Below are positions 1-64,000 of a stretch of DNA of 64,000 nucleotides, one piece after another. Numbering within the stretch: position 1 is the first letter of the stretch; every line of letters begins with the position of its first letter. Source of the stretch: Chaetoceros tenuissimus (lineage: Eukaryota > Bacillariophyta > Thalassiosirophyceae > Chaetocerotales > Chaetocerotaceae); contig BLLK01000029.1 in assembly GCA_021927905.1 (NCBI GenBank), positions 930,001-994,000 on the forward strand, read 5' to 3'. The translations under genes were made by a program, and so were the position numbers. A model generated the notes under the pieces. It saw only the letters and a program-made list of their open reading frames with translations. It ran no database searches and was not told where the DNA came from.

Positions 1-1500
1 AGTTCGATTAATAGTGGGTGGAGATAAATTACCATACCCCTTTGATGCAAGTTCTCCAGCAGCAGGGTTGACAGATGCCAAATTAATTTTCAACAGTACA
101 ATTTCCACCGACAATGCAAGATTCATGTCTATCGATATTAAAGATTTTTTCCTAAATAATCCTTTGCAACAATATGAAAATGCATGAATTCTGGTACGAT
201 GGATTCCTAAAGACATCATGGAAAAATACAATTTGGCAGAAAAAATTTACAATGGTTATGTCTATGTTGAAATTCATAAGGGAATGTACGGATTAAAGCA
301 AGCTGCACGTATTGCATATGATAGGCTGGTCGAATATTTACGTCAGCATGGATATGCTCCCTCCAGAACCAACCCAGGTTTATGGAAACACAAATCCAAG
401 AAGGTGTACTTTGCTTTATTTGTGGATGATTTCGGTGTAAAATATACCTGTAAAAAACAAGGGCAACATCTGCTGGACGTGTTACAGCAACAGTATCCGA
501 TTCAATATGACTGGTCGGGAAATGAGTTTCTTGGGCTAACGTTAGACTGGCAATTACGACGAAGGCTATGTCGACCTGTGGATGAAGGGATACATCAATC
601 ATGTTTGTCACAAGTTCCAACACCCAGATCCAAAGCGACCCCAACACTGTCCACACCCATATAGAGAAATTCGATATGGTGCAAAAATTCAATATGCTGA
701 CGCACCAGATGAAAGTCCTGTGCTATCCAAAGCTGCAATGCAAGAAATACAAGCTATTGTTGGATCATTACTATACTACGCTCGAGCAATCGATTCCACT
801 TTACTTCCAGCATTAAATACATTGTCTTATCAACAATCCAAGCCAAGAGAAACTACCAAAAAATTAGCCATGCAATTTTTGGACTATGTGGCAACATATC
901 CTGATGCTGTATTTTGATTCAAACGTAGTGACATGATTCTATTTATCCACTCCGATGCCACTTACCTCGTGCTTCCGAAAGCACGCAGTCGAATAGCTGG
1001 ATATTATTTTTTAAGCAACAATGTACCAGATGGTGAGGACCCACCACTTAACGGTGCTGTCCTCGTCGAATGCAAAAAACTTGATCCAGTTGCGAGCTCC
1101 TCTGCACCTTTAGTCACAGACAATGCTTCTTCTCATGGCCTCCTAACAAAACTCAAGAAGCAAAAGCATGGGACATGAGATACCATTGGCTTGAAGATAG
1201 AATTCAACAAAAGCAGTTCAGTTCAAACTGATTTGAAGAAAGGGTATCGAAAATTTAGCTGATTATTTAACAAAACATCACCATCCAGCAGTGCACCAGA
1301 AGATGAGATGCAAATATTTGCAACGAATCAATGCAATGATTGACCAGCAATGGCCTTCAATCTGTAAACAACTTCCACATACGCGCCTAGCGAGGGTGTG
1401 TTATAAACGCAAGCTCCAACTAGCTAGCAACCTAGCTGCATACATGGCAAGCTATTTACCAATTACTCAAGACTCAGCATTTCCGTTGCTCTCTTGATCT
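1..1500 (+). mobile_element. Ty1/copia-like retrotransposon fossil, 3' part of pol (RT and RNase H)
   Basis: Translated stretches show a copia-type reverse transcriptase: YGLKQAA near 290, FVDDFG near 420, FLGLTLDW near 530. These are followed by the connection region (GSLLYYARAID near 755) and an RNase H-like part (HSDATYL near 945, then LADYLTKHH near 1260). The order is that of the 3' half of a copia pol, a family I recall as common in diatoms and oomycetes. The piece enters the window already inside pol, so its 5' part and left LTR lie outside. It is clearly broken, with roughly five interruptions, and no LTR was recognised at the 3' side. Family assignment is from motif recognition, and the fragment looks old. 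Confidence 0.8.
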
Positions 1501-1539
1501 CATCTGTTTAACTAGTTCATTTATTTTGCTAATTACTTA

Positions 1540-3480
1540 GTAGCAATAACCTCAACAAATTCACTAGTCTACAACAACAGCCTCCTCCTGCTTCTACATA
1601 AGCTCCTGCTGCTCCAGCTCCTGCTCCAACTCCTCCAACAGATGTAAACCAAATTAATAATGCTACATCTATGGAACAAATGATGCAACAGCTGCTCCAG
1701 ATGATGATGCAGCAACAGCAGCCCCCTCCTCCTAATCAACAGTTTTACCAACAACAATATTTCCCTAGAGGTGGTGGAGGAAGAGGCAGAGGATGTGGAA
1801 ACTATGGAGGCAGAAGACGTGGAGACTGAGGAATACTGCTGGACTCACAGATTTTGTACCCATACTTCTTTGGAATGTCACAATTGAGCTGAAGGACATA
1901 AAGAAAACGTGGTGGCACTAACGAACAGAATGGGAGGTTCCTTGAGAAACTTGTGATGGTATGGTACAGAAGAAATAGAGCAAAATAAAATATATCAAAT
2001 TAACAGTTCTTCTTAAGTCCCATCCCAATGACATAGTATAGTAGCAAAGATTCATAGTAGATGCTCATGATATTTCATGCCTAAAGAGGATGCAGAGGCA
2101 GTGCTATATAATATTAACTATGAACCTGGTCCTACAGGTATTCTCCCCAATAAGACTCCAGTTACATCCCAACTCAATGGAGAACTACCCATTAAAGATC
2201 TATCAAAAGCAGACCAACAAGTGTATGGCTTTTGAGGAATTACCAATTGTGCCCTTCTTTTTGTTGGTTGTCTTCAATAAATACAAATGTCAGGTGATAA
2301 AGGATGCAAAATTAATTTTAGAAGATTCCAGAAATCCAGTAGATAAGCTCTGGGATGTTGTCATTAATCCTCATGAACACAGGATTCAGGTCAATGCAAT
2401 TCTGTGAAAAGATACAGCCACTTACAAATTAGCCAATTGGTATCATGCTGCATTGGGCTTTCCTTCTCTCACTACATTTGACTTGAAAAAGAAAAATCTA
2501 CACTCTTTTCCAGCTATTGATAAGATTAATTGGAAGAAGCATCCAAAAAGTGTACATACCTCCAAAGGACATCTAAAACAAGAGCAGAAAAAACTCCAGT
2601 CAATGAAATTATTGTCTTAAATAGCACCCAAACAGGAAGAAAAAACATACAATGTGTTTGCAGTTATTGATGACTTCCATAAATTATCAAAGGTGTATAC
2701 AGACTTGACTGGATGTTGTCAATTATCTATTCATTTTATATGACTATGATGGAAATGCCATATTAGCAGAGCCGAGAAAAACAGACAGGCAGCAACTATT
2801 AAAGATCTTTCAATCTTCTCTTTTATGTATAAACAGCATCACTTCTCTGGATATCACATTGCATTTTACTGTCTAGAAATCAAATTAGAATTGCTCTTCT
2901 TTTCGTGCTTTTGATCCAAAGTATTCATTTTGTTTGAATACATTCTGTTCATCGTTCACCTCAAAAAATCTTTTTTTCTGCTTCTAGGCCTATTCATGAG
3001 ATTTTTATAAGAAGTACACACCAATGGTCAAAAATAAATACCAAAAAAAATGTAAGCACACAGGCGGGTAACAAACTCCTGGATCATTGTACAACTTCCA
3101 TTGAAGTCAACTTGTTTGCATCAATTCAATTAATTACACTCATGAACGTACTGAATATGCTGATAAATGAGGGCTGTGTCCATGGTGTCTATATTGTAAA
3201 GGATTGAGAAGGATACGAGATGCTGGATAAAGAAGATATGACCTCTATCTGTTCCTAGTTGCACAAGGAAAGATATGGACTCTATCAAGAACCTGCCTGC
3301 TAAGAAGCCACTGCTATCTACTACTGATTGTCCCTATTGGTGTTGGTGGATACAGCTAGGAGACTCAACTTCAGTTTGGCACTATCTGATTGTTTTTAGA
3401 GAAGATTCTGAATACTGACAGCTCAGTCAAGTCCTTTTGAGGAAGGATCTGTGCATAGTATAGATATATTGTAAATTAAA
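1540..3480 (+). mobile_element. Copia-like retrotransposon fossil, gag end and upstream pol remnants
   Basis: A Gln/Pro-rich stretch (1570-1770) leads into a Gly/Arg-rich patch and a zinc-knuckle-like CWTH...C...GHKENVV segment (1840-1920). This resembles the C-terminal end of gag in the same copia family as the preceding fragment. Further on, YHAALGFPSL near 2440 and a KGHLKQEQ motif near 2570 match the segment upstream of integrase. Weak coding-like traces with WHYLIVFRED near 3380 may extend it to about 3480. The order (5' pieces lying after 3' pieces of the same family) suggests two neighbouring fossils rather than one element. It is heavily broken, with many interruptions, and the 3' limit is uncertain. 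Confidence 0.6.
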
Positions 3481-4383
3481 ATAAATTGGCTCATGGTATC
3501 TTTTTGATTGAATCAACATTGAAGAAAGTTCAATTGCTTTTAATTGTGTAATGTCCTTTGAAACATTTTTCAGTGACAATTTTCAACGACTCGTGTCATA
3601 AAGCTAAAATCATAATTATATAAAAACTCCACACCAGGGGGGCCTGGTGCCTTCTTTTTGATTCATCCTTGTAAGAGGTCTTTGAATACTTGCAGCTTCT
3701 CATCATGTGGAAGAAAGCTCCTGTTGAGAGTCAAGCAATGGCATCATTAATAGAAGAAGGTGAGTTAATAGAGTTGTTATATGCATGTTCAATGATGCAG
3801 AAAGGTAATGCTTTTTGTTGTTTTGGGAAAAGATCAAGATTTTCATATCCTCTTAGGGTCTGGTTGATTATGAAGGCCCTATTTCCAGCATGATATGAAG
3901 TGTACCGTCCCAGCTCTGGTTGGGTCTTTTGAAGAGTTGCCTGACAGAAGGCTGTGATGATGGTGATTTTTTGACTTGGAGTAAATGTTTCCAAGAAAAC
4001 ATCTTAGATAGTACACAAATAAGATTGATTTAGTGTCGACAATATCTGTAGCTCCCATTTTGTAAATTGTTCTACTTCCATCATATAAATACGCATCTAT
4101 TTCTATATTTACAGCATCTTTATTAGTTTCTAGTGGTGATTGTTCTGTATTTGTTTCTTGATAAAGTCCTACTGGTGGCTATTCTTACTCGTCTTTGAAA
4201 GTAAGAGCACTACTTTGTCACGGTTCACCAGTACATCAAAACAAAGATATATAGCCACCATGGCTTTGATATTTATGCCTATTACTTATCTTGATTGTTT
4301 TATGGTTACTCAATTGTAAACTTGATTAATTAATTGACAAGAGATTGCAACATGTCAATAAAGCAAACGTACGTAATACCTCT
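3481..4383. other. Gene-poor stretch with no recognisable gene
   Basis: No protein family was recognised here. The longest reading frame (3731-3994, minus strand, about 87 codons) shows no motif I know, and the opposite strand has a 67-codon frame over the same place, so neither is convincing. A small G-rich hairpin lies at 3632-3649, just after a TATATAAAA-like sequence. The stretch may be the eroded 3' end of the preceding retroelement, but no LTR pair was found. Confidence 0.5.
3632..3649. repeat. Small G-loop hairpin
   Basis: CACCAGG at 3632-3638 and CCTGGTG at 3643-3649 are perfect inverted arms around a GGGG loop. They are followed by a T-rich run and preceded by TATATAAAA at about 3618. 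The combination of a TATA-like box and a hairpin can occur in LTRs, but no partner LTR was found, so this is only a structural note. Confidence 0.4.
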
Positions 4384-4386
4384 TTA

Positions 4387-5283
4387 GGCCGACCGTCACC
4401 GTGGGCGATATTTTTTATTTTTTATTTTTGAAAAAAAAATATTCCCCTCCTCAAAACCGTCCTCGACACCGTGGCCGATATTTTTTATTTTTTTATTTCA
4501 CCAATCTGATGACCGTTGGTTGATATTGAAATAATCACATGCAATAACACTAGACATACAGACTAAGGTATATTAAATTTGTTTTAGAATGAATAGTTTT
4601 AGATAGGTTAGATAGTATTCTTCGTAGTAAATCATCATAAGTCAAGCCGACATTCAATTTTCAATGGTATGTTGGGATGTATTTGCTTAGAAATACTAAA
4701 AGTAGATCCAGGAACGATTCTTTATTCTTCAGATATCCTAATGTATAGATAAACTGAAGACATGATTTAGAGGTAGTGATATAATATTTCTATTTGCTGA
4801 AAAAGCGACTTCTTGTTGAGCGAACAAGAAGTTGAACGACAGCTTTGTTTCTTTCTCTAGTTTTTCTACTTTCTCCAATTGAAACACTTGGAAAGCCCCA
4901 CCATCGATTGAATGTTCAAGGAGCCGATTAGAACTCAAGATAAGCAGTTGCAATGCACATTTATATATTAAAAAACAAGATGGATATGAATGTATTGATG
5001 TTGTTTGATGAACTGATGAAAAGATGTGTTGCAAACTTAGTATTGTAAGATACGTACGCTCGGCTTGGAAAAAATATGGCACCCCCCTTCTTGCTGTCGT
5101 ATTTTTGGAAAAAATACGACAGCAAGAAGGGGGGTTCCATATTTTTGTTGTTGGTGATGAAAATGTGCTCCTCAGCAAACGGATTGCAAAACATAGATTT
5201 TGTCATTCAGAAGAAATCGTTTTGCTGGGGAGGACATTTTTGAAAAAAAAAATAAAAAATATCGCCCACGGTGACGGGCGGCC
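4387..5283. mobile_element. PIF/Harbinger-like MITE (non-autonomous DNA transposon)
   Basis: The two ends are inverted repeats of about 45-50 bp. The left end reads GGCCGACCGTCACCGTGG and the right end, reverse-complemented, reads GGCCGCCCGTCACCGTGG; both continue into GCGATATTTTTTATTTTTT. Both ends are flanked by TTA (4384-4386 and 5284-5286). A 3-bp TTA/TAA target duplication and GG-starting ends are typical of PIF/Harbinger elements. Length is 897 bp and no transposase is encoded, so the element depends on a partner elsewhere. A second, degenerate copy of the terminal motif (CACCGTGGCCGATATTTTTT) lies at about 4468-4487. Reading frames inside it look like chance. Arms differ at very few positions, so the insertion is fairly young. 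Confidence 0.8.
5069..5145. repeat. Near-perfect long hairpin inside the MITE
   Basis: Arms of about 37 bp (5069-5106 and 5109-5145) are inverted copies with one mismatch and a loop of only two bases. The stem contains ACCCCCCTTCTTGCTGTCG on the left and its complement on the right. A transcript would fold into a compact hairpin. It could be a nested miniature palindrome, a fold-back repair scar, or a small-RNA source; the sequence does not decide between them. Confidence 0.75.
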
Positions 5284-5291
5284 TTACTAAA

Positions 5292-5323
5292 TTTTTCAAT
5301 TTTAACGAGATAAAATTGAAAAA
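5292..5323. repeat. Short AT-rich inverted repeat between MITE and YR element
   Basis: TTTTTCAATTTTA (5292-5304) and TAAAATTGAAAAA (5311-5323) are perfect 13-bp inverted arms around a 6-nt loop. It lies in the short strip between the right end of the MITE and the 3' terminal repeat of YR element copy 1. No function can be assigned. Confidence 0.5.
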
Positions 5324-5343
5324 AAATAGCTGTACGTACTACT

Positions 5344-5821
5344 TGGGAAGGCGTCTAAGTTAGTAAGTAGGTGGTAAGAGCAATCAACGAGTCAGTTAGA
5401 ATAGTTAGCCATTTACAAAGTGAGACCTCTCAAGTTATACTTGACAAAGGGGGGTAGGGGGGACGCAGTCCCACCTCACCTCAAGTTCCAGATAAACGGG
5501 AGTAAAATCAAATTTGAATTCTTCACATTTCGTAGATACTTTCTTTGAACTCTTATAAGAGTGAGGGAAGAGAACATTCTATGGTTTCTCCACTCCGAAC
5601 ATACAATCGAAATGAATCTCATATATGTTTGAAGTTTCACAGTAAACCTAGAACCTCAACGCCACGATGTGAGCTTGCTGCAAAAGGAGATGGCGCTATG
5701 TCACTTCTCCACAAGCTCAACATCCTCTAACGTGCAATCCAGCACTTTCGAACTTCAAATCAAGAATTTACTACTTGAAAGACAATAATAAAATCAATGT
5801 CTTCCGGAAGACCTTGATCTC
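5344..5821 (-). repeat. YR element terminal repeat B, copy 1
   Basis: This 478-bp block is the reverse complement of 19629-20106 and 20553-21030, starting GAGATCAAGGTC and ending GACGCCTTCCCA in element orientation, with very few differences. Copy 1 shows only one B block; after its end (5344) the sequence departs at once from the A2 block found in copy 2. A short 61-codon frame in it is not considered a gene. Confidence 0.85.
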
Positions 5822-5913
5822 TCCCCCTCATCATTCCCTACCTCACAATGCTTTCTGCTTCAATGTCGGTCTCAACAATAGGAATCCCTCGTCTGTGCTC
5901 AGATTGGGTCCTA

Positions 5914-7338
5914 CTACATTGCAGCAGAAAAGGCTAGATGGGCAGGTAATGCGACGCGAATATCCAGGTAAAGTTGACTCATAGGCAGATTCTTCTTTCC
6001 TCTGGATGTTTGCATCGATCTCCATCTGTTGTTGGTATCAATCACGACCTGACTGAGTTGCATGTTTGTAGCTCTTGCTGTGGCACCTCGTCTCAAGGAT
6101 CTATACACATGAAATTCACTCTCCACACTGAGGCCTTCTGGGACTACTCCTTTCTCTTGAAGAATCTTCAACAATCCATGCAACTCCTTCTCTAATACTT
6201 TTGTGCTGAGCACATAACCGTTCTCATCGCATATGGCTGGACTAGGATCACCGACGTCCCTTCCTTCTAGTCTAAGGATCATTGCAAGTCGATCCAACCA
6301 TTTTCTGATCTGAATTCCACTCTTAGTGACAGCTACCAACGCTAGTAGAACGTTTCTTTCTCCTATTTCATTTTTGAATCGTCCCATAAGAGGTACCAGT
6401 ACGTGCTGTGTAGACTCAACTCTTCCAGCATCTATTCTCCTGCAGAACTCTGTTGCTTCTACCAGCATTATTTCACCTCCTCTAAGAGCTGCACAAAATC
6501 CTACCACAAGTACTGCGGCAATCATGACCGCCATTCTTCTCTCTTCCTTAGACGTACTAGTACGTTGCACTCTCAACTCCAGTAATTCCAACATTGCTAG
6601 CATTGCTTCCACTGAAAGAGCTGCGTCTTGTGATGTAGAATTTTCCATCCGGGATTTGCAACCCTTGCTGAATAGTTGAAACCATTTGGTATGCATAGGA
6701 GATTTGTCCATATGAAAAACTCTTCCTCTCTGATCCGTGAAAGCTACATTGCTGAGCAGTCCATTTATACTGCCTGAATGTATGTTCTCTCTCAATGAAC
6801 GTATTTTTCGAATAGTGTCAAACTGACAGTAGTTTCTTCCCTTTTGACCCTTGTCTAATGATTTCCACAACATCAACATGGCCGTTTCTACTCCAGAACA
6901 GTCTTCAATTGGCCAAGGTCCCATCTTGTCCCTTGAAACTAACAACCCTAAGTCAGAAGACATTCTCTTCAGCTGTAGCATTTGACCATAAGCACTAGAC
7001 ACGGTAGAAGAGTCTCTACCCCATAACATATCAAGATTTGCACGACGAATCAAATTCAATGCTATGTCATCGCTGGGAGAGTGCGGGTTAGGATTTCTCA
7101 GATACAGGTTCATGAAGCAACAATTGTCACATTGAAATGGAGCCAGAAAAGAATCTCCTGGTCTAGCATGATTGAAACGGTTTGAGTCGCTTGTTTTCTT
7201 CCACTTTGCTCCTTCGTCGTTTTCCGGTAGCTTTCGATGAAATTCTAGACTCCCCTGATATACGTAGCACTCGCAGCACCAACTCATCTGACATTCCTTG
7301 CAGCCTTCTCGGGAGATTCCAAAGTTCCCGCAAAACAT
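5914..7338 (-). CDS. YR retroelement ORF3: tyrosine recombinase with Cys-rich N-terminus
   Basis: The 474-residue product starts with a Cys-rich, zinc-finger-like region (MFCG, CKECQ, WCCEC and later FQCDNCCF, roughly residues 1-90). The C-terminal half carries YR signatures: ALRGGEI (box A arginine, about residue 285), a conserved VPLMGRF strand, YRSLRRGATARA (box B, about 410), NNRWR, and a likely nucleophile in QLYLDI near the end. By family knowledge such enzymes integrate a circular DNA intermediate without target duplication. ORF3 overlaps the end of ORF2 by 176 nt in another frame, so it is probably expressed by an internal start, spliced RNA or recoding, as known for related elements. 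It appears uninterrupted. Confidence 0.85.
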   Translation of the reverse strand: MFCGNFGISREGCKECQMSWCCECYVYQGSLEFHRKLPENDEGAKWKKTSDSNRFNHARPGDSFLAPFQCDNCCFMNLYLRNPNPHSPSDDIALNLIRRANLDMLWGRDSSTVSSAYGQMLQLKRMSSDLGLLVSRDKMGPWPIEDCSGVETAMLMLWKSLDKGQKGRNYCQFDTIRKIRSLRENIHSGSINGLLSNVAFTDQRGRVFHMDKSPMHTKWFQLFSKGCKSRMENSTSQDAALSVEAMLAMLELLELRVQRTSTSKEERRMAVMIAAVLVVGFCAALRGGEIMLVEATEFCRRIDAGRVESTQHVLVPLMGRFKNEIGERNVLLALVAVTKSGIQIRKWLDRLAMILRLEGRDVGDPSPAICDENGYVLSTKVLEKELHGLLKILQEKGVVPEGLSVESEFHVYRSLRRGATARATNMQLSQVVIDTNNRWRSMQTSRGKKNLPMSQLYLDIRVALPAHLAFSAAM

Positions 7339-10300
7339 GTCTCTTGGTGCTTTCGTCTCCTTTGAACACCTGTTGCACCTTCCTTCCCAATTCCAAAAGT
7401 GCTGGTGACCCTTTGAGTTGCCATGGTCTACTGTTGAGGAAAGGAAAAAATATTGCTATTAGTAAAGGTTCAAACATGTTCACACTCCAAGCTGCATGAC
7501 CGGGGGGAAGTTCCAAGATGATATCAGCCGCCTTGTGTAAATGCCTTTTCCATGCAGGGGTCATCAACCTAGGACAAATGAAAATGTGAGTTGACTCTTG
7601 TCTCTTGTGTCTGGCGCGCCGTATTTCTTCCAAGCAAGGTAAAGCCAAGCTAGGAGGAGGCGACCATACAAAATTACCAGATACATAATTTGGAACCCAT
7701 TGACCGTCTATGTTGACACTGCCTTCCAAAATGTCATGACCTCTCTCAAACCAGTCCTCCATGGAAAGAAACTCCAAATCTTGGCCTTGATTTCTTCCTG
7801 CACTTTCAAACCAGTCACGTAGCCACAGTCCCAGTGCTGGATCTCTATCCAAAGCTGACTGATGCAGCGGCACAAATGATTTCATTGCTTCTCCTTTCAT
7901 TACTCCTTCAGTTAGAGCTCCTCTGCTCAAACCATCCGCGCCTTGCGCTATCATTCTAGTGCCTGCTACATGTATGATATGTATCTTGCAGTTACGAGTC
8001 ATTTCTAGCACAGAAAGCCTCACTACCAAATCAAACAGCCATTCTGAGCTTGAAGATCCCTTGTAAAAAGCTGCTTCAGCTGTGGAGTTATCCGTAAACA
8101 GAAACATCTCCACTCCTTCTAGCTCTTTCTCTCCCATCTTCTCCAGCGTCTGAACTAGGTTTTTCAGCTCGTGGAGATTAGAACTAGAATCATCCATATC
8201 ACTTCCCCATCTTCCAAATCTGTAAGAGATGCTTGATCTGCCTGTAGTCTCGCCCTTGCAGTCTTTCTCCCATGACATGCCAAAGCCTGATCCACTCGCG
8301 TCTCCAAAGCCGTAGATTATCTCCCAGATTTTGCTACCTCTTATGAGTCTTTTACTTGGTGTTTCTGACTCTAGCAACTTACTAAGCACTCTCAGATCTT
8401 GCTTGAAGCGAGGTACCCCCTTCACAAACACAGGCGCATTGTCATCTTGATGTTCTTCCTTCAACGTGAACTTTACATCTGACCAATGCTCCGCCCTACT
8501 TCCAATGTTGGTCCATTCAACACCATTGGTAGTTCCATCTCCTGCTTCCAAATCTTCCCAATACTGCTTCCAGTCTTTATTGCTTCTCTTCCAACCGACT
8601 GAGTCCCTATCCCATCTCCAGCCATTAAGGGTGTTGTAGAAACCCTTCAAGTAAGGCTTGAAGTTTTCAAAGGTTAAGCATACATGAATCAAGAAACCAG
8701 TATCCTTCTCCAACTCCTTCCGGTTCACCTTCCAGTCCTCTTCCTCATCCTCTGGAGCACATCTTAGCCACTTTTCCACAATATCTCTAGCTTTGTTCCA
8801 CTTCTCTGGAAGTATAGAAGCGTAGACTCCTTCTCCGGCTACTGTTTCTACTGTAGCTCCAGCCCATGCTCCAGGTGCCTGACTCACTTCTCTCCTTTTA
8901 CACGGCGCATCTTGCTGACCTAGATAGTTAATCTTTGCAGCTATGGTACGAGTTGCTTCATTGCAGTGGTCTTCACCTTGAGCCCAAGTACGAATGTCAT
9001 CCACATATGAACAAAAGGAAGCAGCAATTCTCTTGTTAGTTTCATCCCACCTGTAGATCCAAGGCTTTGTAGGATCATAATCAGCTGAGCCAGGCAAGTT
9101 AGTGACTACTGTGTCCCACCGTAAGGGATTGTTGCTGTCTTTTCTGTCTCCATGAATGAAGTCTTCGCTCCACAAAAAGGTTCTGATGCAGTTATACGGA
9201 GAACTCTTTAGCCCCATGAGGTTCCTCTCCCATCGCATGATCAGTCTCTTCCCCTCTGGAACCTCCACCTCAAGCAGATCAGCAATGTTTGTCACATCCA
9301 CCCCAGCACTTGATCTAAGATCCTCATCCAAGAAATAGTTGAGAAACATCTCCCCCAAATCTATGTCACCAAAGAAAGTATCTGGAGTAGCGCTTCGTAC
9401 CACCGTTGCTACAGTAGGTAGAAAGAAGTTGGGTGACCAGATAACCTCGTTCAACCCACACTTGGTGGCATCATACATCATTCTTATGTCTTCTTCACCC
9501 TTTGGTACAGCAAAGAATGAGATCAAACTGTCCACCTCTCCATCTTTGATATAGCCTCTATCCGCTACCTTTTTGATCTTCTTCCGCATAGTTTCCAGCT
9601 GTTTATCATCCTCTGGCCATCTGGATTTCTTCCAGTAAACAGGTGGCTTGTCTAGCAAAGTCACAGCCAAGCCGTCCCTTACTTCCTGTTGATAGCACTC
9701 AGGCCACCGCCAAAAGAACAGTGTAGAACCACTAGTCCACTCCCAGTATGAAGCTTCCGAGGCTCTACGAATTGCATCTGTTCCTACAATGATATCCTTC
9801 TCCAACTCAGATAGCTTCTTTTTCTTGTTCTGCTTGAGTTGATGGTATCTTGAGACTGCCTTGGTACTATGCTTCTTGTGTAGGTATTTTCTAAAGCTTG
9901 TGTAGATCTTTCTCTGATAGAAACGTAGCATAACTCTTCGCAGCATATCACACATCTTAGCATGCTTATCCGCCTGATAGGTAACACTCAAACACTTTTG
10001 AAACATTCGTCTGTTCCAAATGTCCACTTGAACCTCGGCATCATCTGATTTGGTTGCCTTGGCACTTTTGACTGTTTGATCCTCCCTTACATCCTCGATC
10101 TGCGGATTTTCTTCTACCAGTATCTGCGTTACCCTTGCCTTCTTAGCCGAAGGTACATCACTGCCGGTGTCTTCTACTTCACGCTTCTTACTCAATACAC
10201 TTCTAGCTTTCAACACCGATTCCATCAAGCCATACGTGATTTTTCCAGGTGCTTGCTTCTTGAAATCTATAGATGTGAAATGCTGGTACTGCACTTCAAC

Positions 10301-10972
10301 ATCGTACAGATCTAAAGCTTCAGCAGAAGTTATCTTTCGCCTCACCTTCCCAGATCTTACTAACACCGAAGGACAGATCACGGGATCATTTATTCTAGCC
10401 AAGGGAATATATGCTGGAGTATTCATATCGCCAGAGTAGAAGCTTCCTTCCTCCGTACACTTTAGCATATCTCTCAGTTGTGCATGAACCTTAGCAGCTG
10501 GAATGTGCAGTTCTTGTGCTGATCCAATCCACCATACGTGATCCAATGCTCCACCCACATGTCTATGAGGAATCTTGGTGAACCGCTTCAAACCAAAGTC
10601 TCTCAGTCTTCTCCTGTTGCCATTAGTTATGAGAACCACCGCCTGCGAAGCCATCTCCTGAGGTAAAGCAGAGAGAATTTGTACAAGGTAATTGACTGAG
10701 CCTTGTAACATTACCCAGCCAGATCCCTTGAATGCATGCAATGCCCGTAGAGTTTCATTCCTTCTACAAACTGTGACCCCAATTTGTGATTTTTCTAACT
10801 CCAACTTGCCTTGCAATGTGATGTCATCTACTACCGTCGTTAGATTTTTACAACCTAGTGACACACTACTGAAGGCCAATGAGGGCCAATGTTGTGCAAA
10901 TATGAAAAGAGGAGTGTTGACAGGTGTAATTAACTTAATGCCACTACACTCTTCCTCTAGTCTTACTTTCAC
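7163..10972 (-). CDS. YR retroelement ORF2: reverse transcriptase and RNase H with long N-terminal extension
   Basis: The 1,269-residue frame is open throughout. About 440 N-terminal residues have no assignable domain; a CPSVLVRSGKVRRKIT strand is the most striking part and a Lys-rich stretch precedes the RT. The RT shows FFGDIDLGEMFLNY (about residue 533) and SYVDDIRTWA (about 654). RNase H follows, with YGFGDASGSGFG (about 886), FLFTDNSTAEAAF (about 956) and HVAGTRMIAQGADGLSRG (about 1000), the arrangement typical of DIRS-type elements. A C-terminal tail of about 250 residues is unassigned. It would make the cDNA of the element. It lies 18 nt after ORF1 and overlaps ORF3. Confidence 0.88.
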   Translation of the reverse strand: MKVRLEEECSGIKLITPVNTPLFIFAQHWPSLAFSSVSLGCKNLTTVVDDITLQGKLELEKSQIGVTVCRRNETLRALHAFKGSGWVMLQGSVNYLVQILSALPQEMASQAVVLITNGNRRRLRDFGLKRFTKIPHRHVGGALDHVWWIGSAQELHIPAAKVHAQLRDMLKCTEEGSFYSGDMNTPAYIPLARINDPVICPSVLVRSGKVRRKITSAEALDLYDVEVQYQHFTSIDFKKQAPGKITYGLMESVLKARSVLSKKREVEDTGSDVPSAKKARVTQILVEENPQIEDVREDQTVKSAKATKSDDAEVQVDIWNRRMFQKCLSVTYQADKHAKMCDMLRRVMLRFYQRKIYTSFRKYLHKKHSTKAVSRYHQLKQNKKKKLSELEKDIIVGTDAIRRASEASYWEWTSGSTLFFWRWPECYQQEVRDGLAVTLLDKPPVYWKKSRWPEDDKQLETMRKKIKKVADRGYIKDGEVDSLISFFAVPKGEEDIRMMYDATKCGLNEVIWSPNFFLPTVATVVRSATPDTFFGDIDLGEMFLNYFLDEDLRSSAGVDVTNIADLLEVEVPEGKRLIMRWERNLMGLKSSPYNCIRTFLWSEDFIHGDRKDSNNPLRWDTVVTNLPGSADYDPTKPWIYRWDETNKRIAASFCSYVDDIRTWAQGEDHCNEATRTIAAKINYLGQQDAPCKRREVSQAPGAWAGATVETVAGEGVYASILPEKWNKARDIVEKWLRCAPEDEEEDWKVNRKELEKDTGFLIHVCLTFENFKPYLKGFYNTLNGWRWDRDSVGWKRSNKDWKQYWEDLEAGDGTTNGVEWTNIGSRAEHWSDVKFTLKEEHQDDNAPVFVKGVPRFKQDLRVLSKLLESETPSKRLIRGSKIWEIIYGFGDASGSGFGMSWEKDCKGETTGRSSISYRFGRWGSDMDDSSSNLHELKNLVQTLEKMGEKELEGVEMFLFTDNSTAEAAFYKGSSSSEWLFDLVVRLSVLEMTRNCKIHIIHVAGTRMIAQGADGLSRGALTEGVMKGEAMKSFVPLHQSALDRDPALGLWLRDWFESAGRNQGQDLEFLSMEDWFERGHDILEGSVNIDGQWVPNYVSGNFVWSPPPSLALPCLEEIRRARHKRQESTHIFICPRLMTPAWKRHLHKAADIILELPPGHAAWSVNMFEPLLIAIFFPFLNSRPWQLKGSPALLELGRKVQQVFKGDESTKRHVLRELWNLPRRLQGMSDELVLRVLRISGESRISSKATGKRRRSKVEENKRLKPFQSC

Positions 10973-10990
10973 TTCATTGACCCCAACCTT

Positions 10991-12861
10991 TCAGATCTCC
11001 TTCTTCTTCTTTCCTCCGCCTGCTGCTGCAGCCTTGGAAATAGCCGAGTTTGCCAAACCCTCTACCTTTGTCAACTTCTCCTCGATTGCCTTTACCTTCT
11101 TCACCGTGCCCTCCATCTCAGTCTGTAGCTTAGTGACAGCCTTGTTTGGCATATGGGTGAGCATAAAACGGGAGTAGGCACTAGATAAACCAGAATGATT
11201 CTCAAAGCCCACGCGAAGAAAGTCTTCTTGGATAGAAATAGTACGCAGTGCTGTCCAAATCACATTCACATTAGTTCCGTCGCAGTTCATATGATCAGCA
11301 GAACTGGATACAGCTCTAGCAACATGGAATTCACTTGAGAACACTTGCTTGACACAATTACATAGGAAATTCCAGCACTTGTCTCCCTCACTGAAGTACA
11401 GCTTTAGTGTTTCATACTCGTTGGAGAGAAAGAGAAACACAGCCTTGACGAATTCGACAGAGCGTACCAGCATGGCATCCAATAGTACAGTGACCGAAGC
11501 ATCCAAACCTTCCCTGGGATTGTTCAAGTATTCCAGCTTGATGGAATCCAAAGCCCTTTCTGCAGCCACCCTGACACAATTGTTTGGAGTCCCCATAGGT
11601 CCCCAAATCTCATGGGACTTGATGTTAGAGAACACTCTCGCCTTTGATCCTTTAATACTGCCATCCATGAAGATCTTTGAGCTCTTTGATCCATCGAAGA
11701 AGTTAGGTAGCCCACTCAAGGTAGATGACTGGATATGCAACAAGTCCTTGACGCTCCTGTTAAGCCTGTGAGCTTTATCTGGAGAGAACTTCCTCTCGTC
11801 TGGATAGCCAAATACTCTGTCGGCTACAAGGTCGAAGAGGATGTAAGCATCGTAGACCATCGACGGACGTACCAGAGAAGTAGATGTAGGACTCATTCTG
11901 AAAGCTGAACGCACATCTCTAGGTGAAGTGAATACCTGATCCTTGAATACCACAGTGATCTCTCCTCTAGAAGAATTTCCATTCTTAGCTCGTTCAAGAT
12001 CTGCTACCTTCTGAGCTAACTTTGCCAGAGTATCTCCGTTCGGAGCTGCAGCTGGTGGTGGTGCCGCGACTCCAACATGAAAGCTGTCAAAAAGAGAAGT
12101 AGCAGTAGCAGGGGCAGTAGACCGGTTCGCATTAGCCAGCTCCAATTTACTGATTCTGTCGGTGATGCTCTGAACCGTATCCTTAGTAGATTTGAGATAC
12201 TTCTTGAAGTCTTGATTCTGAAATACAGCCTCTTGCAGATCCTTGAGCTTGACAGGATCTTGTACTACCTTCATGAGATCCGGAGCACCTGTATCTTCGA
12301 TTGCTTCCCAATAGATTGCCCTGCTCTTGCGAGGTGAACACTTGGATTTCCCACCTGGGTACAAAGCATCTGATACTTGGTAGTAAGATCTTCGACATCT
12401 TTCTCGAGCTTTTGATTAGCAGAACTCATCCACGCTTCAATCTGCTTGTCCACTAACGTCAACCATCCTTCTTCCTTGGGCTCGATAGCAGCTGGTTTCT
12501 GGTCACTCACTCTCTCAGGTGAATTAAGAGCAGCATTATTGAACATGTCAGTCAGTCCATGAGCAACGTCCTCCATATCCTCTTCATCGTCCATCTTGCT
12601 GAACACGGCAGGTTTCTTGACGGTAGATCTAGCAATAGCAAGAGAGACACCAGTCAATAGAGCTTCAGTTCTAGCCTCAACTTCATGCATCCAATCCCCT
12701 TGATCCTTGAAGTTGGCCTGAAGGAGTCCAGCAATCTCCATGGTATCCAAGTTAGCAGCATCCAGCATCGGATCAACAGAAAGCTTGACCTTAGTAGAAG
12801 ATCTAGACATGTAGTACAAGGCAGCAGCACCTGTAGCTTTGCGGGCCTCTTTGGGAAGCAA
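10991..12861 (-). CDS. YR retroelement ORF1: gag-like protein region
   Basis: This region upstream of ORF2 encodes a gag-like protein rich in Ala, Ser, Lys and Glu. It includes predicted coiled-coil stretches (for instance LAQKVADLERAKN), a central conserved part around YDAYILFDLVADRVFGY and a Lys-rich C-terminus (GGGKKKKEI). No zinc knuckle was seen. Position directly before the RT frame is the main reason for calling it gag-like; by family knowledge it would form the RNA particle. The 5' part (12312-12850) has no counterpart in copy 2. About one break is present in the region. The true N-terminus is uncertain because the element is cut at the inversion junction. Confidence 0.65.
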
Positions 12862-12887
12862 TCGAAGATACAGGTGCTCCGGATCTC

Positions 12888-14171
12888 ATGAAGGTAGTAC
12901 AAGATCCTGTCAAGCTCAAGGATCTGCAAGAGGCTGTATTTCAGAATCAAGACTTCAAGAAGTATCTCAAATCTACTAAGGATACGGTTCAGAGCATCAC
13001 CGACAGAATCAGTAAATTGGAGCTGGCTAATGCGAACCGGTCTACTGCCCCTGCTACTGCTACTTCTCTTTTTGACAGCTTTCATGTTGGAGTCGCGGCA
13101 CCACCACCAGCTGCAGCTCCGAATGGAGATACTCTGGCAAAGTTAGCTCAGAAGGTAGCAGATCTTGAACGAGCTAAGAATGGAAATTCTTCTAGAGGAG
13201 AGATCACTGTGGTATTCAAGGATCAGGTATTCACGTCACCTAGAGATGTGCGTTCAGCTTTCAGAATGAGTCCTACATCTACTTCTCTGGTACGTCCGTC
13301 GATGGTCTACGATGCTTACATCCTCTTCGACCTTGTAGCCGACAGAGTATTTGGCTATCCAGACGAGAGGAAGTTCTCTCCAGATAAAGCTCACAGGCTT
13401 AACAGGAGCGTCAAGGACTTGTTGCATATCCAGTCATCTACCTTGAGTGGGCTACCTAACTTCTTCGATGGATCAAAGAGCTCAAAGATTTTCATGGATG
13501 GCAGTATTAAAGGATCAAAGGCGAGCGTGTTCTCTAACATCAAGTCCCATGATATTTGGGGACCTATGGGGACTCCAAACAATTGTGTCAGGGTGGCTGC
13601 AGAAAGGGCGTTGGATTCCATCAAGCTGGAATACTTGAACAATCCCAGGGAAGGTTTGGATGCTTCGGTCACTGTACTATTGGATGCCATGCTGGTACGC
13701 TCTGTTGAATTCGTCAAGGCTGTGTTTCTCTTTCTCTCCAACGAGTATGAAACACTAAAGCTGTACTTCAGTGAGGGAGACAAGTGCTGAAATTTCCTAT
13801 GTAATTGTGTAAAGCAAGTGTTCTCAAGTGAATTCCATGTTGCTAGAGCTGTATCCAGTTCCGCGGATCATATGAACTGCGACGGAACTAATGTGAATGT
13901 GATTTGGACAGCACTGCGTACTATTTCTATCCAAGAAGACTTTCTTCGCGTGGGCTTTGAGAATCATTCTGGTTTGTCTAGCGCATACTCCCGCTTTATG
14001 CTCACTCACATGCCAAATATAGCAGTGACCAAGTTGCAAACTGAGATGGAGTCTACAGTGAAGAAGGTAAAGGCAGCAGAGGAAAAGCTGACTAAGGTGG
14101 AGGGATTAGCGAACTCCGCTATTTCCAAGGCAGCGGCTGCTGGCGGAGGAAAGAAGAAGAAGGAGATCTGA
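12888..14171 (+). CDS. YR retroelement ORF1 (gag-like), copy 2, 5'-truncated
   Basis: This is the plus-strand counterpart of the copy 1 gag-like region, nearly the same from KVVQDPVKLKDLQ to the Lys-rich GGGKKKKEI end. It lacks the first roughly 190 codons because the inverted arm begins at 12851. The coiled-coil stretch and the YDAYILFDL core are present. ORF2 starts 18 nt downstream. This copy of ORF1 is broken (about one interruption) and is treated as a fossil part. Confidence 0.65.
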
Positions 14172-14189
14172 AAGGTCGGGGCTGATGTA

Positions 14190-17100
14190 GTGCAAGTAAG
14201 AAAGGAGGAAGAGTGTAGTGGAACTAAAGTAATCACACCTGTCAACACTCCTCTTTTCATATTTGCACAACATTGGCCCTCATTGGCCTTCAGTAGTGTG
14301 TCACTAGGTTGTAAAAATCTAACGACGGTAGTAGATGACATCACATTGCAAGGCAAGTTGGAGTTAGAAAAGTCACAAATTGGGGTCACAGTTTGTAGAA
14401 GGAATGAAACTCTACGGGCATTGCATGCATTCAAGGGATCTTGCTGGGTAATGTTACAAGGCTCAGTCAATTACCTTGTACAAATTCTCTCTGCTTTACC
14501 TCAGGAGATGGCTTCGCAGGCGGTGGTTCTCATAACTAATGGCAACAGGAGAAGACTGAGAGACTTTGGTTTGAAGCGGTTCACCAAGATTCCTCATAGA
14601 CATGTGGGTGGAGCATTGGATCACGTATGGTGGATTGGATCAGCACAAGAACTGCACATTCCAGCTGCTAAGGTGCATGCACAACTGAGAGATATGCTAA
14701 AGTGTACGGAGGAAGGAAGCTTCTACTCTGGCGATATGAATACTCCAGCATATATTCCCTTGGCTAGAATAAATGATCCCGTGATCTGTCCTTCGGTGTT
14801 AGTAAGATCTGGGAAGGTGAGGCGAAAGATAACTTCTGCTGAAGCTTTAGATCTGTACGATGTTGAAGTGCAGTACCAGCATTTCACATCTATAGATTTC
14901 AAGAAGCAAGCACCTGGAAAAATCACGTATGGCTTGATGGAATCGGTGTTGAAAGCTAGAAGTGTATTGAGTAAGAAGCGTGAAGTAGAAGACACCGGCA
15001 GTGATGTACCTTCGGCTAAGAAGGCAAGGGTAACGCAGAGACTGGTAGAAGAAGATCCGCAGATCGAGGATGTAAGGGAGGATCAAACAGTCAAAAGTGC
15101 CAAGGCAACCAAATCAGATGATGCCGAGGTTCAAGTGGACATTTGGAACAGACGAATGTTTCAAAAGTGTTTGAGTGTTACTTATCAGGCGGATAAGCAT
15201 GCTAAGATGTGTGATATGCTACGAAGAGTTATGCTACGTTTCTATCAGAGAAAGATCTACACAAGCTTTAGAAAATACCTACACAAGAAGCATGGTACTA
15301 AGGCAGCCTCAAGATACCATCAACTCAAGCAGAACAAGAAAAAGAAGCTATCTGAGTTGGAGAAGGATATCATCGTAGGAACAGATGCAATTCGTAGAGC
15401 CTCGGAAGCTTCATACTGGGAGTGGACTAGTGGTTCTACACTGTTCTTTTGGCGGTGGCCTGAGTGCTATCAACAGGAAGTAAGGGACAGCTTGGCTGTG
15501 ACTCTGCTAGACAAGCCACCTGTTTACTGGAAGAAATCCAGATGGCCAGAGGATGATAAACAGCTGGAAACTATGCGGAAGAAGATCAAAAAGGTAGCGG
15601 ATAGAGGCTATATCCAAGATGGAGAGGTGGACAGTTTGATTTCATTCTTTGCTGTACCAAAGGGTGAAGAAGACATAAGAATGGTGTATGATGCCACCAA
15701 GTGTGGGTTGAACGAGGTTATCTGGTCACCCAACTTCTTTCTACCTACTGTAGCAACGGTGGTACGAAGCGCTACTCCAGATACTTTCTTTGGTGACATA
15801 GATTTGGGGGAGATGTTTCTCAACTATTTCTTGGATGAGGATCTTAGATCAAGTGCTGGGGTGGATGTGACAAACATTGCTGATCTGCTTGAGGTGGAGG
15901 TTCCAGAGGGGAAGAGACTGATCATGCGATGGGAGAGGAACCTCATGGGGCTAAAGAGTTCTCCGTATAACTGCATCAGAACCTTTTTGTGGAGCGAAGA
16001 CTTCATTCGTGGAGACAGAAAAGACAGCAACAATCCCTTACGGTGGGACACAGTAGTCACTAACTTGCCTGGCTCAGCTGATTATGATCCTACAAAGCCT
16101 TGGATCTACAGGTGGGATGAAACTAACAAGAGAATTGCTGCTTCCTTTTGTTCATATGTGGATGACATTCGTACTTGGGCTCAAGGTGAAGACCACTGCA
16201 ATGAAGCAACTCGTACCATAGCTGCAAAGATTAACTATCTAGGTCAGCAAGATGCGCCGCGTAAAAGGAGAGAAGTGAGTCAGGCACCTGGAGCATGGGC
16301 TGGAGCTACAGTAGAAACAGTAGCTGGAGAAGGAGTCTACGCTTCTATACTTCCGGAGAAGTGGAACAAAGCTAGAGATATTGTGGAAAAGTGGCTAAGA
16401 TGTGCTCCAGAGGATGAGGAAGAGGACTGGAAGGTGAACCGGAAGGAGTTGGAGAAGGATACTGGTTTCTTGATTCATGTATGCTTAACCTTTGAAAATT
16501 TCAAGCCTTACTTGAAGGGTTTCTACAACACCCTTAATGGCTGGAGATGGGATAGGGACTCAGACGGTTGGAAGAGAAGCAATAAAGACTGGAAGCAGTA
16601 TTGGGAAGATTTGGAAGCAGGAGATGGAACTACCAATGGTGTTGAATGGACCAACATTGGAAGTAGGGCGGAGCATTGGTCAGATGTAAAGTTCACGTTG
16701 AAGGAAGAACATCAAGATGACAATGCGCCTGTGTTTGTGAAGGGGGTACCTCGCTTCAAGCAAGATCTTAGAGTGCTTAGTAAGTTGCTAGAGTCAGAAA
16801 CACCAAGTAAAAGACTCATAAGAGGTAGCAAAATCTGGGAGATAATCTACGGCTTTGGAGACGCGAGTGGATCAGGCTTTGGCATGTCATGGGAGAAAGA
16901 CTGCAAGGGCGAGACTACAGGCGGATCAAGCATCTCTTACAGATTTGGAAGATGGGGAAGTGATATGGATGATTCTAGTTCTAATCTCCGCGAGCTGGAA
17001 AACCTAGTTCAGACGCTGGAGAAGATGGGAGAGAAAGAGCTAGAAGGAGTGGAGATGTTTCTGTTTACGGATAACTCCACAGCTGAAGCAGCTTTTTACA

Positions 17101-17999
17101 AGGGATCTTCAAGCTCAGAATGGCTGTTTGATTTGGTAGTGAGGCTTTCTGTGCTAGAAATGACTCGTAACTGCAAGATACATATCATACATGTAGCAGG
17201 CACTAGAATGATAGCGCAAGGCGCGGATGGTTTGAGCAGAGGAGCTCTAACTGAAGGAGTAATGAAAGGAGAAGAAATGAAATCATTTGTTCCGCTGCAT
17301 CAGTCAGCTTTGGATAGAGATCCAGCACTGGGACCGTGGCTACGTGACTGGTTTGAAAGTGCAGGAAGAAATCAAGGCCAAGATTTGGAGTTTCTTTCCA
17401 TGGAGGACTGGTTTGAGAGAGGTCATGACATTTTGGAAGGCAGTGTCAACGTAGACGGTCAATGGGTTCCAAATTATGTATCTGGTAATTTTGTATGGTC
17501 GCCTCCTCCTAGCTTGGCTTTACCTTGCTTGGAAGAAATACGGCGCGCCAGACACAAGAGACAAGAGTCAACTCACATTTTCATTTGTCCCAGGTTGATG
17601 ACCCCTGCATGGAAAAGACATTTACACAAGGCGGCTGATATCATCTTGGAACTTCCCCCTGGTCATGCAGCTTGGAGTGTGAACATGTTTGAACCTTTAC
17701 TAATAGCAATATTTTTTCCTTTCCTCAACAGTAGACCATGGCAACTCAAAGGGTCACCAGCACTTTTGGAATTGGGAAGGAAGGTGCAACAGGTGTTCAA
17801 AGGAGACGAAAGCACCAAGAGACATGTTTTGCGGGAACTTTGGAATCTCCCGAGAAGGCTGCAAGGAATGTCAGATGAGTTGGTGCTGCGAGTGCTACGT
17901 ATATCAGGGGAGCCTAGAATTTCATCGAAAGCTACCGGAAAACGACGAAGGAGCAAAGTGGAAGAAAACAAGCGACTCAAACTGTTTCAATCATGCTAG
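14190..17999 (+). CDS. YR retroelement ORF2 (RT and RNase H), copy 2
   Basis: A 1,269-residue open frame, the same length as in copy 1 and about 98% identical by eye. All landmarks are kept: FFGDIDLGEMF, YVDD, GFGDASGSGFG, LFTDNSTAEAAF and the GADGLSRG end of RNase H. That two copies both keep this frame suggests recent activity or recent duplication. The N-terminal unassigned region contains the Glu/Asp- and Lys-rich low-complexity linker (about residues 265-320). The frame ends inside ORF3. Confidence 0.88.
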   Translation: MQVRKEEECSGTKVITPVNTPLFIFAQHWPSLAFSSVSLGCKNLTTVVDDITLQGKLELEKSQIGVTVCRRNETLRALHAFKGSCWVMLQGSVNYLVQILSALPQEMASQAVVLITNGNRRRLRDFGLKRFTKIPHRHVGGALDHVWWIGSAQELHIPAAKVHAQLRDMLKCTEEGSFYSGDMNTPAYIPLARINDPVICPSVLVRSGKVRRKITSAEALDLYDVEVQYQHFTSIDFKKQAPGKITYGLMESVLKARSVLSKKREVEDTGSDVPSAKKARVTQRLVEEDPQIEDVREDQTVKSAKATKSDDAEVQVDIWNRRMFQKCLSVTYQADKHAKMCDMLRRVMLRFYQRKIYTSFRKYLHKKHGTKAASRYHQLKQNKKKKLSELEKDIIVGTDAIRRASEASYWEWTSGSTLFFWRWPECYQQEVRDSLAVTLLDKPPVYWKKSRWPEDDKQLETMRKKIKKVADRGYIQDGEVDSLISFFAVPKGEEDIRMVYDATKCGLNEVIWSPNFFLPTVATVVRSATPDTFFGDIDLGEMFLNYFLDEDLRSSAGVDVTNIADLLEVEVPEGKRLIMRWERNLMGLKSSPYNCIRTFLWSEDFIRGDRKDSNNPLRWDTVVTNLPGSADYDPTKPWIYRWDETNKRIAASFCSYVDDIRTWAQGEDHCNEATRTIAAKINYLGQQDAPRKRREVSQAPGAWAGATVETVAGEGVYASILPEKWNKARDIVEKWLRCAPEDEEEDWKVNRKELEKDTGFLIHVCLTFENFKPYLKGFYNTLNGWRWDRDSDGWKRSNKDWKQYWEDLEAGDGTTNGVEWTNIGSRAEHWSDVKFTLKEEHQDDNAPVFVKGVPRFKQDLRVLSKLLESETPSKRLIRGSKIWEIIYGFGDASGSGFGMSWEKDCKGETTGGSSISYRFGRWGSDMDDSSSNLRELENLVQTLEKMGEKELEGVEMFLFTDNSTAEAAFYKGSSSSEWLFDLVVRLSVLEMTRNCKIHIIHVAGTRMIAQGADGLSRGALTEGVMKGEEMKSFVPLHQSALDRDPALGPWLRDWFESAGRNQGQDLEFLSMEDWFERGHDILEGSVNVDGQWVPNYVSGNFVWSPPPSLALPCLEEIRRARHKRQESTHIFICPRLMTPAWKRHLHKAADIILELPPGHAAWSVNMFEPLLIAIFFPFLNSRPWQLKGSPALLELGRKVQQVFKGDESTKRHVLRELWNLPRRLQGMSDELVLRVLRISGEPRISSKATGKRRRSKVEENKRLKLFQSC

Positions 18000-19536
18000 A
18001 CCAGGAGATTCTTTTCTGGCTCCATTTCAATGTGACAATTGTTGCTTCATGAACCTGTATCTGAGAAATCCTAACCCGCACTCTCCCAGCGATGAAATAG
18101 CATTGAATTTGATTCGTCGTGCAAATCTTGATATGTTATGGGGTAGAGACTCTTCTACCGTGTCTAGTGCTTATGGTCAAATGCTACAGCTGAAGAAAAT
18201 GTCTTCTAACTTAGGGTTGTTAGTTTCAAGGGACAAGATGGGACCTTGGCCAATTGAAGACTGCTCTGGAGTAGAAACGGCCATGTTGATGTTGTGGAAA
18301 TCATTAGACAAGGGTCAAAAGGGAAGAAACTACTGTCAGTTTGACACTATTCGAAAAATACGTTCATTGAGAGAGAACATACATTCAGGCAGTATAAATG
18401 GACTGCTCAGCAATGTGGCTTTCACGGATCAGAGAGGAAGAGTCTTTCATATGGACAAATCTCCTATGCATACCAAATGGTTTCAACTATTCAGCAAGGG
18501 TTGTGAATCCCGGATGGAAAATTCTACATCACAAGACGCAGCTCTTTCAGTGGAAGCAATGCTAGCAATGTTGGAATTACTGTGGAAATCATTAGACAAG
18601 GGTCAAAAGGGAAGAAACTACTGTCAGTTTGACACTATTCGAAAAATACGTTCATTGAGAGAGAACATACATTCAGGCAGTATAAATGGACTGCTCAGCA
18701 ATGTAGCTTTCACGGATCAGAGAGGAAGAGTTTTTCATATGGACAAATCTCCTATGCATACCAAATGGTTTCAACTATTCAGCAAGGGTTGCAAATCCCG
18801 GATGGAAAATTCTACATCACAAGACGCAGCTCTTTCAGTGGAAGCAATGCTAGCAATGTTGGAATTACTGGAGTTGAGAGTGCAACGTACTAGTACGTCT
18901 AAGGAAGAGAGAAGAATGGCGGTCATGATTGCCGCAGTACTTGTGGTAGGATTTTGTGCAGCTCTTAGAGGAGGTGAAATAATGCTGGTAGAAGCAACAG
19001 AGTTCTGCAGGAGAATAGATGCTGGAAGAGTTGAGTCTACACAGCACGTACTGGTACCTCTTATGGGATGATTCAAAAATGAAATAGGAGAAAGAAACGT
19101 TCTACTAGCGTTGGTAGCTGTCACTAAGAGTGGAATTCAGATCAGAAAATGGTTGGATCGACTTGCAATGATCCTTAGACTAGAAGGAAGGGACGTCGGT
19201 GATCCTAGTCCAGCCATATGCGATGAGAACGGTTATGTGCTCAGCACAAGAGTATTAGAGAAGGAGTTGCATGGATTGTTGAAGATTCTTCAAGAGAAAG
19301 GAGTAGTCCCAGAAGGCCTCAGTGTGGAGAGTGAATTTCATGTGTATAGATCCTTGAGACGAGGTGCCACAGCAAGAGCTACAAACATGCAACTCAGTCA
19401 GGTCGTGATTGATACCAACAACAGATGGAGATTGATGCAAACATCCAGAGGAAAGAAGAATCTGCCTATGAGTCAACTTTACCTGGATATTCGCGTCGCA
19501 TTACCTGCCCATCTAGCCTTTTCTGCTGCAATGTAG
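17824..19536 (+). CDS. YR retroelement ORF3 (tyrosine recombinase), copy 2
   Basis: This copy of the Cys-rich tyrosine recombinase ORF overlaps ORF2 by 176 nt as in copy 1. The zinc-finger-like N-terminus (CKECQ, CDNCCF), ALRGGEI and YRSLRRGATARA motifs are all recognisable. It contains the in-frame 288-bp tandem duplication at 18293-18868 and is broken (about one interruption), so it is regarded as a fossil. Confidence 0.75.
18293..18868 (+). repeat. 288-bp tandem duplication within ORF3 of copy 2
   Basis: Two adjacent 288-bp units (18293-18580 and 18581-18868), each starting TGTGGAAATCATTAG, are almost identical. Copy 1 has a single unit. The length is a multiple of three, so the duplication adds 96 codons in frame. 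Confidence 0.9.
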
Positions 19537-19628
19537 TAGGACCCAATCTGAGCACAGACAAGGGATTCCTATTGTTGAGACCGACATTGAAGCAGAAAGC
19601 ATTGTGAGGTAGGGAATGATGAGGGGGA

Positions 19629-20106
19629 GAGATCAAGGTCTTCCGGAAGACATTGATTTTATTATTGTCTTTCAAGTAGTAAATTCTTGATTTGAAGTTC
19701 GAAAGTGCTGGATTGCACGTTAGAGGATGTTGAGCTTGTGGAGAAGTGACATAGCGCCATCTCCTTTTGCAGCAAGCTCACATCGTGGCGTTGAGGTTCT
19801 AGGTTTACTGTGAAACTTCAAACATATATGAGATTCATTTCGATTGTATGCTCGGAGTGGAGAAACCATAGAATGTTCTCTTCCCTCACTCTTATAAGAG
19901 TTCAAAGAAAGTATCTACGAAATGTGAAGAATTCAAATTTGATTTTACTCCCGTTTATCTGGAACTTGAGGTGAGGTGGGACTGCGTCCCCCCTACCCCC
20001 CTTTGTCAAGTATAACTTGAGAGGTCTCACTTTGTAAATGGCTAACTATTCTAACTGACTCGTTGATTGCTCTTACCACCTACTTACTAACTTAGACGCC
20101 TTCCCA
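19629..20106 (+). repeat. YR element terminal repeat B1
   Basis: This 478-bp block from GAGATCAAGGTC to GACGCCTTCCCA is repeated directly at 20553-21030. I saw no differences between the two. It follows the end of ORF3 by about 90 bp. Confidence 0.9.
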
Positions 20107-20552
20107 TTTTGCACATACAGTTCAATAGGGAAAAGAAAGAGAAGCGAAGGAGGTGAAAGTGCAGACTACGATGCAGAAAGAATATCTTTTGAAACGCTCC
20201 GCTAACGTCAAGTTGTCAGCTTTTGAAAGTTCAAAAAATGACGCTCACATCATACTCTGATACATCTACTACCTACAGAGAAGATCCAAAAGATATGATT
20301 GGAAGTCCTGGACTTGAAGCAAGTGACGTATATCAAAAAGGAACAACTGACAGACGAGAGAAAGAATTGAAACGAATGACGTGCTGCAAGCAGAGCCATT
20401 GAAATTGTAAGGTGTCAGAAAGAGGTGTCAGTTAGAAGGTCTTTACTTTATTTCAGCAGTGTGCTCATAGAAAGTCGAAATTCAGTTGTGTGGAAGAATA
20501 GCTATCTTGTACTGGAACTGGAAAGAAAATTTTTTACCCACCCACCCATCCC
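20107..20552 (+). repeat. YR element terminal repeat A2
   Basis: This 446-bp block lies between B1 and B2. Its start (TTTTGCACATACAGTTCAAT) and end (AGTGTGCTCATAGAAAG and on to a C-rich ACCCACCCACCC tail) have clear homologues, in reverse orientation, at 31670-32100 upstream of the second YR family. It is therefore interpreted as the A repeat that should also stand at the 5' end of an intact element. Confidence 0.8.
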
Positions 20553-21030
20553 GAGATCAAGGTCTTCCGGAAGACATTGATTTTATTATTGTCTTTCAAG
20601 TAGTAAATTCTTGATTTGAAGTTCGAAAGTGCTGGATTGCACGTTAGAGGATGTTGAGCTTGTGGAGAAGTGACATAGCGCCATCTCCTTTTGCAGCAAG
20701 CTCACATCGTGGCGTTGAGGTTCTAGGTTTACTGTGAAACTTCAAACATATATGAGATTCATTTCGATTGTATGCTCGGAGTGGAGAAACCATAGAATGT
20801 TCTCTTCCCTCACTCTTATAAGAGTTCAAAGAAAGTATCTACGAAATGTGAAGAATTCAAATTTGATTTTACTCCCGTTTATCTGGAACTTGAGGTGAGG
20901 TGGGACTGCGTCCCCCCTACCCCCCTTTGTCAAGTATAACTTGAGAGGTCTCACTTTGTAAATGGCTAACTATTCTAACTGACTCGTTGATTGCTCTTAC
21001 CACCTACTTACTAACTTAGACGCCTTCCCA
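20553..21030 (+). repeat. YR element terminal repeat B2
   Basis: Second direct copy of the 478-bp B block. Its end at TTCCCA (21030) is followed by CCAGCAAATG, a flank also found at 24554 and 27789. Confidence 0.9.
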
Positions 21031-21873
21031 CCAGCAAATGATATTTGAAATTTTGAAATAATTCTTTTTTTTTGACACTCTTTGAAAATATTACCCTCCA
21101 AAACTTATTTCCACTCTACGAGGTGCGATGCGCTCAAAATGTGACAACCGACTCACTCGAAAAACCGCGAAGAATTGGGATTTACATACAAAACTCATAC
21201 AAAACACTATTGAATTAAATTGAAAAGAATAGGCTCTATCTCATGAAAAAATAAACCAATAACTATAATAAGTACATGTATCTATATCTACATTCTCTGA
21301 TCTTTCAAAAACATCCAAGCTGCATATTCCAAAGTCATCCCAATCAAAAGTTATTAACACCTGACAAAAAGCAAAATTTCCACTAACAACCACCGTGTAA
21401 AATGAAAATTCATCATGTACCCTCCAAATGATTACACCAAGCATTTTCCACGCTTTTCATTCAACTATTCTTGCAACATAGATGGTTCTTGACCACTAGA
21501 AGCTTCAAATTCTGTCAACATGGACTATTTCCACTCCGTCATGCACATCTCCCATACATGCACCATACAAAACTGGTTCTTGTAAAAATCCTCTTCTGCA
21601 CTAACAACCGGCTACCATGTACTCCTAGATGTTTATAGAGTTCGTCTCTGCACAAATTTGGAAGCAAAACTCCTTCAGGAAGCCGTTGAGCCATATACTG
21701 CCAGAGGTATTTTTCACTAGCTTTCACCGCGTAAACCTAGTTTCCATGCCCAACACTATTTCATCACCAAATCTCATCCAATCCAATCCCTAACTTCCCC
21801 CAATCTATTCCTTATGTCAAAATTAGTCAATGCATGCAGTTCCAAGTTGTATGAATTATTTGAATATATGATT
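21031..21873. other. Flank without recognisable gene, partly duplicated elsewhere
   Basis: No gene was recognised. The first 256 bp (to 21286) recur at 27789-28044, and the first about 102 bp recur at 24554-24656, both in the same orientation. The remainder has only short frames. It bridges the end of YR copy 2 and the satellite array. Confidence 0.7.
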
Positions 21874-24217
21874 ACATAGGTAAAACCTACAAAAGCTGGT
21901 CAGAGACCCAAACTCCACAACTCAATGGTTCGAAAGAAACGATCATCTAAAGATGAACACTACTAACATATCAGAACAAACCCCAAAGCTGAGATATACA
22001 ATCAAAATGTAGCTCAAAGATTTTATTCAAAATATGCAAACCAAAAAGCGGTGGGTGGGTGAAATAACATTACCACTTCCAAAGTTTGAAACTCTTGAAG
22101 TCGAGATCACAAACAGATTGAAAGAATAAGATCTTGAGAAATGAAGAAAGAAGGTGACTACACAACTTGTGACTCAAATTCAAGATTTTCAATATCAGAA
22201 TGATAACTGACTCTAGCCACATACATTCTGAGTTCAAAAATCGATATTAGATCATTGTAAGCGTAATGATACATAGGTAAAACCTACAAAAGCTGGTCAG
22301 AGACCCAAACTCCACAACTCAATGGTTCGAAAGAAACGATCATCTAAAGATGAACACTACTAACATATCAGAACAAACCCCAAAGCTGAGATATACAATC
22401 AAAATGTAGCTCAAAGATTTTATTCAAAATATGCAAACCAAAAAGCGGTGGGTGGGTGAAATAACATTACCACTTCCAAAGTTTGAAACTCTTGAAGTCA
22501 AGATCACAAACAGATTGAAAGAATAAGATCTTGAGAAATGAAGAAGAAGGTGACTACACAACTTGTGACTCAAATTCAAGATTTTCAATATCAGAATGAT
22601 AACTGACTCTAGCCACATACATTCTGAGTTCAAAAATCGATATTAGATCATTGTAAGCGTAATGATACATAGGTAAAACCTACAAAAGCTGGTCAGAGAC
22701 CCAAACTCCACAACTCAATGGTTCGAAAGAAACGATCATCTAAAGATGAACACTACTAACATATCAGAACAAACCCCAAAGCTGAGATATACAATCAAAA
22801 TGTAGCTCAAAGATTTTATTCAAAATATGCAAACCAAAAAGCGGTGGGTGGGTGAAATAACATTACCACTTCCAAAGTTTGAAACTCTTGAAGTCGAGAT
22901 CACAAACAGATTGAAAGAATAAGATCTTGAGAAATGAAGAAGAAGGTGACTACACAACTTGTGACTCAAATTCAAGATTTTCAATATCAGAATGTTAACT
23001 GACTCTAGCCACATACATTCTGAGTTCAAAAATCGATATTAGATCATTGTAAGCGTAATGATACATAGGTAAAACCTACAAAAGCTGGTCAGAGACCCAA
23101 ACTCCACAACTCAATGGTTCGAAAGAAACGATCATCTAAAGATGAACACTACTAACATATCAGAACAAACCCCAAAGCTGAGATATACAATCAAAATGTA
23201 GCTCAAAGATTTTATTCAAAATATGCAAACCAAAAAGCGGTGGGTGGGTGAAATAACATTACCACTTCCAAAGTTTGAAACTCTTGAAGTCGAGATCACA
23301 AACAGATTGAAAGAATAAGATCTTGAGAAATGAAGAAGAAGGTGACTACACAACTTGTGACTCAAATTCAAGATTTTCAATATCAGAATGATAACTGACT
23401 CTAGCCACATACAAGAAACGATCATCTAAAGATGAACACTACTAACATATCAGAACAAACCCCAAAGCTGAGATATACAATCAAAATGTAGCTCAAAGAT
23501 TTTATTCAAAATATGCAAACCAAAAAGCGGTGGGTGGGTGAAATAACATTACCACTTCCAAAGTTTGAAACTCTTGAAGTCGAGATCACAAACAGATTGA
23601 AAGAATAAGATCTTGAGAAATGAAGAAGAAGGTGACTACACAACTTGTGACTCAAATTCAAGATTTTCAATATCAGAATGTTAACTGACTCTAGCCACAT
23701 ACATTCTGAGTTCAAAAATCGATATTAGATCATTGTAAGCGTAATGATACATAGGTAAAACCTACAAAAGCTGGTCAGAGACCCAAACTCCACAACTCAA
23801 TGGTTCGAAAGAAATGATCATCTAAAGATGAACACTACTAACATATCAGAACAAACCCCAAAGCTGAGATATACAATCAAAATGTAGCTCAAAGATTTTA
23901 TTCAAAATATGCAAACCAAAAAGCGGTGGGTGGGTGAAATAACATTACCACTTCCAAAGTTTGAAACTCTTGAAGTCGAGATCACAAACAGATTGAAAGA
24001 ATAAGATCTTGAGAAATGAAGAAGAAGGTGACTACACAACTTGTGACTCAAATTCAAGATTTTCAATATCAGAATGATAACTGACTCTAGCCACATACAT
24101 TCTGAGTTCAAAAATCGATATTAGATCATTGTAAGCGTAATGATACATAGGTAAAACCTACAAAAGCTGGTCAGAGACCCAAACTCCACAACTCAATTGT
24201 TCGAAAGAAACGATCAT
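21874..24217. repeat. 396-bp satellite array, block 1
   Basis: About six head-to-tail units with a 396-bp period start at about 21874, 22270, 22666 and 23062. A shortened pair follows (106 bp missing at the join near 23412), then a unit at about 23748, ending in a partial unit at 24217. Units differ by only a few bases. Each contains GCGGTGGGTGGGTG and GAAAGAAACGATCATC. A 69-codon minus-strand frame recurs in every unit, but this follows simply from the units being alike. No tRNA or known family was recognised. Confidence 0.93.
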
Positions 24218-24503
24218 TTTAAAATTAAAAGCGATGCATTAATGATTGATATCTCTCAGCCGAGTGAAACTTTGACATTGCATGTTTTCTTTATATTTTA
24301 TTTCTCTTCTAGGTTTGCAATGGACAATAATATATTTACAAATGATATTATGAATATCATATTTAGAATTTGAATTTGTATCTAATTTCCTTCTCCTTTT
24401 TTCGTTTTCCTTTTCCTCTCCTTTTTCTCTCCCTCCCTTCTCATTTTTCTCGCTCAACTAAAACTGGCTTTTGCTCCACCACCACCACCATGAGCTGATT
24501 GCC
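24214..24503. mobile_element. Terminal fragment of the 1,478-bp TIR element (diverged)
   Basis: This 290-bp piece matches the right end of the elements at 32.1-38.0 kb: ATTTTAAAATTAAAA, GATGCATTAATGATTGATAT, the C/T-rich TCTCTCCCTCCCTTCTC and the terminal GAGCTGATTGCC. It is visibly more diverged from them than they are from each other, so it is an older copy. It starts exactly where satellite block 1 stops. Confidence 0.8.
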
Positions 24504-24553
24504 GAAAAATTAGGAAAAAAACATATTAGAAAAATTAAAAAAAATAGGTTACC

Positions 24554-24656
24554 ACCAGCAAATGATATTTGAAATTTTGAAATAATTCTTTTTTTTTGAC
24601 ACTCTTTGAAAATATTACCCTCCAAAAGTTATTTCCACTCTACGAGGTGCGATGGG
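24554..24656. repeat. Copy of the YR copy 2 right flank
   Basis: About 102 bp starting CCAGCAAATGATATTTG match 21031-21132 with about one difference, but here they are preceded by AGGTTACCA instead of the YR element end. This could be a related locus without the YR insertion. Confidence 0.75.
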
Positions 24657-25437
24657 ATGCAGTGATGATCAAATGATAACGGTAGTTACGGGTTTATGTT
24701 TAACTCACTAAATCTAAATACTCTAGGTCCGAATGAGATAGTCCAAAGTGCAATAAGAGATGCACCAAAGCAGGGGGGAGAGCAAGGCTCACCCTCTTAC
24801 TTTTAAGATAGTCCAAAGGGTAAATTGTAACCAAGGATATCTCATGGTAAGAAACTCGGGGGAGTAACTAAGGTTCAAAATTCCTTGCATCTGCGTACTT
24901 GAAAGGAGAAGATGCGACTTTAACCCAATAATAAATTATTGAGTTCAAGAACAGAGTTCTTGTAAACATCGACCAGAGAAAGAGACTGTCAGTTCATGAC
25001 TGAGAGTCAAACATGGATTGCACTATCCACTTCCCCTTCTCTATTCTTTTACCTTCTTTGCATCTATCAAGAATAAACTTGAGAGTGCTCAATTCAAGAG
25101 TAGCGGATGAAAGTCCTTTCTTATCTAGCTACGACCTACCCCCCAGTTAATCATCTAATTCAGACTACACAACACTGGCGGACTGACTCAAACATCTTAT
25201 CATGTCATTGATGTTGAAAACCAGTAATTGTCCAGAGCACAGATATAACGACTGCACTTGCAAGCAGGACCGAAGCATTCAATTGAGTGAGCTAACAAAC
25301 CCGTTGAAAAACCTAACATGGTTAGGAAAAGCACTACCTATAATGATTTAGAAAACCAAAGACGTGAGTCGAGAGTTTGCGATATTTCAGTGTAAAGATC
25401 AAACATTTTAAAATTGGGCATACTTCCACCGCTTCTT
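24657..25437. other. No gene; contains a dispersed repeat also found at 43.83 kb
   Basis: No protein family was recognised. On the minus strand about 100 bp (24665-24760) match 43830-43930 (GCACTTTGGACTATCTC, ATTTAGTGAGTTA, AACCCGTAACT and on to ATCATCAC). It might be an LTR end or another dispersed repeat, and could also include the 3' non-coding part of the adjacent minus-strand YR fragment. Confidence 0.5.
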
Positions 25438-26362
25438 TCAACTTGTCTGATTATTGATGGAAATGGTATCTTCTCTCACTCCATTTTCTCTTGCTCTTGT
25501 TGTAGCTCCTCTTCGAAACGATCTGTTGATACTATACTTGAATTTGACGTCAATGGTGCTAGCAATAAGTTCCGGACTGTTTGCTTGTATTTCCAATAAC
25601 ATATCATGAAGCTCTGCATTCAGTTCTTGAGCCGTAATAAGCAAGCCATCCGCATCACAAATTGCTGGTCCAACACTCTTGCTGAGACCTTCCATTTTCA
25701 GTAGTGCAGATAGTAGGTGAACCCATCTTCCAATTTCAAGACCACTTGCAGATTCATATGCTAGAGCCATCATGAAGTTTCTAGTGCCAGTTTCAGCCTT
25801 AAACCTTCCCATCAATGGTACAACTACGTGCGCTGTATCTGCATTATCAGTCCTGCCCTTCTGACGCCATTTAACTAGCTCAGATCGTTCTACGTAAAGT
25901 ACCTCATTTCCTCTAAGAGCTCCAGCAAACAAGATTACAAAAGCTGCTCCACAAACTATTATAGTTCTAACTCTGTCTGGATCTAAGTCTGGATCTTCTA
26001 ACTCAAGATCATAATGCCTCAAAATAGCCAACAACAAATCCATCGACATACCCATATCTTGATTTACCATTCGACCCATTTGCTTTTTCATGCCAAGCAT
26101 AAACCAAGAAAAGAATTGAGATTCTGTCTTGCCATAGAGATAATCGAATCTGGCACCTTTGCTAGATTTAATTTTGTAGGTATCATCCTTTCCAGAGAAG
26201 CCCGTGTTGAAGACTGGAGTCGCAGCAAAGAAGTTAGAATAACCTGATCTAAGTTTTCTAACTGAATCATACTGAGTATAACTTTTGGAGTTCTTTCCAG
26301 GGCGTTGAGACTGAACCAACAAATCTACAGCAATAGCCATACCATACGGATCGCCTATGGGA
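25438..26362 (-). mobile_element. Second YR retroelement family, recombinase (ORF3) fragment
   Basis: The minus-strand frame resembles the ORF3 recombinase of the 5-20 kb elements but is a different family: FAGALRGNEVLYVER corresponds to box A, VVVPLMGRFKAETGTRN to the conserved strand and INRSFRRGATTRA to box B. The N-terminal Cys-rich part is absent; the fragment begins at the junction with satellite block 2. Identity to the first family is moderate, so the two families split long ago. It is a fossil piece and lies on the same strand as, and 3' of, the RT piece at 29-31.5 kb. Confidence 0.8.
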
Positions 26363-27689
26363 TCGAAAGAAACGATCATCTAAAGATGAACACTACTAAC
26401 ATATCAGAACAAACCCCAAAGCTGAGATATACAATCAAAATGTAGCTCAAAGATTTTATTAAAAATATGCAAACCAAAAAGCGGTGGGTGGGTGAAATAA
26501 CATTACCACTTCCAAAGTTTGAAACTCTTGAAGTCGAGATCACAAACAGATTGAAAGAATAAGATCTTGAGAAATGAAGAAGAAGGTGACTACACAACTT
26601 GTGACTCAAATTCAAGATTTTCAATATCAGAATGTTAACTGACTCTAGCCACATACATTCTGAGTTCAAAAATCGATATTAGATCATTGTAAGCGTAATG
26701 ATACATAGGTAAAACCTACAAAAGCTGGTCAGAGACCCAAACTCCACAACTCAATGGTTCGAAAGAAACGATCATCTAAAGATGAACACTACTAACATAT
26801 CAGAACAAACCCCAAAGCTGAGATATACAATCAAAATGTAGCTCAAAGATTTTATTCAAAATATGCAAACCAAAAAGCGGTGGGTGGGTGAAATAACATT
26901 ACCACTTCCAAAGTTTGAAACTCTTGAAGTCAAGATCACAAACAGATTGAAAGAATAAGATCTTGAGAAATGAAGAAGAAGGTGACTACACAACTTGTGA
27001 CTCAAATTCAAGATTTTCAATATCAGAATGATAACTGACTCTAGCCACATACATTCTGAGTTCAAAAATCGATATTAGATCATTGTAAGCGTAATGATAC
27101 ATAGGTAAAACCTACAAAAGCTGGTCAGAGACCCAAACTCCACAACTCAATGGTTCGAAAGAAACGATCATCTAAAGATGAACACTACTAACATATCAGA
27201 ACAAACCCAAAAGCTGAGATATACAATCAAAATGTAGCTCAAAGATTTTATTCAAAATATGCAAACCAAAAAGCGGTGGGTGGGTGAAAGAACATTACCA
27301 CTTCCAAAGTTTGAAACTCTTGAAGTCGAGATCACAAACAGATTGAAAGAATAAGATCTTGAGAAATGAAGAAGAAGGTGACTACACAACTTGTGACTCA
27401 AATTCAAGATTTTCAATATCAGAATGATAACTGACTCTAGCCACATACATTCTGAGTTCAAAAATCGATATTAGATCATTGTAAGCGTAATGATACATAG
27501 GTAAAACCTACAAAAGCTGGTCAGAGACCCAAACTCCACAACTCAATGGTTCGAAAGAAACGATCATCTAAAGATGAACACTACTAACATATCAGAACAA
27601 ACCCCAAAGCTGAGATATACAATCAAAATGTAGCTCAAAGATTTTATTCAAAATATGCAAACCAAAAAGCGGTGGGTGGGTGAAATAAT
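26363..27689. repeat. 396-bp satellite array, block 2
   Basis: About three and a half further units of the satellite (boundaries near 26700, 27096 and 27492), in the same orientation as block 1. The block resumes at TCGAAAGAAACGATCAT, the same 17 bp at which block 1 stops (24201-24217). The 2.1-kb segment between the blocks therefore looks inserted into, or recombined with, one array. Confidence 0.93.
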
Positions 27690-28044
27690 AAGTATAACTT
27701 GAGAGGTCTCACTTTGTAAATGGCTAACTATTCTAACTGACTCGTTGATTGCTCTTACCACCTACTTACTAACTTAGACGCCTTCCCACCAGCAAATGAT
27801 ATTTGAAATTTTGAAATAATTCTTTTTTTTTGACACTCTTTGAAAATATTACCCTCCAAAACTTATTTCCACTCTACGAGGTGCGATGCGCTCAAAATGT
27901 GACAACCGACTCACTCGAAAAACCGCGAAGAATTGGGATTTACATACAAAACTCATACAAAACACTATTGAATTAAATTGAAAAGAATAGGCTCTATCTC
28001 ATGAAAAAATAAACCAATAACTATAATAAGTACATGTATCTATA
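27690..28044. repeat. Duplicate of the YR B2 end plus its right flank
   Basis: This segment matches 20932-21286: the last about 99 bp of the YR B repeat (to TTCCCA at 27788) followed by 256 bp of the same flank. It joins the satellite at its left and the mitochondrial insert at its right (TGTATCTATA then GCAATACC). Confidence 0.9.
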
Positions 28045-28490
28045 GCAATACCTTTATTTTACCTTTAATAGGATCAATTACCGGTATGTTGGTAGGAAGT
28101 GGGTCCTAAAGTTAATTCCAGTGTTAGAGTTGGGGTTTTTATGTTTGATACTTTTACCATGTTATTATTGTAGTTACGTTTATCTACTCGCATACACTTA
28201 TATATTCAACAGAATATATATATCTTATTGATCCTCACCTCGATTTATGTCATACTTGTCATTTATTCACTTTTATGCTTATTCTTGCCTTAACAGCTGA
28301 CATTCGTCAAATGTTCGTAGGATGGGGAAGGTGTTGGTTTGTGTTCATACTTACTATTGTTTTTTGGTTCTGGGAATTCAAGCGAATAAAGCTGCTATCA
28401 AGGCTATGGTTTTAAGAAAACCGAATTGGTGATTTGGCTTGGTTTGGGTATATTAATTATTTTGTTAAATACAGCTTCATTTGATTAACA
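28045..28490 (+). pseudogene. nad5: NUMT: nad5 (NADH dehydrogenase subunit 5) N-terminal region
   Basis: Translations in changing frames match mitochondrial ND5: LPLIGSITGML near 28075, MFDTFTMLL near 28140, then HLYSTEY-like, GWEGVGLCSYLL-like near 28320, NKAAIKAMVL near 28385, RIGDL and [15 protein letters not shown] (to about 28485). ND5 is a membrane subunit of respiratory complex I encoded in mitochondrial DNA. At least four small insertions or deletions shift the frame within about 400 bp, several beside homopolymers, and the ND5 part stops after about 130 codons to join cox3 sequence. This is therefore a nuclear copy (NUMT) or poor sequence beside the assembly gap, not a working gene. 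Confidence 0.85.
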
Positions 28491-28749
28491 CAATTATACG
28501 TTATGTATATTTGGTGGCGAGATATTATTCGAGAAGCTACTTTTGAAGAGCAACACACATTTTCTGTACAAAGAGGTCTACGACTAGGTATGATCTTATT
28601 CATTGTTTCAGAAGTAATGTTTTTCTTTGCTTTCTTCTGGGCATTCTTCCATTCAAGTTTATCTCCAACTTATAATATTGGTGGAGTATGGCCACCTGTT
28701 GCTATTGAAACAATTCAAACTTCAGGTCTTCCTTTAACAAACACCTTCC
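28484..28749 (+). pseudogene. cox3: NUMT: cox3 (cytochrome c oxidase subunit III) fragment
   Basis: An open stretch encodes an unmistakable COX3 piece: [44 protein letters not shown] and [12 protein letters not shown], followed by SGLPLTNTF. This is about 85 codons from the middle of the protein (membrane helices II-III); the true start is missing and the 3' end runs into the N gap. It is fused directly to nad5 sequence, an order not expected inside one mitochondrial gene, which supports rearranged mitochondrial DNA in the nucleus. The frame of this part is undamaged, so the transfer may be recent. Confidence 0.92.
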
Positions 28750-28849
28750 NNNNNNNNNNNNNNNNNNNNNNNNNNNNNNNNNNNNNNNNNNNNNNNNNNN
28801 NNNNNNNNNNNNNNNNNNNNNNNNNNNNNNNNNNNNNNNNNNNNNNNNN
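28750..28849. other. Assembly gap (100 N)
   Basis: Exactly 100 N, a conventional scaffold join of unknown size. The sequences either side (mitochondrial cox3 and a YR element flank) need not be neighbours in the genome. Confidence 1.
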
Positions 28850-29149
28850 AATAGCCAGCGTGCCGTTTGGTGTTGTAGAACCATCTTCGTTTAATTCCAT
28901 TGGAGGTAATAATTTAGGGGATATTGAGGATCTCAACATAGACGATGTAAGATATTGCTCGCAGAATAAATGGGACTACTATGTGAGTAGAAAGCAGCAA
29001 AGTGTCGTTGTCTTTGTGGATGAAAATGAGATTGTATCGAATTTCGATAGCTTTCTCTCAGAAGAATCACCAGCAGTCATTGATACCTTTGATGATGAAG
29101 GCGTACTGTCGGAAGCCTCTTCAGAATATCATCAATATGGAAATTCATC
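28850..29149 (+). other. Unassigned open stretch after the gap
   Basis: The plus-strand frame entering from the gap stays open to 29240 and is rich in Ser, Asp and Glu (IASVPFGVVEPSSFN near the start, QQSVVVFVDENE in the middle). Its last 90 bp overlap the minus-strand YR element. It does not resemble COX3, so it cannot be the continuation of the mitochondrial piece. It could be a host gene fragment or chance; no family was recognised. Confidence 0.3.
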
Positions 29150-31535
29150 TCACCTTGAAAGAAGTAGTGACTCTTTGAGACACACAGATATCGAGTTCTT
29201 TCCATCTAATGCAGTATTCCACTTTGAAACGAGGTTTTGAGCCTTTTCCCATTTACCTTGAGTTGATAGAACGTACAGCCCATCACTAGCAATAGAGACA
29301 CACTTGGCACCAGCCCAAGGACCAGGAGTTTGAGACGGAGGTCTTTTTTTTTCGAGCAGCATCTTGCTGACCTAGGTAATTCACCACACTTGCAATCCGT
29401 CTAGTAGCAATACGACACATTGACTCGGAAGATGCTCCACTTCGTACATCATCAACATAAGTTCCAAAGAAAGCTGGCATACACTTCGCTACCAAATTCC
29501 ACTTATAGATCCATGGCATAGAAGGGTTATAACCTTCAGTACCAGGGAGATTTAACTTGATTTCATCCCAAGCAAAAGGGTTTGTTGAATCCGTCAAATC
29601 TCCAACTACTATTTCTTCACTCCAAGCAAATGTCTGAGTAGCTATATAAGGTGAACAGCGGAATCCCATTAGAGTTCGAACCCATTGCTCATATATTCTA
29701 CTATCAGCACCATCTACCAATTCCGTCACATCAATTCCGGCGTATGGTCTAAGTTCTTCGTCCAAGAAGTAATTCAAGAACATTTCACCAAGGTCAATAT
29801 CACCAAACCAAGTGAATGAGCAAGCATTCCGAAGAATAGAATCAACTGTAGGTAAAAAGAAGTTTGGTGCCCAAACAGCATCATTCAAACTGCATTCAGA
29901 AGCGTCGTATACAACTCGAATATCGGTCTCAGCTTTTGGGACTGCAAAGTACCCAGTAAGACTTGTGACATACCCAGGTCTTACATAATCTCGGTCTCTG
30001 ACTTTCTGAATCTTAGACTTCAACTTTTCATACTGATCAAATTCAGTGGGCCAGCTCGGCTTGTTCTTGTAATTAGGGAGTAGCTTCTTATCCACGAATA
30101 CTTTAGTTCCATCGAGAATAGCATTTTGTAAAGACTAGGCCATCTCCAAAAGAACAAGGTAGAACCTGATGTCCAGTCCCACCAAGACGAATTAGCAGCT
30201 CGAGAAATTGCATCTCTACCAACATCCAAATCCTTAGTCAATTCTTCACGCAACTTAGACGATCGCTTGCGTTTTTTCCTATTTGGTATCTCAACTACCC
30301 TACCAGTAGTCTTAAGTGAGATCCAATTTTGCACAGTGTATCTGACTTCAACACCATCATGAGAAGGGAAACTTCCAATTATTTTTGCCGCTTCTTCATC
30401 AGAACATCTACCTTTACTCTTCAAATTATTAGTAGCTTGCTCAATATCATCAAGTTCAACAGCTTCAGATTCCAAGTTGAAGACAGTGTCACAATCAGTG
30501 CGCTTGTATTTAGATCTAAGGAATCTGAAGAAACTCCGAGTTACATTTCTTCGGTATCGACAATGAAGCAGAGCTCTAAAACCATCAAACAGACGAGTAT
30601 GATGTATAGGATCAAATTCTCCATTACACACCAGTGGCTTCACTTCCTTTCCGGCACGAGCTATTCTCACGTTAAAATTTTCAACTGAGTACCTGTCCCA
30701 ATCTTCGACATCAGCTTCTGCGTCATCAGGTCGAGCTGCCTTTTCAGTTGTTTCATCGAGGACAGTGTCATCATCTCCCAATGAGAATCTATTAACGTTA
30801 GAAGCTTTCACAGTCGATTCAGATAAGATTGATTCATCTCCGTCAAGGGAAAGAGCTTCCTTTATTTCGCTATTAGAACGCAAATGAAGAACTGATCCGA
30901 ACAACAATTCTCCTACCCGACGCAGTAATTTTACTGGAGCTTCTTTTACAAAAGCTCTTGTCAGAACAGAACCTTCACTATTACAGAAAGCCATCAACTC
31001 AGATTGTATGTCTTCTTCCACATCGTAAGCAGCCATGAGTTCTTGATCTGTCATCAATCGCAAGACATCTTTCATCTTTCTAAACACCAAAGGAGTTCTG
31101 ACAGATGGATACAGCCAACCAGCAGGCAACAGCATGTCTGGTTTCAATACTGAAGTAGAGCTTGAGCGCAATTGGTTCACTGATGATCCCTTTTCGGTAT
31201 CCTTGAGAACGTGTTTCAATTTGCGCATAGTATGAGTAGAAGTGTCTACCCTGAGATTCACACCACTAGCATAAAAGGTCCACTTTCCAGCAAATACTCC
31301 TCCAACTTCTTCGTGGGACAGTTGGAGTCCATCAGCCATAGGGAATTCCATATTACTGACCACATCAATCACCTTGAGACTATTATTGCGATACACGATA
31401 TACCCATTATGGAAATAAGTAGAAAAGCTCTGAGATCATTGAACAAACAAAACAGATGCCTTGTCAAGAATGTCATTCATTGATGTTTCAGGAATAAGAT
31501 GCGAATTGATTCGAGTAGACTTCAGTTCCTGCAAA
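29150..31535 (-). mobile_element. Second YR retroelement family, ORF2 (reverse transcriptase) fragment
   Basis: On the minus strand, clear matches to ORF2 of the first family run from the N-terminal extension (YIVYRNNSLK near 31400; PLVFRKMKDVLRLM near 31080) through the RT. RT landmarks are FGDIDLGEMFLNYFLDEEL near 29790, YVDDVRSGASS near 29455, NYLGQQDAARK and GPWAGA near 29310. RNase H is not present before the gap. Similarity is moderate, so this is a distinct family of the same architecture with the same unusual N-terminal extension. It is broken, with about three interruptions. Confidence 0.82.
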
Positions 31536-31669
31536 GTCAGGGAAAAACATGTTTGTCCTTTGTTCCCCCATTTACTTTAGCAAACAACGCTAGATAGCAG
31601 CAGCAAGATTAGGAGACAAAGTCATAGACTAACCAAGAAGAGGTAAAGTAAAATGTTTTGTAATGACTG

Positions 31670-32100
31670 TTGAAAGTTAAAAATTTTCTTTTCAAGTTCC
31701 ATACAAGGTAGCTAGCCTTCCATACAACCAAAATTTCAACTTTCTATGAGCACACTGCAATAAAGTTATTGTTGGCTTTCTTCCTGACACCTTTTCTGAC
31801 GTGTCTACTTTCAATGGCCTATATTTTACCACCGTCATTTCTCCTATGTACACCTATCTCTGATTCAAACCATTTCCACCTTTGTACGTCATGCTTATCA
31901 GTATTACCTTGCCTGTCAAGTGCATCATACATTTCTACCGTAGAATCCATACTGTAGACCGGTGGCTCTGTCTGGCAGATGCTTACTGACACGGTAACTT
32001 CAAGCGTTAATCAGACGTTCCGAAGATTCTCCTGATCAGCATTTATTGATCCTCAATTTTCCATTTTCTTTCTTATCCCTGTTGAACTGAAGGTGCAAGA
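31670..32100 (-). repeat. 5' terminal repeat (A1-like) of the second YR family
   Basis: Reverse-complemented, this stretch parallels the A2 block of the first family. It starts TTGCACCTTCAGTTCAACAG (compare TTTGCACATACAGTTCAATA), and later has GGTGTCAG, then GCAGTGTGCTCATAGAAAGT and GAAAAGAAAATTTTT near its end. It stands directly upstream of the ORF2 remnant, where an A1 repeat belongs in a split-repeat element. Its outer end lies about 13 bp from the 8-bp target duplication of the neighbouring TIR array. No ORF1 was recognised between it and ORF2. Confidence 0.65.
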
Positions 32101-32121
32101 TGTGTAGGGAACTGAAATTTT

Positions 32122-33599
32122 GGCAATCAGCTCGTGCTGGTGGAGGGTTTTAATCAAAGAGGGGCTTAAGTATTTGGCTAATTAGCCAGACACTCAATTA
32201 CTGTCAACGAATTAAAACACCCTGAGCTGACATGTCATTTTAAATTAAAACACTATGATTGACACTAATCCAACTCAAATCAGCGATGATATAAACTGAA
32301 CACAAGGAAAATGTTCAAAATGTTCCATTCATTCCACTCTATTAACGTCCTATTCGAAGCTCATTATATTTCAATACGCATCATGGTATACATAGGGTAT
32401 TGTTATCGAGGAAATATTTGCTTTGAGAGCTGCATGATTGATTAGGCCATGTTGAGACAAGTAAACGGGTTGATGAAGTACACAAGCTACAAGGAGTAGA
32501 GAAAGGTCTCTGCCATCCTAATTCACTTTTCGATTTCATTGACTATGGTTGTTTTGATATCTCTAAGAACTACGAGAAAACGACTGGAATATAGAATAAA
32601 GCGGAGTGGAGAAAATATATAGAAGAGTTTCTGTAGTACGACGAGTTTCAACTCTAATTGCTGCGTGTTGCATATAATGGAATGCATTTGGAGAATGAAA
32701 AAGTATCTAGAAGTGCTCGGTGTCATTTGGAAAATGAAAGAAGTATCTAGATGAGCTTGGTGTCCACCTTCTGTTTGCTCCTCGCTTTCGCTTCTGTGTA
32801 AAGGTTCTCATACTTTCACAATGTGTCATCCTTCTTTGTACTCTCTACATTTTCTGAATCCATTTTCATGATCTGTACAACCCTAATCCTCATACACTGA
32901 GAAACAATTTTGCCTTGTCATTTACAATCTAGGCATTCAATCAAAAATGTATCTACATTGCTAGCAATCAGCTACTGCAAAGGCATATATAATGCTTTTG
33001 ACGACGATGAGTATTACTTTCGGGTTGCGTAGGACGACATTTTATTCATTATGGCGGCAATGAGAGATGACGCCAAGCAATACTTGTTTCGATGAAGAAT
33101 GTAAAAGCTACATATGGGAGAGAGCGATAAAGTGATACTCTACAAGATTATTGTAGGAGACATGAATGCTGACGAAGAGCAAGCGTCATCTGCTCTACAA
33201 AAAATGTGATGATTAAATTAAATGGACGTGAAAAGCAAATAGAAAGGACTTGAATAAAGTAAAAGATAAGTCGCTTCTTATTTGACTTTCATTGGAAACA
33301 TCAGCATTGCAATACTCATTTTAAAATTAAAAACGATGCATTAATGATTGATATCGCTCAGCCGATTTTTAAATTTACTTTGGCATTACGTTTTCTTTAT
33401 ATTTCTCCTCTAGGCTTGCAATGGACAGTATATTTACAAATGACGTTCTAATATGAATATGTTATTTAGAATTTTAATTTGTATCTAATTTCCTTCTTCT
33501 TTTTTCGTTTTCTTTCTCCTCTCCTTTTTCTCTCCCTCCCTTCTCATTTTTCCGCTCAACTAAAACTGGCTTTTGCTCCACCACCACGAACTGATTGCC
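32122..33599 (+). mobile_element. TIR element copy E1
   Basis: Complete 1,478-bp copy. A 67-codon minus-strand frame (32523-32726) is repeated in all copies but shows no family and is probably chance. It contains a C/T-rich tract (TCTCTCCCTCCCTTCTC) near the right end. Confidence 0.88.
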
Positions 33600-33605
33600 A
33601 ATTTT

Positions 33606-35083
33606 GGCAATCAGCTCGTGCTGGTGGAGGGTTTTAATCAAAGAGGGGCTTAAGTATTTGGCTAATTAGCCAGACACTCAATTACTGTCAACGAATTAAA
33701 ACACCCTGAGCTGACATGTCATTTTAAATTAAAACACTATGATTGACACTAATCCAACTCAAATCAGCGATGATATAAACTGAACACAAGGAAAATGTTC
33801 AAAATGTTCCATTCATTCCACTCTATTAACGTCCTATTCGAAGCTCATTATATTTCAATACGCATCATGGTATACATAGGGTATTGTTATCGAGGAAATA
33901 TTTGCTTTGAGAGCTGCATGATTGATTAGGCCATGTTGAGACAAGTAAACGGGTTGATGAAGTACACAAGCTACAAGGAGTAGAGAAAGGTCTCTGCCAT
34001 CCTAATTCACTTTTCGATTTCATTGACTATGGTTGTTTTGATATCTCTAAGAACTACGAGCAAACGACTGGAATATAGAATAAAGCGGAGTGGAGAAAAT
34101 ATATAGAAGAGTTTCTGTAGTACGACGAGTTTCAACTCTAATTGCTGCGTGTTGCATATAATGGAATGCATTTGGAGAATGAAAAAGTATCTAGAAGTGC
34201 TCGGTGTCATTTGGAAAATGAAAGAAGTATCTAGATGAGCTTGGTGTCCACCTTCTGTTCGCTCCTCGCTTTCGCTTCTGTGTAAAGGTTCTCATACTTT
34301 CACAATGTGTCATCCTTCTTTGTACTCTCTACATTTTCTGAATCCATTTTCATGATCTGTACAACCCTAATCCTCATACACTGAGAAACAATTTTGCCTT
34401 GTCATTTACAATCTAGGCATTCAATCAAAAATGTATCTACATTGCTAGCAATCAGCTACTGCAAAGGCATATATAATGCTTTTGACGACGATGAGTATTA
34501 CTTTCGGGTTGCGTAGGACGACATTTTATTCATTATGGCGGCAATGAGAGATGACGCCAAGCAATACTTGTTTCGATGAAGAATGTAAAAGCTACATATG
34601 GGAGAGAGCGATAAAGTGATACTCTACAAGATTATTGTAGGAGACATGAATGCTGACGAAGAGCAAGCGTCATCTGCTCTACAAAAAATGTGATGATTAA
34701 ATTAAATGGACGTGAAAAGCAAATAGAAAGGACTTGAATAAAGTAAAAGATAAGTCGCTTCTTATTTGACTTTCATTGGAAACATCAGCATTGCAATACT
34801 CATTTTAAAATTAAAAACGATGCATTAATGATTGATATCGCTCAGCCGATTTTTAAATTTACTTTGGCATTACGTTTTCTTTATATTTCTCCTCTAGGCT
34901 TGCAATGGACAGTATATTTACAAATGACGTTCTAATATGAATATGTTATTTAGAATTTTAATTTGTATCTAATTTCCTTCTTCTTTTTTCGTTTTCTTTC
35001 TCCTCTCCTTTTTCTCTCCCTCCCTTCTCATTTTTCCGCTCAACTAAAACTGGCTTTTGCTCCACCACCACGAGCTGATTGCC
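33606..35083 (+). mobile_element. TIR element copy E2
   Basis: Complete 1,478-bp copy, almost identical to E1 (only a handful of substitutions), separated from it by AATTTT. Confidence 0.88.
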
Positions 35084-35089
35084 AATTTT

Positions 35090-36555
35090 GGCAATCAGCT
35101 CGTGCTGGTGGAGGGTTTTAATCAAAGAGGGGCTTAAGTATTTGGCTAATTAGCCAGACACTCAATTACTGTCAACGAATTAAAACACCCTGAGCTGACA
35201 TGTCATTTTAAATTAAAACACTATGATTGACACTAATCCAACTCAAATCAGCGATGATATAAACTGAACACAAGGAAAATGTTCAAAATGTTCCATTCAT
35301 TCCACTCTATTAACGTCCTATTCGAAGCTCATTATATTTCAATACGCATCATGGTATACATAGGGTATTGTTATCGAGGAAATATTTGCTTTGAGAGCTG
35401 CATGATTGATTAGGCCATGTTGAGACAAGTAAACGGGTTGATGAAGTACACAAGCTACAAGGAGTAGAGAAAGGTCTCTGCCATCCTAATTCACTTTTCG
35501 ATTTCATTGACTATGGTTGTTTTGATATCTCTAAGAACTACGAGCAAACGACTGGAATATAGAATAAAGCGGAGTGGAGAAAATATATAGAAGAGTTTCT
35601 GTAGTACGACGAGTTTCAACTCTAATTGCTGCGTGTTGCATATAATGGAATGCATTTGGAGAATGAAAAAGTATCTAGAAGTGCTCGGTGTCATTTGGAA
35701 AATGAAAGAAGTATCTAGATGAGCTTGGTGTCCACCTTCTGTTCGCTCCTCGCTTTCGCTTCTGTGTAAAGGTTCTCATACTTTCACAATGTGTCATCCT
35801 TCTTTGTACTCTCTACATTTTCTGAATCCATTTTCATGATCTGTACAACCCTAATCCTCATACACTGAGAAACAATTTTGCCTTGTCCTTTACAATCTAG
35901 GCATTCAATCAAAAATGTATCTACATTGCTAGCAATCAGCTACTGCAAAGGCATATATAATGCTTTTGACGACGATGAGTATTACTTTCGGGTTGCGTAG
36001 GACGACATTTTATTCATTATGGCGGCAATGAGAGATGACGCCAAGCAATACTTGTTTCGATGAAGAATGTAAAAGCTACATATGGGAGAGAGCGATAAAG
36101 TGATACTCTACAAGATTATTGTAGGAGACATGAATGCTGACGAAGAGCAAGCGTCCTACAAAAAATGTGATGATTAAATTAAATGGACGTGAAAAGCAAA
36201 TAGAAAGGACTTGAATAAAGTAAAAGATAAGTCGCTTCTTATTTGACTTTCATTGGAAACATCAGCATTGCAATACTCATTTTAAAATTAAAAACGATGC
36301 ATTAAAATGATTGATATCGCTCAGCCGATTTTTAAATTTACTTTGGCATTACGTTTTCTTTATATTTCTCCTCTAGGCTTGCAATGGACAGTATATTTAC
36401 AAATGACGTTCTAATATGAATATGTTATTTAGAATTTTAATTTGTATCTAATTTCCTTCTTCTTTTTCGTTTTCTTTCTCCTCTCCTTTTTCTCTCCCTC
36501 CCTTCTCATTTTTCCGCTCAACTAAAACTGGCTTTTGCTCCACCACCACGAGCTG
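35090..36555 (+). mobile_element. TIR element copy E3, right tip missing
   Basis: Near-identical copy that stops at CACGAGCTG (36555), lacking the last ATTGCC, where it meets the inverted first part of E4. It shares with E4 a few small differences from E1/E2: the AAGCGTCCTACAAA junction (a short deletion) and GCATTAAAATGATTG (a small insertion). E3 and E4 are therefore more closely related to each other. Confidence 0.85.
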
Positions 36556-37997
36556 TTCATCAACCCGTTTACTTGTCTCAACATGGCCTAATCAATCATG
36601 CAGCTCTCAAAGCAAATATTTCCTCGATAACAATACCCTATGTATACCATGATGCGTATTGAAATATAATGAGCTTCGAATAGGACGTTAATAGAGTGGA
36701 ATGAATGGAACATTTTGAACATTTTCCTTGTGTTCAGTTTATATCATCGCTGATTTGAGTTGGATTAGTGTCAATCATAGTGTTTTAATTTAAAATGACA
36801 TGTCAGCTCAGGGTGTTTTAATTCGTTGACAGTAATTGAGTGTCTGGCTAATTAGCCAAATACTTAAGCCCCTCTTTGATTAAAACCCGCTACAAGGAGT
36901 AGAGAAAGGTCTCTGCCATCCTAATTCACTTTTCGATTTCATTGACTATGGTTGTTTTGATATCTCTAAGAACTACGAGCAAACGACTGGAATATAGAAT
37001 AAAGCGGAGTGGAGAAAATATATAGAAGAGTTTCTGTAGTACGACGAGTTTCAACTCTAATTGCTGCGTGTTGCATATAATGGAATGCATTTGGAGAATG
37101 AAAAAGTATCTAGAAGTGCTCGGTGTCATTTGGAAAATGAAAGAAGTATCTAGATGAGCTTGGTGTCCACCTTCTGTTCGCTCCTCGCTTTCGCTTCTGT
37201 GTAAAGGTTCTCATACTTTCACAATGTGTCATCCTTCTTTGTACTCTCTACATTTTCTGAATCCATTTTCATGATCTGTACAACCCTAATCCTCATACAC
37301 TGAGAAACAATTTTGCCTTGTCATTTACAATCTAGGCATTCAATCAAAAATGTATCTACATTGCTAGCAATCAGCTACTGCAAAGGCATATATAATGCTT
37401 TTGACGACGATGAGTATTACTTTCGGGTTGCGTAGGACGACATTTTATTCATTATGGCGGCAATGAGAGATGACGCCAAGCAATACTTGTTTCGATGAAG
37501 AATGTAAAAGCTACATATGGGAGAGAGCGATAAAGTGATACTCTACAAGATTATTGTAGGAGACATGAATGCTGACGAAGAGCAAGCGTCCTACAAAAAA
37601 TGTGATGATTAAATTAAATGGACGTGAAAAGCAAATAGAAAGGACTTGAATAAAGTAAAAGATAAGTCGCTTCTTATTTGACTTTCATTGGAAACATCAG
37701 CATTGCAATACTCATTTTAAAATTAAAAACGATGCATTAAAATGATTGATATCGCTCAGCCGATTTTTAAATTTACTTTGGCATTACGTTTTCTTTATAT
37801 TTCTCCTCTAGGCTTGCAATGGACAGTATATTTACAAATGACGTTCTAATATGAATATGTTATTTAGAATTTTAATTTGTATCTAATTTCCTTCTTCTTT
37901 TTTCGTTTTCTTTCTCCTCTCCTTTTTCTCTCCCTCCCTTCTCATTTTTCCGCTCAACTAAAACTGGCTTTTGCTCCACCACCACGAGCTGATTGCC
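36556..37997 (+). mobile_element. TIR element copy E4 with inverted 5' section
   Basis: The first about 332 bp (36556-36887) are the reverse complement of the normal left portion of the element (roughly from TTTTAATCAAAG to GGGTTGATGAA). From 36888 (CTACAAGGAGTAG) the copy continues in normal orientation to the right terminal repeat. The left terminal repeat is lost. Confidence 0.85.
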
Positions 37998-38097
37998 GAA
38001 ATTTTTGGTGACCCTTGCTTGTCACCAGCACAAAAAATTTGCCAAAAGAACTCACACTCTTCGAAAAAGAGAAGAAAAATACTTCGCCATTTTAATC

Positions 38098-39101
38098 ATG
38101 AAAATAATAAAGGTATTTTACGAATACAGAGGATCCTTGTTAATCTTTGCTTTTTTTTTTATATTTTAATTATTCTGCTGAAAATGCTGCGATGAGTCAT
38201 GTCAACAAGAATCACACAAATCAGGAACCACCACTTCATGGAGGAAGAGCGGCGGATATTATTAATCCTTCTTATGAAACCAACATTAAAGCAGATCGTG
38301 CAAACTTTCGTACTATCTATATTTATGCAAATAGAAAGAATGCAGTACAGGAATTACCAAAAAGAGAGGATTATACTGCTTTTGACAATAGAGCACAATT
38401 TCCATTTTCACAAGTCTGTCAAGATTTAATCATCGACAAACTTATGAATTCCCATATTGCCAAGCAAAAATCAGGTCAAAAACGATTTTGTTTTTGTTGA
38501 TTTAGCTGCTAATCATGCATGGAAACTTAGTAACACCTTGTACCTTGAACAAAATGGATGGGATGGATTATGCATAGAAGGGTCTTCAGAATACTGGTAT
38601 GATTTAGCCCGCTCTAGAAACTGTACAGTGTTTGGTGCTTTTGTAGGTGGAAATGAAGGTGAAGATGGAAATAGGATTGAAATAGCACTTGGAAGTGCGT
38701 TTGGAGGTATAATTGGTGAAAATATGGACAATAAACCTGGCAAGATAAACAAGAAGACTTCAGCACAAGTTACTAGAGAAATTGTAAGTTTTTCGACAAT
38801 TCTTCAAATTTCAAATTCTCCAAAGATGATTGATTACCTATCACTTGATGTTGAAGGTGCTGAAACATTAATTTTACAAGATTTTCCATTTGATGAATAT
38901 ACCTTCAGATTCATTACAATAGAACGTCCTAAGCCTCATTTAGAAAAACTACTCAATAAGCATGGCTATAGAGAGGTTATGAAATTAGTGTATTGGGGAG
39001 AAACACTTTGGATTCATGAAAAATCTGTTCTTCTATCAACCAACGAAATTGCTGGTCTTGCTAAAAATATTTGCAATGAAATCAAAATTGATTCCTCCTA
39101 A
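38098..39101 (+). CDS. FkbM-type methyltransferase, type II membrane topology (frame-disturbed)
   Basis: The C-terminal frame (38457-39101) is a clear FkbM/Methyltransf_21 domain: FVFVDLAANHAWKLSNTLYL (SAM-binding motif I), LCIEGSSEYW, then YLSLDVEGAETLILQDFP and FITIERP. The preceding frame (to about 38470) supplies the start of the domain (FSQVCQDLIIDKLMN) and a stem region. The likely start is ATG 38098 (MKIIKVFYEYRG) followed by a hydrophobic anchor, so a Golgi or ER lumenal enzyme is expected, probably O-methylating glycans. Two frame changes are needed, one at a run of ten T (38151-38160) and one near 38460-38480 among A-runs. Homopolymer sequencing errors or a young pseudogene are equally possible. 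The gene follows the TIR array by 100 bp. Confidence 0.75.
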
Positions 39102-39794
39102 GAAGGTTATGATAATAATTTGTGGCAAGAGAACATGACAAGCAAAAAAAAATTTAAGGTTGAATTTATTTTTGTCTTCTTTCAACATCCCTCTTCTCCC
39201 TCCTGAATCATTACTTGTTAATCAGCTTTATATTGGCACATTTCAACAATGCAAGCAAAAATTGGATTGTTTATCATATTGTGGGTGTAAAGCAGTGTGG
39301 TGTAGTGTACAATATGTGATACAAACTAAATGTAGTGATATGATTGGCTATTGATTTATGCATATACTTTGTTTCTGTTGGTAGTGTGGAAACACCTAAC
39401 GGAGGATGGATGGATGGATGGATGGATGGATGTGATAATCAGTGGAAAGGATGGGACAACAATCCAATAATCATTTCCATTCATTGCTGCTAGTCCTTTA
39501 ATTCAGCAACCCTTTCATTCAGGTGACAAACAAGAAGAGGGCATGAAGAAGAAAGATGACAGTAATTCTTTTTACTCTGATACAGGAAGTGATCAGCATT
39601 GTAACACAAAAAAGAGGGATGATAGTATTGTATAATTAAACGCTATTCTGAGAGATGTTTGGATATGTTGTTGGATATCTTTTTGGAAAATTCTTCGGAG
39701 TCTTGAGAATAATGAGGCTTGTCACCTGATAGACATCAATCGTGGAGCTATATTAGTAAATGAGTGTTACATCGGTTTCCCTTTAAAAATAATA
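39102..39794. other. Intergenic stretch, no gene recognised
   Basis: Downstream of the methyltransferase there are only short frames without motifs. It contains a GGAT microsatellite at 39404-39432. Confidence 0.6.
39404..39432. repeat. (GGAT)n microsatellite
   Basis: About seven uninterrupted GGAT units. Confidence 0.95.
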
Positions 39795-42700
39795 AATTTG
39801 TTAAGATGTGAATTCATGAAGATGAAGATTTGCGCTTTTTCTTCTTTGATTTGGTGATATCGGGTCTATTCCAAGGTCCAAAAGTAGGTGGTTCAAGGTA
39901 TTCTGTGATACAGATGTCTTTAAAGGATCTCCAAGTAGAGAGAGATCCAAGATTCTTTGTGCAATTTGAAGAATTGATTGGAAGGAAGTCGAAAGGTCCG
40001 AGTAACTGTATGGAAGGAAGATGAAAAGATTCAGCCCATTGGACATATTTTTCTTCACTAGGAAGTTGATCAGGTCCGAACAGGATACGCTTCCCATAAG
40101 TGATAATACCATCGTTGCAGTATACTCACATACCAAAGTGGCCACCACAAGAATAACTTGTCACTAGAAGCCAGGATAGATTCATGTAAAGATGGAGAAG
40201 TGGATGGATTAAGCATGGATGCAGATGAGCTAAGTATAGATGATGATGGTGGAGGAGTTGATGGAGGTGAAGGTGGAGTAGGAAGATGTGGTGCAATTGC
40301 TTGGATATCATGCTGATGTTCTTGTTGATCTTGTAAAGGTTGTTGTGTGTTAGGAGATTTGATATGAAGTGATTGGAGGATGATCATAGTTGAGGAAGCA
40401 TTGATCCAAAGTGTTGAGTGGGTTGGATGGATAAAGGTTTGGATATAATTTGCAACCATGATGCTTCTTGATTGCACCATTTGGTTGGCCATATCTTTGA
40501 ATGTCATAGGAGTTATTTCCATGGTCTTTGATGGTTTTATAAGGGCCATGGATTCATCATTTCTAAAAGCAATGAGGCTTGGAGAAATATCTGTGCCATG
40601 CACAGAAGCAGAATTCCATTCATATTGAGCCAGCTTGTATACTTGATGGATGATGTGCAGAGTCCCTTGTTCCTATCTGGAAATAGTAACAAGCCAAAAA
40701 TGAACTTTAAGATTTTAAACATAGCTTCAAATGTGCTATGGAAGGAGCTATCAGTATCGATGACAATGACAGTGCAGGTGCCAAAGGTAAGTAGGACTTG
40801 TTCAATGAAAATATAAGCAAGAGTAGCAGCTGTGGTGTCAGAAGCAATACATGATATGAGGAAAGTAGATAGATCACACATGCAATTGAAAAGGTGATTA
40901 TTTTTTGAAGATCATGAAGACAATTGACCAGGGCTCCAGAGATCACAGTGCATTATATAAAACGGCGAAGTGACTGGCCAAGAGAAATGAACTTCAAGCC
41001 AACAAGATCGCCAGGAGTTGTAGGCCTGACAATGAGCACAAGTTTGTAACATGGACTTGATATCAGTCAGTAGCTGAGACCAAGTAAAAAGGAGACTGTG
41101 AGAAAGAGTTTTGTATTCTCCCATATGTGCACCAAGAGGTCCAGAGTGATGAGTCTGTTCAAGAGTTCCAAACTTCTTGAGTGTTTCGATATCTTGTTTT
41201 GCTTTCTTTCTGGTTCGAGTTTGAGTGATGATACCTTCATCTGGCAAACAAGCTTGGATAAGTGCATTGGCTGCTCTTTTTGCAATTGAACTATTTGTCA
41301 AATTTGAAATGAAATCAGTAAATTTGTTTCTTGTTTCATCAAAGGGTTTCTTTCTTGTCGCTCTTGGTGGCTTCGCTTCCTTCTTTTTGGATTTTTCAAG
41401 GTTGGATAGAGTAGCCTCTGCAGCAGTCTTTTGAAGTTGCTCAGGATCAGCAGGGAATAATACATTTGCAACTACGGCTGTACAATCGACAAGAGTGGTT
41501 TTCAATGCATTGTAGACATTATTACGATTGGTCGATGGTAGATTGGTATCAGTGGCTCTATTTTCAGCAGACCCAATTTTTTTTTTTCGTTTTTGTAATG
41601 TATTCTTCTCTAAAGCCGAGATCTGAAAGTATCTCATTGACAGAGGGAGTAGAATCATTTGGAGAATCCAATTTGCTATCAATTGCATGTGAAATTGATT
41701 CATCATCTCCATATGAACTGGACAAAGGTGATACATTTTGTGACCGAGTTTGTTTTGACCTTCCAGAAGGGACTGGGTTAGTTTCCTTGGGAGCATATGA
41801 TCCTCTCTTCTTCCCTGTCGCAGTCTCTGAAGGTCATTTTGTTTGCTTTTGATTTTCAAGAATTGCACAGGTACATGCTTTGCATCTTTTACATTTGTTG
41901 CATTTGCTGCAAAATTTGATTTTATGCTCTTTACAAGATGTCTGTACCATCAAAAAGCACTTTCAAGAAGGCGATACAAGGAAAGTAATCAGATATGGCA
42001 TGCTGAAAGAGTACTGTTGTTTGATACGTCCGCTACATAGGTACGAATTCAAATTCGAATTTCACACTGAGTTTCACAACACGAAAATACCCTCCAAAGA
42101 GACAATCGATAAAAATACTTGCTTTTACTCTATGGTTAAACTAATTACATATTCATTCACACAATAACTTCAAGAATTTATTTGTAACTTCTCGCGTTCG
42201 TCAACTCATTTTGTGTTGAGAAATATGGTTGCAACCAAAATGTGACGTTACCGAAGTAAGCTACTTTAGAGGATACTTTCTCTACTCAGAATGCATGCGC
42301 GCTCTCGTCGATTACAGTTTTGAAACAAGTGTAAAAAGAGCTTTTAGAAAGGTATTACTACTTTATCGCGCGTCAATTGGAGCCGAAAATAGCATTTTCA
42401 CTTTGCAGGAAAAACTCACAAAAAATGGTATTCTTACGTGACACCGCTGTTAAATCTTGCTTCCAATTGTCTCTCCCGTTCTCTTGCTTCCAATTGTCTC
42501 TCCCGTTCCTCCAATTTTTTCTGGAATTGGTTCTTCAATGCTTGTACGTTTTGCTGTTGCATTCCATTTGTTGCTCTGATTGCTTTTTATCCATGGTCTA
42601 CTACTATTACTGTTGATGTTGCTTGTCTCTTATCCTTATTGTCTCTTTTCTTATTTGCTTCTTTTTTCATTGCATCTTGTTTTTTTTTCTTCCAGAAGTT

Positions 42701-43390
42701 GATAGATTCATCATGCAATTGAACATGGACAGGAGCTCACTTACGCTTGTAATAGGTTGCTGCTGGTGAATTTTCGTGTGAGTCTGGTTCATATAGTGTG
42801 AGATCTACTTCAATTGTTTCATTTTCAAGTTCTTCTACTAATTCTTCAGGTACAAATGTCAAAAGGCACTTGGGTGATGCCTTGTTTTCCATGCTTTAAT
42901 ACTGCTGACACTCTTGGGATTCTTTTTGGTTTGTACTGATAAATGTTACATAACCCTGCCATCTGTTCTTCTGATAGTGCCTTGATCATATAGTTTATCA
43001 TATTCTTCATTGCATCCACTACTACTCCTGCATCAAAACTATTACACACTAGATGCATTTTTCCATTTCTGAAGTAGATGTCACAAACCAATTCCTCCTT
43101 CTTTTGATAGTTTACGACGTACGCTGATAAATTCTGATCGATAATATCCTTCCAATCCTGTTTTGCTGTATCTTATTCCATCTCTGGAAAGTGGTCCCAC
43201 CAAAAACACTGATAGAACAATGATAACTCGTTGACTTTCAACTTGCTTTTCGCAGAGAAAGCGTGTAACTTTACTATTAATTTGATAACAAAGAGGCTTA
43301 GAGCAACAGGTAAGTGTCCTAGTGAAAGGTTGAAGGGGAATGGTCAGCTTTGACACAGATGTCAGAAGATCACTCATCATTCAACAATAG
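39795..43390 (-). mobile_element. Copia-like LTR retrotransposon fossil (gag to integrase)
   Basis: Read on the minus strand from 43380 downwards. A gag-like region comes first (MIKALSEEQMAGLCNIYQYK and ILKHGKQGI near 42900). A Cys-rich zinc-binding stretch follows (FCSKCNKCKRCKACTC near 41880-41930), then an integrase: TCAHCQAY near 41030, FYIMHCDLWSPG near 40940, MCDLSTF near 40880, VIVIDTDSSFHSTFEAM near 40760, HGTDISPS near 40595. RT is not seen. This integrase style, with a DLW and VLLKFG/VVVD pattern, is one I recall from diatom and oomycete elements. Many interruptions are present (six or more) and no LTR pair was found, so it is old. Confidence 0.7.
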
Positions 43391-43927
43391 CAATGATGCA
43401 ATGATGGTTGTCAATTTCTCATTGTCAGTAGCATATTTCATTGTAAAAATTTCAATATATTCCAACAACTGCAAAAATATTTAGTCTCAGCAAAAAAGAA
43501 ATTCTAAAAGATTCAATACTGCAGTAAAGGCTTTCCTTGCTTTCTGTTACATATTTTTTTGTAGTGATTTCCTTTTCGGCTTTTTTGATGTAAACCCTCT
43601 TCTTAGATTTGATTGAATCTGATTTCCAAAATGAAGGAAAGATGTTTCAATTTGCTGTTATTTGGGGAAAGTGTTGATTGGAGAACTAAGACTTCAATCT
43701 ATTAAACATGATGGTACTCTTTGGAACCATACATAGAATGGAATCAAAACAAAAGAAAAATGACTTTTCAATTTGTAGAAATTAAAATATTAGTTTTTTA
43801 CATTCGGAGAGATAACTATTTTCTATTAGTAAGAGATCGAGCACTTTGGACTATCTCGTTCTGACCTACGTTATTCAGATTTAGTGAGTTACATATAAAC
43901 CCGTAACTTCCGTTATAATTATCATCA
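43391..43927. other. No gene; two repeat-like tracts upstream of the copia insertion
   Basis: No coding family was recognised. The tract 43660-43805 resembles 53135-53345, downstream of FkbM gene 2 (shared GTTGATTGGA, TAGAATGGAATCAAAACAAA, GAAATTAAAATATT). The tract 43830-43930 matches the reverse complement of 24665-24760. Before the copia insertion this DNA would have lain directly upstream of FkbM gene 2. Confidence 0.65.
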
Positions 43928-43931
43928 CCTG

Positions 43932-44118
43932 CGTTTAAATCCCACCGTACAGACAGGGATAATAGAATACACGTTACTAGAATATGAGTGATACACATGT
44001 GGAGAACACTAGAACAACAAGAACACTATGTAGCATAATATCTTTTTAATACCCTCAATACTATCATACATTAGAAATACAGACAGTAGGCAATACCTAT
44101 CACGGTAAGAATAAAACG
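43932..44118 (+). repeat. 5' LTR of the copia element
   Basis: 187-bp direct repeat of 51609-51794, with about a dozen differences. The termini form a short inverted repeat, CGTTTA and TAAAACG, rather than the usual TG and CA. CCTG precedes it. Confidence 0.88.
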
Positions 44119-44539
44119 GTTTATCAGTTCCCATAGAATCTAGCCACTTGGCAGACGAAGCAGAAATAATAGAAATGTAGTGAGGACCATGTTGAGTGCT
44201 TTCTCCATTGGTATCCTCAGGGCTATGCTCTTGGCTAACCTCGAATCCGTACGTGATTTACCTTCATATGGAAAGTTGCAGTATCTGGGGGAGGGTAACC
44301 AACCGCAAACCAGCTCATGAATGTACAGAAAGAAGAAGAACTGCCTAACCAGCAGCATCCATGAGGAGGAGCTGCATGCTGAAGGATGACGGAGTCACCC
44401 AAGAACGTAGGGTGATGAGATGTTTTGGTTTGGGACACCACATCTTGCTTACTTTGTGTAAGCTGCTACATAGCAATATAATAGAATACAGATTTTCTGT
44501 AATATACACCATTCACTAACACTTTAACCATACATTTAG
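44119..44539 (+). other. 5' leader of the copia element
   Basis: Non-coding leader between the 5' LTR and gag. No convincing primer-binding site complementary to a tRNA 3' end was identified by eye, and only short shadow frames occur. Confidence 0.5.
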
Positions 44540-45247
44540 ATGGCTCAAGCTCAAGCACAGATTAACATTATTGATGATGCCGCATCCTTCTTGGATATCT
44601 TGCAATCATTCACCTTGTCTCTTAGGGCTAGACAAAGATTCACTGAGGATTACCCAACCATCAATGACCTAATGGGATCCACTAAGGAACAGGTCGAGAA
44701 TGTGATCTATAACCAAAACAGGATCTATAGAAACCATGCTACAGCAGCTCAGAGATGTTACATCAACCAGACTCAGACTCTTCGTATCCTAGCATTAAGA
44801 AGATTTGCTATTATCGCAATCAGAGAGAGGGGAGCATTCTATGAACCAAATGATGCACCTGACTTCAGCCTCGCATGGATCAATCAGATTCAGGAGGAAT
44901 ACAACCAGAATGATCCTGATCCTACCACTCCTTGTCCGTTGGTTGTCAATGTTCCGAAGTTCAAAGGAAACAACTGGTATCTAGTTAAATCACCAATCTT
45001 GCTTGCACTTCAAACTGTCTACGGACAGAGCTGTGTTTCACTAACATACCTCATCAGAGAGACTCATGTGAACTGTGAAGATACTGACAATCTTAATGAT
45101 TTTCCTTCGCTACAATCTAGAAGAGTAGCTTCCAAAGAACATGCTGGTGCAGATTTTAATAAGGACAATGTTGAACTATATGGGATCCTAGGCCAAGAAA
45201 TGGACGGCACAACTCTTGAAGACATCGTTAAATCTACACCTGGCTGA
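44540..45247 (+). CDS. Copia gag (N-terminal part), fossil
   Basis: The 235-codon frame begins MAQAQAQINIIDDAASF and is mostly helical and Gln/Asn-rich, with FIAI...REFGAF-like and VVNVPKFKGNNWYLV segments. That pattern matches gag of CoDi-type copia elements by position and composition. It directly follows the leader. Downstream remnants carry an Arg/Gly box (GRGRGRGRHGRGG) near 45620. It is part of a broken element. Confidence 0.7.
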   Translation: MAQAQAQINIIDDAASFLDILQSFTLSLRARQRFTEDYPTINDLMGSTKEQVENVIYNQNRIYRNHATAAQRCYINQTQTLRILALRRFAIIAIRERGAFYEPNDAPDFSLAWINQIQEEYNQNDPDPTTPCPLVVNVPKFKGNNWYLVKSPILLALQTVYGQSCVSLTYLIRETHVNCEDTDNLNDFPSLQSRRVASKEHAGADFNKDNVELYGILGQEMDGTTLEDIVKSTPG

Positions 45248-47514
45248 AATGGAGTCAGAGCATGGCGAAACATCACTGACAACGTTGAAGGGGCTCACTA
45301 TAACAATGAACTTCGAAGGGAAGCAAATGCGATAGCTGATTCAGCCTTCTGGGACCCAAGTAAACAGTTTTTGTTCGAAAGCTACTTCCAAAAGCATACT
45401 CAGTATCACGATGAAAAGTTCATGAGTGGTATAAGGTGTGAGAAACTCAAGGCTATCTTCATCAATGGCAATTTTGACAGCTACACCTTCACACAGTTTT
45501 ATAACTTTATCAACGAGAAGTAAAGGAGACTTGTAGCAGAGAAACTGAGTAGACCTGCTAGTATCTACAAGAGAAAGATTTCTCAACTGGATAGTGACAA
45601 TCATAGCCATACTGGCAGAGGTAGAGGTAGAGGCCGCCATGGAAGAGGCGGATGATTCAATAGAGGTGGAGGAAGAGGCCGTGAAAGAGGCCGTGGTCGT
45701 GGAGGAAGAGGAAATGATTCTAACGCCATCAACTGGAGTCTATTACCAAATGGCTTAGACCCAAATGGAAATCTCACCTTCGACGACAACACCTGGTACA
45801 ATTTCTCCAGAGAAACAAAGAGAGAGATTGAGAAACTTCGCAGGCTTCAACAGCAACAGCGTAACATTAACTCTGCTCTAAGCACATACCAGTCCGGTGA
45901 TGACAATAGCACCATTGCCACAAATAGAACGATCTTCAGTCTCATCAATGTACCAAATCAACAGCAAGGAGCTCCACTGCCTCAGCACTAGCAGCAACAG
46001 CCACCATCAAATTCATCAAGCTCTGGAAATACTAGATCCAGCAATGCTGGAGCAGCATCTGGATCGAATGAGTGACTAGGATACATTTCTTTGTTGGTCG
46101 TATCTGCATTGTTCCTCAAGCATATGATCAGAAGATTCTCCCTATGTAAGAAGATGATATTTGGAGTTCACCTATTCCATTCCATGAGAATCAACAGTAT
46201 TGCAAGGAATTCACCTGTTATTAATGCACCACTGTCAGAGGAAAAAATGAAAACTGGTTGCAGACTCGGTAGCGACTCTCATGCAGATACGTGCTGCGTG
46301 AACGATCATGCGTACATCAAGACAATTGTTGAAGGGATGACAGTCGATGCAATTCCATTTGATTAGTCCCTGGGAAAAGTGTCTAACTTATCAATTGTAC
46401 ATGCAATTTTAGCAGTCATAACATGCTCGACGGTCATACTCACTTGATCAGGCTTTGCAACTCTATCTATGTGCTGCCTCACATGAACAATTGCCTCTTA
46501 TGTCCAAACCAAGCAAGAGAATTTGGAACAATTGTTGACATTGTTCCTATACCTTTAGATCACACAGGCCAATCAACCTTCAGCCTGCATACAACCGATG
46601 GAACTGTCTTTCCATTTTCTAGATATTGACCAACAGCATACATCCATGTGCAACGACCAACTCAGGAGGAACTTGATCACCTACCAATAATCGACATCAC
46701 TGAGGAGGAAGAATGGGATCCATATGCAAATGAATCAGACAATATCAGTTCAGTCAATACTTGGAGAGATAGGCTTCAAGTCCACATCGATGCTGTTAGT
46801 CAAGGCATATACTCAGGGAGCTCTGATTACATCTATGATTACTATGAGCCATGTTCAGAGCATCTACCAGAACATGTACAGCGTTCTATTGCATCTACCC
46901 TGACAACTAAGCCCAAAGGATCTCTTACAGCTGAGTATCTAGCGCATATTTGGTATTGTGGAAAGGAAACGGCTATAAAGACTATTGATGCAACTACATG
47001 CAAACATTATAGGCGTAAGGAGCGTGGTATAACACAGCGATTCAAGCCTTCACGCAACTTCATGAGATATCGGCAAATAACATTACCAGCTAGAGAGTTC
47101 TTCACCGACACGTGGAAATCCAAAGTCAAGTCAATAAGAGAACATAAATACTCACAGGTATATGGGAACAAGTTTCGGCTTCATTAAATGCTATCCGATG
47201 GAAACCAATACTCAAGGTCACCTCGGAGAGACTCTGTCAGTATTCATACAAGATGTAACTCCACACAGATAATGCTCCTGAAATGGTAGGCAGAAAGACG
47301 CCATTCTTTAAGAAGGCAGGGAACGAAGGAATCCATCTAACAAGCATTGAACCTGAATGACCAGACGAGAATTATGGTGAGATCTTAGTAAGGATTGTCA
47401 AACTTGGATCAGCCAGACTGATGCTAAGAAGAAAGGTCCCAATGAGGCTTTGGTGTTATGCAATGGGGTATTTTTGCGATCTTCACTCTATAACAGTACC
47501 TGGTATGTATCGTA

Positions 47515-50500
47515 TGCTCCGGACATGTATCTAGGTGCTGACTTCGCCAAGTTCGAGATATTCGACGAGGAAACAAACACAGTTATCAACACTTGGTCCA
47601 TGTCTGCCGACAGTCATATCAAGAAAGCATTGGAAGTTGTACAGGCAAGAATGATTAGGGACAATGTTAGGTTCAAGTCCAAGAAAACTGCTGAAAGTCC
47701 TTTCACATCACAAGACTATAGACCTGAATTAGACACTAGCGAGTGTTGTAATGAAGACCAAGTAGAATTCTTCCAGAGTCTTGTTGGGATAGCGAGATGG
47801 CTATGCAAGCTAGGTAGAGTGGATGTGCTTACCGAACCTTCCCTATTATCTACATGTCTAGCAAACCCACGTACTGGAAACTTGCATCAAGCATTACACA
47901 TTTCAAGTATCTCAAGGATCATAACAGCTCCAAAATTGTATTTGATCCAAGATATGCCAACATCACCGATGACCACTTGCCGAGAGAACAACAAGCGGAC
48001 TACAAGGCAATGTAAATGAAAGAGGAACCCAAATAAGCGAGTATGTGGAGTTTGAATTCTACGATTATTGTTGGTATTGGGATACCCCGCAAGGATATCC
48101 GCACGAGAAAAAGCATATCGGACGATGGCTCGGTGTCGCCCACAGAGTGGGACAAGCTATGGTGTTCTGGGTTATGACTGCTAATGGCAAAGTGATTGCA
48201 AGGAGTACCGTTGTACCTCTGGAACCAGCTGAATATGAGGTACAAGAAGTCAAAGATAGGATGTCAGACCTTGATAAGACTATCACTAGCAAGATTGGTG
48301 ACTACAGAAATGCACTACAAGAAGATGTCACAGAAGTCGCTGATCTTGATGAGGATGATCTTGATGCTCAACTTGGATTCTGTTTTGATCTATCTGATGG
48401 TGAACTGAATGGCAGCAACAATGATGAATTGCAAGAAGATGACATCCCTGAATCAGATTGCTCCAGTCATGAAGTTGACTCGTCAGCGTTTGATAAGTTC
48501 CTTGGAATCGAGGTCAACATCTACTGTTATTGGCAAAGTCACAAAGAGAAAGCGTGATCATGACAATGCTCTGATAGGTCAATACAATGAGAATCCGATT
48601 CTCAATACTGCTCTATATCAAGTTGAAACTCCAGATGGTAACATACATGAGTATACCGCCAATCGCATAGCTGAACACCTATGGGAGATTCAGTAAGGAT
48701 AATGTTCCTCATAGCTGCATTGAATGACTTGGATATTAAGATGTGCGACATAGGAAATGCTTACCTGAATGCTGAAACACGTGAAAGAGTCTACTTCATC
48801 GCAGGACCTGAGTGGGGAAGCAGAGCTGGAATGCCCGTAACAATTGTAAGAGCTTTATATGGGTTGAAGTCTAGCGGAGCAGAATGGAAGAAATCGTTTG
48901 CCTCCTATATCAAGCATACACTTGGGTATGAGCCATGCGTAGGTTCTGACGACAATGTCTATTTGAAAGCAATGAAGGACAAGGATGGGAATAGAGACTA
49001 TGCATTGAAGGAGCCATCATCTGCTCCGGACATGTATCTAGGTGCTGACTTCGCCAAGTTCGAGATATTCGACGAGGAAACGAACACAGTTATCAACACT
49101 TGGTCCATGTCTGCCGACAGTCATATCAAGAAAGCATTGGAAGTTGTACAGGCAAGAATGATTAGGGACAATGTTAGGTTCAAGTCCAAGAAAACTGCTG
49201 AAAGTCCTTTCACATCACAAGACTATAGACCTGAATTAGACACTAGCGAGCGTTGTAATGAAGACCAAGTAGAATTCTTCCAGAGTCTTGTTGGGATAGC
49301 GAGATGGCTATGCAAGCTAGGTAGAGTGGATGTGCTTACCGAACCTTCCCTATTATCTACATGTCTAGCAAACCCACGTACTGGAAACTTGCATCAAGCA
49401 TTACACATTTCAAGTATCTCAAGGATCATAACAGCTCCAAAATTGTATTTGATCCAAGATATGCCAACATCACCGATGACCACTTGCCGAGAGAACAACA
49501 AGCGGACTACAAGGCAATGTAAATGAAAGAGGAACCCAAATAAGCGAGTATGTGGAGTTTGAATTCTACGATTATTGTTGGTATTGGGATACCCCGCAAG
49601 GATATCCGCACGAGAAAAAGCATATCGGACGATGGCTCGGTGTCGCCCACAGAGTGGGACAAGCTATGGTGTTCTGGGTTATGACTGCTAATGGCAAAGT
49701 GATTGCAAGGAGTACCGTTGTACCTCTGGAACCAGCTGAATATGAGGTACAAGAAGTCAAAGATAGGATGTCAGACCTTGATAAGACTATCACTAGCAAG
49801 ATTGGTGACTACAGAAATGCACTACAAGAAGATGTCACAGAAGTCGCTGATCTTGATGAGGATGATCTTGATGCTCAACTTGGATTCTGTTTTGATCTAT
49901 CTGATGGTGAACTGAATGGCAGCAACAATGATGAATTGCAAGAAGATGACATCCCTGAATCAGATTGCTCCAGTCATGAAGTTGACTCGTCAGCGTTTGA
50001 TAAGTTCCTTGGAATCGAGGTCAACATCTACTGTTATTGGCAAAGTCACAAAGAGAAAGCGTGATCATGACAATGCTCTGATAGGTCAATACAATGAGAA
50101 TCCGATTCTCAATACTGCTCTATATCAAGTTGAAACTCCAGATGGTAACATACATGAGTATACCGCCAATCGCATAGCTGAACACCTATGGGAGATTCAG
50201 TAAGGATAATGTTCCTCATAGCTGCATTGAATGACTTGGATATTAAGATGTGCGACATAGGAAATGCTTACCTGAATGCTGAAACACGTGAAAGAGTCTA
50301 CTTCATCGCAGGACCTGAGTGGGGAAGCAGAGCTGGAATGCCCGTAACAATTGTAAGAGCTTTATATGGGTTGAAGTCTAGCGGAGCAGAATGGAAGAAA
50401 TCGTTTGCCTCCTATATCAAGCATACACTTGGGTATGAGCCATGCGTAGGTTCTGACGACAATGTCTATTTGAAAGCAATGAAGGACAAGGATGGGAATA

Positions 50501-51038
50501 GAGACTATGCATTGAAGGAGCCATCATCTGCTCCGGACATGTATCTAGGTGCTGACTTCGCCAAGTTCGAGATATTCGACGAGGAAACGAACACAGTTAT
50601 CAACACTTGGTCCATGTCTGCCGACAGTCATATCAAGAAAGCATTGGAAGTTGTACAGGCAAGAATGATTAGGGACAATGTTAGGTTCAAGTCCAAGAAA
50701 ACTGCTGAAAGTCCTTTCACATCACAAGACTATAGACCTGAATTAGACACTAGCGAGCGTTGTAATGAAGACCAAGTAGAATTCTTCCAGAGTCTTGTTG
50801 GGATAGCGAGATGGCTATGCAAGCTAGGTAGAGTGGATGTGCTTACCGAACCTTCCCTATTATCTACATGTCTAGCAAACCCACGTACTGGAAACTTGCA
50901 TCAAGCATTACACATTTCAAGTATCTCAAGGATCATAACAGCTCCAAAATTGTATTTGATCCAAGATATGCCAACATCACCGATGACCACTTGCCGAGAG
51001 AACAACAAGCGGACTACAAGGCAATGTAAATGAAAGAG
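47515..51038 (+). repeat. 1,507-bp tandem array inside the copia element (2.3 units)
   Basis: Units 47515-49021 and 49022-50528 are followed by a partial third (50529-51038), each starting TGCTCCGGACATGTATC. The first two units differ by only a few bases, and I saw none between the second and the start of the third. Each unit spans the later part of the RT region, integrase C-terminal remnants and the early RT region. The order is rotated relative to a normal element, as expected for a tandem duplication with ends inside pol. Confidence 0.92.
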
Positions 51039-51563
51039 TTGTACCCTGACGCAGTAGAGGACATACCTAAGAATGCACCCAAGCCACTTGGCAGACCAGT
51101 GCAGATCTCAGTATTCGTAGATGCTGACCATGCAGGAGACAAGATTACTAGGAGATCAAGAACTGGAATTCTATTGTATCTTAATAAAGCACCAATACTA
51201 TGGTACTCAAAGAGACAAAACACTGTGGAGACATCTACATTTGGATCTGAATTTGTTGCGATGAGATTGTCATTTGAGATGATAAAATCTATGAAGTATA
51301 AGTTGCGAATGTTTGAAATACCAATAGAAGGACCAGCGAGAGTGTATGGTGATAACAATGCTGTTATACTTAACTCATCATCACCAGAGTCTACATTGAA
51401 GAAGAAACACCATTCAATTAACTATCACTATGTCAGAGAATGTGTCGCTGCCGGAATAGGACTAATTTTCAAGGTTGATACGGGATCCAATTTAGCAGAT
51501 CTATTTACTAAGGTTTTGGATAAGGTGAAGCGTAAGAAATTTGTGAAGATGATTTTGAGATAA
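51030..51563 (+). CDS. Copia RNase H region, fossil
   Basis: The frame carries a copia-type RNase H: ISVFVDADHAGDKITRRSRT, VETSTFGSEFVAMR, ARVYGDNNAVILNSS and the closing LADLFTKVLDKVKRKKFV. It lies just before the purine tract and 3' LTR, as expected for the end of pol. It belongs to the broken element at 43.9-51.8 kb and is closely similar to the fragment at 55.8-56.3 kb, so the two are sister families. Confidence 0.85.
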   Translation: MKELYPDAVEDIPKNAPKPLGRPVQISVFVDADHAGDKITRRSRTGILLYLNKAPILWYSKRQNTVETSTFGSEFVAMRLSFEMIKSMKYKLRMFEIPIEGPARVYGDNNAVILNSSSPESTLKKKHHSINYHYVRECVAAGIGLIFKVDTGSNLADLFTKVLDKVKRKKFVKMILR

Positions 51564-51608
51564 TACTGTCATTGGAATTTAATTAATTGGAAATCAATTC
51601 AAGGGGAG

Positions 51609-51794
51609 CGTTTAAATCCCACCGTACAGACACGGATAATAAAATACACGTTATTAGAATATAGCGATACTCATGTGGAGAACACTAGAACAACAAGAAC
51701 ACTATGTAACATAATATCTTTTTAATACCCTCAATACTATCATACACTAGAAATACAGACAGTTAGCAATACCTATAACGGTAAGAATAAAACG
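51609..51794 (+). repeat. 3' LTR of the copia element
   Basis: 186 bp, a direct repeat of 43932-44118. It is preceded by AAGGGGAG (polypurine tract) and followed by the CCTG target duplication. It ends 70 bp before the start codon of the next gene. Confidence 0.88.
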
Positions 51795-51864
51795 CCTGTT
51801 CAATACGTACAATATATTTTCAATTTTTTTTTTTCATTTTAGACTAGTCAGAATCATAGACATC

Positions 51865-53016
51865 ATGACTTCCAATAGATGTGACAAAGGGAAAAATATA
51901 TTACTTGTAACGCTAGTTCTATTGTGTCTACTCTGTGCTGTTCAGTTCGAAGGTAAGCAATATCAATTCTTGAGAACTCTCTACAAAGAAATGTATTTTG
52001 TCAGCGAAGGTGTGAAGTTGGGATCTATAAATTGTACAGGCGATAGTTTTGCCTCTTTTGTTTCGCATACATCTTTCAGCAATAGTTTCATGATGAATTC
52101 CATGACCTATCAAGAGCGCTTAAAAAGATACAAACAAAGATATAATTATCACCTACCTACAACTTATTTCAATCACACATTACGAGAGGAAATATGTGGT
52201 CCAGCCCCAAACTATACCAAATATTTTCAAGGCGGTCCAGGACAAAGATCTGGAGATGGTGAAGATAAGGTCATTTATGAGTTATTTTTTAAGAACGCAA
52301 GCAGCATTGAAAGAGGTTCTGTGGTTGAAATGGGAGCATATAATGGTATTCAGCAATCAAATTCTCGTTTCTTCGATGTTTGTCTTGGTTGGAATAATTT
52401 ACTTATAGAGGGTATGCCTAAAACATATGAACAATTGCTTCTCAATCGTCCGCAGGCACATCGTATGAACTTTGCTCCGTCTTGTACAGAAGAAGAAGAA
52501 ATGGCAAACAAGACAGTCAAGTTTGATAACTATCCTCAGACTAATGCAGGGGTTTCAGGAGCAGCGAATGTGACCACAGCCTACACTGCAAAAAAATGGA
52601 CAGTGGATGTACCTTGTGGTCCATTGACCCCAGTTCTTCTTGACATGTTTCCAAATGGACATGTAACATTCTTCTCATTGGATGTAGAAGGATCTGAGCC
52701 ATATATAGTACAGAATATTGATTTTAAAAGAATCTTTATTGAAATAATGATTATTGAGCATGCGAATCATTTCTGCAGAAGGAATGATCATTGTCAGAGC
52801 CGTGATAATTTTCGTAGGATGATGGATAATGAAGGCTACATTCGTTTCACAAAGCTTGTTGCAAAATCTGACCTTTATATACATCCAAAGTCCAAATATT
52901 TGAATATTCTTTTAAAAAATCCGTCCTATAGGACCATGTATGATTGTTTCATGGATAATAAGAATGACAAAAATATCATACCACACGCTGCTACTAGAGG
53001 AGCAGCTACTTGTTGA
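51865..53016 (+). CDS. FkbM-type methyltransferase with N-terminal signal anchor
   Basis: The 383-residue intact frame starts MTSNRCDKGKN and has one hydrophobic segment (about residues 11-28, ILLVTLVLLCLLCAV), giving a type II membrane protein with a lumenal domain. Several N-glycosylation sequons (NCT, NHT, NYT, NAS, NKT, NVT) agree with the secretory pathway. The methyltransferase domain shows SVVEMGAYNGIQQSNSRFFD (SAM motif I, about 152), NLLIEGMPKTYEQL, TFFSLDVEGSEPYIVQNIDF (about 268) and IIEHANHFC. By family it would methylate an oxygen of a sugar or other hydroxyl; the substrate is unknown. The copia 3' LTR ends 70 bp upstream, so the original promoter has been displaced by 7.9 kb. 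No intron is evident. Confidence 0.9.
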   Translation: MTSNRCDKGKNILLVTLVLLCLLCAVQFEGKQYQFLRTLYKEMYFVSEGVKLGSINCTGDSFASFVSHTSFSNSFMMNSMTYQERLKRYKQRYNYHLPTTYFNHTLREEICGPAPNYTKYFQGGPGQRSGDGEDKVIYELFFKNASSIERGSVVEMGAYNGIQQSNSRFFDVCLGWNNLLIEGMPKTYEQLLLNRPQAHRMNFAPSCTEEEEMANKTVKFDNYPQTNAGVSGAANVTTAYTAKKWTVDVPCGPLTPVLLDMFPNGHVTFFSLDVEGSEPYIVQNIDFKRIFIEIMIIEHANHFCRRNDHCQSRDNFRRMMDNEGYIRFTKLVAKSDLYIHPKSKYLNILLKNPSYRTMYDCFMDNKNDKNIIPHAATRGAATC

Positions 53017-54434
53017 ATGAGTAGTAAATGACGCCGCAAAGCAAGAAACTTTATTAAAAAAAAAAAAACAACAACAAAAACGGCTTATGCAGAACAAGTT
53101 ACAACGTTAAGAAATTTAAGTAAAAAAATGCTGTTATTAGGGAAAAATGTTGATTGGACAACAAAATATTTAATCTATAAAATATTATTATCATTTTAAT
53201 TTCTTAGGCCTGTAGGAGTGGAAAATTCTCTTTGGCACTCTTTGGAACCCAATATAGAATGGAATCACTCTTTGGAACTTTACATGAATGGAATCAAAAC
53301 AAAAGAAAAATTACTTTTGTAATTTGCAGAAATTAAAATATTTTAAAAGGAGCCTTAGTATTGGATTTATTTTGTTTTCTCGGATTGGTATATTTATAAT
53401 ATACTGTACACATGTAGATGCACCAACTGCAACTGTTATTGCTCTGAACAATTTTCTTTTCGCAGAGCCTGTAGTTTCCAATGTTACTCTATTGTAGATC
53501 CAAGTCTACACGGATAAATGCTAGCTCAGGCCATAACGAAGTAGGGTTTGAATTGAAGCAAAAGCTGAAAAAATGGGGGACAGAGCAATATGTTTTTTGT
53601 CATGCATAAAAGGTAAGTTACTAACTACAGCCCCAATTATATTTGAAAAGTAGCATTGGATACAGATAGATAAAGTGTAATAGTGGACTTAAGATTTAAT
53701 AGTTAAATAGGTTAAATAGGTAATAATTACATTCAACATTTCAACATTACAGCTAGCATATTTGACATGACTCAAGAGGACAGCCAGAACTAGGAGCCAT
53801 ACTTGAAGAACAAGGATTCTGATGATGATATCAGAACAGGATCAATGTGATGCTTCCTTGAACAGTTTGGAAGACCTATTTGCACTGAATTTAATGGAGA
53901 CTCAAAAACTTCACATGGCATCATTAGTTTCTATGCCAAACTCTTGGACAATATTCACAGCTAAAAAAATCCTAGTTATGCTTGGTGAGGGTTCCAATGG
54001 ATCAGCACCACCCTCAGGACTTATGCTACATCCAAAGATTGTTCAGGTACAGAGAGGTTATGGTGGTTTCTGAAAAAGGTTTTATGTAAAAGTAAATGGA
54101 TGCTCTCTCCACAGGAATCCAATAAAATCAATTGATGTTGAATGCAGTGGAGGCTGAAAAGAAATAAGTAACCTAACCAATCAAATTTTTGTAACACTGC
54201 TACAGATAGTAGCTACCGGTTAGGTAATGGTATCCTGACCTGACATGGACTATGCATAGGATTGGCCGAATCTTTGGTTCAATTCTTCTTCATGTGCTAC
54301 ATCAGCAGAATTCTATAAAGAATTCTTCTTTTTTGTATTTGGAACAAACATTCTTTTAGGTAGCAAATAGTAACATTAATTCCCATCTAATTACTTTGAA
54401 TCCTTCGTTGTATCACTAGTAATTACTATCCACA
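53017..54434. other. Downstream region of FkbM gene 2, no gene recognised
   Basis: An A-rich run (about 53058-53072) follows the gene closely. The tract 53135-53345 resembles 43660-43805 upstream of the copia insertion and contains internal short direct repeats (CTCTTTGGAAC and GAATGGAATCA, each more than once). An 83-codon frame at 53822-54073 has no recognisable family. A TGGTATC at about 54228 might be an eroded primer-binding site of the following gag fossil, but this is weak. Confidence 0.5.
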
Positions 54435-55130
54435 ATGAGTGATTCTATTGCAAATACACCAATCAAAATGTGGCCAGCCCTTGATTACGCAGACTTTGTA
54501 ACTGCCAAGCTTCAGCAAGACTTTGCTGATGGTTCCTATCGCAAAGAGAGTTTGCCAACCTCTGATGGAGAAGGTGGAAGCACTGGAAAAGCGAAAGCCT
54601 TTCTCTATGTACGCGAGCGCTTTGTCTCCGCAGCCAACCGTAAGCTACAGTGGGGTGATCTGGAAACGTTTGAGAACTTTGAGGATGTGCTTAAAGGACC
54701 TGCGCAGCACTACTGGACTGATACCGTCTATACCCATGCAAATGTAGTGGCAGCAGCAGATGCAGACAAGTTTCAAGTTGCAGTGAACCTTATGATGATT
54801 CAGAGGGCGTTCTAGAGGGGATGCTGTTCTAGAATACCTGCATTCTGATAAAGTGAGAAAGGAAAAGAGCAAGAGTGTTGCGGAGCAAATAGGGAGACTT
54901 TGTACTCTTGTAGGATATGCCAAGGAACTCCTTAGAGTCGTAGCGCCAAGACCTAATGATAACCTTGAAAAGAAGCTTGTTTTTGATTCCTTCCCATATC
55001 AATGGAAGTTGGTAGTGTGAATCAGATCTAACAGAGTGAAACCATATGAAGGATATGGAGGCAATAAACCAGGGATTAATTATTTACAGGGATGTAGTTA
55101 AGAGTGTCGCAAGCTTGTAATGCTTCGCTG
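54435..55130 (+). mobile_element. Copia (CoDi-like) gag fossil
   Basis: A 126-codon frame (MSDSIANTPIKMWPALDY at its start, YWTDTVYTHANVVAAA near its end) is followed by gag-like sequence to about 55100 (EYLHSDKVRKEK, VAEQIGRLCTLVGYAKELL). The composition and order fit gag of copia elements. It is cut off at about 55130, where a minus-strand Crypton fragment begins. It is broken, with at least three interruptions. Confidence 0.65.
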
Positions 55131-55134
55131 ACAT

Positions 55135-55704
55135 CTACCATAAGTGAGTTTTGCCTGATGTATAGTAAGAAGGCATTGCTTTTGAATGTGCTGTAACCTT
55201 TTCCAGAGGGAGAGTAGTATCAAGTTTGTGTACAACTGCTTTAAGCCGAGCACTAACTGCTGCACTAGTGATGGAACCTAAGCTGCCATCATTAAACTGA
55301 ACTGTATTGACTGCGGAGTCGAGCGTTGTACCGGGGTACGAAAGTATATGATCAACAATGCCAGCCCAGATTTGAACTGGACAAAATTCAGGAGAAACAG
55401 CTGATCTTTTAAAAGTGATCATAACATGATCGGCCTCTGCCCTATTGGTAGTTGGTCAGCCATTTTTAAAAAATACTATATCTCTGATGGTAAGAAGCTT
55501 GGTGAGAGGTGCAGGGTCTGCCGAGAGTGTATTTTCACAAGCTCTCATAGCAAAATGCACTGCTCCATTTACTAGTTCCCCTATGGCGTGAAAGATAGGT
55601 TTGGACCGTGGTGAAAAGATATAGTAGTTACGTATCAAAATAGTAATTATCTTATTGTGTGTATATGTAAAGTGTTCGTTTGTGATGTGAAAAAGATACT
55701 TCAA
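55135..55704 (-). pseudogene. Crypton-type tyrosine recombinase fragment
   Basis: Two minus-strand frames match a YR protein family abundant in diatoms. The first (55704-55456) has ELVNGAVHFAMRACENT, the box A region with its arginine in FAMRAC, then LTIRDIVFFKNG. The second (55422-55135) has EFCPVQIWAGIVDHILSYPG, TPVNT-like AVNTVQFNDGS and ARLKAVVHKL, ending EKVTAHS. A frame change lies between them beside a T/A homopolymer. After AHS the expected IRSGAAM box with its arginine and the C-terminal tyrosine are missing, so the enzyme would be inactive. It is bounded by copia pieces on both sides. Confidence 0.72.
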
Positions 55705-57412
55705 ATAGTGTTCGGGTTCTCAAAATCTACCAACCTAACAGTGGGATTTTCTCACTCTCCTCGAATGTTTAAATTTCAATTTCAATAATTCGTATCGCAA
55801 TGTTAGTTCCTGATGTACATGATAAAGGATCGCAATCACTTCCTAATATGAGCAGGCAATGATTTCGTTAGAATGTCAGATAAATTGTCAACACTGTCAA
55901 CCTTGTGCATAACTTGGATACCGGCAGCAACACATTCTTGTACTCGATGAAAACAAATAGAATTATGTTTCTTCTTCAATGTTGAATGAGCAATGGAAGA
56001 ATTCTTGTAAACAGCCTCATTATCACAGAAAACATGAGTCGGACCTTCAATTGGAACTCCCATCATACGAAGCTTATATCTCATAGAAATAATCAATTCC
56101 GAAGCAATGCGGAGTGCCACAAATTCAGATCCAAAAGTAGATGATTCAACAGTCGCTTGTCTCTTAGAATACCAGATGATCGGAGCAGAGTTCAAATATA
56201 ACAGGATACCAGTCTGAGATCTCCTAGTTACCTTATCACCAGCGTGATCGCTATCCACAAATACATACTCATTTCCATCAGAATCAATGCATGCTTTGTA
56301 CCATAGGTCAGGATCAGCAAGGCAGGACTTGAATCCAAGTTTGTTACCAAGTGTCGCAGCAAGATGATTGCGAAATTGTAAAGCACTAGATTTGAGACCA
56401 TAAAGAGCACGGACTACAACGACTACACGGTCCTTATCAGCACCCCATTCGTCTCCTGCGTAGAAGAATATTTTCTCCTCGGTAGGAGCAGAGAGAAAAG
56501 CATTCTGGATATCACCAGCTAATATATCGAGATCATTAAGAGCAGCCACTAGGAATCCGATTCGAACTGTATCTCTTGAAACAACACTAGAATAAGTCAT
56601 ATTCGCGGGAACATTAGTCAAGTGTCCTCCAGCAACATATCTTGCCTTCCGAGTCATATCGAGCTTGACGTCAAACACCAAATGACACAGTATCTCATTG
56701 TACCCAGGCGGCGGTTTATCTCCTCGAGCCAATAACTTGAAAGCGCATTTAGCATTGACCATTTCTTTCTTGATGGCATCCTGCCAAAGTGTATTATTAT
56801 TAGCTTCATCAATCTTGACAGCCTCCTCCCACGAGCCAGGAACCTATATCCCAAACTTAGTCTTGCCTTTTCTAATAACATTGGACTTCAATCTTGAGAT
56901 CAGTCGGGCTCGTTGTCTCAAAGCGTGTTTGATCCACCATTTGAAAGCAGGCTCGTCTTGTACCTTCAATGCTACAGCAAATTCAGCTAGACCTAGTGGA
57001 TCGCCTTCCTTTGCATCTTTGAGTGAGATCCAGCTTGTAGACTTGTCTCTCCACTTAACTTGAACTTCCCATCCTTTGGTAGTTACAACGTTCCTCTCAA
57101 TTCCAGCACTGTTACAGTATGTGCCTTGCTCCTTGGGTACAGCTATAGAATCATCCTTGCGAATGTCAAGAAATTCTTCAATGATACCGCTGTCCCATCC
57201 GTCCTCGTCAGCTTGCTCAAATAAATTCTCTGCAATCATGTTGACTGCATATTCTTCAATTCTGCCATCCGGAAATTCTAGTTCATATACTCTGGTATCA
57301 AGAATAGGGTTTTCATTCGCCTCTCCTACAGGATTACCTGCAGCATCACGCTTACGACCTTTCACCTTAGTGAGTACAGCAGTACCATCCTTGTCAGGCA
57401 TGATTGTTCTTT
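55705..57412 (-). mobile_element. Copia (CoDi-like) pol fossil with start of a 3' LTR
   Basis: On the minus strand from 57401: a segment before RT (MPDKDGTAVLTK; VQVKWRDKSTSWISLKDA), RT (RIGFLVAALNDLDILAGDIQ; VVVRALYGLKSSALQFR) and RNase H (FVDSDHAGDKVTRRSQT; STFGSEFVALR; LSDILTKSLPAHI, ending near 55840). About 70 bp further, GAGGAGAGTG is followed by AGAAAATCCCAC, resembling a purine tract and the beginning of an LTR like that of the 43.9-kb element (TTTAAATCCCACC). The LTR is cut at about 55740 by the Crypton junction. It is broken, with a few interruptions, and is a close relative of the 43.9-51.8 kb element. Confidence 0.8.
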
Positions 57413-57496
57413 TAATATAATAATTAGTTTATTCGAATTGTTTTATCTAGTTTGTTACTTGTGAGACATAGCTTCACACTCCCTCTCAAACGTAGA

Positions 57497-60400
57497 TTAC
57501 CAACCCATGAGAAGCTTACGTAGATATTCAAAAGTAACTCTATCAAGTCCTTTAGTGAATTGATCTGCGATTTGCTCTTTGGTATCTATACGAGTAACAT
57601 CGATCCTTCCCTTCTGCACTTGTTCACGGAAGTGATGATACTTCAAAGCAATATGTTTAGTTCTAGGACGATAGCGAGGATTGTTAGCAAGTTCTAAGCA
57701 ACCGTTGTTGTCTTCGTAAACTCTACATTTGACTTTGGCTTTGTCATGATTGAAATCAAAATAGGCTGATAGCTCATCAATAAGATCTAAGAAAGGAATC
57801 ACGTCACGCATAGCTTGACTTAAAGCAACATATTCAGCTTCCGTAGTTGAAAGAGTGATTTCGGTCTGCATCTTGGAAACCCAAGTAATAGGACATCCCA
57901 TAAAATAAATCACGTAGCCAGTCCTGGAATACAAAGTAGACTTATCGTCACTGCGTTGTTCGCAATAATCACCTACAAAACTAGCGTCAACGTAACATTC
58001 AACACCTTTAGAAGCGTCTGGGGTCATGATAATCCCTTTATCTTTCGTAGCAGCAAGATACTTTCCAATGCGCTTGACAGCAAGTTCGTGACTGAGCTTG
58101 GGATCGACGGCGAATCTCGCTGCACTATGAGTAGCATAGAGGATATCCGGACGAGTCCCACAGAGGTATGAGAGCATACCGATGACACTGCGATAAGACC
58201 AGTCATTCTTCCGAAGAGGACCTTCAACATCTTTGTGGAGAAGACTTTTGTATTCAGTCGGAGTCCACTTGTGGTTAATCCCGTCAGCTTTGTTACCCCA
58301 GATCTGAGTGAGAACTCGAGAAGTAAGATGTGGTTGCTTCATTTCAAAAGATTTTCCATGATTGTGAATTTGAATTCCAAGGTAATCCGCTACTGAATCT
58401 ACTCCAAGTTCTCCCTCATCAGTGAGGCTGAACTTGTCATGCAAATTCGCGAGAATGTCATCTGCGACTGCTTTCGACTCTGCAAAAATGAAGCAGTCAT
58501 CATGAATTTGAATTCCAAGGTAATCCGCTACTGAATCTACTCCAAGTTCTCCCTCATCAGTGAGGCTGAACTTGTCATGCAAATTCGCGAGAATGTCATC
58601 TGCGACTGCTTTCGACTCTGCAAAAATGAAGCAGTCATCAACATAGACGATGATATGTGCATCCTTACGATGGTAGAGACATGAATCACATTTATTTGGA
58701 ACAAAATCAAGATCTTGAAGACCTTCAGAAAGATGATCGAACCAAACTTTACCAGCTTGCTTCAAACCATAGAGGTTCTTCTTCAATTCCAACACGTAAC
58801 TAGCCGAAGAGCCAGTAACTTCAAATCCGAAAGGTATCTCCATGAAGATAGGAACCTCAACATCAGCTTGCGGAAAGGCAAGTGTAAAATCAATGGAACG
58901 CGTATGCAGAGACTTAATCATAGCAATAGTGAGCATCAACTTGATTGTGGTCCACGAAACTACGGGAGAATAAGTGTCCCAGTAGTTCTTGCCATGTTCC
59001 TGCATCCCACCATGAGCACAAAGACGAGCTTTATGCTTGATAATAAAACCACAAGGCCGTCTCTTACGCTTGAAACTCCAAATAGCTTTGATGACTTTAG
59101 CATTTCCTATGGAAGAACGCTTACGAAGTATCCAATGACCTCGAGAAACGTGTGCTTCAATCTCAAGCTTCATGGCCGCAGCAAACTCTGCCCAATCTTC
59201 TTCCTTCAAAGCCTGACTTAATGTAAAGGTGTCATTGGCAGCATTCTTCTTAGCTTTCGCTGCAAAGATCCAAGAGAAGAGACAAAAGTTGTCTGGACTG
59301 CGAAAATTCAAAGAGACGCTTGCTTCATCCAACGGAGAAGAAGTAGCAGTCAAGTTTGGTAACGACTGAGTAACGGTCTCAAGATCAAATGAGGCTGGAA
59401 CATTTCTTGTAACGCTAGAGAGGCAATGCTTAACAAAACTAATCACCGACAAGGATGGCGAATAGTATTCTGGAGCTCTTGAAGTTCGTGAAGAACGGCG
59501 GAGACCAGCTGTACGAGTATCAAGGATCTCAAAAGTGTTCTCATGCTGAGAAGCTCCCTCTGAAGCGCCAGGATTAGCTCCCTCTGAAGAGGTACTTGTA
59601 GCTCCCTCTGAAGCCGACTCAACATCTCTTTCGTATTCATCAACAAACCGTACATGTCGATCATTGTCAGGAGAAACTGTTTCCAGAGATTCAGCACGAT
59701 TGGCAAGATCTTGGTCGAAATTAAAAGTAACTCTCTCATCAGGATCAGGTGGAGTGAACTCTTCAGTGTTAAATTTTGCTAAGTCATTCCAAAACGGAGG
59801 CACATTGCCAGACTTCAAGTATTCCACTGTTTGAAACTGATCATCGAAGACCAAGTGATACTGTGGAGAAACATAACCAGACTGCAGGTCAAGAACCAAA
59901 GCAATATTGTTCGCATGATTCGGTGACATTCCAACGTAAATGCCAACAGTTGACCGTGGATCCCATTTCGGAAGGCCCTTTGTATTCGTCTGAAGAGGCT
60001 TCTGGAGGTTAAAAACTGGGCTGAATAAGCAATGCTCATTCCTAATATCCCGCTTCAACTTAGTCTTGCAAAGTCTCTCCCTCGGAGATAATCCATCAGC
60101 ACCAAATTTGTAAAGGTTTCGATTACGTTCAGCTGCTTTCAATGCGTAAGGCCAGTACAGATCATGAACGGCTTTTGGATACATTTTCATCCCATGAAGA
60201 AGCATAGTCCGAGCTGCCGGTACCAAATCACCAATTCGACGCTCTACTACACCATTCTGCCAATGAGCAGACACACCACAAAAGGAATAAGTCTGACCTT
60301 TGTCATCGCAGTCAGTAATCCAAGCTTCATCGGAAAAGCTACCATTGTCTCCGTGGTAATGACGAACCACTACGTCATGAGAGGCCATATAACGTTCGAA

Positions 60401-62116
60401 AGCTTCCTTTGCAAGAAGGGATTCTTCATCAGTGAAGTTCTCAACCAAATGACAATACGTCTCATCCGTAAAATCATCAACAAAGACCAAAGCTCCAACG
60501 TAACGACGACGAGTCAAGTTACCAGTGATCTGAGGAACGTGACCTGGCTGAGCAGATTGCAAATGATCTACATGCACGACTTGACCAGCACAAGTTGCTC
60601 TCCGAAGATTACCACCGTTTTCAGCACCTGTTCTCCATCTTTTCCGAATCTGCTTTCCAAAAAGACAAGCTGGACAAGGTGGAGGCTTATACTTTGGCGA
60701 CCGAAACTTGAATGGAATCACCTTCTCTTTGGCAAGAGCTTGCATCTGAGCAAACGGAAGATGGTTCAACTTAAAATGCAAACGGAGAAACTCTCTATCA
60801 TCATCTGTCAATTGCGTCCCAACTCCATTAAAAGATGAAAACAGTGAAACAAGATCATCATCATCTTCATGATCCGTGAAATCTGGAGCACATTCGGAGC
60901 AAGTTAAAGTCGAAGGGTCCAAATTCTGAAAGGAGTCTGGCTCATCTCGACCTAAATCGAAAGGAACCGTAGACAAAACTGGGTTACCATCAGCATCAAT
61001 GGACAAAAATGGGCGAGAACAGCGACTGTGGGGTGCAGTAGCAACGAAGGTACCACTTGAACTCGGGCTCCTAACCGAACTACCACCAGAATCCAATGAC
61101 TCATTCAAAAACAGAAGAGGCAAGTCAAAAGTAGGACTGTGATGAACCGTCTTCATGACTTGCTTATTCCAACCAAACAGAGTAATCGGACCTTCAGTGT
61201 AGATGAACGGTTCGATGCCATCATCACCATTCCGTGTACCCAATTTCTGAGGACTGATGAGATTCATTGGCGACTCAGGAACATACAATACATTATGAAT
61301 CACCAAGTCCACCAAATCATTATTATCGTCTGTCATTCGAAGCTTCACAGTTCCAACTCCATGGGCAAAGATCTGTCCTCCAATCCCTCGCAAAGTTACT
61401 CCTCGAACTGGAGCAATCTCTCCAACGAAAACGGATTCATCATTAAAGATGTGATGAGAGGAACCAGTATCGAGAACTGCGTTCAATGCAAAAGGAAGAG
61501 CAGCAAATGACCAAGCCACCAAACTTCGAAGACGAGACTTAGAGAAATCAAGAAGGACTCCAGTCCGAACATTGGTACCACTATGTGGACGGACCTTGTC
61601 TTTCTTATTCAATTCAAGTACTGGTACTGACGAAGATTGACCACCACCAGGATCATCACTAGGATTGTCTGATGGCTGATCAGGATCATCACTAGGAACA
61701 TCTGAAGGCTGATCTGGAGGTTTATCTGGAGGCTTCCTTGGCGGAATGATCCAAAAGAATGCCGCTAAGAAAAGAGGAGCCAAAAGACTTGCCGCATGAC
61801 GTGCTATTCCATCAGCCACAGTGGACTCACTCCCTCTCCACTTAGAATAAGTTGAAACGAACCACTGTGTCAGAAAAATTGACTGACTGAAGATCGGAGC
61901 AAAACCGGGGATGTACCGAAGCACTTTGAGAGTGCCAGAGCTAGTCAATCGAGACAGATAATCCTTCCAGAAACATTTTTCTTTATCTTCGCGCTCATCT
62001 AATCTTTTCTGAACTGTAGGATCGATTGGATCAGACTTGGAAACCTTTCGCCAGAAGACCTCTTTGGATACCTCCAAGAAAACAAGGAAACAAACCAGCA
62101 CAACTGCAAAAGGCAA
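57497..62116 (-). CDS. Copia polyprotein (protease, integrase, RT, RNase H)
   Basis: The frame is 1,539 codons. Two hydrophobic stretches (about residues 1-20 and 108-122) and an Asp/Pro/Ser repeat region precede the protease (NAVLDTGSSHHIF, about 212). Integrase shows the zinc-binding part (NHLPFAQ...CPACLFGKQ, about 445-490) and the catalytic core (VDDFTDETY about 542, HGDNGSF about 588, NGVVERRIGDL about 622). RT has YGLKQAGKVWFDHL and IVYVDDCFIF (about 1157). RNase H has CYVDASFVGDY (about 1373), TTEAEYVALSQAM (about 1423) and the end IADQFTKGLD. One in-frame tandem duplication of about 138 bp is present. The membrane-like N-terminus is unusual for a copia pol. Confidence 0.88.
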   Translation of the reverse strand: MPFAVVLVCFLVFLEVSKEVFWRKVSKSDPIDPTVQKRLDEREDKEKCFWKDYLSRLTSSGTLKVLRYIPGFAPIFSQSIFLTQWFVSTYSKWRGSESTVADGIARHAASLLAPLFLAAFFWIIPPRKPPDKPPDQPSDVPSDDPDQPSDNPSDDPGGGQSSSVPVLELNKKDKVRPHSGTNVRTGVLLDFSKSRLRSLVAWSFAALPFALNAVLDTGSSHHIFNDESVFVGEIAPVRGVTLRGIGGQIFAHGVGTVKLRMTDDNNDLVDLVIHNVLYVPESPMNLISPQKLGTRNGDDGIEPFIYTEGPITLFGWNKQVMKTVHHSPTFDLPLLFLNESLDSGGSSVRSPSSSGTFVATAPHSRCSRPFLSIDADGNPVLSTVPFDLGRDEPDSFQNLDPSTLTCSECAPDFTDHEDDDDLVSLFSSFNGVGTQLTDDDREFLRLHFKLNHLPFAQMQALAKEKVIPFKFRSPKYKPPPCPACLFGKQIRKRWRTGAENGGNLRRATCAGQVVHVDHLQSAQPGHVPQITGNLTRRRYVGALVFVDDFTDETYCHLVENFTDEESLLAKEAFERYMASHDVVVRHYHGDNGSFSDEAWITDCDDKGQTYSFCGVSAHWQNGVVERRIGDLVPAARTMLLHGMKMYPKAVHDLYWPYALKAAERNRNLYKFGADGLSPRERLCKTKLKRDIRNEHCLFSPVFNLQKPLQTNTKGLPKWDPRSTVGIYVGMSPNHANNIALVLDLQSGYVSPQYHLVFDDQFQTVEYLKSGNVPPFWNDLAKFNTEEFTPPDPDERVTFNFDQDLANRAESLETVSPDNDRHVRFVDEYERDVESASEGATSTSSEGANPGASEGASQHENTFEILDTRTAGLRRSSRTSRAPEYYSPSLSVISFVKHCLSSVTRNVPASFDLETVTQSLPNLTATSSPLDEASVSLNFRSPDNFCLFSWIFAAKAKKNAANDTFTLSQALKEEDWAEFAAAMKLEIEAHVSRGHWILRKRSSIGNAKVIKAIWSFKRKRRPCGFIIKHKARLCAHGGMQEHGKNYWDTYSPVVSWTTIKLMLTIAMIKSLHTRSIDFTLAFPQADVEVPIFMEIPFGFEVTGSSASYVLELKKNLYGLKQAGKVWFDHLSEGLQDLDFVPNKCDSCLYHRKDAHIIVYVDDCFIFAESKAVADDILANLHDKFSLTDEGELGVDSVADYLGIQIHDDCFIFAESKAVADDILANLHDKFSLTDEGELGVDSVADYLGIQIHNHGKSFEMKQPHLTSRVLTQIWGNKADGINHKWTPTEYKSLLHKDVEGPLRKNDWSYRSVIGMLSYLCGTRPDILYATHSAARFAVDPKLSHELAVKRIGKYLAATKDKGIIMTPDASKGVECYVDASFVGDYCEQRSDDKSTLYSRTGYVIYFMGCPITWVSKMQTEITLSTTEAEYVALSQAMRDVIPFLDLIDELSAYFDFNHDKAKVKCRVYEDNNGCLELANNPRYRPRTKHIALKYHHFREQVQKGRIDVTRIDTKEQIADQFTKGLDRVTFEYLRKLLMGW

Positions 62117-62166
62117 AGACAGGGTAAAGAGGAAACCAACGAAACGAAGTGCCCATTTCCTCCACC

Positions 62167-64000
62167 CTAACGAAAATCCGAGACATCATAATGAGTGAAT
62201 TCATTGAAGAAAGCCGTTGCATCACCAGCCTGTAATGCATTCAACGCAACTTGAGAAGCCTCCAATCGAACTCCTTTAGCAGTCTCAGCACGCTTCTTTG
62301 CAGAGTTACTTGAAGATGAACCAGAAAAATCAGAGTCATCGGAGAGCTTCTTGCACTTGTTGCAATCAGCAACTTTCCACTTGCGCCAAAGCTTCTCCTT
62401 CGGATGCCAGTAATGAGTGTCTCCATGACGAAGCTGAGTAGTGAAGCCGTCAGAAGGAGGTTTTGACATCCAAGACTTATCTCCCTTTGAAGCATTCGAA
62501 GTCTCCTTTCCTTTCGACTTGGGAGTTGATTTAGCAGAAGATTGTTTGGACTCTCCTTCCTTCTTCGGAGTAACCTTTGGAGCAGACTTAGCAGCCTGAG
62601 CAAATGACGCTGGCTTGCTCTTCACTTCCAATTTCCAAGCTCCAGAGACTCCTTTGAGACCCAATTCGAGAGTTTGAATCTTTTGAACTAAATCAGGAAA
62701 GGTATCAGGAGGTTGGCCCTGCACTAGCTTGGTTTCAACACCAAGTTTGAATTCAATGATCTTGTTCTTCATCAATTGAACACCGCAAGTGGCACAACCA
62801 TCAAGGAGAAGCTGAGTCCATTCAGAAGGAGAGATGGCAACATTGCTTCGATCCGCAGTTTGTTTCAATGCCGAGATTTCTGCAGCAGCTCGAGTACAAC
62901 TGTGATCAGCATAATTTGAAGCCTTGATACGCTTAGCCTGTTGACGGAATGACTCAGGAAGATTGCTCAACAATGGACAAAGTCCTCGAAGCAAGAGATA
63001 GAGAAACACAAAAGGGTCAGTGTATGCAACTCCTTGGAAATAATAGGTAACATCCGATCGATAAGTATTCATGATGTAGTTCACAGTCTGAGTATCGAGG
63101 ACATTTTCAATGGATTGCATCAAAACCTTTGAAAGTGTGCGGACGTTAGCACGACGCTTTGTATTACGCATCCTTTCGGGTCGAGACAAGCCATTTGCAA
63201 CATCGAATCTCTGAGTTTCCTCTTCATCATAACGAAGTGTGACTGCCGCCTTAACTTCTTGAAGCGAAAGTTTACATCCAATCTGCACTATGTCGGCATC
63301 ACCCACTTTACTATATTCGGTCAAGCCAACAGCACCAAGTTTTCCTTCAACGACTCGTTCAAATCGCTTGAGGTCGGAAGAAATGTGCTCAACTGTAAGC
63401 TGTCCCTCTTTGACAAAACTGATTCTTTGACCTTTATTGGCTTCAATGTGTTTCGATTGCTTGAAAAAGTCACTTGAAGTAGTATCACAGTCATGATTGA
63501 GAGAAGTACTTCCTGAATTCAAAGAAACTTGATCAAGAAGCAACTTGAATTCATGTTCAGGAATTGGGTTGGGATTGTTCTCATTAGATTCAGAGAGGCG
63601 AATGGAAGTTTCATCAGAAACGAATGGTTGACCGCGAGAATTCAAATTCGTACCGCCTGAACCACGTCCATCAGTTCTTCTAATGGATTCGATGCTGGTC
63701 TCGAGGGCTGCCTGACGCTGTTCAAGTCTCTCGAGACTCTCTGAGGTCGTCTCCGAATGTTGTTCGACCTTCGATTGCAAGTCCTCGATGCTCTCGAATT
63801 TCGCATCCATGTTCCTCTCGAAGCTCGCGAAGAGTGCCTCGAGTACTGACAACGACGCGGTTTCTTGCGAATCACTGTTATCATTTGTTGGATCACCACT
63901 TCTTCTGACACTTTGATTTGATGAGGATGAAGTTGAAGGAATTTCAAAAGAATCCTCATAGACTGAAGTGCTATCAATTGAGTCACCATCATTGGGATGC
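62167..64000 (-). CDS. Copia gag, open to the window edge
   Basis: The frame ends 50 bp upstream of pol and is open through the window edge, so its start is outside. Near the visible start it is Ser/Asn/Asp-rich, then coiled-coil-like (ALFASFERNMDAKFE; SKVEQHSETTSESLERLEQ). The core has RKANVRTLSK-like and DVTYYFQGVAYTDPFVFLY segments, with C...CGVQ and a Lys/Ser-rich tail followed by HYWHPKEKLWRKWKVADCNKC near the end, a possible zinc-binding knuckle. As gag it would form the element's particle and bind its RNA. No break was noticed. Confidence 0.75.
   Translation of the reverse strand, partial: HPNDGDSIDSTSVYEDSFEIPSTSSSSNQSVRRSGDPTNDNSDSQETASLSVLEALFASFERNMDAKFESIEDLQSKVEQHSETTSESLERLEQRQAALETSIESIRRTDGRGSGGTNLNSRGQPFVSDETSIRLSESNENNPNPIPEHEFKLLLDQVSLNSGSTSLNHDCDTTSSDFFKQSKHIEANKGQRISFVKEGQLTVEHISSDLKRFERVVEGKLGAVGLTEYSKVGDADIVQIGCKLSLQEVKAAVTLRYDEEETQRFDVANGLSRPERMRNTKRRANVRTLSKVLMQSIENVLDTQTVNYIMNTYRSDVTYYFQGVAYTDPFVFLYLLLRGLCPLLSNLPESFRQQAKRIKASNYADHSCTRAAAEISALKQTADRSNVAISPSEWTQLLLDGCATCGVQLMKNKIIEFKLGVETKLVQGQPPDTFPDLVQKIQTLELGLKGVSGAWKLEVKSKPASFAQAAKSAPKVTPKKEGESKQSSAKSTPKSKGKETSNASKGDKSWMSKPPSDGFTTQLRHGDTHYWHPKEKLWRKWKVADCNKCKKLSDDSDFSGSSSSNSAKKRAETAKGVRLEASQVALNALQAGDATAFFNEFTHYDVSDFR

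Follow-up and report, generated by a model that had tools for sequence, protein, structure and literature searches.

Two truncated retroelement copies in Chaetoceros tenuissimus

The window, i.e. the whole 64,000-nucleotide stretch of DNA that was analysed, originates from Chaetoceros tenuissimus, and the diatom host put forward in the initial annotation was thus correct. It contains two copies of a repeat family, here termed alpha1, which encodes a predicted reverse transcriptase (RT) and a predicted tyrosine recombinase (YR). The copies lie head to head and are 98.2% identical over 5,732 bp. The right-hand copy is 98.4–99.1% identical to a full copy (L032) from element position 1304 onward; it is 5′-truncated, starting inside ORF1 and lacking A1 and the initial ~1.3 kb of element sequence. 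The left-hand copy is 5′-truncated by ~770 bp and ends in a single B, without A2-B2. Position 12851, initially taken as the start of the element, is instead the junction of these two 5′-truncated copies, the second of which occupies the minus strand (5344-12850), and it is because of this truncation and head-to-head fusion that the window copy lacks A1. The following features were assigned:

12851-21030, plus strand: right-hand alpha1 copy
12888-14171, plus strand: ORF1 (gag-like) remnant, with an internal stop at 13788-13790 and the final UGA at 14169-14171
14172-17999, plus strand: ORF2 (predicted RT and RNase H), an open frame of 1275 residues
17824-19536, plus strand: ORF3 (predicted YR), damaged
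19606-19628, plus strand: G-rich, mostly purine tract resembling a polypurine tract, directly 5′ of B1
19629-20106, plus strand: B1
20107-20534, plus strand: A2, 428 bp in common with A1 of full copies (431 bp in some variants)
20535-20552, plus strand: unique C-rich spacer between A2 and B2, TACCCACCCACCCATCCC
20553-21030, plus strand: B2
5344-12850, minus strand: left-hand alpha1 copy
7163-10990, minus strand: ORF2 open frame of the left-hand copy
5914-7338, minus strand: ORF3 (predicted YR) of the left-hand copy, an open 474-aa frame, used for folding
25341-31537, minus strand: remains of a third family, alpha3 (ORF2 at 29171-31537, YR at 25341-26361)
31534-32102, minus strand: A1 and leader of alpha3

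By tblastn, the ORF1 remnant of the right-hand copy is 98.4% identical to residues 279-718 of L032 ORF1. ORF2 continues in frame with ORF1 across the UGA; none of its first 93 codons is ATG, and no ATG precedes the conserved sequence. The right-hand ORF3 is damaged by a tandem duplication of 288 bp (18293-18868) and by a break in its frame. The window copy is adjoined by 396-bp satellite arrays, and the end of B2 is duplicated, together with its flank, at 27690-28044.

Terminal repeats and adjoining tracts

B1 and B2 are indeed, as first claimed, 100% identical at 478 bp each, and their spacing is 924 bp. The 446-bp block between them, originally read as A2 throughout, was right in size, but comparison with A1 of other copies restricted A to 428–431 bp, the final 15–18 bp being the unique C-rich spacer. 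Since the last base of B2 (478) varies among copies, the element, judged from its sequence, probably ends at 21029. Eight B-B pairs were present in the copies examined, ~99–100% identical within each pair and spaced by 924 bp in seven cases and 925 bp in the eighth (L036), a recurrence from which chance spacing can be discounted.

In alpha elements, the A2/B2 spacer is 15–19 bp long and C-rich, and is absent after A1 and before B1. A C-rich stretch occupies the A2/B2 position in four other families as well, among them beta and gamma, split-repeat elements of the same genome that are in other respects unlike alpha; the gamma sequence (L053) is partial, without A1, and its C-rich stretch is given without spacer limits. 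In this comparison, alpha1 and the non-autonomous family described below are related rather than independent, and the C-richness ranks are descriptive, having been calculated for a feature already noticed. The position before B1, where the purine tract may have a priming role, is likewise rich in G in alpha2 and in the non-autonomous family, and is not so in beta or gamma.

Full-length copies, ends and targets

A1 was found 41-43 bp before the ORF1 ATG in five other copies, all with the order A1-ORF1-ORF2-ORF3-B1-A2-B2, giving a full element of ~9.2 kb. This confirms the Ngaro/PAT-type plan (A1-ORFs-B1-A2-B2) that had been proposed from the window. Of the two outcomes named beforehand as contradicting it, neither was encountered: A is present at 5′ ends, and inverted ends with an internal complementary region were not seen in the alpha family, the inverted repeat of the window being a copy-copy fusion. 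On at least 8 contigs these ends recur with different sequence around them, the genome-search counts being lower bounds that include related families. No target-site duplication was seen in the inspected flanks of alpha1 and non-autonomous copies; searches for empty sites with the joined flanks of two copies (L044 and L048) gave no match spanning the join, and both L044 flanks lie in repeats. The target flank of another copy (L038) is a repeat of 80 bp, for which 14 more matches were found. Read as sequence alone, this flank resembles a tRNA; ARAGORN, run on seven loci for a tRNA gene at this target, returned none. The alpha coding sequence shows few non-synonymous changes, several of the dN/dS values resting on few changes.

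Predicted enzymes and library searches

The AF2 model of ORF2 matches the RT-RNase H of MMLV, CaMV, HIV and Ty3, with the catalytic columns conserved, and ORF2 is therefore predicted to be an RT-RNase H retaining its catalytic residues. ORF3 is modelled as a Cre-like YR that retains its catalytic residues apart from a His-to-Arg change. Arg occupies the catalytic His position (His-X-X-Arg) in 62/62 aligned alpha relatives, a naturally occurring departure from a catalytic motif that is otherwise conserved; the catalytic Tyr is present. This Tyr lies 18 residues after Trp in the alpha1 YR, and 8 residues after it in two other YR types of the genome.

Neither Pfam, for which ORF2 proteins were scanned individually, nor NCBIfam gave an alpha1 family match above cut-off, RT and YR included, and PHROGs and PDB sequence profiles gave no match of note for either enzyme; the standard protein libraries miss these enzymes because they are so diverged. 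Two alpha members showed sub-threshold similarity to RVT_1 (E 0.004 and E 6.8e-4). Sub-threshold similarity to DUF1168 was observed in the YR (E 0.0045; 7/62 members), and library matches to ORF1 were weak and scattered. No methyltransferase match was obtained in Pfam, NCBIfam or PHROGs, i.e. in family libraries only, the structure-match lists of ORF2 being filled by the RT domain. Public sequence data contain 568 relatives of the alpha RT at E ≤ 0.001; no Pfam domain occurs in any of the 120 listed among them, and such elements are therefore probably under-counted where annotation relies on domains. In viral contigs, 32 pattern matches were obtained and 0 were confirmed as relatives. The earlier suggestion of a possibly undescribed family holds as far as Pfam, NCBIfam, PHROGs, PDB sequences and literature searches go: searches among open-licence PMC papers for Ngaro/DIRS elements of diatoms or plankton, or for a split-repeat priming site, listed no evident description of alpha1, and the available portions of the C. 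tenuissimus genome paper mention only ‘Gypsy/DIRS1’.

Related families in the same genome

The split-repeat plan is common to alpha1, a family whose RT is 51% identical to that of alpha1, and a non-coding family of 3.57 kb. The latter is probably mobilised in trans, and suggests that little more than A, B and the spacer is needed in cis. The diverged A homologue reported in the initial annotation was recovered on the minus strand at 31676-31818 of the window, ~79% identical to the 3′ part of A; it falls within the A1 and leader of alpha3, which are 94% identical to the 5′ end (A1 and leader) of the non-autonomous family. The alpha3 remains, located by tblastn with alpha1 and alpha2 proteins, are interrupted by a satellite array, and no ORF1 match was found in them by tblastn. 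A PF00589 search of the genome gave nine matches, none of which exceeded the cut-off or concerned alpha; it was through this search that beta and gamma were identified. These resemble alpha in their B1-A2-B2 arrays, in the C-rich stretch before B2 and, for beta, in having RT/RNase H upstream of YR, but differ in a recombinase with HSLR or HSIR and a Tyr 8 residues after Trp. The beta and alpha RTs are only remotely similar (hhalign probability 67%, E 5e-5, 8% identity).

Interpretation and alternatives

Alpha is very probably a recently active, multi-copy split-direct-repeat YR retrotransposon with the plan A1-ORF1-ORF2-ORF3-B1-A2-spacer-B2, belonging to a diverged clade, on account of the repeat plan shared by full copies and the family 51% identical in RT, the predicted folds, the few non-synonymous changes and the recurrent, precise ends. 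Transcription would run from within A1 to within B2, RT would make cDNA from this RNA, and the complete internal B1-A2 unit would supply what the RNA ends lack. The product may then circularise with a B|A junction, which the YR would recombine with short genomic targets whose last base is C (many end in CC or CCC), with no target duplication. End rebuilding in split-direct-repeat retrotransposons is presented, in the consulted part of the source, as a proposed model resting on annealing between repeats (PMC6681497). The genome of the cultured strain NIES-3715 combines full copies that are almost identical, mixed copies, a small derivative without coding sequence and three or more types of split-repeat element, and since these copy types coexist in one cultured alga the model is directly testable.

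One alternative is that alpha represents a regular Ngaro (or PAT) element that has drifted in sequence and forms no separate clade, an appreciable possibility though somewhat short of an even chance. The plan A1-ORFs-B1A2B2 and the gene order are as reported for Ngaro (PMC8547959, PMC4157794), Ngaro and PAT members have been reported in Ectocarpus, a brown alga (PMC12477816), Symbiodinium DIRS RTs likewise fit Pfam poorly (PMC5890265), and the sub-threshold RVT_1 similarity of two alpha members fits the same reading. However, the alpha1 RT and YR have no Pfam match, whereas the Ngaro elements of Cafeteria burkhardae are said to match PF00078 and PF00589 (PMC8547959); the Arg at the YR His position in 62/62 aligned relatives and the remoteness of the alpha RT from that of beta also speak against this alternative. 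A bolder, joint reading, which we regard as unlikely in its entirety, is that alpha is a further superfamily-level clade of YR retrotransposons, widespread in public sequence data (probably plankton), with an Arg-for-His YR and with Gag and Pol in one frame, separated by a UGA. First-strand synthesis would be primed at the C-rich A2/B2 stretch, which otherwise dissimilar elements of this genome retain, and in alpha the purine tract before B1 would prime the second strand. B1-A2 would then correspond to an LTR lying between PPT and PBS, and the split-repeat element to a two-repeat, LTR-like circle that the recombinase opens at B|A, within the repeat instead of at its edges.

The adjoining satellite arrays, the head-to-head fusion and the copied B2 end with its flank could also point to segmental or satellite-type duplication, with blocks repeated by chance and without functional termini. 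This is highly improbable given identical ends in different flanks on at least 8 contigs and an arrangement common to otherwise dissimilar sequence families; the local rearrangement of the window is an event separate from element dispersal. Still less credible is an element of the DIRS1 type, with inverted termini and an internal complementary region. The 5.7-kb inverted repeat of the window might evoke it, but consists of two head-to-head copies. A further point in its favour comes from a different element type, the gamma stretch C21:1006400-1013982, in which a 76% inverted pair (~470-490 bp) surrounds the ORFs. Self-comparisons of two copies (L051, L052), the beta copy and the non-autonomous copies gave A and B as direct repeats without an inverted pair at the ends; such inverted matches as occurred lay in flank (L051) or within a rearranged copy (L049).

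Comparison with known systems

Alpha was set beside Ngaro, PAT, Symbiodinium DIRS and VIPER elements by their published descriptions. Both the RT with RNase H and the tyrosine recombinase by which the order DIRS is recognised are predicted in alpha, and the full copies compared carry direct A and B repeats, not the inverted ends of DIRS1-like elements. Ngaro shares with alpha the plan A1-[gag, RT-RNase H, YR]-B1-A2-B2, in which the internal repeats follow the YR (PMC8547959). The Cafeteria Ngaro YR is described with His-X-X-Arg and a catalytic Tyr, and the element is ~6 kb long (PMC8547959). In alpha, the His position is Arg, ORF1 and ORF2 share a frame with a UGA between them, and the length is ~9.2 kb; alpha1 has its Tyr 18 residues beyond Trp and no PF00078 or PF00589 match above cut-off. 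The PAT-like elements Pat1, Toc and Kangaroo also have split direct repeats but are defined, in the text available, with a methyltransferase domain, which the family libraries did not recognise in alpha (PMC4157794). Symbiodinium DIRS elements are similar to alpha in their A-coding-B-A-B repeats and in an RT that fits Pfam models poorly, and differ in that some carry a DNMT3 domain in Pol (PMC5890265). VIPER-like elements, which belong to a kinetoplastid lineage, have split direct repeats in some copies, as alpha does (PMC6681497).

Alpha1 copies in the window and across the genome

Alpha1, the window's family of tyrosine recombinase (YR) retrotransposons, is organised as A1-ORF1-ORF2-ORF3-B1-A2-spacer-B2, where A and B are split direct repeats and the ORFs are gag-like, RT-RNase H and YR, respectively. 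The identical B repeats described in the initial annotation were recovered by self-comparison, 19629-20106 equalling 20553-21030 over 478 bp (100%) with 446 bp between them. The alpha1 features of the window are:

5330-18582: head-to-head pair of alpha1 copies, fused at 12847-12850 (overlap ~3 bp), both 5'-truncated at different points
From 12847-12851, + strand: right copy, starting inside ORF1 (self-comparison)
12849 down to 5330, - strand: left copy (self-comparison)
18293-18868: right copy, YR gene, tandem duplication of a 288-bp (96-codon) unit

Set against the full copy L032, the right copy begins at element position 1304 and the left at 769, so that A1 is missing from both. Over 5,732 bp the arms share 98.2% identity. 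They differ by the 288-bp duplication, which is absent from the left copy and from loci L031-L034; the pair thus did not arise by simple fold-back of a single copy. The fusion may be either a real rearrangement or a haplotype-merge artefact, heterozygosity in C. tenuissimus being put at 1.56% (PMC8613185).

Searches of the 41.03-Mb assembly, in which the window is C21:930001-994000, returned at least 41 matches to the A2 block and at least 40 to B, counts that take in related families; the genome paper gives 41 Mb and puts 'Gypsy/DIRS1' at 1.11% (PMC8613185). A1 together with B1-A2-B2 is present in L031-L034 and in L035/L036, which also carries an insertion. The ORF1 frame of L031-L033 is open, that of L034 broken. 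The initial annotation had proposed looking for A1 immediately upstream of ORF1, and full copies have it there: A1 ends in ...AAAATTTTT(T), followed 41-43 bp further on by the ORF1 ATG. Of the eight B-B pairs, seven are spaced 924 bp apart; the pair in L036 is spaced 925 bp. A1 with a single B occurs in L038/L039 (also with an insertion) and L040, the left window copy likewise ending in a single B; such copies probably arose by B1 x B2 recombination. B1-A2-B2 with an incomplete 5' side was found in the window, L037 and L041 (contig start), while L042 and L043 carry A1, the remainder being cut by the contig end.

A1 and A2 are of the same variant within each of L032, L034 and L035/L036, as predicted by regeneration of A1 from A2. 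L031 and L033 (the latter beginning at a contig end) combine A1 and A2 of different variants, which would need template exchange or later recombination; they give the impression that another element's RNA served to complete the 5' end.

Element ends and targets

The base before A1 (ATTTTGCAC...) is C in all eight readable copies (L033 excluded, its flank being too short), and the position before that is C in five of the eight. B2 is invariant up to CTTCCC, after which the next base differs between copies. A non-autonomous family (L044 and related copies) ends in CAACTCGC (CACCTCGC in L050) and GCGCAACCC, again with one C on each side. One alpha1 copy has as its target an 80-bp tRNA-like, possibly SINE-like repeat (L038:211-290) with 14 further genomic matches, 13 of which stop at the C preceding the element, as expected if the next A is the first element base. 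No target duplication was visible in the flanks read of alpha1 and non-autonomous copies, and genome searches with the joined flanks of L044 and L048 found no true empty site.

The ORF1/ORF2 junction

TGA ends ORF1 and ORF2 continues at once in the same frame in eleven alpha1 copies (both window copies, L031-L035, L038, L040, L042 and L043) and in L051 and L052 of the related family alpha2. The first 93 ORF2 codons contain no ATG in eight alpha1 copies (both window copies, L031-L034, L038 and L040), and the conserved WPS segment falls within them. For these codons nine of ten pairs have a dN/dS of 0.09-0.39, and the tenth, with two synonymous and no non-synonymous changes, has 0; the remainder of ORF2 gives 0.07-0.35, some pairs showing few changes. 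P0002, a close relative, has Met at the codon following alpha1's stop. UGA read-through, re-initiation or a non-AUG start could each explain this arrangement; read-through is the favoured, if unproven, option.

Related families

The top database match of ORF2 is C. tenuissimus CTEN210_10360. At E <= 0.001, at least 568 proteins match the RT-RNase H region and at least 239 match YR; no Pfam domain was present in the 120 listed of each, and informative names are nearly absent among the matches listed, the Chaetoceros entry apart. That many come from plankton is a guess. Nine longest-contig sizes (e.g. 87,599 and 15,939) are common to both lists against about two expected by rough estimate, consistent with linkage of ORF2 and YR in relatives.

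In the genome ORF2 finds at least 28 matches with E <= 1e-5, four of them long and 51-52% identical. Two of these four, L051 (with a stop codon inside ORF2) and L052, hold A1, ORF1, ORF2, ORF3, B1 (377 bp), A2 and B2, the beginning of A1 falling just outside the stretch taken. The non-autonomous L044 measures 3,567 bp: an A1 of 425-428 bp is followed by non-coding sequence rich in repeats (1.73 kb) and then by B1-A2-B2. Of seven copies compared in all, five are 99.3-99.7% and L050 95-96% identical to it over the aligned length, L046 is without B2 and L049 is rearranged on the A1 side. In L044 and L050 no ATG-started ORF is as long as 90 aa on the element strand, and none on the opposite strand is as long as 150 aa. 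Over its first 569 bp the family shares 94% identity with window 32102-31534 (-), a stretch ahead of another alpha family:

25341-31537: alpha3, ORF2 and YR matches, behind the 32102-31534 (-) sequence

Alpha3 is thus the probable source, or driver, of the non-autonomous family.

The window also holds arrays of a ~396-bp satellite (21868-24228 and 26360-27688; most copies 97-100% alike), the second inside the alpha3 element and directly followed, at 27690-28044, by a duplicate of 20932-21286, which takes in the final 99 bp of B2 and 256 bp of flank. Tandem repeats of 1.48 kb (99%) occupy 32116-36555, with a partial inverted copy at 36556-38005; segments of 32116-38005 are also ~85% similar to 24214-24503. 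A further tandem repeat (47509-51038) has a period of ~1.51 kb and 99.8% identity.

Two other YR types occur in the genome. Beta (L055-L062; contigs C21, C17, C44, C54 and C57) is a second split-repeat retroelement type with recombinase motif HSLR, and a protein database search at E <= 0.001 gave 1,049 relatives of its RT; its C54 copy has A1 of 187 bp, B of 143 bp and a 19-bp spacer. Gamma (L053, L054 and L063; C21:1006400-1020750) has HSIR; B is 240 bp in L053, the L054 copy is without B repeats, and in the L063+L054 stretch the ORFs lie between the two members of an inverted pair (76%).

The spacer between A2 and B2

Agreement between A1 and A2 ends 15-19 bp before B2; from there on the sequence is unique and rich in C.

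Table. Sequences directly before B2.
Alpha1: TACCCACCCACCCATCCC (15 bp in variant copies)
Alpha2: CCCACCCTCGCCACCC
Non-autonomous family: CCCACCCACCATCCC
Beta: CCCTCCCACTTCCACCCTG
Gamma L053: ACCACCCGCCCACCCA (without A1, so limits not fixed by A1/A2 comparison)

The 18 bases ahead of B2 contain 11-12 C. Windows equally or more C-rich, counting those that overlap the site itself, number 17/8,163 in alpha1, 3/9,048 in alpha2, 23/3,549 in the non-autonomous family, 6/6,479 in beta and 7/2,643 in gamma. A G-rich position before B1 occurs only in alpha1, alpha2 and the non-autonomous family. As hhalign finds no more than a remote relationship between the RT profiles of alpha and beta (probability 67%, E 5e-5, 8% identity), the shared stretch suggests a mechanistic role. 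It might be where one of the cDNA strands is primed; a signal for structure or packaging is just as possible.

Placement among YR retroelements

The literature describes the A1-ORFs-B1-A2-B2 plan for Ngaro, PAT and VIPER (PMC4157794, PMC8547959, PMC6681497), a methyltransferase (MT) domain missing from Ngaro and Viper (PMC3266345), Ngaro and PAT-like families in Ectocarpus (PMC12477816), and DIRS elements of A-coding-B-A-B structure with a divergent RT in Symbiodinium (PMC5890265). Searches of Pfam, NCBIfam and PHROGs gave no methyltransferase match in the family. As its YR departs from the His-X-X-Arg motif and the comparison with Ngaro, PAT and VIPER was by description, the family is assigned to none of the three. 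Alpha1 is a YR retrotransposon family with split direct repeats, and its plan is the same as that of Ngaro, PAT and VIPER in their published descriptions.
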